In this document: piece by piece, positions 1-64,000 of the stretch
Position numbering within the stretch: the first letter of the stretch is position 1
Layout: every line of letters begins with the position of its first letter
Assembly: GCF_000002865.3 (NCBI RefSeq)
Contig: NW_001865062.1
Span: 80,795 to 144,794 of the forward strand
DNA: 64,000 nucleotides
DNA from: Monosiga brevicollis MX1
Taxonomy: Eukaryota > Opisthokonta > Choanoflagellata > Craspedida > Salpingoecidae
Direction of reading: 5' to 3'
Translations under genes and position numbers: made by a program
Notes under the pieces: model-generated
What the model saw: only the letters and a program-made list of their open reading frames with translations
Told to the model about the DNA's origin: nothing
Databases searched by the model: none

Positions 1-19
1 CCAACCGTCTCTTAGTTGC

Positions 20-1060
20 GAGGAACAGCGCTGCGCGCTTATCTTCGCCAACACACGGGCCTGGCGCGGGCCGAGTGGCTCTCAACCCTTCTCACAGCCG
101 ACGGGTAATCAATGCGCGCCTCGGATCGCTCGAACACTGACTCCACTCATGCTGCTGCTCCGTCTCCCGGCACGGCCTCTCGCCACGCAGACCTGCCACG
201 GCCAGTGAGCTTTTCTCCGAGAGCAACCAAGCTCATGCTTCCACATACAGCCATCTTCTGCGCTTCCAGCATCAGCTGGATGCAAAATACAATGTTTGTC
301 CTTCAGCTCATTGCTCTGCTATGCCAACGTCAAGCCCACCCACCTCACGCCGGGTGCCTTTGTCTAGCCGACCACGTCCCTGGTCGGCATGCCCATGGCC
401 ACGACGGTCTTTTTTGTGGCCATGAGTGCCTACGACGCCAATGCCACCCTATGCAATAGCAAAGCCATGCGCGAGGCAGGTCTCGTGCAGCAAAGCGCTT
501 CGCTGCTCGACCCATTCATTCCCATCTCATCTGGTCTGGACATCTGCGCTTGTCCTTTGCAGAAATTTGGCATGAGCGAGGTGCAGCATGGTCATGCCGC
601 GCTTGGTGGCCTGGCCAAGAGTCATAATTTTCAAGAGGTATGCAAGCCCCGTCCGCGTATTTGGAGTCGACCACCCGCCAGCTCACAGATGGACGGTGGC
701 CACCGTGGGGCAGTTTGATAAACTTAATAGTGGGCGCAGCTTTTTCGGGGGCTCTGGGCTGCAGCCAAGAATCAATGTGATCCGGGCCGTGGAGTTGCTG
801 ACTGAAGTACACGCCCCCCCAGCTCGCATTGAACCGTATATCAAGCTCGTCGGCGATGCAGATCAGCGCTACCAACTTGCGAGTCGAGCTCACTGTCATG
901 ACCTCGCCGTCGACGTGTGTCCTCCCCGGCGCCTAGTCCACTTCGCGTTGCTTGGAACGGGCGTGTCTCTCACTTTGGGCGTGCACTGATCTCTTAGACG
1001 CTTAACGAGCTCAAGCGCTGGGATGACTTGAACGCCTACGCCCTCAAGCCAGAGGTTTGA
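20..1060 (+). CDS. 3' exons of an unrecognised multi-exon gene (partial, enters from the left)
   Basis: I do not recognise this gene. A plausible exon runs from an AG near 15 to a GTAATC donor near 104 and reads as a helical, Leu/Ala/Arg-rich peptide. Another open stretch follows an AG near 372 and contains GMPMATTVFFVAMSAYDAN, a hydrophobic segment. A further exon follows the strong acceptor ending at 561 and reads KFGMSEVQHGHAALGGLAKS up to a GTATGC donor near 641. The last exon follows an AG at about 999, contains LKRWDDLNAYALKPEV and stops at 1058-1060. Phases between these pieces do not all agree in my reading, so the gene may contain further exons or be degraded. The strand is supported mainly by the acceptor-like sites and the clean terminal exon. 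The function is unknown. Confidence 0.35.
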
Positions 1061-1732
1061 CTTTTTGGTTTCGTCTTGGCGTGCCAGCTAGTGTGTAGCA
1101 CCCTCATCTCGCGGGCTGGCCATCTTGTGTTCAGATCAACTCAAATGCTGGATTGCAAGCACGCATCTACGCCCACCTCCGAGCGGCCGGTGATCGACAA
1201 CGCCGGTAGAACTAATTGTGTTCGAAACGATGGAGTTGGCGAGGGGTTCGGGCCTTCAAGACCCCGCTGCACAAGTGTAGAACGGGGGTTGGACACGTGA
1301 CACGTGACACTATTTTGACTTTTCTTCTTTTTCTTCTGATAATTGATTCACATGTCAATTGAACCACCAGAGCAATGGAGCGATGTGGTCGACCACGAAC
1401 ATCAAACAGCCTCAAGACCACCCGCGCGGCGGTAGATTCAGCGCAGCATAAAAAATAAAAGAGCTGCGCACGAGGCAGGGTCAAAGGACAAGGGGTCCCG
1501 CGGGGACAGAAGGAGCAAGTGTGCTCCATAGCATGGGCTTCACATGACATCAAGCCGGCAGTGTCCTTGGACCTGCTACATGGAGATGTACCGCCCAAGT
1601 GCCGAGTGCGTTTCACCAGCGCATTGATCAAATGGTTCCGCAGCCAGCGAGGAAGATTTCCCTCCTTAGAGAAATGCCAAAAGACCAATTCTCGGCATTG
1701 GACGGGCTCAATGTTGGTGCAGACCGATTCGT
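1061..1732. other. Intergenic stretch between convergent genes
   Basis: No supported gene is visible here. It lies between the 3' end of the leftmost gene (+) and the 3' end of the PAP2 gene (-). Two CACGTG palindromes sit at 1294-1299 and 1301-1306, one base apart. The longer open frames have no family signature and look like chance frames. Confidence 0.5.
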
Positions 1733-3237
1733 TTACAAACCACCATCGCTGATATCGTCATCAAAACCGTCCATGCTCACGGCCATCGAATCATCGACGA
1801 GCGGGGATGTCATGGCATCGGACTTGTGAAAGCCATGAATCACGGGGAGGTGGGTTGAGGAGCGTGCCAAGAGACGCGCCAGGAAGATGGTGCCGAGAAC
1901 AATGCCAATCAAGGATCCGGCAGTCACATCGGCAGGCGAGTGGCGGTGATCGACGATGCGGCTAATTGCGACATAGCTCGAGAAAAAGAGGGGCCACATG
2001 CAGAGGATGAAGAGCAGCTCGGTGTATCGGGCAGCTGCATAAGATTTCCAGCGCCCGTGATGCGTGCGAAAGTAGGTGTCCTGTATGACGTGTGCATTGG
2101 CCGACGTAGAAGGGGTGAGCGACTGACCAAAAACCGAATCTGGACCCTGATGGCAGGCGGAGCGACGGGAACACGTTACGTACGGCTCGGCGGAAAAAGG
2201 CGACCCAGAGACAATAGCCTGAGGCGAAGATGCCGCCAAATAGACTACCGCTGCTGTGGCCGGAGGGGAAGGACATGTTGCCGTCCCCAATACCGTAGAG
2301 ACAGACGACGTTGCCATCGTTGTCAAGAGAGATGGTGCCACCCACGCCGAGGCAGCGATGCTCATAGTCGGGGCGGGGTTCGGCCACCCAGTGCTTGGCC
2401 ATCTCTGTGTGCATCGCATCAAGGTCCAAGCGTTTGGTTGTTGGCATAATTGGAGCGCCATGAGCACAGAGATGTGTGTGGGCACCAGAGGAAGGAAGCC
2501 ATGGGGCTGCAGCTACGAGGACAAACCTGTCACGGCAAGGGTCCAGAGGAAGCCCTCCCAGCAAATGAGAAGAGCGTTGGTGGCCATGACGATGCGAAGG
2601 CGGCGTGGGCCATGTCTACCAGCGCAACATAGTTGTATGTGTCAGGGTTAAGAGTCGAAGTGTTGAGACAGCAGTGCACGGAAGAGAGCAAGGAGAAGAG
2701 GGCAGCGAGAGCGAGGAGGGCGTGAGGAATATGCTACGAACCGGACCACAAACATCTCAATGAGGGCTACGTAGGGACCAAGGAGAAAGCCATAGAGGAC
2801 AAAGGCCCAAGAAGGCACGCGTTCGCGCTCGGCCTTGAGAAAGGGGTACTCGCCGATTGTCACATTGGTCACGGGCCTGAATTGTGCACCGATGACATGA
2901 GGGGAACGTGGCACGGTGTCACAGGACAACGTTGCCTGCACACAGAAGAACCCAAGTGTATCCCAGGTCACGTCACGCACCAGTTTTGCTTTTGAACTGC
3001 CATGACAAAGTGGCAAAACACGAGGGCCAGTAGGGCGACCAGCAGTGAAGGCCATGACGTTTCCCGCAGCAGGGTCCTACACCAATGGAGTGGAGTCCAG
3101 CCGCAAAAGGTCAGCACGGCAAAAGCATAACCACGCCCATGGTCGCCATCACAAGGTGGGACTGCATGCGGAAGCGGTGTCCTCTAGTTATGGCCCACGA
3201 CTTACGCCAGCAGAGACAGGCGATTGGGTTCCGGCAT
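1733..3237 (-). CDS. PAP2-superfamily lipid phosphate phosphatase
   Basis: This is an integral membrane lipid phosphatase that should dephosphorylate phosphatidate, lysophosphatidate, diacylglycerol pyrophosphate or similar lipids. All three PAP2 catalytic motifs are present in order: K-x6-RP in KHWVAEPRPDYEHRC (about 2370-2410), PSGH in MSFPSGHSS (about 2265-2290), and SR-x5-H-x3-D in SRIVDHRHSPADVTAG (about 1925-1975). Upstream, FLKAERERVPSWAFVLYG resembles the segment before the second membrane helix in DPP1/LPP proteins. The chosen start, MPEPNRLSLLA, ends at a GTAAGT donor; splicing to an exon after an AG near 3095 adds the first helix (LLVALLALVFCHFVMA), and a further splice leads into PVTNVTIGEYPF. 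At least five introns are needed. The C-terminus is acidic and ends ..DDDISDGGL. The family call is firm. Plant/yeast LPP versus animal PLPP subtype is left open. Confidence 0.85.
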
Positions 3238-4442
3238 GTTGGATGGCGTTGGGCAAGAATGGCAGTTGTCCTGATTCCACGCACGCCAGAGGCCAAGGCC
3301 AGGCCAGAGTACGATGGTCAAGAATTGATCAACAGGCCCCTGCGCATGAATAAGAAGCACAAGAAGCAGTCATCATGTTAGCCCCCGCACGGCACGCACA
3401 GGCGAGAAAAGGCAGCGTGCCAGCTGCCAGTGTCAATACGCGGCGATCAGGGAGAGAGAGGGAGGGAGGGGACACTGACGCACGTTCACAAATGCAACCA
3501 CTGACACACGAGAAGTACGAGACGTCCAAGGCCGATGCAGGGCACATACCAAGCAGTCACGCCGAGTGGAGTCGAGGCGCGAGGACCAGGGAGTCGGGCT
3601 TGACGCACTGCCGTTGCTGTTGAGGAGAAAAATAAAAATGCGCGCGCGTTGCATCAACCTGACACTTGTAATAGCCTCAATCACACACACGTGTATGTCA
3701 GATCACACACACGCTCAACTCAATCCCAAAGCTAATTTAGCCTATTTTTCCCACACATTGGATGTAGAAAAGCCACACTTGAAGGATGTGATGTGATGAC
3801 TCAGGATGATGATGTTGCATGATGGTCACTCCAGTGATGACGAACAACTACGGGCGGCGGGGGCGCGCTCTTTAGGGCACTGATCACTGGCAACATGCAT
3901 GCTCAATAGCCAGCGTTTGGGGGCGGCGGGGGCGGGGTTGCGGGTTGGATACATCCTCTCACTGTCTGGCTGTCTAAGTGTGTGATGGGAGACTTGGAGG
4001 TAACGGCTGCCATTTCTTCATCACAACCCGTCCACAGATTGGCTTGATGTAATCACGAGACAATCTAGATGGCTCTGTGTGTGTGTGGGGGGGGGGGGGA
4101 GGGTGGGTGCTCCTCCCCGCTCGCTGCTCTGGCCTTGCTGTGCTCTGCACCGGCCCTGTACCGGCGCAGCACCAGCTTGATAAGAAGTTGATTGCCCATC
4201 CGTTGTAGGGAATACGGTGGACGTCTCCCAGTGCCATGGTGGTCCTGTGTCCCATATTCAAGTGCGCTGTGTCCCATCCCACGAGCAGCTGGACTTAAGG
4301 CATCTCGCTTCAACCGCAGATGCATGGCCAAGGCCAAACCTCGCACAATGGCATGACAGTCACATCTGCACCCAATGACTCAACTAGCCCGATTAACAGG
4401 AACAGGCGTAAAAATGCCCGCCCTCCGATCTCATCATGACTC
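3238..4442. other. Intergenic stretch upstream of the PAP2 gene
   Basis: No gene is supported. It holds the 5' flank of the PAP2 gene and the 3' flank of the LRR gene, both on the minus strand. A G-run lies at about 4087-4099 and GA/GGGA-rich sequence at about 3450-3475. Open frames here are short, Pro/Arg/Ser-rich and lack motifs. Confidence 0.5.
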
Positions 4443-4617
4443 TTAGCCGTATTTGATCACCTCGCACGGGGTACCATCTGGATAATGGCCATAAAAGTCA
4501 CAATAGCTTGCCATGTCTTGTTGGGCCAAGGCCTCAAACAACTTTAACCCTGAGTTTGCGCAAGCGAGCACGGGTCAGAAACCACCCGTGTTTGGTGTGC
4601 CTGGCTCAAAAGAAAAG

Positions 4618-4660
<43 letters not shown>

Positions 4661-7231
4661 CGACTCACCTCGCGGCGGCATGGCCTCCCACAAATCGACC
4701 ATAATCCCAGCCATGCGCGGGCCAGTGGGATTGGACAGCACGGTCGTCAGAGCTGGTCGCACCGCAACACCAAAGTGCTACCCGGCAGCCATCAAAAGAA
4801 GAAGGGGCACGGCAGCATGAGTGGTCGACGCCGACCTGTGAGGGATGCCGTTGTCCCACGTCTTTCTCTCTCTTTACCTACCATGTATGCGTTGAGGGGT
4901 TCGGCGTGGGTGTGGCGTAGGCTGCGCATGGCCGTGTTGTACGGTAATCGAAAGGCGGCCGCCAAAGACGCTCGCTCTTCCCCAGCTGATACGAAGCACA
5001 AATTGCAGTGCCACCGTGCACCATAAGAATGTTGTGAGGCAAGCATGTCGGCCAACTCCAGTGAGCCCCGTCAATGGACTCGCTGTACGCTCCCCAAGAA
5101 TTCGTCCCATCCCGTGCACGCCCTCGTCGTACCAGAGTGGGCTTCCGACGTTGCAAACCATTCTTGGACAAACTGAAGCAGCCCAGGCCCTTCATCCGCA
5201 AGCAACGCTTCGTGTTCTTGGGCCAAACGCTACGCCACCCAGAAAAATCGAGATGTGAGCGGGGTCTGGTGGTATTCGCAACGGCAAAGTAGGCGCAAAG
5301 GTCGAAACCAGTGTGTGTGTTCGCCCATACTCACGCAAGCAAACGCGAGGGTCTGATCGTCGGCGCGCTCGTGGCGCCAGCGCGACGGTTTGGCTTTTGC
5401 TTCAACCGCTACAGGTGCAACCGTGTCCACCTCTTCCTGTCCTGGTTCTTCGTTACACTCGGGCGCGCCTGCTTCACCTGGACCCGGGGACGTGGCCTCG
5501 GCCTCACTCTCGGCCTCATCAATCACATCCACGGCGCTGCCCACGCTAAGACCAAGCTCTGAGGCAGTGGCAACCTCTGATTCGGAGACACCGGGCAGCG
5601 AGCCTTCTTCGCTAACGCTGTCCATGAGCCGAGAGAGCCGCTCAAGCCGGGTGCTCCGCTATCCACCAGAAACAACAAGTACGCCAATTGGGAACGAGAG
5701 CGAGCGAGAGTGAGGGGTGAAGGGCGAGGGGCGGTTGGGCGCGACGGCGCGTGGCGATGAAGCGACTACCCGCACCCGTGAGTCGCCGCTGCGACGGCGT
5801 GGCGCCGGGACCTCTGTGTCGGGATCGACCACGACTTGCAAAGGCACATGATCACTGGGTGCAAGGTCGTTGTTCTCGTAGTCCTCGGGCATCGGTGCCG
5901 GTGCCGCAGGGCCCTGCGGTGTGACAGCTGGTGTGACATGGCTGTTGAGAGCAGGGGCAAGAGAAAGGTGTGGCGCAGGCGAGTGCATTCACCCACCAGC
6001 ATCAAGATTGATTTCAGCCGCCAGCTGCTGCAAGTCCTGCAGATCCACATTGATTTCGGGTTCTGGCTCGGGCTCGGGCTCGGGCTCTGACTCGGGCTCG
6101 GGTTCTGGCTCGGGCTCGGGCTTTGTACCAGGCTCTGACTCGGGTTGTTTTGAAGCGGCTTGGGGTTCTGATGGGTTGATGGATGTCGAAGGAGACGGCA
6201 CCTTGAAGTCGGAAGGAACTGTTTTGGCCGACAGCGGCAATGTGGTTGTTTTGGAGGGGCGTTCGACCTCCTCAACGCGATGCGTGTCGAGAAAGTGGAG
6301 GTGGGGCAGGGTTCGGACGATGGTTGAGCGATAGACGGCACACTGCTCCTCTGAATGACCCAACATTTCGTGGCGGCTGCCGGGATTCATCATCAAGCTG
6401 AGGAATGAAAGTTGTGGGCACGCAGCTGCCAGCACCTCCTGTCAATGAGGACATGCACGCCCAAATTTTCAGAATGAGAGGAAGGAGAAAGAGAATGGCA
6501 CTGGCACAAACAGCGTGGTGGAGTTGGAGGGGTACCGCAAGCTGCGCGTAGTCGGTGATGGCGTTGCGATTGAGGGATAAGGAGGTGCAGGTGGGCAGGG
6601 GCGGCAGTTTGGCATGACTGGTGATTTCGTTGTGGTCGAGCACCAAGTCCTAGCGGTGAGCAGCACCATCAACGCGTGTGAGGAGAACCAGCCCCTGTCG
6701 CAGTACGCAGGGCCAGTGGAACCCCTGATCGACTTGAAAATAAACAAGATGCCAGATTCCGGTTGGTGAATAGGGTCCTGGCGCGTGCGCACCTTGAGAT
6801 TGGGGAACAGCGTCAGGAAGGCGAGATCATCGTCCGTCAACTCGCAGCCCGTCAAGTCCAGCCTGTGAGAGCATCCCTCTGGTGAGACCTAGGCCTTGGT
6901 CAAAGCCCACACCATGTAATGGTGACGACCCTGGGAGGGTGACTGACCCGTGCAGGTTCTCCAACGCCTCGGGTGCACAAGAACTCCACACATCCGCCGG
7001 CCAAGCGCTCACGGGCTCGTACGCACAGCTCAGCTACAAGACGCAGAAGCCGACCCAAGCCCCCAGTGAGTATGTCCACATCGTCACCACATCACCCCCA
7101 CCCCCACCCCCGCTTTATACCATCACCCCGCTTCACATCACCCACACTCCACACCCTTCCCCAGGCTTACGCACCCGATCACGGCTCAGGCGACCGATCG
7201 CAAAGCCCTTCTCCTCCCTCGACTCAGTCAT
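4443..7231 (-). CDS. LRMDA-like leucine-rich-repeat protein with acidic linker and unknown C-terminal domain
   Basis: Exon 1 starts MTESREEKGFAIGRLSRDR and ends at a GTGCGTAAG donor. Splicing in phase gives LSCAYEPVSAWPADVW, then GLDLTGCELTDDDLAFL (about 6805-6862), VLDHNEITSHAKLPPLP, SLSLNRNAITDYAQL and an LRR cap containing LSFLSLMMNP and LPHLHFLDTHRVEEVER (about 6270-6440). This order and cap resemble LRMDA-type small LRR proteins. After it come a Glu/Pro repeat (about 6060-6130), a Ser/Glu-rich linker (about 5300-5640) and a helical C-terminal half: LLQFVQEWFATSEAH, FRLPYNTAMRSLRHTHAEPL, LSNPTGPRMAGIMVDLWEAM, and a last exon ending YPDGTPCEVIKYG before the stop at 4443-4445. I do not recognise the C-terminal half. 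One junction, near 5071, contains a stop unless an unusually short 33-nt intron is removed. A 40-nt A-run (on the + strand) lies in the last intron. Confidence 0.65.
4618..4657. repeat. Uninterrupted 40-nt poly(A) tract (+ strand)
   Basis: It lies inside the last intron of the minus-strand LRR gene, where it reads as poly(T) between the donor and the acceptor near 4552. It could serve as an extended polypyrimidine tract. I see no flanking target-site duplication or SINE body, so I call it a simple repeat. Confidence 0.9.
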
Positions 7232-7850
7232 GACGCCCCGTCGTCGTTCGCCGACACAGAGAGAGAGAGAGAGCGCGCGCGCAGAAGAACGACAGAGAGA
7301 CGGAGAGTTCCGGGTCGTTCAGCTGGTAAAATCAAGGTGTAGCACAACGTTGTTCAGAGATGTGAACCGATGTTAAAATGTCAGATCAATTATCGAGTTT
7401 GGCTGACAAATAAGAAGAAGCTGACAAATGTACAACAAGCATAGACGACTTTAACCGGGTTTTTTCTCCGTTCTTTGCCTGACTCAGTCTTGACAACAAA
7501 ACTACAGCAAACTTTTGGCCCCATTGTCTCTTCCGATATTTCCATGTGATGCATGCTCTCTGCTTTTACCTCTGAAATACTGCTATGAAATATGAATACT
7601 CGGCCCCCCTCTCTACCAGCTGCACCCTTCTGATCATCATCTCTCAAGGCAAAAATTTTGATCTCTCTCTCTCTCACGCGCGCGCGCGCTGTCGCACTGT
7701 GCTGTCGCTGGTTGACGAGCAAACGCTGGGTGGTGGCGTCTGGGGCTTGATTGCTGTTGAGGCGCCTCGGTGGAGCACACAGGTGGACGGCCCTGGCACC
7801 ACCGGTTGTTGTTGTTGGCGGGGTTGAAAACAGCGCGGCGGCACAGCAAC
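7232..7850. other. Divergent intergenic region between the LRR gene and the DHHC gene
   Basis: It is the shared upstream region of the minus-strand LRR gene and the plus-strand DHHC gene. It contains a GA/CG dinucleotide patch (about 7258-7282) and a CT then CG patch (about 7664-7691). No gene or RNA is supported. It presumably holds both promoters, though I see no clear TATA element. Confidence 0.5.
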
Positions 7851-9129
7851 ATGCCAACCATCAAGGATGAGTTTGTACGGCGGCACGGGTTGGAATGGCC
7901 GCTCAACAACCAGCAGATTGGGGCCTGGGTCTTCATTGCCTACTTTGCCCTGATTCTCTTTGGTGGCTTGGCCCCCAACGTTGCCGTTCGCTGGCAAGCC
8001 TTGGCCTTTTTTGGACCCGGGATTCTCTTTGGCGTGCACGCCGTGACCTTGGCCGTCTGCACCTGCATGGACCCCGCGGATCCGGCCGTGCGCTACGACC
8101 TGGCTCGGCCCACCACAATTGACCGCAGCCAACGCAAACATGTGATTATGAACCAAGAGTGCTACTTTTGTCAGGTGCGCGTCAGCTCCACGGCCAAGCA
8201 CTGCAGCGCTTGCAACAAGTGCGTGTCGGACTTTGACCATCATTGCCGCTGGATGAACAATTGCGTTGGTGGTCGCACCTACAAGCTCTTCTTCGTCAGC
8301 ATCCTTGCCGGTGCCCTCGGGACCGCGGCCCTCTTTGCGCTGCTCTTTTACCTCCTCATCGCTCTCCACGCCTTCCGTGATTCCGATCATCTGCACCTCA
8401 GCCCTGATCGCCGAGGTTTGAACCCCTGCAGCTGACCCCAGGCTTTTCGACAAGGCCCAGCGCTGCCCCTGCATTCGAGCCCACGGTCTCACCGGCTGCG
8501 CTGCTTGCTTGTTCGTTTTTTTTTTCTTCCTTTTTTTTTGCTTTCTTCCTTGCCGGTTTCGCTCTGAATAGACTTGCAGGTCCTGGGCCACGATGTAACG
8601 GATGCCGGCATGACAGTTTTATTGGTTGTGACCATCATCTTGAACGGCCTCGCGGCCTTTATGCTCTGGCAGCTCTTGACCTTTCATATCATGCTCAGTA
8701 CGTTGATCAAAGTTGCAAGCCAGCCTTTTCCGGTAGCCGGGCCACACTTTGTCCATCACGCACCAACCCCTTTGGTTGTTCTTCTTGTGGTCTCTTTTTT
8801 TTTTTTTTTCCTTTTGAGCTTTTGCGCGGGGCACAAGATGCTCACCTATGGCGACCACTCTGCATGTTTGTGCGACTCGGGCGGATCCGTGCACTCAAGT
8901 TTCCAACAAAATGTCGACGTTCGAGTTCATCAAGAAGCAACGGGCGGAGGAGGAGGCACGGTTGGCAGCCGAGGCCGAGGAGGAGGCCAATCCCAAAAAT
9001 GCGGCTACTCCCAACACACGCTGCCGAGCGTTTCGTGATTGCTGCTCTGCCCGCTCCAATCGGGTGGGACCATCCGGTGGCAAGCCCATGGAGGCCGTCG
9101 AAGCTCAGCAAGCCCCGAGCCCGCCGTGA
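7851..9129 (+). CDS. DHHC-type protein S-palmitoyltransferase
   Basis: This membrane enzyme transfers palmitate to protein cysteines. The exons 7851-8415, 8572-8697 and 8900-9129 join in frame (921 nt, 306 residues). The start is [20 protein letters not shown]. Two N-terminal hydrophobic helices ([15 protein letters not shown] and [20 protein letters not shown]) precede the Cys-rich domain, which runs [20 protein letters not shown] and then [18 protein letters not shown] with the catalytic DHHC. Two more helices follow (about 8290-8370 and 8605-8690), and the second splice restores [17 protein letters not shown], the usual post-TM4 segment. The cytosolic end is a Glu/Ala-rich helix then a Ser/Arg-rich tail. 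The layout resembles ZDHHC1/ZDHHC11-type enzymes, but the substrate cannot be read from sequence. A GTGAGT overlaps the stop, so a further exon is possible. Confidence 0.9.
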
Positions 9130-11607
<2,478 letters not shown>

Positions 11608-12006
11608 AGAACCATCAACTTTCGGAGGATTGTTGAACAATTGGAGTTGATTGGATTGCTTTTGCTTGATTGCTCTTGGGTCTCTCTCTGGCTGATCGTT
11701 GCTTTCCTACTCTGCACCGCCGCTTGACTGATTTTTTTTATTTTTTTTTCCCCTTGAGAAGTATCCGACGTTTCCCCGAGTACGCGCGAGGCTGCCGATC
11801 ACATGGCCCTACAGTAGTGCTGCTCCCCTTTTGTTTGCAGTTGACACACCTATCCTCATCCATCACGCCCCAATCAACCGAAAACTGGCAAGTTGTCCAC
11901 ACACACACACACACACACACCCGACGTATGAACATGTAAATACCCCTCAGCAGCAGCAACATTGCCGCCGCCAAATTGGCAAAGTCGGAACTGACGCCTG
12001 AACGCC

Positions 12007-12085
<79 letters not shown>

Positions 12086-12266
12086 AAAAACCGTTTCAAA
12101 CCGTTAAAGAATGATCATCTCTCTTCTCTTCTCTCTCTCTCTCTCTCTTTCTCTCACGTAGCTTCTCTGATTCAGTGTTGATGATAAGCTTGTCAGCATT
12201 TCAGCATGAACCTGCTTCTCTGACACAACCTCTGCACGGCTGCGTAGTGCCAGCGAACAAGCGATC
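11608..12266. other. Intergenic region with AC microsatellites
   Basis: It contains a short (AC) run at about 11899-11920, a long (AC)n tract at about 12010-12082 and a CT-rich tract at about 12120-12157 just upstream of RMI1. No gene is supported. Confidence 0.6.
12010..12082. repeat. (AC)n microsatellite
   Basis: About 36 uninterrupted AC units lie between the FMO gene and RMI1. Chance open frames made of Cys-Val repeats cross it on the minus strand and are not genes. Confidence 0.95.
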
Positions 12267-13884
12267 ATGGAGGCGACACGGCAGCGCTTCCGTTCGTTGC
12301 ACGCGCTGGTGGACGATGCTTGGCTTCGTGCAGCGACGCAACAACACGTATGACCTGTCAGCGGCTGGGCATGAACCTCATCACCTCAAGATCGCACCGC
12401 TTTGGTGTCCGTGCATTCATGTCATCTTGTGTTTTTGGCAGCGAGCTTGGAACGACCTCTACGCAGCTTGGCTGAACACCGACTTGAGTGCATCCGTTCA
12501 GCAACACCCAGGCCCGGCCTGGTCTGCTGAATGGACCAGCTTGCCACACCCCGTGCTATTACAGGTCAACGCGTTGCTCGACGTGAGCCAAAGTGCCTAC
12601 AGTCAGCTCGAAGAGGCCGAGCGCGTGGCTGAGCGCCGACGTGGTGTCGACACCACCTTGGACAGCGATGAGCCTGCACCCAGCATTTCAAACACCCGCG
12701 CCAATCGCATCCTCAAGATCAAAATGACTGATGGTCTTCACGAAATCAAGGGCGTCGAAATTAAGCCCCTGCCCCAGCTCCAGCCAGCTATGACTCCTGG
12801 CTGCAAGGTTTGTTGCGCTCGCACCCAGCCCAGAGCCCATCGTCACTGCCCATCATTCCCGGCCTCTCCCAAACATGCCCCTGTTCATGCCCCGCCAGTT
12901 GCAAGTGGCTGCAGGTACGCCAGTGGTGCGCAACCTCCTGCTTCTCGAACCGGGTAACACAAAAGTCCTGGGCGGACAAGTCCCCGCCCTCGAGCCTCAG
13001 TCAGGTCACTTGGCTGTGTTACGTGCTTGCTTCGGGTGCGTGGCCCGAACACAACTATCACTTGCATGGGTCGTGCGGGGATAACGCCCCTTTTTTTTTA
13101 ATCTCTTTCGCTGTGTCACGCGGCTCGCCCTGCATTTCCTGGTTTTCCTTGCTCCAGGATTGAGCCAAGCGAGACAGGTGCAGAGCCCCCTGATACCCGC
13201 GTCCCCGCGTCAGCGGCCAATCTTTCGCATGACGATACCCCAGACGTCGTGCACGACCTGGATATTGATGCCCACCTTCAAATGGCTGAGGAAGCCTTTC
13301 ACCAGAAACAGCAACACCAACACCAACAACAACAACAACAACAACAACACCAAAACCAACATCAAGGACAACAACAACAACAAAACCAACATCAAGGACA
13401 ACAACAACAAAATTCGTCAAGGCACACGAAATCGGGGCGAGAAGCGACTGGTTTGCCATCGGCAGCGAATGCTACGCTACACGCTGCTTCAGCGACCCCT
13501 AAGAAAGCACGCCACCTGGTTCCCGTGGCCGAAGTGGGCCATAAGCGTCAGTGGTTTAAAGGCCGCCTCGCCGCCTTTGATGGCAACCTGGCTGCAGAAC
13601 GTGAGGGCTGGCGCCTTGTCGCCCACTTTGCCTTGGATCAAGTGGATGGAGATTGCCGTGCCAGGCTCAGCAACGATATTCTTACCCGCATTATCGGGTT
13701 CACGGCTCCAGACTTTCGCCACCAACGACGTGCTGCCAAGACTGACCCAAGCCTCAAAGCACACCTCAAGTCTCGCCTCGAACATGCCAACGAAGAGCTT
13801 CTGGCCCTGGCTGGTCGGCTACGGCTTGAGGCACAGCCCGACGAAATTCCCATGCTCGTTGCATGGGTCCCAGAAAAGTCTTGA
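12267..13884 (+). CDS. RMI1: RMI1, RecQ-mediated genome instability protein 1
   Basis: RMI1 is the OB-fold partner of topoisomerase III and a BLM-type helicase in the nuclear dissolvasome that resolves double Holliday junctions. Exons 12267-12347, 12442-12807, 12899-13035 and 13158-13884 join exactly in frame (1,311 nt, 436 residues). The N-terminal helical part contains LLQVNALLDVSQSAYSQLEE. The OB-fold core reads ILKIKMTDGLHEIKGVEIKP, then TPGCK across an intron, then VRNLLLLEPGNTKVLGGQVP, matching the family pattern of a TDG strand, a PGxK turn and a VLGG strand. The acidic linker continues into a Gln/His-rich run (about 13309-13410) and a basic C-terminal region of no recognised fold. The region after about residue 260 is probably fast-evolving. 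A second OB fold is not evident. Confidence 0.85.
13309..13410 (+). repeat. CAA/CAC/CAT trinucleotide repeat coding a Gln/His/Asn-rich tract in RMI1
   Basis: The tract is read as Gln with His and Asn interruptions in the RMI1 frame. It includes two copies of an 18-20 nt unit built around AACCAACATCAAGGACAAC, which suggests slippage or short tandem duplication. It lies in the linker, away from the OB fold. Confidence 0.85.
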
Positions 13885-14337
13885 TTGCTTGCGCTGTCAC
13901 GCAACCCCCTTGCCTGTTTGGTTCACTCAGCCATGGTGCGCGTCGGCAGACCAGCGCTCGGTTTCTTAGCCAATCCGTTTCCGACGCTTGTTCAAATGAA
14001 TCGATTCGTCAGCCACTGTACCTCAGTCATTGGTCATCAACGCCACCTATGAGCCCCTGAGTAGCCCTCATCGGCATCTGGGGCTATACAAGAAAACAAC
14101 AACAGACCAGATCGTTTTTTATTGTATTCACATCAAGATCTGCCATCCTTGAGTGTGGGTATGTGCTTTGCTTGCCAGGTGCCCGGGGCTCGAATTTTAC
14201 ATCTGAGTGATTCAGGTTTCGCCGTCCTTTGATCATGTCTGATTCGTGTTCTTGCACGCCTGATGATGATGATGATGATGATGTTGAAGATGATGATGAT
14301 GATGTGCGCTATTGCTGTCGGCCGCTGCTTACATACA
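13885..14337. other. Convergent intergenic region with a GAT/ATG repeat
   Basis: The 3' ends of RMI1 (+) and the acyltransferase (-) face each other here. An imperfect GAT repeat lies at about 14260-14303. No gene is supported. Confidence 0.55.
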
Positions 14338-16297
14338 TCAGTGCCGAATGATGCCCCAGATGTAGACCACCAGGTTGAAGACAAGTCCGGGCCAAAGAAA
14401 CCACGTACGGCCTGACCCACGATTGAGCACACATGACACGTGAGAGGAATCAAGCGCGAGCGGATTCGCCAGCTTCAGCCCTGGCGTCCCGACAGCCAAA
14501 CGAACCAAAGACAGTGCCATAAGAGAAGAGGGTCACCAAGACCGCAATGCCAATATCCCAGAAATAGTGCTCAAGGCCAATCTGAAAGGCGCCCCGCTTG
14601 TCTACAAGGCAGACGCATGGTGGGAAAATGAGATGCTTCACACAAAATGCCCAGAGCCACGAAAAGACAAGCAGTTTGACGGGCAACAGGCACATACCTG
14701 GAAAATCCTTGCCCTCATAAAACTTGGCCAGCAGGCTGCAAGCGTGTGGGTGATTGTGAGTCAACGGCACCGGGGCTGCGGGGGGATGGGGGGCCATCAA
14801 GAACAGAGACAGGACATACTCATTCTTGGCCTCCCAACGATGACTGAGCCAGTCTCGGATCGCTTCCTCGCCCTGGAATGAAGATGTAGCACACCAGTGA
14901 GATGATGCAGCCCGGTGACCCACGACTCGGAGTTTGGATCAAGAATGAGGCCATCTTGCAGTAAATTTGTGCACAGACCTGCGGCACGGTGGACATGTCG
15001 ATGCGGTCCACATGGCAAGCCACGCGGTGGTACTTTGGGTGAAGAATGCCGTGGATAGAGGGAGGTTCAGGATGCTGGCCGTTGGCATCCTTGTGATCGT
15101 AGGCGATTGTCAAATCATAAATGGCAGTGGCATCGCTGCGTAATTGCTCAATGCAGGCAATGAACCCCTGGATATGCCCACGCCGTGAGACTCATGCTGG
15201 GCAGCTTGAGACATTGGTTCGCGGAGGTGCATGTACAAACCTTGTAGCGCGGGGCCAACACGTGAGGGTACGTAGGAATATCTAAAATGTGGAGGACATT
15301 GGGAGGAGGTGCGCACGCATCAGAATGCTGGCAATGCAGCGGTGGGAACCGGGTGGTAATGTACAGGGGATACAGGCCCACGGAAACCAACCAGGACGGG
15401 AGGGGGGCTTGGGGTTGTGGGTTCGACGGGTGCCTTCAGGAAAGAGGCACATCCAGTAAGGCACGGGGCGTTCCTGCGTGAGTGCAAGGTTGCGCTCAAT
15501 CGCCAGCTTGTCCGAGGCCCAGGAGCGCTTGAGGTACACAAAGCCGTGCTGCTTCCAGTAAGGTCCGAAAAGGGGCAGGTACTTGAGAGAATTTTTGAGG
15601 AGAAACTGCAAGTGCCCCAGGCGCGAGCCTTGGTGTGCGACCATGTCGATGATAAAGGCATCGGCTGTACACTGCATGGGGAAGCAGCGCAAAAGGACGC
15701 GGTAAATTGTGAGTCAACGCAGTTGAGCCGTCCGGGGCCGGCGGGGCTGGGCTGTGGGCGAACCCAGCGACAGAGATGTAGGGAGTCGATACCTGGTGGT
15801 TACAGATGAGGACGGCTTTCTCAGGCTGGGGTGCATCGCCATACATGACGGTCTAACCAAAGGCACGTAGAGGCAGCGGTTACAATGTGGTCAAGAGAAA
15901 CGCAAGGATGACGCACGCACGGCAAGGATGAGGCGGGTGACAAGCACGAAGGAACTGGTGAAATGATGATGAGCCAGCAATCCATACCTCGGTGGCCCCA
16001 ATGTCCTTGATAAACATGAGAACGATGCGCTGAAAGTGCTTGTACACCCACTCATCCAACCGATAGTACCACATACGATTGCCCAAGAAGCGAGTGAGTC
16101 CATCCAGGATGCCTGCGAGGAAATCGGCATCATGAGCCTGAGGTCGAGCTGTAGAGTAGCCTGGCTGTAGAGGAGCCGAGATGCATCCAGGCAAATAAAT
16201 GTAGTGAAACGGACGTACCAACAAACAGGCCATACATGGGGAGCGGGAGGCTGGTGAGGATGTACCCCACCACGGCCAAAACCGTGAGTTCGACCAT
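14338..16297 (-). CDS. Membrane glycerophospholipid acyltransferase, AGPAT5/LCLAT1-like
   Basis: It is predicted to acylate lysophosphatidate or another lysophospholipid at the ER or mitochondrial membrane. The start, MVELTVLAVVGYILTSLPLP, opens an N-terminal helix ending at a GTACGT donor. Later exons give LTRFLGNRMWYYRLDEWVYK, then AVLICNHQ spliced to CTADAFIIDMVAH, restoring the catalytic H-x4-D motif, then FLLKNSLKYLPLFGPYW, VYLKRSWASDKLAIERN and WMCLFPEGTR (motif III, about 15425-15460). HVLAPRYK and AIYDLTIAYDHKDANGQHPE match the region of AGPAT5/LCLAT1 that follows, as does CHVDRIDMSTVPQ with a WLSHRWEAKNEYV helix. C-terminal hydrophobic segments include FWDIGIAVLVTLFSYGTVFG and FLWPGLVFNLVVYIWGIIRH, ending at the stop at 14338. 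About six or more introns are present. The substrate is uncertain. Confidence 0.85.
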
Positions 16298-17582
16298 GGT
16301 GCCGAGAGAAGCGCCGATGCAATGCTGATGAGGGGACGAGTGAAGCAGATTCTGGGCTATGTGTGCGGCGTGGAGCGAGCACGAGATCCCACAACAGCCT
16401 GGCGCCTCGACCCAATGCCAGGCGGGGTACAGCAGGCGGACCACGCAGGAAGATCCTAGCAAGTATCAACCAATTCCAAGTGAGGCTCTGCGCCGACTAG
16501 CCAGCGCGCGGGGGGAAGAGGGGGGGGGGAAGAAGGGGGGCGTAGCACGAGAGAGGAAGGAAGAGAGTGACGAGTTTCGTGATTGTGCCAGACCCTGCAC
16601 CGATCCCACAGCCAGATCGGGTTCAAAAATCCCAAGGCCACACTCTGCCCCACCACCACCACCACCACCACCACTACCATCACCACCACCATCATCACAA
16701 ACCCCCCCTGGAGGCCGGCGCCCCCGGGACCGCCCCGAGCCGGTTGATTGATGCAGTCGTGAGGTGTGTTGGTGAGCCGGAGACGTTTTGATGGGACTCT
16801 GAATCCCAACAACACAAGGCAACCAGGCCCCGCATCATATCCCTCGAGCCAAATGCCAAAGCGATCCCAAACTGCCCGCTCAGCCACTGACGCCCCAGCG
16901 CTTTCCGCCCCGGCGCTGCCCTTTCCCTTCGTGTCTCTCTCTCTCTCATTCTCTCTCTCTCTCTCTCTCTTACCAGGATCAAAATGAAAAAATTTTGTCT
17001 TTTGTTGTCGCACTACGTTTAAAGTATAATACATATCACACTTTTATCTTCGTTTGTGTGCCTGCAGGTGTTGACTTTTAGTATACTTTGGGGAGGTGTT
17101 ATTTATTATAAACCCCGTCCGCAGGCCTTGACAACCGAGGTGGGGGTACGTACTGGTGACGCGATACATGACATGACTTCTGTCACACATGTGTACCTTG
17201 GTATAACGTACTATAGCTTGTGTTTGTCACACGTGTAGTTCGCATCGGCCACACGGACGTGCTGGCACCATCACGGGGCTCGATCGCACTCTCTCACTCG
17301 CCGCTCGCCGCGCACACTCGCGGGTGCACAAGTCGCTCATTTCTCCTCGATTTGTTTCTTCCCTGGAGCTTCTTCTCATCAAGATTAGACAGGCATTGCT
17401 TGACCACCGCTGTCCAGATTAGCCTCCGTGCTCGAGCTGGCAGTCTTCGCCGCCCTTGGCTTCTTTCCATCCAGCGCCGCGTGCTCTTCCCCGGTACAAC
17501 CCCCACCTGAGCTTGAGCTTGAGCGAGCTTGGACCGGCGAGGGTCGCTTTCAGGTTTGCCTGCTCAGTTCGTAACATCAATC
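16298..17582. other. Divergent intergenic region between the acyltransferase and EFHB
   Basis: No gene is supported. It holds a (CCA/CAT)n tract at about 16650-16695, a CT tract at about 16936-16973 and an AT-rich patch at about 17000-17110. The His-rich frame across the CCA tract is a repeat artefact. The region presumably carries both promoters. Confidence 0.5.
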
Positions 17583-19679
17583 ATGGCCAACGCTGGGCGT
17601 TTCCGAGACACCACGCCCGATATGCGCGCTGTACGTTCTTTTTGCCCACGGCCCATACCCAGCACCCTACTACTATCCCCGAGTCCAGAATCAACCCCCG
17701 GGTACTCATCCCTATCCCGTCTTCAGGCGGGCATTGCCAACAGGTCCATTGGCAACGAGTTGCGACACACCATGAACCATGATCGCTCAAGTCGGGTGCG
17801 TGCTGCCTGGTCAGCTCGACCCTCGCACCCGCCTGACCAAGCTCACGCCGAGCCCTAACCTGTGTGATACTTGGCCTTGCTCCTCGGCTCTGCAACCCAC
17901 GCTTCCGACAGCCCGAGACGCCTGATCGTGTCCGTGAATTTCAGCGCTACAATGCGGGCCAAGTCGGCCAACGCCGACCCTATCGCTCCGATGTGGGTGG
18001 CGACGTGACTCAACGCATCCTCGGCGTGCCCTCCGGAACCCCAAGTGATCTCTCGGTTCGTCCGCCCCGCCCTGATCCGCGTGCGTTCTGCCAGGGTTTC
18101 GCAGCCCTTTACCTCTGGCTTTATAATTCTTGGTTTTTTTGTTTTTTTTAAGGTGCCAGACACGCTCAAGATGCAGAAACACGCACTGCAAGAGGTTCTT
18201 GACCAACAGCAAGCACAGCAAGGCCGCCGAAACCTGCCTTCCGCTGCCAACCCGGACAGCACATTTGGCATCGCCACGGTCAAGTGTACGTCTATTCACT
18301 GGGCAAGGCCTTTGTTTTTTTTTCTTGTATTAAGACTAAGCATGGTCCAAGCACAATACTTTGCACCCCTCCATCATCCCCACCCAGGCCAGCTTATCCG
18401 CCTCTCAATGACCGTGTGTCTTGCTCTGTGCAGTGGGCAGCGTCGCCGAGTGCTTCCGCGATGAGACACCATCCGAAGTGCGGCCCGAGCACCTTGCTGG
18501 CTCGCTCCGCCTCCGTGGCGAGGCGGAGCCTGGCACTCAAGTCCGCCGCAATTACGACAGCAGCAGTTTTTCCATGGACAAGGCTTATGGTACACCCACA
18601 CCCAATGACCGCCGTGGGATTCACGTGCGCACAGCCCTCACCTGGGACCATCCTCTGGAAGCCGAGCCGTCTCGCATTGATCCAAGCACAACTGAGCCCT
18701 TGGGCCTTCCTTTGCCTGTCGACAGCCATCGTCTGGTGGACGTGCTTCACCCGGATAAAAGCAGCCATGTACGCCCGTACCCCAGGCCACAGCAACTCAC
18801 CCTGCTGGTTCCTGCGCTTGACCTGCTTGCCTGCCCCCGGCTTTCTCACCTTTTGCCCCTGCTCCCTTGGGTGCTCCCTCGGGCTACCTGTAGCAACGCA
18901 TGTTGTCACAAGAAGCCGTGGCTCGTGATCTTCGCCCCAAGCTCATGTGCCAGGGTTTTCGCAATGTCACGGCTTTGCAAGCGGCACTTGACGCCGCCAC
19001 GGCACAGCACCAGAGTGGTCACCAGCTGACGCGCGCCGAGGCTCAGCGTGTGCTGGAGGCACAGCAAGTCTGGCTCGAGGCCAAGGATATTGAGCGGTTG
19101 TTTGCGGCCGTGGCCATCCCCAGTGCTGATGGAACCGAGCTCGTGGACGTCGACGAGCTCGTCGATGTCCTAGACTGGCGCCAGCCTGTATGCGATGGCA
19201 ATGGCCAAGATGCAACCCAGCGCCGGCAAGCACACGAGACAGCAGATCGCATTTTTGGCGTCCCCTCCATCCGTACTGACCGCCAGCCGCCCCGGCGCAT
19301 GCCTGTCGACAATGTTACGGTCAGTCCTGCGTCCACGGGCCGGTTTGGAGAGAGCGGGGGTCTGGCCCACCTGAATGCGATGCTGATCGACTCTTGGCCG
19401 CATGCTTTGCTGACAAATCCACAGAATTATGGAGACCCTACGACGAGCCGGACGCTGCTCATCCCAGATCGCTACACGTTGCAGGGCATTCCGGACCGTG
19501 AGTTGAGCCGTGATCGTAGCCTGGAAGATATCGCCCAACTCATGAGTGCAGCCGAGATTCGTGTCGGTTCGGACACCCTGGAGAGTGCGTATGCGACAGT
19601 GGCTGCCAACTACAATGGCCACGTGAGCCTACGCTCGCTGCTCCACCAGCTCAACACCTCTGGGCGCCAAAAAAAGTAG
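17583..19679 (+). CDS. EFHB: EFHB/CFAP21-like flagellar protein
   Basis: EFHB (CFAP21) is a microtubule inner protein of ciliary doublets and has EF-hand-like regions. The first exon, MANAGRFRDTTPDMRA (17583-17630), ends at a GTACGT donor. Later exons give GIANRSIGNELRHTMNHDRS, RYNAGQVGQRRPYRSDVGGD, LQEVLDQQQAQQGRRNLP, VGSVAECFRDETPSEV and YGTPTPNDRRGIHVRTALTW; this last block, a short GTPTPxDxRG motif before a conserved LTWD, is what points to EFHB. The long 3' exon encodes SQEAVARDLRPKLMCQGFRN, KDIERLFAAVAIPSADGTEL with VDVDELVDVLDW (a degenerate EF-hand pair), and a tail ending TSGRQKK at the stop 19677-19679. Phases of the small exons were not all checked. The ciliary role comes from the family. 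Confidence 0.68.
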
Positions 19680-20267
19680 CTTGTCCACCATCCGCCGCGT
19701 TCCAAGCTGCAAGCATCCCATCTCGGGAAACGCTCTCACACCAAGCGCCAACGACTGTTGCTACGATAAAACAGCTTGTGGGGCACGCCCCATGCTCCAC
19801 TGTGTGGCAGCGACACTGACCACGTGCCGTTCCTAACTGAGCCTGGCCTGGGCTGCCCAGATCAAAATTGACATCCCATCATCCTGTCAAGTGTGAATTG
19901 ACCCCTTTGACTTTGAGCCCACACACTCAAACGCTCTCTCAACCATCTCTTCCTGTCTCTCGACTCGACTCCCGACTCGACTCTCGACTCCTCTCCTCTT
20001 CACTCTCTCCTCTTCACTCTCTACTCTTCCCTCTCTCCTCTCTCTCCCCGCCTCTCTACTCGCCTCGCTACTACTCTCACCTCTCTCTCTCCTCTCGCTC
20101 CTCCCCTCTCTACTCCTCCCACCTCTCTCTTCCCCCCTCTCTACTCGGCTCTCGCCGCTCTACTCTACCCGACGTTCTCTCCCTAACTTACTTCCTCCTT
20201 CTTTTCTTCCTTCTTACAAAAGTATTTTACTAAACTTGTGACCAAACCTAACTCATCGGATCGCGAA

Positions 20268-20305
<38 letters not shown>

Positions 20306-20579
20306 GGAAACGGCAGCTCGGCGCCCGACGACCTCTGGTATTGGTAACGGTATCGGCGTTGTCGAGGCGGGCCAGTGGACGAGTGTGGTGGTACTGTGCG
20401 TCGGGATACGCGATAACACGGACGGAACTGGACCGACGGCGTGAATGCAGGGTCTTGGGCTTGGACTCGTGCCTGCCTGATTCAGATCAGTAGCAACGGA
20501 AAAGGGGGCGTGTGTGCGTGCGTGCGGGTGCAGCGGTTGAGCGGCTGCCGTGTCTCCTGACCAAAAGGATAACTGCACC
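19680..20579. other. Intergenic region, pyrimidine-rich, with an AC repeat
   Basis: It lies between two plus-strand genes. An extended CT-rich tract built on CTCTC/ACTC units occupies about 19925-20180, and an (AC)n repeat lies at about 20269-20303. The Ser/Leu-rich frames here follow from the base composition. No gene is supported. Confidence 0.55.
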
Positions 20580-23500
20580 ATGATGGCCGAGGCAGCAACG
20601 ATTGCCATCCTGGCCACCGTTCTCAATTATGAGGCCCTCGTGCCCAACGAATATGACAGCATCGCCACCGCCGTCAGTGGTGCTGCAGCCCTGCTTGTGC
20701 TGGGCATCATGATCACCAACATGCTGCAGCTCCTTGATGATGAACACAGCGGTGACTCCCTTTACCAACGTTGTGCCGACTGGTAAGCATGACGGCAAGG
20801 CTCCCTTTGTGCTACTCCCGCCATGTTCAGCGCCTCTGTCGCCCCCCGAGCCCTGCACTTGAAGCCAGCCGCCTTCTCGCTCGGCTCATGGATCACGCTC
20901 TTGCCCACCATGCCCTTCGCTTGGCCCCGACCCTGCCCGAGTAGGCTCAAGTCCCGAAGCTTCATGGCTCGCGTTCGTGAGGCTGGCAAGGCCATTCTTG
21001 TCCTGCTCACCGTCGGTAGGCCTTGTCCCGCAGTCACGTGCTTTGATACCCATTTGATTCCAAATGACCACCTCCCCCTTCCGACTGCCCCTCGATCGAT
21101 TTTCGTGGACAGCCGTATCTTCTCATACCTTGCCCTTTCAACCTTGACTTGACTTTACTTCACCTGAACACCCATTTCCCCTTGTAGCGGCTGTGGCTCT
21201 CAAAAGCTTGGCTCCCGCCACCACCAGCATGCACATGTGCCTGTGGCGCGCTACCGTCATGCTTCTTGCACCTGCATCACTGCTTCAAACGACCCAACTG
21301 GCCGAATGCCTCATCGCCCTCGTCCTGGCCCTCGTCGGTGTCATTCTCAACGCCGCTCTTGCAGGTTTGTCATGGAATGCACAATGCCCTGGTCACCCCA
21401 CCCCGCAGTGTGTTTGACTCATCCATCCACCCGGCTGGCCTTGCTTCTCTGTAGGCATGCTCTTTAGCGCCATACGTGACGTACTGTTGCGTGTACATGC
21501 CGGTAGGCAGCACCCTGACACTACAGCTCGCTTCATCAACACTCATCCACCGCCTGTCTCCCCTGATTACCTATTGCATGCCCTCATGACCCACATCTTG
21601 CTCCCAAACCTCACCTCAACAGTATCGCGAAGCACTGAAGATTTTGCCGGTCACACCGTCATCCTCGGCTGGTCTGCGAAAACGCTCCTTGTTATCAAAC
21701 AACTCTGCTTGGCCAACGAGAGCCTCGGTGGCAGTCGCATCGTAGTCCTTGCCGAGAATGATCCCCAGGATTTGGTTCGTCCACTCATTCAAACCTCCCT
21801 CCACACCCTGACCTGCCCAGGTGCTCACGAGCCTGCAATCCACCGCCCTTGATAGGAGGCAGCATTGGCGAATGCCAACTTTCCCAAACTGGGCACGCAT
21901 GTGGCTTTTGTGCAGGGCTCCATCCTCAACCGAGCAGACTTGAGCAAGACCTCCTGCACCAAGGCGCGCAGCATCATTGTTCTGGCCGAAGATCACCAGT
22001 CTTCCGAAGATAGCGACGCCAAAATCCTTCGTGTTCTCATGCTGCTCATGCTCTTGCTCCAGCATGCTGGGGTACGCCATGAATGGGTCGTTATATTCAG
22101 ATCGGCTGTTCTTCCCACCACCGCCAGACCGACAACCCATCATCCCTTGCCGACCCCATTATGCTTGACCCTAAAACTTGACTTGCTCATCTCATCAGTA
22201 ATACATCCTGCTCGTTGCTCGGCTCTTGCATTTAGCCTTCCCCCCACGTGGTGCTTGAGCTGCAAGATCAGGCCAATGAGCACGTCATGCAAGTGGCTGG
22301 CCGCGAGCGCGTGGAAATCATCTCTACCCACGAAGTGATTGGCCAAATCATGATTGCCTGTACCCGCCAGCCCATGATCGGTCAGCTAAAGTCGTGCCTT
22401 GCGCCTACCCACTTCCATACAACCTTCGTTCTTGCTTGGCTCACCACTCCTGGTACATGATGCAGGATCGGCTCTTGAGCTCATCATGAGCTTTGATGGA
22501 CCCGAGTTTTATATCAAAAGTTGGCCCCGTGAGTATGCGACCCCGTGCGCAGTACTTGTGCCGCCGAGTGCTCGTGGTGGTGTCTCATCTGTGCATGTCC
22601 AGAATTGGTCGGTTCAACTTTTCGTAGCGCTCTGACGTCCTTCCAGGATGCCGTGGTCGTTGGTGTCAAGCTCGGCGACGGGTACGTACGCACCACCGGA
22701 CCTGACGAGATGCCGTGTCCTCTCGGCCGTCCTTTTCTCATGCTTGGACACCTTGTTGCCAATGCTTCAAACAGACAAAACTCCGAGGTTGTCCTCAACC
22801 CTCCCGATGACTACATCATCTCTCAGGGAGACCAGCTCATCGTCCTTGCTGAGGATGATGATGCTTATGCTCCCTCGGTCGGTAGTTACCGCAGCCCTGC
22901 ACTTTGACCCGACTGTTTGCTCTGTTCTCGACCTTGAAAATGAAAATAGCCAGCAAAACGTCAATCAGGATTAGCACTCACCAAACACGCTCCAATCGCC
23001 TTTCCAGACGACCATGCCGCTCTCGCACATGTCCCATGAGCAGGCTGTTCAACGTGTGAACCGCGAACCCGAGCGCGTACGTGCTTCTCTGTCCGCTTGC
23101 TCGAGGAGTCGTTAAACGCCACGGTGTTTTCGTTCAGCACAGTCCCCGCCTCTCCGTGCCAAACGATCTGTTGAAACTCGGCTGCTGCTTGGTGGCTTTG
23201 GGGCTTTGTTAGATCATGTTCCTCAATTGGCGCCGAGACATGCACTTGATGATTGCTGAGTTGGATCGCCGCGTGGCTTCGGTACGCTTGATGCACCCCT
23301 TGACTCACCACTCGACCCCCGTGAACACTCGACATTTGATCATATTCTACTTGTGTTTTGCAGGGCTCTGTGCTGTACATCATGGCTACAATTCCAAAGG
23401 AGGAGCAGATCCTTCTCCTTAAAGCGGTTGGTGTGCCCCTTGCTCAGATGAGCCACTTGTCTCGTCCGGACAACACTCACCAATTCGACCGGGGCTTGAT

Positions 23501-24686
23501 AGAATGGCATGGACGTCATGCGGCTGCAGAATCTGCAGGTGCAGCTGCGCCAGGGCAATCCGTTGCGGAAGCGAGACCTGGAGGCCATGCGTTTGGAGGC
23601 CTTTGGCACCATCTTGATTCTCAACGACAGCAGCACCCAGTCTGTGTTTGAGAATCGGGACAGTCGAGCGCTCAGCACCCAGCTGCTCGTTCACGAAATC
23701 CAGCAGGAGCGCAAGCGCATGAATCAGCGGATGGAAGAAAACTGTATGATTCTCAGTGAGGTGAGCCATGCGCAAGGGCTTTGGCCCACGTGTAATCAAT
23801 CGCTCAGCCCAAAGCTCACCCCACTTGGCTTACCCGCGCGTGTCAGATCGTGGACCCGCTGTCCAAGGAATTGGCGGCTTCAATTAACGATTCATTTCAA
23901 ATTGCGGGTAACAGCATTGTCAGCGCCGCCTTGGCCCAGGTGAGGCCCGAATTTTGACCATGGCCGGTCATCTTCTGTGATCTCGCGAGTTGGGAATGTT
24001 CACACGGTAAACGGCATCCGTACCGGCCCACTTTGCAACTAGGTGTCTGACCAGCGCCCGCTCAACCTGGTCTTTGATGAGCTGCTCAGTTACCAAGGCT
24101 GCGAGCTGAGCATTGTTCCAGCCCACACGTGCGTTCCCGTGTTTTGGGGCGGGTGAAGAGGTTACATTGAAATAATGAGACGGGGTGCTCACGGTTCTCT
24201 TGTGTCATCACTGCCAGATTATGCCCCGCTGGCGTCAAGCTTTGCTTCTGGGACCTCATGGCCAAGGCGCGCGCCACTGGCCGGGTATGTGCAAGCAAAA
24301 TACGTCGTTTGATTTTGATTTTGATTTTTGGGTCTTGTTCTTGCTTTCTTTTGGTTCGGAAGAGGGGGGTTCTTTTCTCTTTACATTTTTTTTTTTTCTT
24401 TTCGAATCCTCAAGCCCTCATTGTGCTTTCGCCGATGTATCAATGTAGATTGTGGTTGGATGGATCCGCGACGAGGGCGTTCTGAGCATCAATCCTCCTC
24501 ACAAGGTCAGTATTGTTTTGTTCTGATTTCTTCAATGTCAGCCCATGCTCGACCGGATATGCGGTCGTGTCATGAGTGCTTACTGACGCGCTGGCGCCTG
24601 CACGGCTGCACGGTCGTTTTGAACCATCACAGAAGGAGCGGGTTCTGTGGCAGCCCGGAGACAAGATTGTCATGCTTGTCAACTGA
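20580..24686 (+). CDS. CASTOR/POLLUX (DMI1/SYM8)-type cation channel with RCK/TrkA-N domains
   Basis: Plant CASTOR and POLLUX are nuclear-envelope cation channels in symbiotic calcium signalling, with a pore followed by cytosolic RCK domains. The N-terminus, MMAEAATIAILATVLNYEAL, precedes hydrophobic segments IATAVSGAAALLVLGIMITN and ALVLALVGVILNAALAGMLF (about 21310-21480). The first nucleotide-binding fold reads HTVILGWSAKTLLVIKQLCL with ANESLGGSRIVVLAE, a near match to the family. SIIVLAEDHQSSEDSDAKIL, HVVLELQDQANEHVM and LNPPDDYIISQGDQLIVLAE follow. A second fold starts NWRRDMHLMIAELDRRVASG, then LEAMRLEAFGTILILND and a C-terminus with VVGWIRDEGVLSINPPHK and VLWQPGDKIVMLVN before the stop at 24684-24686. 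About 15 introns are implied. The family is clear. Orthology to CASTOR versus bacterial relatives, the ion and the membrane are not. The annotated start could be too short. Confidence 0.85.
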
Positions 24687-25768
24687 GGAACGAGATATTT
24701 AACAACCGGGCAGCACCTGCGCTCGGACTCGCTTCCATTCCAATTGAGTCAGTTTTGCGAAAGCAAAGAAAGATGTCAAACACATGTGCAACATGCCTGG
24801 ACTTGACATGGTCTCAGCACAGCAGCGAGTGTGTAAATCTTAGAGTGGCCTCGTCGCGCGTCATCGATGCGTTGAAGAAGCAGTGTAACGTGTTGTTGTA
24901 GTTCGGGCATTGATCTTCAATAATAGTAAGTATGGTGTATGGTGTATTCACATGTCAATATGCCGCTCAGAACCCGGTCAGAACCCGAATCTCTCAGACC
25001 AGGCGCCAGCTGGTCTATGATGACCCGTTTTCAAGATAAAAGCCAAGCAGCAAGCTTGAAGATGCTCCAGGCTGCACTCTTGAAGTCTTATTGGGTCATT
25101 GCCATGATGTCCACCGACCTCCCGCTCCCGGAGGAACTCACGGGGGGTCGAGGGCGCGTATTCCATTTAGGCAGGACAAACGACGAACGACATGGCACAC
25201 GCTGAAGCATCACAGCAGACCGCAAGAAAAAAACAAAAACACAGCAAAATTCGTGGTTTATTGCTTCAAAATTGAGTTGAAATTGGCAGAGCAGCATCAG
25301 GCGTTCTCTGTCGAGGAAAAGCAATGGTCGGCGGTGTGCTGGCTCAAGACACATGGCGGTCAGATAGTCACCAAAGATACTCACAGACCCAAACCACGCC
25401 AGCTTGAACTACGCGGCCGACATTCCCAGAGCAACGGCCGGGGGGGGGGGGGGGGGGCAGAGGTCCGTAGGGGGTTAGACACGTGCTCAGAGAGGGAGAC
25501 AGAGAGACAGTGATGAGAGAAAGAGGGAGAGAAGACAAGAGAGAGAAAGTCAGAGAGATGTCAAAAAGAAAAATCTTATAGCCAAAGACAAGATAGGGGA
25601 TGTCAGAGAGAGATGCAACATCAAACATAAAGTCAGAGAAAACGTCAGAAGAGAGAGAGAGAAAAGAGAGAAAAGAGAGAGAGAACGAGAACACACACAC
25701 ACACACACACGCGCGCGCGCGCGGACGACGACGACGCGAAGGGGGCCCAGGGGTTCTGGGTCAGAGAC
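24687..25768. other. Intergenic region with G-run, GA and AC/GC repeats
   Basis: It lies between two plus-strand genes. A run of G occurs at about 25440-25457, GA-rich sequence at about 25490-25690, and an (AC) then (GC) run at about 25692-25723 ends just upstream of the next ATG. No gene is supported. Confidence 0.55.
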
Positions 25769-28700
25769 ATGGCGTCTGGTAACGCAGAGGAGGAGGGGGG
25801 GATGGCCACGGGCGGCGTCACCTCGAACCGGGTGACCGGGCGGCGACCTACACGGGACGAGCGCTTTCGCGCCATCCGGAGTGGTGTGCATCGTGGCTTG
25901 GATGCCTACAGTCATACGCTGACGACGCCCTTTGGTGCACGGCGCATGGTCTATGCCGACTACGTGGCATCTGGGCGTAGCCTGCACGGCATTGAAGCTT
26001 TCATGGCGGAGCAGGTTGGCACGCGGTTGCGCGGCCAGTGAAAAGTTTGACCTTTTTTTCTGATAGCAAGTTGCTCATGTGGTGCGTTGATGCACGCCTG
26101 GCCGCGCAGGTCCTGCCCAGTTATGCCAACACCCATACGACCACCAACGCGACGGGCCGACAAACCACCCACTTTCGAGAAGAAGCACGCCTTATTGTGC
26201 GAAACGTGACGCGTGCCTCCGAGCATGATGCAGTACGTGTACTCAAGGCGCGCCCCGCATTGGCAGCCTGCGGGGCTGGCGTCAGGTTGCCGTGTCGGTT
26301 GTGCTGATGCTCATTGTATCCCATTTGCCTGGCTTCAGGTGCTTTTCGTGCCCCATGGCGTAACCGGCGCGGTCCACCGGCTTATTCACATGCTGGACCT
26401 GCGGCGCCGACCGCCAGGATCCGTCACGGTACTCATCGGTCCCCATGAGCACCACAGCAACATCTTGCCTTGGACCGATGCAGGCTGTACAATGGTCTCC
26501 ATTGCGGAGACAGCCGCAGGCGTCGTTGATCTCGCCGACCTGCAGGCACAGCTCACCACACACGCCCGTTCCGAGCAGTTGCTCATCGGCGCTTTTAGCG
26601 CTGCCTCCAATGTCACCGGCGTTCTGGCCCCGGTGGATGATATCACTGCCTTGCTCCACGAACACGGTGCCCTGGCCGTATGGGACTATGCTACCGCTGG
26701 CCCCTATGTGCCCCTGAACATGAATCCCATCCCGGGCGATGGCCGCAATCTATGCAAGGATGCCGTCTTCCTCTCTCCTCACAAGTTTCCCGGTGGACCA
26801 CAAACCGACGGTGCGTACACTCTCAAGCGATGGGGCGCGCATCGGCAACGCCCTTGCTCCAACACAATTGATTCATCATTTGATTTGGCCTGCCTCAACC
26901 GCGGGTTGGTTGCAGGCGTTCTGGTTGTGAAGAAGGCCTTGTGCCGCAACACGAGCCCCTTGGCCGGCGGGGGTGGTTCGGTCTTCTACGTGCGTCAAGG
27001 TGCGCACCGCTACACCAAAGCAGAGGAGACGCGGGAAGAGGGTGGCACGCCGGCTATCCTTGGTGATATTCGCGCAGGTCAGCAATCATGCTTCCTGCGT
27101 CTTTTGTTTTGGGTTTCCTTTTCTTTTCCTTGACCCCAAATTCACATTCACATTCACATCTCATCTCGTACGCACGCGCGGTGGAGCAGGCTTGGTGCTC
27201 AAGCTGCATCAGGATGCCGGGGCCGACTTGATTCTGGCCCATGAACTCGAACTAACGCATCATGCCCTGCAGCGACTCGCACAGTGTCCCAATCTGGTGC
27301 TTTTGGGGCCCGCGTCAGAATACCGCCTTCCCATCTTTAGCTTTGTGGTTCGCCACCACAGTGGCAGGTATGCTCAGAGCACCAGCGTACTCCTTGACTT
27401 CAGACAACCCATCTTGCCAGGCTCTACGTTTTGTTGACTCATCCAGCTCAATGACCCCCTGTCGTTTCTCAAAAAAAGGTGGCTACACCACAATTTTGTG
27501 GTGACCTTGCTCAATGATTTGTTTGGCGTGCAAGCCCGCGGTGGCTGTGCCTGCGCGGGGCCCTACGCACATAAGCTTTTGGGACTTGGGCCTGTTGCAG
27601 CCCAGTAAGCGATTGCTGCTCCCCATGCTCTCCCAGTGTAACGTGCCAGTACTGGACGCCGGCAAGATGAAGAACTCACTTGTTTTCTTTCTCGTGTGGC
27701 ACATCTCAACTCAAGGTTGGAGGCAGCTTTGAGCGAAGACGATCGGCTCGATCGGGATCACCTTCGCCGCCGCGGCGAATACAGTTGCAACGAAGCTCTT
27801 CGACCAGGCTTCGCCCGCTTCAACCTAACTTGGTTCATGACGCAGGCCGAGGTCGACTTCATCCTTGATGCCGTTGCGTTTGTCGCCGAGCATGGTGCTC
27901 AGTTTTTGGCCCACTATCGGTTGAACGCCGAGACTGGCGAGTGGGTTCATCAGCGCGATGCCCGGAGCAAGCAACGGCGCTGGCTCTCTACCTTCCAGGT
28001 GCGCTGTGCAGCTTTGGACATGGTGCATCCGTCTCACTGTCTCCCCTCATCTCGGTGCCTACCCTGCCTTTGTGCCAGCTGGTTGACACACCCCGCCCTG
28101 CAACACCCCCTACACTTGGGTTTGCCGACCTCTTGCAAGAGGCGCGCGAGCTCGTCTCCACCCTAACCAAGTACGTCTTCACCGCAGGCTGTTGCATCAA
28201 CCCTCCAGTTGTCTGCGGTGCCGACACAGCACTTGCCCTGCGGTCATACATCCTCTGGAGAAGCACCCTCATTCTTTTTCATCCTCTTGCCTCCACGCAG
28301 CAAGGCACCCCGGCACGTGGGTGCATCAGGCTTAGCACCGACGGTCGAGCATCTACGCTGGTTCGTTTACCCCGGCGAGACTGCTGCCTTGGAGCCCGGG
28401 CAATCCTGTCCGTTGCAGCCACACGTGTACGCTTCCAGCTCTGCGCCAGTCACACACCAGGCACAGTCCACGACCTCGACGGACTCGGCGTCAGCTGCCA
28501 CCGCATCCGAGGCACCAACGCCAGCGTCCATGACTGACTCGGCGCCCACCTGGCATGCCGCACCTCGCGACGCCTTGCTTGATATGATTGCTGGCCAGGA
28601 GGCTGCTATTGCACAGCTCCAAGTGCAGGTTGAAGCACTGCAAGAGCAACTTGTTCAACACCGCGCCACAGAGCCCAACGTGCCGGCACAGGCCACAGAG

Positions 28701-30209
28701 AGCTTGGATGTCTCTGTGCCAGCCTGCCCTCTGCGGCGTCCAGACACCTTTGTTGAGACGGCAGTCAACGGGACCATTGTACCAAATGGCAGAGCTGCCG
28801 GCCCAGCCCATGTAGATAAGCCGCGCTTTCATGCTCCACCCAAGACCATCATGAAACCAGTCTTGAAGGTTTGTCAATTCGCACGAGGCAGACAAATGGC
28901 GCTTGACCTGTTTTCACATGGCGGCGTTGGGTCGGGATGGCGGGGTGTGACTTGTCTCCTGATCCCGCCACTTTGAAACACGCACGCATGATGATGCATT
29001 CACATGATTTCATGCATCCACGTGTGCTTTTACGGGTGCTAGGCCATCCGCGACTTTGACATGCTGCGCGATGGAGATCGCGTCTTGGTTTGCGTCTCCG
29101 GTGGCAAAGACTCGCTCAGTCTGGTTCACGTGATGAAGCAGCTTCAGTACAAGCTGCGCGGCGATGGCATCAACATCCAGCTTGGGGCTGCCACGGTGGA
29201 CCCTGGGACGGAGGCCTTCGATCCCTCACCATTGCAAGCATACTTTCAGCAACTGGGGATGCCCTATTTTTACGAGGAACAGTGTATCATGGACGATGCC
29301 ATGAACATTGAAAAGTGCGGTTAATGCTTCCGCTCGTTGCTGTCTTGTTTCGCATAGAAACTGCGTTTCTCTTTCTCACACTGTTACTGCTGATCACAGT
29401 CTGGCCAGCATCTGCAGTTTCTGTGCACGCATGAAGCGTGGTCGACTCTACGCATGCGCTCGACGCGAGGGCTACAATGTTCTCATGTTTGGCCAGCATC
29501 TCGTACGTTCATCTCGCGTTGCACTGCCCTTGGCCTCCTGCAGTTGCCTCTTGTCTTTGTCGCTGACACTGCCCTTGGCTTGAACCCTCTCTTCCACGCA
29601 TATCTTTTGCCGTATAGGATGACATGGCTGAGAGTCTCATGATGTCGCTTTTCCACAACGGCTACTTGCGCACGATGAAGGTGCGCCGCTTCACTTCGTA
29701 GCCATCGTATTGCAGGAGCATCGCACAATTTTTTTTGAATCATATTTGATTTCTTTGACCATACTTCTCCTTCTTTCCTTAGGCACACTACGTCGTGGCC
29801 GAAGGGGATCTGCGCATGGCTCGTCCGTTTGTTTACGTCCGGTGTGTGTCCTTGCCCATGGTGAAACCGGATCAATCTTGCTCGGTCAAACTGCCTTTTT
29901 TTCATTTTCTCTCACCTAACCGTCAATCGCCCTCCAACTGGCAGTGAGAAAGATTTGCGAATGTTTGCAGAGCATCCCGCTGTTCGGCTGCCAGTCATTT
30001 CAGAGAACTGCCCGGCATGCTTTGCCGAGCCCACCGAGCGCCACCGCGTCAAGCAGTTGCTGGCATCGCAAGAGCTCTTGTATCCTCAGCTTTTCCGCAG
30101 TCTTTTGGCTGCAATGATGCCTTTGCTGTCCAAGGATCGAACAGGATTAGAAACGCAACGAAACAAGCCCGCCTCTTCCAACGAGTTTGAAGACGATGAA
30201 GGGGCCTGA
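25769..30209 (+). CDS. Fusion protein: class V aminotransferase (cysteine desulfurase-like) plus TtcA-like PP-loop tRNA thiolase
   Basis: The N-terminal half is a PLP enzyme of the NifS/SufS-like fold, expected to release sulfur from cysteine. The start reads MASGNAEEEGG, with MVYADYVASGRSLHG next; LFVPHGVTGAVHRLIHML, IGPHEHHSNILPWTDAG and AVWDYATAGPYVPLNMNP follow. The PLP lysine is in LSPHKFPGG (about 26783), and the Cys loop is RGGCACAGPYAHKLLG (about 27536-27580). The domain ends with RWFVYPGETAALEP (about 28360). The same exon continues through an Ala/Ser-rich linker and a coiled coil (AAIAQLQVQVEALQEQLVQH), then splices to AIRDFDMLRDGDRVLVCVSG, the PP-loop SGGKDS (29097-29114), CSFCARMKRGRLYACARREG (CxxC at 29413-29424), FGQHLDDMAESLMMSLFHN and ENCPACFAEPTERHRVKQLL. 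These match TtcA, including the three 4Fe-4S cysteine positions. The tail is acidic. I read one gene, with the fusion joined inside one exon. Confidence 0.82.
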
Positions 30210-30524
30210 GGGCACATGTTGCACCCGAAGTACCAAAGCTCGATTCTACTTTGTGCACAATCGATCGAGAGCGCTATCGTGGAGTGATGGAGGGCGGCGC
30301 AGATCACGCTGTAACCCATTCACGCGTCACTGCAATCATGATTTGAAGGTCTTTCAAGCAACCTGGTCCAAGCGCGGGCCTCAAGCCTCGGGAAAAAAAA
30401 TGACATCATTCTGAAAGAAGTCTATTATATGTATCTCTTCGCTCTTATTTCATCAAAGCAGGACAGTTGTTTACCAAATCAGGGTATTATAAAGAGGCTA
30501 GGGCTTTTTTTTCTAAGATGGTTG
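30210..30524. other. Convergent intergenic region
   Basis: The 3' ends of the fusion gene (+) and the cyclase-like gene (-) meet here. I see no gene or notable repeat. Confidence 0.6.
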
Positions 30525-34059
<3,535 letters not shown>

Positions 34060-34111
34060 GGGGCGATTTGATCAGCATCGACGTGCCACTGATAGGGTTG
34101 ATTCATTGATA

Positions 34112-35210
34112 TTAAACTGGAGCATGCGGGTCAGGGTTAAGTGATTGGGATGAGCGGTCGCGGTGGTGGCGGTGGCGATGGCGATGATGGTGTCGGGGTG
34201 GCGCAGCATCAGACGGTGGTTCTTGGGTGTTGCGATCTCGTCGACGCGAGCGATGGCGGGACTCTTTAGGTGAGTCCTGCGTTGTCGCCTGTGTTGACTT
34301 GGCTGCTTTGGCCGAAGCGTTGCTTCGTAGTTCTCGGAGGCGAGCGGCCTGCTGTTGTCTGTTGAAGTCGTGTCAAGGGAAGAAAGGCGGGTGAGCACGG
34401 AACAAGGCGGCGGCCGCAAATTAAAAACAGCAGCAACAGCAACAGTAATGGCCACAGCAACTGCCACTGCCACTGCCACTGTTGTTGTTGCTGCTGCTAC
34501 AACTACTACGATGGTGCACTCATGGCCCATTCAGACTCGGTTTACCTTAGGGCCTCCAATTTGGCCTGGTCTGTGAGGTGTTGCTGTTCGAGGCGGGCCA
34601 CATCCACGGACAGGCCTGGGGGAAGGGGAGGAGCCGGGGTGAGGTCGAGGAGGGCGTGTCGGCGAGCAGTAGCAGGGGCATTGGGGGGTAAAAGGGCGCA
34701 CGTTTGTTGGCATCGCGCAGGTTGGCATTGGTTTGCACCTGGCGTCCCAAGCGCCGAGTCACCGTTTCATGGAGAGAAAGCAGTTGTCCTAGATGATTCT
34801 GAAGCGTTTCAATCTGGGCGTTGGCTTCTTGTTGGCGATCGGCTTCAAACGTCGTCTGGGTGCCCACACTATCCAGGGTGTTGCGGCCGATGAGCGCAAG
34901 GGCGCCAAACAAGGGGGCGGTGCGCCATTGTGGCGCCATTCTGCCTACCCACCTGGTACAATCAGGTCGAAGTTTCAGGCGCTCAATCTCCTGCTCCAGG
35001 GCACGAATGCGTTGCTGCCAAAAATCATTCTCAGTGCGCAGGCGCAAGACCAGAGCCGCCAGCGAACGAGTGTCCTGCTCGCGCCCATCATCGCCTTTTA
35101 GGTGAGCCAGACGCAATACACAACGACCTCGGCGCACAAACCCGTCTTCCTCTCAGCGCGCAACCCACCTCAAAGACACCCGACGCCGTCCAGCCAGGCA
35201 AGGCTGCCAT
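34112..35210 (-). CDS. Coiled-coil protein of unknown function
   Basis: I do not recognise the family. A start at 35208-35210 gives MAALPGWTASGVFE up to a GTGGGT donor. Exons then give REQDTRSLAALVLRLRTEND with WQQRIRALEQEIERLKLRPD (about 34970-35095), QEANAQIETLQNHLGQLLSL with HETVTRRLGRQVQTNANLRD (about 34700-34850), and LSVDVARLEQQHLTDQAKLE (about 34555-34615), all strong heptad coiled coil. The final exon follows the acceptor near 34360 and reads QQQAARLRELRSNASAKAAK, then an Arg/His/Ser-rich basic tail ending NPDPHAPV at the stop 34112-34114. The exon 1 to exon 2 phase does not close in my reading, so the 5' end is uncertain. It lies directly upstream of the cyclase-like gene on the same strand. 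Confidence 0.5.
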
Positions 35211-35310
35211 GATGATCCCCGTCTCCCCCTCTAGTCCCCCGATCCGCACGCTTCATCTTGCGATGCCCTCCACACACCCCCTCCCCCCTCAGACAAACTG
35301 CACAAACTGC

Positions 35311-35341
35311 ACAGAGAGAGATTTAGAGAGAGAGAGAGATT

Positions 35342-35387
<46 letters not shown>

Positions 35388-35579
35388 GAGAGAGAGAGAG
35401 AGAGAGAGATTTAGAGAGAGATTTAGAGAGAGATTTAGAGAGAGAGAGAGAGAGAGAGATTTAGAGAGAGAGAGAGAGATTTAGAGAGAGATTTAGAGAG
35501 AGAGAGAGAGAGATTTAGAGAGAGATTTAGAGAGAGAGAGAGAGAGAGATTTAGAGAGAGATTTAGAGAGAGAGAGATT

Positions 35580-35628
<49 letters not shown>

Positions 35629-35680
35629 GAGGGAGAGATTTAGAGAGAGAAAGTTCAAGAGAGAGATTTGAGAGAGAGCT
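35311..35680. repeat. Compound (GA)n / GAGATTTA minisatellite
   Basis: Blocks of GA dinucleotides are separated by the octamer-like unit AGATTTAG at irregular but recurring spacing (about 18-50 nt), roughly 20 times. It decays into AGAGATTTGAG-type variants by about 35680, followed by a CTC-rich patch to about 35790. It occupies the divergent region between the coiled-coil gene and the SEC14 gene. Confidence 0.92.
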
Positions 35681-35973
35681 GAACGAAGAGTATCAAATTT
35701 TTTTAAAATTGGCGCTCCTCCTCCTCCTCCTCCTCCTCTACCTCCTCTTTCTCCTCCTCCTCGTCTTCCTCGTCTTCCTCCTCTTCTGCTGGAGGTGGTG
35801 GTGCTACTCGTGCACGTACTACTTCTTACTGGTATAGGTACTGGCACTACGGCTGGTGGTGGTACGGGTACTGCTGCTTTTGACGGCCTCCGAGGTGGAT
35901 CCGAGCGCCTCGGAGAGAATGGTGCACGCGACCAAGTGAAGCGCTGTCAGCTGGGCTATCCCACCTTCTCGAC
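35681..35973. other. 5' flank of the SEC14-GOLD gene
   Basis: A (CTC)n-rich patch (about 35718-35790) is followed by GGT/ACT-rich sequence and a short non-coding leader before the ATG at 35974. No gene is supported. Confidence 0.55.
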
Positions 35974-37991
35974 ATGAACGCGTACCTGGCTGAGGTGGCT
36001 CGGTTCAGCGAAGACGATGTGCCACTCGAGAATGGGGACGGGGTGGGCATCACCGAGCTGCAGCGTGGCCTGATCCGTGAGATGCGCCAACGCCTGCACA
36101 GCCGCCTCGACCCACGCTTACACAATGATCGCTTTCTGAACCGCTTCCTCTTGGCTGAGAACTACGATCTGGACAAGGGTGCAGCCATGCTGGAGCGTCA
36201 CCTACAATGGCGGCAGAAACACGACCTGGACCAGCCCATTGACCAGCTCCTCGCCCGCGTGCGACCTGGCCTGCGCGAGTGGATCCCAGCCCCGGCCCTG
36301 GGCGGCGAGGACGAGAACGGCTACCCCGTTTTTTGGGACTTGCCCGGCTGTCTCGATGTGGCTGGCATCCAAAAGGCGTGCACCGTTGAGGAGGTGGTCC
36401 AATACCACGGCATGATCTTCATGGAATACGTCTACTCCGTGCTCACACAACAGATCCAGAAACACGGCCGCTACATTGACAAGATGGTGGTTGTCCAAGA
36501 TCTCACAGGCTTTGGTCTGCGCAGCCATCGGCCCCTCACCACCTTTCTCGGCGAGGTACGTTGCATTTTCAAACCTCAAAGCCGGCGCGCACAGTTGTCA
36601 GTCGAGCCAACCAGCTTCTCCGCCCGTGCAGCCCTCTGACATGGCCTTCCGCCTTGCGTTGTGCCTGACACTGTATCAAACGGTACAGGTCACGCAGTGC
36701 CGCAACGCAAACTACCCACAAATCCTCAAAACCATGGTGGTCATCAATGCACCTCGCGTCATTGATGTGGCCTGGAATCTAGTCAAGCCCTTCCTGCGCG
36801 AGCGGACCCGAAGAAAAATTCAAATTCTTCGCGGCACTGGTGCCGACAGGTGGTTTCAAGGCTGCATGGACAGGTGTGACCCACCCTGGCGGCCCAGCCC
36901 ACCTCTCCAATCGTCGATATGCCTTTGCCAGGAAACGCTCTAATTTTTTTTTTTTTGGGGTTGTTGTTGTTGTTGTTGTTGTTGTTGTTGCAGCATCGGT
37001 TCGCACTTTCATCACCGCTCGCCGTCTCCCATCTCCTTGGCAGGAAAAATGTACCCCGTCGTTTTGGTGGCTTTGCAGACGACCCCGTGCCCCCAACAGC
37101 GGTACCAGAGTCGGCGTACTTACATCGTCACGTACGGTTTTGGAGCCATACGCACCGCAAGCCACTCTGCTGAAAGCACTTAAACCTGTACTTGAAGCAG
37201 AAGGAGTTGATGTGCCTCACACCCTGCTCTGTTCGTCGCTCCCACAGCTCTGCGAGGAGGACATGGAAAACATTGTGATTGCCCGCGGCAGTTCACACAC
37301 GGTTGGTTTTATTCACTTTGCATCCCGCCTCGCTTACGCGGGCCCCACAATCGCGAGGTGCACAGTGAAGCACTCCGAGACACACGTCAGCGAGTTGTTC
37401 CAGCTCACAGACTCTTTTCAACCTGGCTTGCAGCTATCCTATGACGTTGAGGCGGGCGACATTGTGACCTGGTTCTTCCGGCTTCCAAGTAAAGACATCA
37501 ACTTTGGCATTCGTGATAAAGCATCACAAACCTGGCTGCTTCCTCTCGCTCGCCAGCAAACCGAGCACCGGCCTGCTTTGGGAACCCTGAACATTGTTAA
37601 GCCTGGTCCGTCCGCCCGCCTGATTGGTCCTCCCTGTCGCGGTCGATTTTCCCGTGTGCCACGACCAACCGGGGTTTGGTCCACAGCTCATGGCTTAAAT
37701 CCGTGCGGGCATGCCTGATCAGGTATCATTGAGGTGGTTTTTGATAACACGTACAGCTACATGACCGGTAAATCCGTGCTGTTGCGCATCACCGTTTCAA
37801 GCCCAGACAAAACCTTGGAGGATTCAACGAAGCACACAAGGCCTGAGCCACAGCCTCAAAAATCTGCTTCGGCGACGGCGACAGCAACGGCTGCGCCTGC
37901 TGCTCCAGCAAGTCAAGCGTTCATGGGACACCCCAGCTGGCTGCTCGACTTTGAGGGCGGTGACTGTCCAGGACATCTTGCACGCGTGTGA
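35974..37991 (+). CDS. SEC14-like phospholipid transfer protein with CRAL-TRIO and GOLD domains
   Basis: Proteins of this type bind and exchange phosphoinositides, tocopherol or other hydrophobic ligands at membranes. The start MNAYLAEVARFSEDDVPLEN leads into a CRAL-TRIO N-terminal helical domain (NDRFLNRFLLAENYDLDKGA, LERHLQWRQKHDLD). The lipid-binding domain has YPVFWDLPGCLDVAGIQKAC, IDKMVVVQDLTGFGL and, after an intron with donor near 36556, NYPQILKTMVVINAPRVIDV with AWNLVKPFLRERTRRKIQIL. Later exons give a GOLD-type beta sandwich: LQLSYDVEAGDIVTWFFRLP with KDINFGIRD, then VVFDNTYSYMTGKSVLLRIT, the usual SEC14L ending. A Pro/Ala/Thr-rich tail ends FEGGDCPGHLARV. A GTGAGT overlaps the stop. 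An intron holds a (GTT)n run (about 36958-36990). The domain order matches SEC14L1/SEC14L2-type proteins; the ligand is not predictable. Confidence 0.87.
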
Positions 37992-38259
37992 GTGTATTGG
38001 CGGCCAAAATGAAGAACTGCAAGAGCATGACAAGAGCAGGTTTGTTTTTTTGGCTCGTTCTTCTTCATTTGGGGAACTCTGGATTGGAGCTGTGCTCCCG
38101 AACAGTGTGTGTGTGTGGCACATGACATGCGGGCTGACCCGGCCCTGGTAAGGGGGAAATGCAATGAAATATTTTTTTTGTGGGGTTGATTTTGAACCCG
38201 ACAAGGAAAAAAAAATCAATTAAAACTCGAGCAAAGCATGTGAGTCGAGATCTGGTGTT

Positions 38260-39071
38260 TCACCTGGCGGTGGCGTGCTCATTCACAAGCGCGGTCAAGC
38301 TATCGGCGTTGGGGCCCGTCTTTTTGGTCACCTACGCGCAGGCGTGTGCAGTGGTAAGGAAGAGAGGTGCTGGTATTGGATGGGGTGTGGGAAAGTGTGT
38401 GCAGCTTCTGGGCAGCAGAAAAGAACAAATTACCTCTTTGCCGTCGCGCAGGATGAGCACGGTTGGCAGGGCAGCAACTTGGTACTCTTCGGCGATCTCT
38501 GGGGTATCGTCAACATCAACCTGATTCGTTGCGTAACAGCTGTGAGGAAGCGAGGCGCAAGCCACCTGATCCGCATCCAGTGCGCTCTGTGGTTCTGCGG
38601 TGGGTCAAGACGGCGCCCTCACTCACTTCGACAAAAAGGGCTCGACGCTTAGCTGCGGCGCTGTGAAAGGCTGGCTTCAAAGCCTGGCATGGCTTGCACC
38701 AGGTGGCCCCAAAGTCAACCACCATCACCCAGCCTACCCGTGTGGCGCACAGAGAGACGGTGTCGGTCGGTTCGATTTCACGGTGAATGCAGGATCGCGG
38801 GGATGGGCAGGAGGCCTGACAACTGACCATGGCTTTGAGCTTCGGCCTTGCAGGCCGCCCAGTCATCCTCACTGTCAATTCGACGCACGGCAGTCGGGGG
38901 CATTGCTGCTGGCTCATCCTCCAGGCTAGTAGCCGGTGCATCTTGTTCGCTGGATGCATCGCCTTCTGTGGCGGTTGTGGCGGCCGTCGGGGTCTCTGGC
39001 GGTGCAGTCCAGCCCAGCCTGCCGCATGATTGAATGAGGAGCTGTTAGATTCAATCTCGGGAGAGCGAGAT

Positions 39072-39107
<36 letters not shown>

Positions 39108-39268
39108 GCAAAACCCTTATGCGCAAAACGCCCGCTGTCCACCATCCTTTGGCCTACACGGCCTTCATACCACTGTTTGAGCTTGGCCCAGTACGGGGCC
39201 AGGAAGGCGGCAATCAGGGGCAGCAAGCCCCAGAGCGGGATGCAGATGGGACCGATGCAGATGATCAT
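38260..39268 (-). CDS. Membrane-anchored thioredoxin-domain protein
   Basis: Exon 1, MIICIGPICIPLWGLLPLIA plus FLAPYWAKLKQWYEGRVGQR (39100-39268), is a short Cys/Ile/Pro-rich hydrophobic N-terminus that resembles the small UPF0729/C18orf32 proteins. An acidic Ala/Thr/Pro linker follows (about 38880-39015, with TATEGDASSEQDAPATSLED). The thioredoxin fold is spread over three exons: RRIDSEDDWAACKAEAQSHG, MVVDFGATWCKPCQALKPAF with the CxxC site (WCKPC), VDVDDTPEIAEEYQVAALPT with the cis-Pro, then VLILRDGKEV and the last exon VTKKTGPNADSLTALVNEHA ending at the stop 38260-38262. It should be a redox-active thioredoxin facing the side of the membrane opposite or next to the anchor; the topology is unknown. 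A (GA)n run (about 39071-39102) sits in the first intron. The join of exon 1 to the linker is ambiguous. Confidence 0.72.
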
Positions 39269-39950
39269 CTCGTCCGGTGGCGCGGCGCAGCAGGTACTAA
39301 ACTGAACACACCCCTCTTAACTAGCATGCATATTCAACACACTCCTCTAACATGCATAAATTAATTATTATCAACTTACCCTCTCAATATAAATTATTCT
39401 TCTTATGAGTGTGTCAACAGTCACAGTGAGATATGCTGGGGGTTGTTGTTGTTTCACCACAACAAGGGTTGGTGGTCTTTGATGTGGACCGGTGGCTTGA
39501 TCACCATAGAGCGGGGAAATGTGAATGGTTCTATCGGGAAAAGTTGGCGTACAACGATTCACGTTTTTATTTTCAGTCGCTTGCCTTTGGTTCGATGTCT
39601 TCTTTTGTCTCACGCTCGCCTCTGTCTCTCTGTGACGCTGTGTCAATGTCTCCATCTCTCTGTCCTCGTCCTCTCTACCCCTCTATCTCTTTATCCCCAT
39701 CTCTTTGTCTCTTGATCCCTCCCTCCGCAGCTCTGTATCTCTGGGTCTTGATCACATCCCCCCCTACTCTCTCTTGATGTCTCTCTGTGTATCTGTATCT
39801 CTGCATCTGTGTCTCTATGTGTGTGAAACTGTCTCTTCTGTCATTCATTCTCTTTCCTTTTGTCTGACCAAGTGAGTAGGGAGACCCCACCATCCTGCCT
39901 TGACTCTCCGTGTGTGTCTCTCTGTGTGTCTCTCTCTGTCTCTGTCTCTG

Positions 39951-39986
<36 letters not shown>

Positions 39987-40766
39987 TGTCTCTGTCTCTG
40001 TCTCTGTCTCTGTCTCTGTCTCTGTCTCTCTCCGTGTCTCTCTCTCTCTCTCCGTCTCCGTCTCTATCTCTCTCCGTCTCTCTCTCTGTCTCTCCTCTCT
40101 CTCTCCGTGTCTCTCTCTCTCTTCGTCTCTCTCTCTCTGTCTGTCTCTCGCTCTCTCGCGTCGGCTCGTTCGGCGGTTTGCTCGACTGGTTGGCGTCGGC
40201 TCTGTCTGTGGTGGGCTTGTGTGACGCCGGCGTTGTGGTGGGGCTGCATGCCGTGGAGAGCCCATGACCGCACATGCTCATGTCAATCGCGTGCGTACGC
40301 GCGTGTGTGTCTTCTTGAGCGCAGATAGAGAAGGACCCAACTGCCTGCAGCCTGGACCCAACGGGTGGTGCCAGCGCTCTCTTCCTCCTCTTTTTTTCTT
40401 TTTTTTTTTTTTTTTTGACCAAGGGGAGGCCGTGGTCGTGTCCCGGCAACGGCAAGCTTGCGGGATCCTGCCCTTTTTCTTGACCATTTGACAAGTTTCG
40501 AGACACCCAATTTCTCCGCACAACAGGCTGCCTGTTGGCCTGCCCGCTCTGAGAGGTACGGATCTCATCAAGCTTCCTGCCGAGCCTCGGCCTAGTTTGC
40601 GTTTGCGACCTCCTGTGGGCTTTTCGTTTCGTTCGCCCTCACCCTCGTTGACCGTGCTTCTTCGTCGTGGGTCCATCCAGCTGGCTCTCGGGCCACCGCC
40701 TGCTTGAGCCTTTGCTGGCCCAGCCCTTCAATAGCAGGCTAGCTCTTTACCTGCAAGGCAGCCAAC
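39269..40766. other. Divergent intergenic region with long CT/TCTG repeats
   Basis: It lies between the thioredoxin gene (-) and the giant surface-protein gene (+). It holds an AT-rich patch (about 39300-39420), a degenerate TCTCTG/CTCT simple repeat (about 39600-40160) and a T-run (about 40388-40416). Ser/Leu and Arg/Glu frames here are repeat artefacts. A leader exon of the giant gene is possible but not identifiable. Confidence 0.6.
39900..40160. repeat. (TCTCTG)n / (CT)n simple repeat
   Basis: Units of TCTCTG and TCTC alternate, with scattered CCGT interruptions toward the 3' end. Only base composition drives the long frames on both strands. Confidence 0.9.
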
Positions 40767-43700
40767 ATGGCTCGCATGGCCCCCAGGCCCGCCTTGGGGG
40801 GTCATTCTCTCGCGTTTGCCGTCCTGTGTGCTTTCTTCTTTCTTCTGACCTCAAGTGAGAAATCTATCCTGGCCATGCCTTTGCAACACGAGCGCCCCCC
40901 AAAACCTTGCCCTCCCATCCCTCTCCCCCTCCCCGTCCTGGCAGCGTTCATTTGCCTCTCACACTTTTGAACGTGCTGACTTCAAATCACAGATCTTGGC
41001 AGTGCCAACATTTTGATCCGCAAAGCCCAGGGCCCGTTCGCGATTCCAGAGGCCGAGAGTGCCATCTATGTGGCCCAGCTCCTCGTTGAACCAACGGATA
41101 ATGTATCGGTTGCCATCGAGACGCTGAATCGGACCGTCTTTATCCCCAACAGCGAGCTAACTATGATTGCTGGAGACGAGTGGGATCAAGCCTCTGCCTT
41201 TGAAATCTACGCGGTCGATGACCGCCTCATCCGCCCCTCACCCTACACCGCAGAGGTCGAAATCACCACAAGCTCTGGTGACTCAAACTTTCAACTTCCA
41301 GTTCTCAAAATTGTCATCTTGTTGTCCGAACGTGATCAAGGTCTGGCGCGTTTTCTTCGCCTCTCTTTCGCTCCATCTACTTCAAACCGTTGGCTACACG
41401 ACGACTGCGTACGAGACTAACCATTGACATCCCGGCAGGTGGCCTCGTTGTTGAGCTCAGCGACTGGTATCCGTTTCCGGATGCCATCCCCGAAGGTCGC
41501 TACGCAGACTACGATCTCTCCTTGCCCACGCAACCCTACGCCGATGTTCACGTGGTGGCAGCAGAGGCCAATGATGGCGATTGGCTTCAACTCGAGCCCT
41601 CTTCTTTCTCGTTCACGCCACTCAATTGGAACATCAGTCAACGCATGAGGGTCCACGCTATCGACAATTCCCGGGCAGAGACAAGTGATGTTGTGAAAAC
41701 GGCCATTGCCTTTAACCTTTCCAGTACTGATGAGTCGTACAACAATGGTTCCTCCGTAGCCCCTCTGGAGGTTTGGGTCGAGGACAACGACGAGCGTAAG
41801 TCCCATGTCGCGTCACCGCCCTCGGGTTGTTACAACAAAATGTGCGACCCATCCTCTCATCATCTCTCACTTGCCATCTCTGTTCGTTTGCTCTCCAACC
41901 CTCATGTGCTTTGCGCCCGCACAGCCGTGGCATTGGTTGCAGCAGGCTTGTCCTGGCAGGCGTCCCGCTCTGATTTTCGTGTCAACGTGCAGTTTGCTCT
42001 TCAAATCACCACGGATGCCAATGTCACAAGCCAGTTTGATGTCCCCATGACGTTTCGACCCACCACTTCGAGTGCCGAACAATTTGTGAGCCTGGCATTT
42101 ACTGCTCTACACCAGGCAAACGGCTGGACAACCGCCACGGCCACGTTCAATCACAGCTACGATTTGACAAATCTCCGTGCTGCAACATGGATTGCCCAGT
42201 TTCAGACCTGCTGTCGCTCCGAGGCCCTTGCATCCAACGCTGGCACAACAGTCCTGCTTACGACGCGCATTAGCATTCCCACAACGAACGTGTACCGGAG
42301 TCCAGCGATTCCTGTGCTTCCCGTCTTGCACATGCCCGCCTCACACCCGTCGACAATTCAGCTGAGCGCCCCAGCCAGCTCCGTGACAGTCTTTTCCCTG
42401 GTTGGTACTGAGGGCTACCAAGATGCGCGCAGCGGCCCCACGCATGCCGTGTCGCTAGATGTCACCGCTGGACAGCTGCTCATCGATCCAAGGGCCTGGG
42501 ACATGGACGGGCAATTGCACGAAGTGCTCGTTCAGCTCGAGGATGTGGCCACTGGTGCCACTTCCGTTGTCGGCATCCCCTTTATCCTTGATGCTGCTAC
42601 ATCAGCTGCGCATCCGCTGACCCTCGGTTACGAGGTGCTTCCTTGGTATTTTGCACCTGCCAACTCCTCGGTGGATATTGAGCTCCCCGGGCGAAACTGC
42701 TCTCTCGCATCGCTCAACACAGATGCGGCACAAGTACTTGTCAATCCTCAGGATGCACAGGGCTATATCACCGCCACGTTGACCCCCGCATTCACCGGTT
42801 ACGAGACTATTTGCTTTGACTGCGATGCATCTCAGGCGGTAGTTTGTGCCGCCTTCCTGGCCGAAGCGCCCACCTCCCTTCACGATGTTCAGACCGCTGG
42901 GCTGACAGTCAGCACTACATTCGTTTCCGGAACAGCCTTTGAACCCCTGAGTCTCCTGGAACTCACTGATAACGGGCACTATCTGCAATATGTCACTCTG
43001 TCGCTTGCCAATGACGGAGCTTACAACGCCTCTCTGGCCAGTAGCGTCACGGAATCAACCATCGAAGTAGCGACCCTGAGTGACGCGGCTCTTGTCATGC
43101 GGGGACCAGCTCTTGCCTCATCTTTTCAGCGCCTGCTACGCCGGCTCCGCTTCACTGTGACGGCACCCGATGGCCAGGATGCCATCCAGCTCTCTGGTTT
43201 TCTTGGGGTGCGCACGACGTCCTCTTATGATGTTCACCACGTCCACATCAACCTGACCCGTACCTTTCCCGCTCCAGCGCTCGATCTCGATCTCATGGAC
43301 CGCACCGCAACAGACGGCAACAGCCGCGTTCTCTACTTGGACCAAGATCATGAAACCTCCGTGAATCTGTTTCTGAGTGAAAATGTGCTTCTCACCGGCC
43401 ACGGCGATCGCATTTCCGCCACCGATGTTCGTATCACCAATGCCATTGACACCCCCAACGAGGTCCTTGCTGTGACGTATCATGAAGCCGAGCCTCTATT
43501 GCCGCCCATTGTCATTGAAAGTGGCCGCGTCGACATGGCCATCGAAGATGCCACTGTCACAGAGCACACTCTTTTGGTAGCCGACAGCTTCTTGCCCAGT
43601 CGCGTTGAAGTAATTTTGGACCTGCGCCACTCTTACATTGGCGATTTGCGCATCGAACTGCAACACGACGGCATTACAATTGCTCTTGCCGAGCACCCGG

Positions 43701-46700
43701 GAGGCGTCGATTGCTCTGCTGATGACCTGATTGGTGTCAAGTTTTCCTCACATGCCAACTTTTCCCTCAGCCCCGGCAGTGATGAGAGCGAGCCAGGAAT
43801 TTGCCAAACCCATTTTGGTAGCTTGGTCAGTCCAGCAGGCAACCTTGACCGCTTTCTCTCAACAAATACGGCAGGAAATTGGACCCTGCGCGTTTACGAT
43901 ACGGCCGAAGAAGACACAGGCGCACTGTACAACTGGGATCTGGTGTTTCATCGCTATGTCGTCAACTCAAGCACATTTCGTCACAACTCACAGCTCTTTC
44001 AGTGGAACTTTGGTCCAGCTCTTACTCTGAGTGGCACATCACCCTTGCAGTTGAGCTTGGACGCCCTCGGAGCGCTTGGCGATGTGCAAATCTGGCTTTC
44101 AACCTCAGTGCCTCAAAATACTGTGAACATCACCTTGAAAAAGTCTGACGTGACTGTTCATTTGAACTCCGCTTCGGGCAACTGCTCTGGCCGCCAATGC
44201 GTCTACATCTCTGGTCTGACCCCGGCGACCGTGCGCCAGCCCGCTGTCGTGCGCAATTCAACGCAACTGCAGAACATTCTGCGTCATCCCATCGAAGGAT
44301 CCTGGCTTTTTGAGATTTCAATGGCGGCTGAGGCCGGGGACCGCCCGGAGCTGTTGGCCATCGAGCTCGTAGCCGCCGTTGTACCGAATGTTAACGTATC
44401 CTTTGATGCCACCAGTGCACACCTTGAATTGCACGGCATTGATGCCGCTGCAGCCTACGAAGAGCTCTTGCAAAGCGTGACTTATTCCAACAGTCACACC
44501 AACATCACTGGCGACGTTCTGCGTACCCTCAACGTATCTGTATCCACAATGCACGGAGCCCGCGTGTCCAAGACGGCGAGTATCAGCGTGCATCACCTCA
44601 ATCCTGTGAATTTGACGAGCATTCTTGAAGATGAGGTTGATTCGGCGGGTGACTCGGTACAGAGTATTGTCACACACGCAAATTCTCCAGAGATCGACTT
44701 TTTGACCACTCGTGATCTGCTGGGAATTGCCGTGGTGCATCTAGACACGACTCATGGTCACTGGGAATATCGCTTGAGCACATCGGGCTCTTGGATCAGC
44801 TTTCCAGTGTGTAGCACAACAAATGCAACTTTACTCGACCGCCTTGCAGCCGTGCGCTTCGTACCAGTCAAAGACTTTCATGAAACCGCAGCGCTAGGTT
44901 ATGTACTGTGGGATGTTACTCAGGACGAAGCTTTGGCCGCCCTTCCCAGTGGCACACATGACATTGATATTGCTCAAAATACTGTCGTCTTCCCACCCCA
45001 AATCGGCACAGCTACCATCCGGGTCTTGAGCGTTAACGACAGCCCTCGCCTGTTTCCGGGTGTTGCCATGTCGAGTTATGACGAGGATGTTCGGACCGTG
45101 GAGAATCTGGGTGATGCTGTTGACGACATTGTTTCTGGCTACTACCTCGATGTCGACCAAGCCACACCAAGCGGCGAGGACGCTGTGGTCGGTATTGCCA
45201 TTGTGGGCGCTGATAGTACATATGGCACGTGGCAATACTCCTGCAATGGGGTGTCTTACACCAACATTTTTGGCAATCGCTTGGCAGACGGATCGCTTTA
45301 CCCTCGTGATCCCTCACCAACTCAGGCGACTTTGTTGGGTGCTGCTTGCACTGTTCGCTTTTTGCCCGTGACTAACTTCAATACAGACGTCGATGCCAAT
45401 GGGAACCCCTGGACCACGGACGTGCGCCCCTGTCTCGTCATCAAAGGATGGGATAACACTGGCGCCACGCGTGGACAGCAAGGCAAGTATGGTGTCGACA
45501 CGACAGCCACATATGACGGGACGGGCGAATTCAGCCTCAACACCAGTGCCGCATGCATTCAGTTCTTCTCAGTCAACGATAGCCCCAGCATTGTTGGCAC
45601 GGGCCCCAGCACCGAGACAGTGCGCGAGGACAATCGCTATTATCCTCTCGTCTTTCCTGACAACTGGAGCCTCGAGGACCCGGACGATCTCTACGTCTCT
45701 TACATGTATATAAACATGACAGCGCCTGACGGGAGTCAGGAGTCGCTGGCAACCTTGACTTTGTACACCGCCCCGGCAAACCTGGTTGTGAATGGCTACT
45801 ATGGCTCGAACATGCTGCACCTCATTCTCTCTGGCAACAACACACATGCCCTGACTCGGGCACAGGCCACCGCGGCAGCCAAGGCACTGGTGTACACCCA
45901 CGAACTCGAGGAACCGACAAGTGGCTTGCGCACACTTTCCATTCAGATCATGGATAATGATGGTGCGCGGTCCAACATTTACCAACAAAGCTGGTGGCTG
46001 GCAAACGACAACGATGCCCCGGTGCTCAACGTGAGTTTGGTGGCTGGCCATTACGTCGAGGGTGGCGTCCAAACCGCATTAGCCGCAGTGACGCTGCAAG
46101 ATAACGACAACGCCACCCAGGTGCAGGCCGAGGTGGTGCTGACCAATCCCCTCGACGGCCAAGACGACCTGTTGCGGATCAACAGCACTATCGTGGCCAG
46201 CACCTTCCCGGCTTTGACCGTGACATACGATAACAACACCCACACCCTCACCATCACCGGAGAAGATAGCCTTGCCAACTATGTGGCGCTTCTCAGCCAG
46301 GTTGAGTACTACAACAGCCGCTATGACTACGACCGTGGCAACCCCACCGCTGCTACCCGTGTCATCACCGTCAGGACGTTTGACGGCATCGACTGGAGTA
46401 ACACAGCCGAATCCCGTATCACCTTCGAGGCCGTCAATGATGAGCCTTACATCGATCTCGACTCGGCCAGCGCCGCCAGCCAGGACGCCTCGGCTACCTT
46501 TGTCGAAGAATCGGATGGCGTGCTCATTGCTCCCCTTGCGACCATGTTTGACATTGACAATGCGACGTTGGCTGCCGTGCGCCTTACCATCAGCAACCCT
46601 CTGGATGGTGCGGATGAGAGCCTGGGCTACACGCCCTTTGAGGAGAGTGAGGCGGCTGGTAACGGTCAAACACGATTCCGCGTTGTGGACCCTGGTGCCA

Positions 46701-49700
46701 CCTATGATGCTGTTTCCAACAGCCTGACTCTGACGGGTCTTGACACCGTATTGGACTACACACACATTCTCAACCTGGTGTACTACGTCAACCAGGCCGA
46801 CGAGCCCGATGACACAACCCGCCAAGTTGTTGTTGAGGCTTGGGATGGTCTGGCGTGGAGCACACCACGCACAGTCAGTGTGGCCATTGCCATGCTGAAT
46901 GACAGCCCGCGCTTTACTGGCGTGGCACCTGTGGCCCTGGCTATTGATGAGGATGTGGTGAGCTCTGCCAACCCTGGTTTGAGCACGTTTGTCGTGTTGA
47001 GCTCCAATGCCGTGTTGGAGGACGATGACCGAAGCAGTCTGTATGGTTTGGCCGTTGTTGGCGTAGACCAAGCCAACGGCTTATGGCAGTATCGCTTGAC
47101 CTCGGCCGCAGCGTGGACCACCATGTTTTCCGTGTCCGTGAGCCGCACCAGTGCCGTGCTTCTGCCCTCATCCAGTGATGTGAGCATTCGGTTTGTGCCG
47201 GATGCCAACTTTCACGGCGCAGCCACGCTGACCGTGGTTGCATGGGATCAGAGCGATGCCGGTACGCCTGGAGCCATGGTCGACGCGACCTATGCACCCG
47301 ACGGTCGTGGTGCATTTAGCTCGGCCACCACGGATATTGTGGTCAACGTCGCCCCCGTCAATGATGCACCCACTTTCACCAGCGCTGGTGTTCGCTTCCA
47401 GCTGCATGATATACCTGAGGATGATGCTGGTCTGACGGCAAGCACGTGGAATCGCGTGTGGGATGTTCTCAACGGTAGCGGCATTGCCGATGTCGATGAT
47501 GGCAGTAGCTTGCAGGTTCGCGACTATGGCTTGGCGGTGACGGCTGTTGATGCCACCCACGGTTCTTGGAGCGCCTCGGTGGACGGGGGCAGCAGTTGGA
47601 TTGACCTGACTTCGGTGGCGCCGGACCATGCCTTTGTCATGGCCAGTGCGCCGACATCTTCAATGTTGATTCGGTTTGTTCCCGAGGCAGACTACCACGA
47701 GTCGAGTACTTTGACGTATGCCGTGTGGGATGGATCAGATGGTGCCACGCCAGGCACCTATGTAGACGTGGCGGCCGCTGATGCTGTGACGGGTGCTTAC
47801 AGCACGACCCGCGGTTATGCCGACATTCAAGTCCTTTCCGTGAACGACCCTCCAACCATTGTATCTTCCAAAACTGCCACCATGGTCGAAGACTCACCCT
47901 CTCAGCTCGGCACCCGAGTTGACGTCCTGTTCGATCAGGCGTTTGCCGATGTGGACAACACCGACTTTGGTGTTGCTGTTGTTGCTTCGCCCACAACGTA
48001 TGGTGTGTGGTACTACCGATGCAGTGAGATGGCATCTTTTACTGCCATGGTGGGTGATGTCCTGGCAAATGGTCAAGTGTTTCCGACACTGCCATCCCAG
48101 CAATTTGCTACTCTATTGAATGCTGACTGCCGCATTCGCTTTGTACCCACTACAAACTTTAATACACAACAAGATACCACGGGGACAGCATGGCCAGGTG
48201 ATGTACGACCTTTTCTTACTGTTCATGCTTGGGATATGACCACACCGACCACGCTGACGAAGCGCTACGGCCACGATTTGTCAGCGACTTTGTCCTCATC
48301 TAGCAGCCCTTTTAGTTCATCAACAACCCAGCTGCGGATGGCCGTCACGTCTGTCAATGACTTGCCAATCTTCTCAAGCACGATCCTGTCGCACACCTTC
48401 ATGGAAGAGCAAGATCCCCTGGACATAGTGCCGACTTCAGTGACCGTTGCTGACGCAGACAACGCACTGTGCAGTCAAGTGCAGTTGTCCATGGATCGTC
48501 ATGATTTTGCTGATCTACTGCACTGGACTCCTGCAGCCAATGAAAATGTTGCAATCGTCGTCAATACGTCAACGTCGTTGGTGATGACCATTACGTCAAG
48601 CACAAATTCACTCTCCATGTTGCGAGCAAACACTATTCTGCATGAGCTGGTCTTTGTCAACAATCTTAACGAGCCATCTGCTGGAGAGCGTTTAGTCACC
48701 ATCATCATCACCGATGCTGTTGGTGGTAGCACGGTACCTTTAGTCATTGATATTGCAATGGCACTAGTCAATGACCCCCCAATTCTAGACCTTGACAGCA
48801 GCTTTGCTGGAGAGGTCGCATACGCAGATTTAGTGGAAGGAGCCAGTGTCATGGTTGCCCCCGCCGCGACGCTGCAAGATAACGACAACGCCACCCAGGT
48901 GCAGGCCGAGGTGGTGCTGACCAATCCCCTTGACGGCCAAGACGACCTGTTGCGGATCAACAGCACTATCGTGGCCAGCACCTTCCCGGCTTTGACCGTG
49001 ACATACGATAACAACACCCACACCCTCACCATCACCGGAGAAGATAGCCTTGCCAACTATGTGGCGCTTCTCAGCCAGGTTGAGTACTACAACAGCCGCT
49101 ATGACTACGACCGTGGCAACCCCACCGCTGCTACCCGTGTCATCACCGTCAGGACGTTTGACGGCATCGACTGGAGTAACACAGCCGAATCCCGTATCAC
49201 CTTCGAGGCCGTCAATGATGAGCCTTACATCGATCTCGACTCGGCCAGCGCCGCCAGCCAGGACGCCTCGGCTACCTTTGTCGAAGAATCGGATGGCGTG
49301 CTCATTGCTCCCCTTGCGACCATGTTTGACATTGACAATGCGACGTTGGCTGCCGTGCGCCTTACCATCAGCAACCCTCTGGATGGTGCGGATGAGAGCC
49401 TGGGCTACACGCCCTTTGAGGAGAGTGAGGCGGCTGGTAACGGTCAAACACGATTCCGCGTTGTGGACCCTGGTGCCACCTATGATGCTGTTTCCAACAG
49501 CCTGACTCTGACGGGTCTTGACACCGTATTGGACTACACACACATTCTCAACCTGGTGTACTACGTCAACCAGGCCGACGAGCCCGATGACACAACCCGC
49601 CAAGTTGTTGTTGAGGCTTGGGATGGTCTGGCGTGGAGCACACCACGCACAGTCAGTGTGGCCATTGCCATGCTGAATGACAGCCCGCGCTTTACTGGCG

Positions 49701-52700
49701 TGGCACCTGTGGCCCTGGCTATTGATGAGGATGTGGTGAGCTCTGCCAACCCTGGTTTGAGCACGTTTGTCGTGTTGAGCTCCAATGCCGTGTTGGAGGA
49801 CGATGACCGAAGCAGTCTGTATGGTTTGGCCGTTGTTGGCGTAGACCAAGCCAACGGCTTATGGCAGTATCGCTTGACCTCGGCCGCAGCGTGGACCACC
49901 ATGTTTTCCGTGTCCGTGAGCCGCACCAGTGCCGTGCTTCTGCCCTCATCCAGTGATGTGAGCATTCGGTTTGTGCCGGATGCCAACTTTCACGGCGCAG
50001 CCACGCTGACCGTGGTTGCATGGGATCAGAGCGATGCCGGTACGCCTGGAGCCATGGTCGACGCGACCTATGCACCCGACGGTCGTGGTGCATTTAGCTC
50101 GGCCACCACGGATATTGTGGTCAACGTCGCCCCCGTCAATGATGCACCCACTTTCACCAGCGCTGGTGTTCGCTTCCAGCTGCATGATATACCTGAGGAT
50201 GATGCTGGTCTGACGGCAAGCACGTGGAATCGCGTGTGGGATGTTCTCAACGGTAGCGGCATTGCCGATGTCGATGATGGCAGTAGCTTGCAGGTTCGCG
50301 ACTATGGCTTGGCGGTGACGGCTGTTGATGCCACCCACGGTTCTTGGAGCGCCTCGGTGGACGGGGGCAGCAGTTGGATTGACCTGACTTCGGTGGCGCC
50401 GGACCATGCCTTTGTCATGGCCAGTGCGCCGACATCTTCAATGTTGATTCGGTTTGTTCCCGAGGCAGACTACCACGAGTCGAGTACTTTGACGTATGCC
50501 GTGTGGGATGGATCAGATGGTGCCACGCCAGGCACCTATGTAGACGTGGCGGCCGCTGATGCTGTGACGGGTGCTTACAGCACGACCCGCGGTTATGCCG
50601 ACATTCAAGTCCTTTCCGTAAACGATTCCCCTGTTTTGATCAATGGTAGCTATCTGGAGGCCATTCATGAGGACGACTTGGCAAACAACGGCACCTCCCT
50701 TCCTGTTCTTGTTCGCTCGTCGTACTATGATGTTGATCGAGCCACCCCATCCGGTCACAACTCCACCCTCGGCCTTGCTATTACCCAAATTGACCAGCGG
50801 TTTGGCGCTTGGCAATACTCGTGTGACGGCGTTACATTTAAGGACTTTGTTGGCGGTATTCTTATCAACGGCCAGGTCTACCCACCGCGGCCTTTGACCT
50901 CTTCCGCCACCTTGCTGGGTCCTGAGTGCCGCATTCGCTTTGTTCCTGCTGCAAACTTCAACACAGAGTTTGACCTTGCAGGTCGCGTGCGTGCTGCTGA
51001 CGATACCCCATATTTGATCGCAAAAGGATGGGATCATACCGATGGCCGCGTTTCCGGAAGTATTGCCGTTGATACGACCGAGGCCACCACGGCATTCTCC
51101 GCTTTGTCTGCGCGCATTACTCAGAGCGTGGTCTCAGTGAACGATCCACCCGTCATTTTTATTGGTGGCGCTTCCCCACCTTACACAGCCGTCTATGTTG
51201 AGGGTGCCACACCTGTTAGTTTGGCGGTCAATCATTCGGCTCACGTAGTAGATGTCGATAACGCCAATCTTACTCGATTGGCAGTCACCCTTGATGGCAT
51301 CATGGATGGTGCTAACGAGCAGCTGGTGTTCTCAAACTGGAACATCGAAACATCGTCACCTATTGACGTGTTGGGCTTTTCTATCGGTGTTACCTGCCAA
51401 CGCAACAGCTCAACGCTGCGATGTGAAGCGATGGGCCTGGATAACCAGCTTCCCGTTACGGCAGCCAGTGCATTCTTGCAGCATCTTGCCTACGTTAACG
51501 TTCACCCCGAACCCCACAACGGCACGCGCTCGGTGTCAGTATTGGCCGACGATGGTATTGACGTGACACAGCGCAGCATCTCAGTTTCTGTGCAGCTGAT
51601 TGCCGAAAATAAGCCTGTGCTTCAAGCCAGCCAGCCCGTGCTTCAGTTCACGGAACAAGGTGGGCCATTGGGCTTAAGTGTGGCCAATCTTACTCTTCGC
51701 GACGAGGACCACAACAACTATTACTTTGTGCAATCAGCTATGTTGGCACTCACAAGCCCTGATCAGTCCCTTACGACGGATCGCTTGAGCGTGGACTGCA
51801 GCACGAATGGCATCAATGCCCAATTCAACACCTCAACATATGCCCTCAGCTTGAGCGGTGTGGCCACGATTCAAGAGTACCAGACCTGCCTCAACAGTGT
51901 CGTGTTCTCCAACGAAGAAGCAGAGCCTGCTGGCTTTGTGCGCGAGGTACTACTCACGGTGACAGATGATGCATCTTTGACCAGTGTGCCCCTTGTGCTG
52001 ACCATCGAGTTTCAGCTTGTCAACGACAATGCGCCCTTGTTTGACATTGTGGATCGCATTGTATTTTACGAAGATTTCAATACGACGTTGTTCCTGGGCG
52101 ACGCTGTTGCAGTGACCGACGCCGATGAGCCTCTCGTGGTGCCTATGACCGTCAACGCTTCTGAGTACGCCCGCCAGTTCATGTATGACAATCTGACTGT
52201 TTCCGTCACCAATCCTCAGTACGCCGTCGGGACAGAGTACGTATCCTTGTGGTATATGGATCAAGTGCGGTCAGGCTCAGTCGTCGTCATTCCGGGCCCT
52301 GTGAGCCTGGCGACAGTCAACGACATTTTGAGTACCTTGGCCTATCACAACGACGCGGAGGAGACCTTGGGCATTCCGCGCACTGTGCGCTTTGAACTGC
52401 AAGACTCCGTCGGCGTTTACGAGGGCGATCTCCTCGTCACCATCCGTGTTCACAACGATCGTCCCATTGCTTCCAATTTGCAAGGCCCCGTGCCGACGTT
52501 TGTCGAGGACGAATCATCGGTGTTGCTGTTTGGTAGCAGCTTGAGTTTGGATGACAACGATAATGCCACTCTGGCCTCCGTTTCGCTCACCTTGGTTGCC
52601 CCCGTTGACGGAGTCAACGAGACTCTGTTGCTGCTCAACGAGGGCCAGCACGTCAACATTTCTGCCCAGTGTGTGGCCGGTTCTGGCTGTCTGCTGCTGG

Positions 52701-55700
52701 GCCCGGCTTCTCTTCGCAACTTTGAAGCCGCTCTTCGGGACATGGCCTATCAGCATCGTGATGGTGGCGACCCCACGCCTGGCCAGCGACTCATTAACAT
52801 TGTTCTGCATGATGGCCTGCGCACGTCTATTCTCTACAACGCATCTGTTCTAGTACAGGCTGTGAATGATGCCCCAGTGGTTCTTGAGCCGGAAGCCACT
52901 CTGCAAAATGTAACATTCATTGAGGAAGGCCCCGCTGTGGCAGTGTTTCCGTCACCCCTTGAGTTTTATGATGCTGATAACACCGTTGCTTCGCGTATTA
53001 CCTTGGTACTCAATTCGAGTCGGGAGGAACACGTGCTATTGGCAAACCGCTTATCATGGCCGTTGCTGTCTGCCCAAGCTGTGTGTGAAGAAGGCTGTGC
53101 TTATGCTCGCACACAAGCTGATCTTCGCTACGTTGTCAACAACACCGTGGCTTGGAGTCAGGCTGACGCATGGCTGGCAACAGCATATGATACGGCCATC
53201 TTCGCAGAGCTGGCAGCGCTCAGTGCCAACCGCTCCGAGGATTTGCGGCGCTTGCTCATTCTCGCCACCGTCCGTCAGCTTGACGCCCTTGAAGACAAAA
53301 TTACCGACTACCTTCATCAAGTTGACGAGCTGGGTGTTTACAATCCCGACCGCATTACCTTTAGCTTTGAAGACTCTCAAGTCATTGATGTGCCGGCCTT
53401 TCAAAACGACATTGTGGATGTCTACTTTACGTTGACAAACCCAAGCCGACAAGCACGCGACGCTGCATGCCCGTCACATGCCGAGGACACTCCCGATTGT
53501 GCGACTGCAGAGCAGAATCATGCCAATGCACATGCCAACGCCGTGGCCACGCTTCTGGAGCCAGCTGACTTACTTCCCATCATCAATTTGGACGTCTTTG
53601 CCACTTGCATGACTGCGGAGCTAGCCGACCATCTGGTCGTTTATTGGCACACAGAGCCATCTGGATTGCCATTCACAGAACAGCCGCCTCACAATCTCAA
53701 CAACTCTGACATCGTGTCGGAGTACGTTGTGGACGAGCTGTACGCCACGTTGCGCTTGAATGCCAACCGAGCCTTTGCTAATCAAGCTGCTCATGATGTT
53801 GTGGTGAAAGCTCTTGCACAAGTGTTGCCAAGCACCTGGCTGGCCATTTTCAATGCCACTCAAGGCCTTTCGGACCATGTGCAATACATTATGCCAAACG
53901 CTTCCTCGCCGACCGTTGACGATGGTTCGGGCTCCGGAGACCTGGGTGACTTTAGCTCCGGTTGGACCTCAGGGTCCGGCGAAGAGCAACTCTCCGGCTC
54001 TGGTGCTGGCGGGGGCAATAATAACAACGACAAGATGCCGTTTACTCTGGTGTTGACCGATGAGGCTCTTGGTCAGCTGACCGCGGCCGGCACATACCTC
54101 GGCTGGCTAGGCTGGAATGAGACTTCCAGCAGCAGCTCGCTCTACATGGGCTTGATCGACTCCTCACTTCAAAACCACTATGGCTACCACATTGTGGACT
54201 CTACTGCTGCGATTCACTTTGTCAATCTCAGCTCGGATGTCCTGAATGCCACCGAGATGGCCCTGATCAACGAGGGCGAGGCATGCCCCCTCTTGTGTGA
54301 GCGGGGTTTGGCAGCAAGTGAAACGGCCACCCAGCTGCGAGCCAGCTGTGTTGACGCTTGCTTTGACTTGGGTGATGAAATGGAGGTGTGCCAGATCGGC
54401 TGCACGCTAGCACGAGCTTCTCTGAAGCAGATTATTGTGGCCAGCAATGCCACGCTCCTCGAGGCTGCCGTTGCAATCGGAAATGTGCACTTTGTGAGCT
54501 ATCGGGATGAAGAGATTGAGGCCCAAGTACCCATCACATTGCAAATCGTCGATCCGGAGGGCTTGGCAGGACCTCAATACACCGTTTTCGTGGAGCTGGT
54601 GCCCGTCAATGATGCGCCCCGCCTGTTGGCTCTGGTCAATGGCAGCGTTAACTACGTGGAAGATGCCACACCCATTCCGCTGTTTTCTTTGGCTCTCAGT
54701 GACGCTGACGACACGACCGTTTCACTCATTCGGGTGGAGCTCCTCGATGCCACGCCCTATGAGTCCGTCTTTGTCCCTGATTTGCCGACCACTGGTCCGT
54801 CTTCACCCGCTGAGCGCGCCGCAGCGATAGGATCTGATTACGAGCGCGAACTCTTGGCGCAAAACCTGACGGATGCTGCGGCATGGGTGCGGGCTGGCGC
54901 CGTCCTCGAGCTTTACGGCCCGATGTCTTTGACTGATGCTGTACAGCTCATTGAGCGCATCTCGTACTACAACCTTCAGCATGACACTGCCTTTGATGCC
55001 CCACGAGTGCTCAACTTGATGGTTCTGGACCCACACAACGCCAGCAGCAACCTGCTCACAACCAATGTGACAGTGCTGGCGACGGACAATGTTCCATTGG
55101 CCCAAGTGGCTGCCTTGCCCGTGCTTGAAGAGGCTCTCGAGGACACGGCATCTGTTTTGTTTGACCCACGGCCATATTTCCTGGATGCAGAGGCCCGCCC
55201 CAATGCAACGGACGCCTATGATACCCTGACCACGGAGATTGTGGCGACCGGTGCCTGGACCAACGCAAGCTTGGACGGTGCTGTCATTCGTTTCACACCC
55301 TTGACGGAGGACTATGGAGATCGTGTTGTCACATATCGAGTGTGCGCGTCGGGCCAATGCTCGGTTGAGCACAACATGACACTTCGTTTGCAGCCTGTCA
55401 ATGATGCCCCTCGGCCGCGCTACCCAGTCCTCAATGCATCCGTTGTCGAGGATACCGAGACTGTGCTCAGCTTGGACGATTTCTATTATGACGTGGAAGA
55501 CTACAAGCTAGAGCCTTTCCAGCCCCCCAATGCGACAGTCGAGCCACTTACGGTGACCATTCCTGCAGCCCAGCCCAGTACCACGGGCCTGCTGTCACTT
55601 GTGCTCGACCCTGATGCGCGACAAGTCACATTTACACCCGCCGAAAACTATGTCGGACCAGCTTCGATCGCTTTCAGCGTATGTGATTCAGCAGGCGCCT

Positions 55701-58700
55701 GCACAAACATGACGCTTCACCTGACCATCACACCAGTCAATGACGCCATTGCAGTGGCACCGGCCGTGGGGCTTGCCATCACGGAGGACATTAATACCAC
55801 AATTGAGATTATGGCCAGTGATGTGGAGGACGATGCGTGCCCGTACAACGCTGCCATCACTGCTTTCTGTACACCCATTTTGGCCGACTTGATAGTGCCG
55901 CCCACCCACGGTGTGGCGTCGCTGTCTTATAATTCAAGTCGAGGCAACCATGTTCTCACTGTTCATCCAGCAGCCGACTACGCTGGACCCGATACGATCG
56001 TGGTGCAGCTCTGCGATAGCCAGGCTCTGTGTGTGAATCACACCATCGATCTCACTGTCTTGCCGGTGAATGATGCGCCTCGCATCGCTCTTCGCAATGT
56101 CACAATCGACGAGGACGTTCGCAGCACGCTGGCTCTTATGCCGTACCTGTCCGATCCTGATGACAGCATCTGGGGGACTGGGATCACTGTCACTTCACTC
56201 TCCTCCAACCTCAACGTGAGCTACGATGCAAGTACTGACGCTTTGGTGTTGGTTTCAGCTCTCAACTACTTTGGCGCTGCTGCCTTCCAGCTGCAGGTCT
56301 GCTCTACTACCCTGCCCTGTGTTCAACAGGTTGTTGGGGTCCAGATTCGACCTGTTAACGATGTGCCTGTGGCGTTGGCGCTGAACGTCACTGTCTTTGA
56401 GGATGTGCCGCAAAACTTCCCTCTCTTCCCCCTCACTTCTGACGTTGAGAACCGCCGTCGCTCTGTGAGTCCAGAAGATCTGAGCATCGTCTCTTTCCCA
56501 ACCCATGGTCAAGTCAACTACTCTGCCGATTTGGGAACAGCCACCTACACGCCTGATGCCGACTACTTTGGCACGGACGAGCTGACGTATCAAATTTGCG
56601 ATGACGAGGGCGCATGTTCGCGTGGGCTGATTGGAATCACAGTCCTTCCAGTCAATGACCCGCCCCGTCTCTCGGCCAACTACGCTGCACTCCTGCCGTA
56701 CGACGTTGAGGAAGATAGCATGAATATGGTGGCGGTGTATGCCATGTACAACGATCCCGACCTGCCCGAGTCATTTGCAGATGCCATGACGCGCGATGAA
56801 GAGGTCGCGTTACGCTTGGATATCATGGTGCCTCCGGCGCATGGTGAAGTCAACCCCTTTTCTCAGTACGGCATCATTAGCTACGACCCAGCAAGCGATT
56901 ACGTGGGCATGGACAGCTTTGTGTTCCGAGTGTGCGACAAATGTAGTTCGGAGCGTGATCTTGAGCTGGGACGCATCGTCCCCAGCACAGATCCAGCATG
57001 CGTGCGTCAGCGGGATCTCACTTTTAGCTCCGAGGGCTGCCTCAACGTCACCGTTGAGCTCCGTGTCGTCAATATCAATGATGCCCCCGTCGTGCCGCCC
57101 CTGGCTAAGATTACGTCTGTGAATGTGAATGCGGTTTTTGACCCGCTTGCGCACGTATCGGACGAGGACGAAAGCCAGTACGCTACCTTGCTTGAGCAAA
57201 ACCTCACTCCAGCTGACTTTGGCCTGGTGGAGGAGACCGATCTCGTTGTCACGTCCCTCAGCGTCAGCATCGCTCCAAGCCATGGTGTGGCGAGCATTGT
57301 ACTCAGCAACACAACGTACGAGCTGGTCTATCAGCCTGATACCGATTTTGCCGGCGCTGACACATTCTCGTATAGCATTTGCGACCATGCTGGGGCGTGC
57401 ACGCAGTCACGGGTGCGCGTGCAGGTGGCCACGCCGGCCCCCGAAATTGCATCGGTGACGGTGCTTCAAGCCTGCTATGACTTGGAGGACGACACCCGGG
57501 AGGTGCAGCTCAACAGCTATACTTGTACGGGACGCATGGATACGGACGCCCGCTATGGAGCGCTCGACCGATGGCTGGTTGCCTTTGATCGTGACACCAA
57601 TATGCCACCGTACGGAGTAGCAGACTTGGTCATCTCGCAGAGCGACCTGGAGCGTCTCTTCCAGTTTTCGCCCAACTTGACGACCTCAACGGCAAGCGGC
57701 GCATACTACGGCCTGTGGCGAAACGCCCGTGAACTGGTGATTGTCATGGTAGATGTGGGCTACCCAGAGCCAACTATGAAAACGAGTCGCACAACATTTG
57801 CATTGCGCGCCTCGGAAAGCGTTGACTGCAGTGGTTTTGCTCAAAGTAGTGAGGTTTATGAGGTGGTGACGCCCAACCGCTTGTGTTTGCAGGATGCAGC
57901 AGGGCTGAGCCGACACAGCAATGCCAGCTTCGCTGGCTTCAGGGGTCATTTTGGCCTTGCATTCCCCCTGGTGATCGGCGCGAACGTGGTGCAGCCCATC
58001 AATGTGCAAGGCAGCTACCTGGGCAGTGGTACTGTCATCACCATGTCTCTGCAGCCCCCGCTGTCGGCGAGTACGATGGCGCGGCTTTGCATGCTGGACA
58101 GCGCGGACATTTTTGATATGAGCGTGCTGGGCTCCAACGGAGAGAGCTCGATCGAGTGTCAGGTGGTGTTTGACGATGGTACGGTGGAGCTGATTGACAT
58201 GACTGAGACAGAGTACCGCTGCACATTCGAGCCCGAGAGCATTCCTGCGTCCAGTTGCGGTGCATCGGCTACAAGCGGTGCGCGTCGACGTCGTGACGCA
58301 GCGGGGTCACCAAGCACAATGCAGTTGGTGATGGACATTGCCCGACTCACAAACGCACTTGTGGATCCTACGGACTCTGAAGCACTGCTGGCAGCCCTGC
58401 AGGCTGGCCTCCTCCACCAAGGTATGGCTGCACTCGTTGCCGACGATACGGGTGGCAACTCCACCGAACTTCTGGCCGACTTTGAGGAGCGGCTGGAGCA
58501 ATACCTATTGGACAATATGGAGGCGTCGGGCGTGTATCTCCGTGGCAGCCCAGTACAAACACCTGTCATTAGCAGCGTCGAGCTCTCTGGTTCCGACGGC
58601 TTCCTGATTGCAGGCAGCACTCTCTCAATTAAATTCGATCGGGACACGAACACACCTGCCAGCGCCTCTGAGGATCTGACCATTCTGGGCAGTGATCTGG

Positions 58701-60106
58701 ACAGTTTGCTGACCTTCTCGCCAGCACTTTGTGCAAACACAACCGCTGCCTGTGAAGGTGAATGGATTTCTCGCCAGACGCTGGTCATCACCGTCCATGA
58801 GCCGGATGAGTCAAGTGCAGCGCTGACCAACTACCTGGATCAATTGCGCATTGCCTTCAAATCGACTTCGTATGAGGACCCGTGCCGCGAAGATCCATCG
58901 CCCTGCGGGACGGCTAGTGCCAACGGCTTTTGGGGCGTGTGCAACCGACTCGAAACTTCATGCCGCGCCAGTGAAGAGTTTGTAGCAGCCGAGGCTGATG
59001 CTTCTTGGAGCTCAAGTACCATGGAGGCGGATGGCTCGAACCTCTACTTTTTGGTTCTCCTTTTGATTGTGCCTGTGTTGGCCATCGTCGTGTTCTGGTT
59101 TTGCTGTCGTGGCAGTGCCAAGCAGCGGGAAGCGCGTCGGGCCATGCGCAGCTCCAAGGGCAAGCCCAGCCCGCCGTTGGATGCTGCGGAGGTGTGGCAA
59201 AAGCCACCTGCCAGCGCCAGCATGCGGTCTCAGTCCGATCCTTTCGCGGGCAGCGGTGTGCCTCGAGCCCCCGGTCTCCGCAACGGCAACGCTCCCTATG
59301 ACCCGTTCTTTATGCAGGCGCCACAAGCTCAGACCTCGCACGACCCCTTTGCCGACGCCACGGTGGCTCCAGCCGTTGTGCCTGTGCCCGTGCCTTCACC
59401 CTTCCATGCTGGCTCCGCGCTCCCGATGGCCAGCCCGACGTCGCCGGGCGGTACCTTGCCCCCCTTGCGCCGCCATGACAACAGCGCAATGCCCAAGACA
59501 TTGCCTGCATTGCCCGCTCGCATGCCTTCTCTGGGTGGAAATGCGAAGCGCCCTAGTTTTGCATCTCCCAGCAAGGTTTCAGCTATTCCACCCCCACCCA
59601 TGGGCATGCGACGCCCGGTGCTACAGGACTTGACGCGGCAGACTGCTGATCAGCCGCAATCTTTGCCGGCACGTGGAGCGTCGAACAAGGGCGATCCGTT
59701 TGCGCTCGCACGGCATAACAGCAAGGAAAAGCTTGACCCATTCGCCCGGCCTGCGGCTGGTCGTCCTGGCCTACCAAACCGTGACTCTTTGCGTCGCCTC
59801 TCTGGTCCATCGGGCATTGGGGCTCCTAGTCCGGGCCGCATGCCCATGCTGGGAGGTGCTGGCATGACCATGCCTTCTGGGGCAAGTGCACCCATGTCCA
59901 CCGGCAGTCCCATGACTCGTCTAGGATCTTTGAAGAAGCCCAGCATGCCCCCGACTTTGGGTGGTCCCGGAGCAAGCGGGCGGCCCATGAGTCTGCCGCG
60001 TCCTGGACAAGGAATGACGCTGCCTAAGCCTGCCCTGCAGCGCCAGCCATTGCCCTCCTTGTCGGAGGCGCCTGGCAAGCCCACGCCCCAGGGGAGCGAG
60101 TCGTAG
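40767..60106 (+). CDS. Giant single-pass surface protein (6,324 residues): Calx-beta-like, P domain, cadherin-like tandem repeats, TM, DPF-rich tail
   Basis: This is a predicted type I plasma-membrane adhesion or matrix protein. Exons 40767-40854, 40993-41340, 41439-41795 and 41925-60106 close exactly in frame. Exon 1 is a signal peptide (SLAFAVLCAFFFLLTSS). Two Calx-beta-like units follow (about 41010-41790; SSFSFTPLNWNISQRMRVHA). A P/Homo B-like domain lies at about 43500-43965 (LRHSYIGDLRIELQHDGITI and NTAGNWTLRVYDTAEEDTGA). From about 44600 to 57430 come cadherin-like/tandem-95-type repeats marked by VNDAPR/VNDSP linkers, DxTHGxWxY strands and RFVPxxDY or FTPxxDYxG motifs. A Gly/Ser-rich hinge sits near 53930-54030, and two FDRDTN domains near 57583 and 58637 flank an RRRR site (58283-58294). 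One helix (LVLLLIVPVLAIVVFWFC, about 59050-59106) leads to a 330-residue Pro/Ser tail with five DPF tripeptides. The last exon is 18.2 kb. N-glycosylation sequons are frequent. Confidence 0.93.
43500..43965 (+). other. P/Homo B-like domain within the giant surface protein
   Basis: The segment contains the proprotein-convertase P-domain pattern: an IEDATVTEHTLLVADS opening, RVEVILDLRHSYIGDLRIEL, a conserved Cys pair, and AGNWTLRVYDTAEEDTGALY followed by NWDLVFH. There is no subtilisin-type catalytic domain next to it, so it is a stand-alone beta-jelly-roll module here. Confidence 0.75.
46090..47841 (+). repeat. Near-identical in-frame duplicate, copy 1 (1,752 bp, 584 codons)
   Basis: It matches copy 2 at 48868-50619 with a fixed offset of 2,778 bp. 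I noticed one difference inside: C versus T in the codon pair for Leu-Asp at 46151/48929, a synonymous change. The copy spans several cadherin-like repeat units, starting at a TLQDNDNATQ strand and ending within a VLSVND linker. Confidence 0.95.
48868..50619 (+). repeat. Near-identical in-frame duplicate, copy 2 (1,752 bp, 584 codons)
   Basis: This is the second copy of the segment at 46090-47841. The sequence on each side of it differs fully from that flanking copy 1, so the ends are sharp. Both the copy length and the copy-to-copy offset are multiples of three, keeping the giant protein in frame. Confidence 0.95.
59038..60103 (+). other. Transmembrane helix and cytoplasmic tail of the giant surface protein
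   Basis: The helix at about 59050-59106 is followed by Cys-Cys-Arg and a basic stop-transfer (KQREARRAMRSSKGK). The tail is rich in Pro, Ser, Met and Gly and carries DPF at about 59237, 59300, 59342, 59694 and 59735. No kinase or phosphatase domain is present. Confidence 0.85.
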
Positions 60107-60828
60107 ATGCACGTAGAGCACACTCTGGGCTTTGCTATCCGGGCTCCGAAGAAACGCTGCCATGCTTTCCATAAGCATTGTTGTTTCTTTCTTTTTTGAC
60201 TTGTTCTGTGTTCACTTCACCCTTATTCCTCATAAGTGGCCTTGTTCTCCTACACATGCCTCAACTCAACTGAAGAGCTGCTCTTTATTTTGTTCTTTTT
60301 GTTTTGTTCTCGTCCTGCGTGAGGTGGGATGACGCGACCCCTGTACGGCCCGCGTGCCTTGACTTTGATGTTCTAAATGATGGACGGGTCTTTCTCAGAC
60401 AAGAGATGATTATGACGGAATGATCACAATCATGGCGAGAAAGACGACACAATTCTCTTGAACGGTTTGTGTATGTGTGTTTTTTTTTTCTTTTGTGATC
60501 CCTTTGTGGCCGCGGCTTCTACCCCTTTGAATTTATGAATTTACCCAGAAAATATTTGCCAAAGAAGAAGGTTCAGATCAGATGTTCGAGATCATGTGCA
60601 CCCACCAGCCAACGATTCGCAATGTCGTGTTGACAAGGGTCTGGCGCACAAGCCAGGCGTCTTGAAGAGGGCATCACGGAATCGTCGAGGCAAAGTTGCC
60701 CCATGAGCAGAGTGATCGTCTCATTCAAATGAAGTTTGCGCATAGACCGCGTCGCACAAGAAATTGGGCGTCCAATGGAATGAAAAGACGCAGCCTGCTC
60801 AGCAGGCGTTGCCAGCGAAACGAGACGC

Positions 60829-60885
<57 letters not shown>
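60107..60885. other. Convergent intergenic region with (GT)n repeat
   Basis: It separates the 3' ends of the giant gene (+) and SSNA1 (-). T-rich runs lie at about 60185-60200 and 60480-60492. A (GT)n microsatellite at 60833-60886 reaches the SSNA1 stop codon. No gene is supported. Confidence 0.6.

Positions 60886-60886
<1 letters not shown>
60833..60886. repeat. (GT)n microsatellite abutting the SSNA1 stop codon
   Basis: About 27 GT units on the + strand. On the minus strand it begins directly after the SSNA1 stop, so it forms the start of that gene's 3' UTR as an AC repeat. Confidence 0.95.
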
Positions 60887-60888
<2 letters not shown>

Positions 60889-61540
60889 AGAAGAGTTGTC
60901 GCCCGATTCTTGCAAAGCCACACTGTCACGCTTGAGCACCTGCAAAAGGCTCTGGGAGCTTTCCAAAATCTATAAAGGATGGGATGTTGGTCATGAGTCT
61001 GGGAGGCATGAAGTAATAAAGCAAGGCAAGGGCGTGCATGAAGGGAAGGGTGGGTTGTACCTTGAAATATGCTCCTTCGGTTTCCGCGATAGTGCGGTCG
61101 TATTCGGTGCGCGTGGCTTGCTTTCGCGTGAGGCTCTCCGTGATGCGGTTCAGACGCTCGGTCAGGATATGCAGATCGTTTTGCACCTGAGAACCAAGGG
61201 CCAAAGTGAGATCGTGATGAGAGAAGCAAGTGCCAGCAACGGAGGGCCTTTGAGCGACACTGAAGCACATTCGCTTCAGAATGCCAATGACCACCAACCC
61301 AGCAGGCTGGGATCTTACCGCAAGCTTTTCTTCTTCTTCTGCCAAGATTTGGGCATGCAGCTCCTCACGCTTGCGCTTCAGATCCTCGATGCCTGTGATC
61401 GAGACCAAAACTCAAGAATTAATTTGAAAAAAAAAAAAAAAAAACGCGGGTGGGAGGGAGTCCAGAGCGTGTGAGCGAGAGCCCTTACATTTGACCAATT
61501 CATTGTTGTAGGCTTGAAGGGTGGCACCCTGCTGTGACAT
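60886..61540 (-). CDS. SSNA1: SSNA1 (Sjogren syndrome nuclear autoantigen 1 / DIP13)
   Basis: SSNA1/DIP13 is a small coiled-coil protein that forms fibrils on microtubules, acts at basal bodies and axonemes, and promotes microtubule branching. Four exons (61489-61540, 61319-61392, 61061-61186, 60886-60969) join exactly in frame to 111 residues, against 119 in human. The start MSQQGATLQAYNNELVK, the phase-1 join giving CIEDLKRKREELHAQILAEE, the block RLNRITESLTRKQATRTEYD with RTIAETEGAYFK, and the last exon ILESSQSLLQVLKRDSVALQ each align by eye with the vertebrate protein, including the RTIAETE motif. The short C-terminus ends ESGDNSS. The whole protein is predicted helical. It shares a divergent upstream region with the DEG9-like gene. 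Confidence 0.96.
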
Positions 61541-62025
61541 GGCGACGGTCGAAGCAAGGTATCTCTGCAATGGCTTTAGACCAGAACTATCACCAAGGGA
61601 GGCGTGTCCATGCAACGTCGCCAAGGACAAGCTTCAAGTCTTCCTGAGCTACACAAGCCAATCAGAAGGGCACCAACCAACAAGCAGTGTACTCCCGTGA
61701 GCTATCAAGTCCATACATACTACTAGCCCCCTCACTCCCGCCCCCCACCACCACCACCAACTGTCTTTCACGCCACCAGTACCCCGAGCGCCGCCCGCTG
61801 CTTCTGAACGGCGCACACACACAATTGTTTACCTTGAAAAAGTAAAAAAAACTGAAATTTCAAATAAAATTTAAAAAGTATGACAACACACACACACATC
61901 ACACACGCGAAGAGCGTAATATCAAACATACCCTCGAAAATATAATTCTTGAACGTTATGACAACCATTCGAATTACAATGCGAAAGTGTGATATTTTTT
62001 ACAGTACGTCAGAGCAGATGCTCAT

Positions 62026-62113
<88 letters not shown>

Positions 62114-62392
62114 GTGTTCGCTCGTGTGTCGGTCGCGGTGACAGTGGCAGCGGCGGGCGGACGTGACGGGGCGTCTGTGTTTTGTGATGCTTGTCGGGTT
62201 TGCTAATGGGTGCGGTGGGGAAGCCCCCGCCCTAGTGTTTGGACTGCGTGCTTGATTCACTTTGTTTGCATGGGTGTGCATTTGTAGAGAGATACTAGAC
62301 GCTTTCGTCCGCTGGCTGGCTGGCTTGACGGTCTTTTTTCCCAAGACACCCCCAGTGGAGGTTCCTTCTCCGTAGCCCGTGCGGCTCTACCA
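61541..62392. other. Divergent intergenic region between SSNA1 and the DEG9-like gene
   Basis: It contains an AT-rich stretch (about 61815-62010), an AC patch (about 61888-61907) and a pure (CT)n tract at 62027-62108. No gene is supported. It presumably carries promoters for both neighbours. Confidence 0.55.
62027..62108. repeat. (CT)n microsatellite
   Basis: About 41 CT units with no interruption seen. Confidence 0.95.
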
Positions 62393-64000
62393 ATGAAGGC
62401 GTGTCGGCGTCTCTGGGCTGGCCTTTCGCTGTTGTCGCAACGCCAGCTTGCTCCTGTCTATCCCAAGGGCCTGTTTCAAGCGCCAACTCTCGGCACAGTT
62501 GCCTCTTTCCGTCCTGTCCGCTACCACCTTCGCCCCAGCCTCGCTCGCTTGTCCGTCACCGCAGCCATGACCCGTCGTGGTGCTGCCAATGCTGCTGCGG
62601 CCAAAGAGTCGTACGTTGCTCTCGTCTTGACCTCGCCTCACCAAATTACCATCGCTATGCCACCGTGCTCCTCCTTGCCACTGGCCCCACCACGCTTCCA
62701 GCCGGCAGCAGCGACTCACGTTGAAACGACCATCTGCGCCTAGGCTTGTGATGACGAGCAAGTCCAAAGGGGCTGCGCCCGCTACAGCCTCTGTGGATGG
62801 CATCCCCCAAGGCATCACGCACAAACTTCCCGTCGGCTCTGTGGTCAAGATCTTCACCGTAACCTCCAAGCCCAACTATCTGCTACCTTGGCAGATGGGT
62901 GGCCCAGATGCCTGCTCTGGCTCTGGCTTTCTTGTTGCTGGCCGGGTGCGTGCCCCATTCACCTTGCTTGTCGCTCTTGGACATGTGAATTCATAAGGAG
63001 CTTTGAGCAAAAGAAGGCAGGCGATACTCCTGTTGCTTGACATCCATGTGCCGCATGTCAGTCTCACCTCACCGTTGTTTCGCCCGCCTCGCACATGGGC
63101 TGATGGTATAGCGTATCATTACCAATGCCCACGTCGTGTCAAACTACACTCAAGTTCGCGTCCGCAAGCATGGCGGTCAATTCAAGTACCTGGCCCGTGT
63201 TTTGGTGCGCTACCAGCCCTCTGGGCCATGTCGCGTGGGCCTACTGGCTCCTGGTCGTCCCTTCATGTTTTCATTTTCTTCATTCAACCCGGTTTTTTTC
63301 TGGCACTCTTTTGTAGTGCATCAACCACACGTGCGACCTGGCCCTGCTTGAGATTGACTCGGACGAATTCTGGGAGGGCGTTGAGCAACTGCAGGTGTGC
63401 CCATCTATTCTGTTGCTTCTGTACCTTTTGTCCTCTCGCTCACTTGTCCCTTCACTGCTGGCTTCGAGGGCACTCACGCAAATTAAATCTGCACTTGCCT
63501 GCATTGCTTGAACCAACCGCTACACGTGTTCAATGAAACACAGATTAACACTGACATCCCAGACCTAGACGAGCGCGTGGTCGTCCTGGGCTATCCCATG
63601 GGTGGCGATACCCTGTCTCTCACCCGTGGCGTGGTGTCACGCGTTACGACCCTCAATTATGAAGAAGTCAAGTTCCAGCCCCGCCATGGCCCTGAACTTC
63701 TCGCCATTCAGGTACGAAAATACCTGCTTGCCAGTCTTAAACCCGTGTCTGACTTGGACACGTGTGCCCAAAATGCTTCTTTGCGAGTTTCCCCCTTATT
63801 CCTGCGCTTCTCTCTGGCTCAAATTTTCGATGGCCTACATTCAGATTGACGCTGCCATTAACAGTGGCAACAGCGGAGGTCCCGTGTTTCGTGAGAATGG
63901 CGACATTGTTGGGGTCGCCTTCTCCGGCTATGCCGGATCAGCTGACAACATTGGCTACATCATCCCCACACCCGTCATTACCTCATTCCTGACATCCATC
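62393..64000 (+). CDS. DEG9/DEG10-like trypsin-type serine protease, probable mitochondrial targeting (partial, runs off the window)
   Basis: This Deg/HtrA-family protease should act in protein quality control. Exon 1 (62393-62610) encodes [19 protein letters not shown] and a long Arg/Ser/Ala-rich, acid-poor N-terminus typical of a mitochondrial presequence. A phase-2 splice to 62744 gives [18 protein letters not shown], then [20 protein letters not shown] and [20 protein letters not shown]. The next exon restores [17 protein letters not shown] with the catalytic His; [20 protein letters not shown] carries the Asp; [20 protein letters not shown] and [15 protein letters not shown] follow; [15 protein letters not shown] (about 63850-63890) carries the Ser; [11 protein letters not shown] ends the visible part. 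The YPxGGD and FWEGV motifs match plant DEG9/DEG10 rather than bacterial DegP. PDZ domains would lie beyond 64000. Confidence 0.9.

What the first reader, a model, noticed from the sequence alone, without database searches (positions are those of the whole stretch)
25769..30209. Cysteine desulfurase-like domain fused to a TtcA-type tRNA thiolase
Seen: a class V PLP domain with SPHK and RGGCACAGP motifs, then in the same exon a linker and coiled coil leading into a PP-loop SGGKDS domain with CxxC and CPAC cysteines. Known: in bacteria IscS-type desulfurases supply sulfur to TtcA, which makes 2-thiocytidine at tRNA position 32 using ATP and a 4Fe-4S cluster. Inference: the fusion would channel sulfur within one polypeptide from cysteine to tRNA. 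Eukaryotes usually thiolate tRNA through Ncs6/Ncs2-Urm1 or Mtu1, so a TtcA-type fusion is notable.
Basis: partly seen in the sequence, partly recalled or inferred. Interest (0 to 1): 0.8.

Follow-up and report, generated by a model that had tools for sequence, protein, structure and literature searches.

The report
Fused sulfur-donor and tRNA-thiolating enzyme
A single-celled relative of animals carries one protein that joins an enzyme freeing sulfur from cysteine to an enzyme of the kind that puts sulfur into transfer RNA, and the same unstudied fusion turns up in many animals and protists, although this kind of RNA sulfur mark has so far been described only in bacteria and archaea.

The parts
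25769..30209 (+). Whole gene, start codon to stop, 14 exons, 1003 aa (exons 25769-26014, 26110-26232, 26339-26810, 26916-27077, 27190-27367, 27479-27604, 27716-27998, 28079-28170, 28301-28868, 29043-29314, 29400-29502, 29618-29680, 29783-29841, 29945-30209)
   Evidence: translation identical to P0001 = MONBRDRAFT_33813
25949..27575 (+). Class V PLP domain (residues 61-426, interrupted by introns), SufS-type cysteine desulfurase fold
26774..26785 (+). SPHK, with the lysine K272 expected to bind PLP
27537..27563 (+). RGGCACAGP: C419 aligns with the catalytic Cys of B. subtilis SufS; C417 is a second, near-invariant Cys where SufS has His
28301..28868 (+). Exon 9: junction exon with RWFVYPGE (28356-28379), linker, predicted helix 648-682 (28560-28664) and PPKTIMKP (28836-28859)
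28722..28742 (+). ACPLRRP in the linker (Cys703): recurrent short Cys motif, candidate sulfur relay (exploratory)
29082..29975 (+). PP-loop ATP pyrophosphatase domain, TtcA family group I (residues 764-926, interrupted by introns)
   Evidence: PF01171 4.7e-13; TtcA NF007972 1e-52
29097..29114 (+). SGGKDS PP-motif
29413..29424 (+). CSFC (C846, C849), aligned with E. coli TtcA C122 and C125
29491..29623 (+). GQHLDD (split by an intron), replaces GHxxDD of E. coli-type TtcA
30009..30020 (+). CPAC (C938, C941), aligned with E. coli TtcA C210 and C213

Best explanation
The protein is a bifunctional RNA thiolase. Its N-terminal SufS-like domain takes sulfur from cysteine as a persulfide on C419 (inferred from homology). 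The sulfur passes, perhaps by way of C417 and a Cys in the flexible linker, to the C-terminal TtcA-type domain, which would hold a 4Fe-4S cluster on three of the four cysteines C846, C849, C938, C941, activate a base of tRNA with ATP through SGGKDS, and replace its oxygen by sulfur. The likeliest product is 2-thiocytidine at position 32 of tRNA. Shown here: one gene, one frame, both domains with their catalytic residues kept, the junction in one exon, wide conservation. Inferred: persulfide transfer inside the polypeptide, the cluster, tRNA as substrate, C32 as site. Confidence is for a sulfur-feeding fusion that thiolates tRNA; for s2C32 in particular about 0.5.
For: Catalytic residues: over the 120 homologues, K272 105 of 106 (14 gaps), C417 and C419 113 of 114 (6 gaps), K772 119 of 120, C846, C849, C938, C941 120 of 120; over 113 further proteins, K272, C417, C419 and each residue of SGGKDS 113 of 113, the four CxxC cysteines 112 of 113. 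SufS fold. TtcA is the best NCBIfam match of the PP-loop half, 1e-52, against TtuA 1.3e-14, TilS 4.7e-14, NcsA 4.1e-8. Among 252 genomes of one bacterial class (Gammaproteobacteria by the named locus L049) 113 have TtcA over the cut-off and 84 the type closest to ours (my count of rows over 200 bits); only G039 has both, against about 38 if independent: the two types seem to replace each other, as isofunctional genes do. Thioredoxin-like domains occur at the C end of 3 fusions (P0280, P0315, P0336) and before the PP-loop of P0010, which has no desulfurase; TtcA needs ATP and a reductant in vitro (PMC5372745, passage). Precedents of a desulfurase feeding a PP-loop enzyme: DndA-DndC (PMC10853773, passages), and an engineered MnmA-YrvO fusion that works in vivo (PMC10219651, passages).
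Against: The reviews know no s2C in eukaryotes (passages). Score under the TtcA equivalog cut-off, 31% identity to E. coli TtcA, GQHLDD for GHxxDD: the target base may differ. Bacterial relatives of the two halves are not neighbours where I looked (0 of 80 loci; none beside the 14 bacterial desulfurase loci, flanks of about 1.5 kb), so no operon supports a pairing older than the fusion. Mutual exclusion in bacteria ignores kinship between the genomes. The linker Cys motif was defined after seeing the linkers. In the engineered case MnmA without its desulfurase also worked, in one of four attempts, so fusion is not needed there.
Confidence: 0.7

Rival explanations
1. A thiolase of the same build, but for another base or RNA than C32 (another tRNA position, a mitochondrial tRNA, or another RNA).
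For: GHxxDD of E. coli-type TtcA is replaced in 46 of 46 sampled eukaryotic rows (GQHLDD 34, AQHLDD 9, three single variants); score under the TtcA cut-off.
Against: The bacterial type with the same motif is alone in its genome or absent where E. coli-type TtcA occurs: 195 of 196 genomes with either type have only one, which suits a shared function. Group I enzymes with another target were not tested.
Confidence: 0.35
2. The desulfurase half mainly builds or repairs the iron-sulfur cluster of its own PP-loop half; the sulfur put into RNA comes from elsewhere.
For: In E. coli IscS and IscU are needed for s2C through cluster assembly, and the true sulfur donor is unsettled (PMC5372745, PMC3980101, passages).
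Against: Type II desulfurases hand persulfide to a dedicated acceptor (PMC10011822, PMC11408855, starts of abstracts); cluster assembly uses a scaffold, and Pfam finds no further domain here.
Confidence: 0.2
3. The fused enzyme thiolates something other than RNA, for example DNA (as DndA with DndC) or a small molecule (as LarE).
For: PP-loop enzymes fed by desulfurases include DndC (PMC10853773, passages).
Against: Best family match by far is TtcA, and the nine best of the 11 solved-structure matches of this half are tRNA thiolases or lysidine synthetases.
Confidence: 0.07
4. Annotation artefact: two neighbouring genes read as one.
For: The deposited M. brevicollis model is a prediction; I saw no transcript of this species.
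Against: Exon 9 joins both parts in one frame; both domains in 116 of 120 and 120 of 120 listed homologues, some of them labelled as assembled transcripts.
Confidence: 0.02

Closest known systems
TtcA (E. coli b1344), tRNA cytidine(32) 2-sulfurtransferase, group I of the TtcA/TtuA family
   Same: PP-loop SGGKDS, two CxxC motifs at aligned places
   Different: 31% identity, under the NF007972 cut-off, GQHLDD for GHHRDD, fused to its own desulfurase
TtcA-like proteins of Gammaproteobacteria, many of them sulfur oxidisers (Acidithiobacillus, Chromatiales, Thioglobus)
   Same: 49-57% identity in the 80 loci kept of 253 relatives; same motifs in 22 sampled rows
   Different: No relative of the desulfurase half among the open frames of the 80 fetched loci
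SufS, type II cysteine desulfurase
   Different: 20-27% identity, C417 where SufS has His, C-terminal extension of about 160 residues, fused PP-loop domain instead of SufE/SufU
Free-standing extended desulfurases of bacteria (L107, L108, P0235 and others)
   Same: RGGCSCAGP and the RWF..P motif in L107, L108 and P0235
   Different: No PP-loop domain; L109 lacks the RWF motif
Ncs6/Ctu1, NcsA, TtuA (group II)
   Same: PP-loop superfamily, tRNA 2-thiolation
   Different: Five CxxC/H motifs by definition (PMC3980101, passage) against two here; TtuA/NcsA on a separate branch; the genome has separate NcsA-like exons, 24-47 bits, under that family's cut-off
DndA-DndC, DNA phosphorothioation
   Same: Desulfurase handing sulfur to a PP-loop enzyme with a 4Fe-4S cluster (PMC10853773, passages)
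   Different: Two proteins, other PP-loop family, DNA target
SufS-SufU fusion of Monocercomonoides
   Same: Eukaryotic desulfurase fused to an acceptor (PMC6006210, passage)
   Different: Iron-sulfur assembly, not RNA

Membership tests
TtcA family, group I | PP-motif SGGxDS | tested here: met
   SGGKDS at 769-774; 46 of 46 sampled eukaryotic rows
TtcA family, group I | Two CxxC motifs and no more | tested here: met
   CSFC and CPAC only, no CxxH in residues 737-1003; definition from PMC3980101 (passage)
TtcA family, group I | Phylogenetic place apart from group II | tested here: met
   TtuA (2 rows) and NcsA (1 row) split off with SH-aLRT 96; these rows are partial and long-branched, Ncs6 was not included
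TtcA equivalog NF007972 (E. coli type) | Score over the curated cut-off of 272 bits | tested here: not met
   179.2 bits
TtcA equivalog NF007972 (E. coli type) | GHxxDD motif | tested here: not met
   GQHLDD
TtcA equivalog NF007972 (E. coli type) | Makes s2C32 with a 4Fe-4S cluster | not testable with these tools
   Needs enzymology and tRNA mass spectrometry
SufS, type II cysteine desulfurase | Fold | tested here: met
SufS, type II cysteine desulfurase | PLP lysine and catalytic Cys in the RxGxxC motif | tested here: met
   K272 and C419 align with SufS residues of these roles (the role of the lysine is recalled)
SufS, type II cysteine desulfurase | TIGR01979 score over 475.1 bits | tested here: not met
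   129.7 bits: SufS-like, not SufS
SufS, type II cysteine desulfurase | Activation by SufE or SufU | not testable with these tools
   The PP-loop half may play this part; inference
Ncs6/NcsA/TtuA, group II | Five CxxC/H motifs | tested here: not met
   Two CxxC, no CxxH
TilS, lysidine synthetase | Score over the TIGR02432 cut-off of 93.6 bits | tested here: not met
   52.7 bits

The most novel reading that the evidence does not exclude
An ancient, self-sufficient sulfur-to-tRNA machine, formed by fusing two bacterial-type enzymes and kept in animals and in widely separate protist lineages, puts a thio mark, probably s2C32, into eukaryotic tRNA, a mark now regarded as absent from eukaryotes. 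Sulfur travels from the C417-x-C419 pair over a mobile linker cysteine to the cluster of the thiolase half.
Probability: 0.4. Interest if true: 0.82.

Novelty: new variant of a known kind. Interest (0 to 1): 0.62.

Why it matters
Eukaryotic tRNA thiolation is described through Ncs6/Urm1 and Mtu1. A third, TtcA-type route that carries its own sulfur donor and is found from ciliates and oomycetes to corals, molluscs and insects would add an enzyme class to eukaryotic tRNA biology and predicts a thionucleoside that should be looked for in invertebrates and protists. It makes a direct question testable: is there s2C in eukaryotic tRNA? A single chain that does both steps would also be a clean system for the unsettled question of where TtcA's sulfur comes from.

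Tried and rejected
Two-genes artefact: rejected (exon 9; homologues). Group II membership: rejected. Giant-virus or phage carriers: two scans of viral contigs gave 38 and 52 pattern stretches, none confirmed. Bacterial operon of the two halves: none among the open frames of the 80 TtcA-type loci (flanks of varying length), none beside the 14 desulfurase loci (about 1.5 kb each side).

Bacterial donor of the PP-loop half: the quick tree put eukaryotes beside Acidithiobacillus (SH-aLRT 98), but the careful tree made the 22 bacteria of this type one group (100/97), so I claim no donor. One eukaryotic PP-loop clade: starred in the quick tree (96); in the careful tree the eukaryotes are not one group, nor in any of 200 bootstrap trees, yet the AU test does not reject one group (p 0.571, and the tree with them held together is slightly better). 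So single origin is open on this half.

The PP-loop half has no structure match of its own: desulfurases fill the fold lists. The second structure job (P0010, no alignment) gave pLDDT 38.8 and was dropped. tRNA genes of the own genome: 59 places listed, loci not cut out, so C32 could not be read.

Absence from vertebrates, fungi, plants or flies: not claimed. Only the best 120 of 895, 7997 and 4316 hits were listed. An earlier count of 109 of 120 with both halves came from alignment columns; profile matches give 116, the other four (P0010, P0104, P0113, P0116) having the PP-loop half only.

Literature: of ten searches, nine aimed at TtcA, s2C or such fusions and one at SufS; their listings, often cut (for instance 30 of 460), showed no paper on this fusion. 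The library lacks most subscription papers and the TtcA enzyme paper. Of 13 papers I saw passages found by terms and of one of them one whole section (PMC12071701): it lists s2C among nucleosides analysed in human cell lines; whether it was detected I did not see. PMC10298058 (coconut) bought s2C as a standard; the passages I saw report no detection.

Full report
What is there. The finding lies in a choanoflagellate genome: P0001, MONBRDRAFT_33813 of Monosiga brevicollis MX1, matches the query at 100%, and my hand-built model of 14 exons with 13 GT-AG introns is identical to it over all 1003 residues. Pfam sees two domains only: Aminotran_5 at 61-426 (1e-42) and ATP_bind_3 at 764-926 (4.7e-13). 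Exon 9 (28301-28868) runs in one frame from RWFVYPGE, a motif also present in free-standing relatives of the first half (P0235, L107, L108), through the linker to PPKTIMKP, the start of the second half. So the junction is in the DNA, not a product of gene prediction.

The second half. Best NCBIfam match is TtcA, 1e-52, 179 bits, under the cut-off of 272; TtuA, TilS and NcsA follow far behind. It has exactly two CxxC motifs, the stated mark of group I of the family (PMC3980101, passage), aligned with E. coli C122, C125, C210, C213. Identity to E. coli TtcA is 31%, to the 80 bacterial loci kept of 253 relatives 49-57% (a capped list found by two peptide patterns). In 6 of 6 such genomes this was the only match of full length to the TtcA model, 203-230 bits. 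In 252 genomes of the class, TtcA over the cut-off occurs in 113 and our type in 84 (rows over 200 bits counted by hand); only G039 has both, and 56 have no match at the thresholds used. Independence would predict about 38 with both. Kinship inflates such a contrast, yet it suggests that the two types do the same job. The motif GHxxDD, described as recognising RNA (PMC4048286, passage), is GQHLDD or a variant here and in the matching bacterial type. That is the main sequence argument for a changed target.

The linker. The model gives a helix at 648-682 and low confidence at 608-649 and 682-731, that is, two folded bodies on a flexible tether. Tether length runs from 52 to 684 residues, median 237.5, in 118 of the 120 homologues. 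A short motif, Cys with a hydrophobic residue and then basic residues, as in ACPLRRP here, recurs in 25 of 104 linkers left after removing near-copies (last 110 residues of each), against 2.5 (s.d. 1.5) after shuffling; the reversed motif and a Ser version do not (4 and 8 of 104, expected 3.3 and 8.8). I chose the pattern after seeing the linkers, shuffling ignores kinship, and most linkers lack it, so this is a lead only.

How far it reaches. Of the 120 proteins listed, 116 match profiles of both halves. Their names include cnidarians, sponges, placozoans, echinoderms, hemichordates, amphioxus, tunicates, molluscs, annelids, tardigrades, ticks, crustaceans and insects, besides unnamed protist transcripts; two labels (P0059, P0101) I recall as Ichthyosporea. 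A search with the second fusion of the same genome (G000:C44) listed 120 proteins, 120 with both halves: oomycetes, the ciliates Blepharisma and Stentor, Guillardia, Naegleria, Acrasis, Hondaea, the brown alga Pylaiella, Salpingoeca. Some carry automatic names such as ttcA. In a desulfurase tree of 79 rows that I chose, the 38 fused eukaryotic proteins, all 15 sampled free-standing animal copies and two metagenome copies form one group (SH-aLRT 98), so these free-standing copies probably lost the PP-loop half; the two free-standing copies of M. brevicollis (C31, C49, partial) fall outside. In the PP-loop tree a single eukaryotic group is starred in the quick search, absent from the careful tree and from its 200 bootstrap trees, and not rejected by the AU test. 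An early fusion with later spread or loss fits best, but I cannot show one origin, date it or name the donor.

How it works. From the parts: cysteine is desulfurated on PLP, a persulfide forms on C419, sulfur moves to the second half, ATP activates the base, and sulfur enters the RNA with the help of a cluster held by three of the four CxxC cysteines. None of these steps was measured. Type II desulfurases protect their persulfide and need a partner (PMC10011822 and PMC11408855, starts of abstracts), so a fused acceptor makes sense. Desulfurase to PP-loop transfer has precedents in DndA-DndC and in MnmA-YrvO, which works as an engineered fusion, although MnmA alone also worked there in one of four attempts. 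Thioredoxin-like domains stand at the C end of P0280, P0315 and P0336, and before the PP-loop of P0010, which fits a reaction that needs reduction. The genome keeps separate NcsA-like exons, so the fusion probably does not stand in for U34 thiolation.

What is known. Three reviews place s2C in bacteria and archaea (PMC7694415, PMC5372739, PMC5372745; passages), and a 2024 review names TtcA for bacterial tRNA (PMC12710937, passage). The literature searches listed under Tried and rejected gave no study of the eukaryotic fusion. The proteins themselves are in public databases, many as uncharacterized. I therefore call it a new variant of a known kind: TtcA-like and SufS-like by build, a strict member of neither curated family.

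Noticed in passing
G000:C44:84681-88546 (L017): Second desulfurase/PP-loop fusion in the same genome, with a C2H2-type insert in the desulfurase domain; a regular expression finds such a pattern in the N-terminal part of 22 of 114 fusions, among them ciliates and Salpingoeca.
   Followed up: partly
G000:C31:80048-80875 (L018) and G000:C49:357505-358401 (L019): Two free-standing relatives of the desulfurase half, placed outside the eukaryotic fused group in the tree.
   Followed up: partly
P0280, P0315, P0336, P0010: Thioredoxin-like domain added to the fusion at its C end (three proteins) or in front of a PP-loop domain without desulfurase (P0010).
   Followed up: partly
window 41336-60106 +: One open frame of 6256 aa, with a proprotein-convertase P-domain and cadherin-like/Big_9 repeats.
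   Followed up: no
window 31888-34071 -: Adenylate/guanylate cyclase domain followed by a weak AAA_16 match, in a frame that begins with a long Arg-Glu repeat.
   Followed up: no
window 10234-11607 +: Flavin-binding monooxygenase-like open frame.
   Followed up: no
L121 (E. coli ttcA, b1344): A review names TtcA cysteines 122, 125 and 222 (PMC5372745, passage), but the annotated K-12 protein has Cys at 122, 125, 210 and 213 and none at 222.
   Followed up: no
Gammaproteobacteria: Two TtcA types that almost never occur in the same genome (1 of 196).
   Followed up: partly
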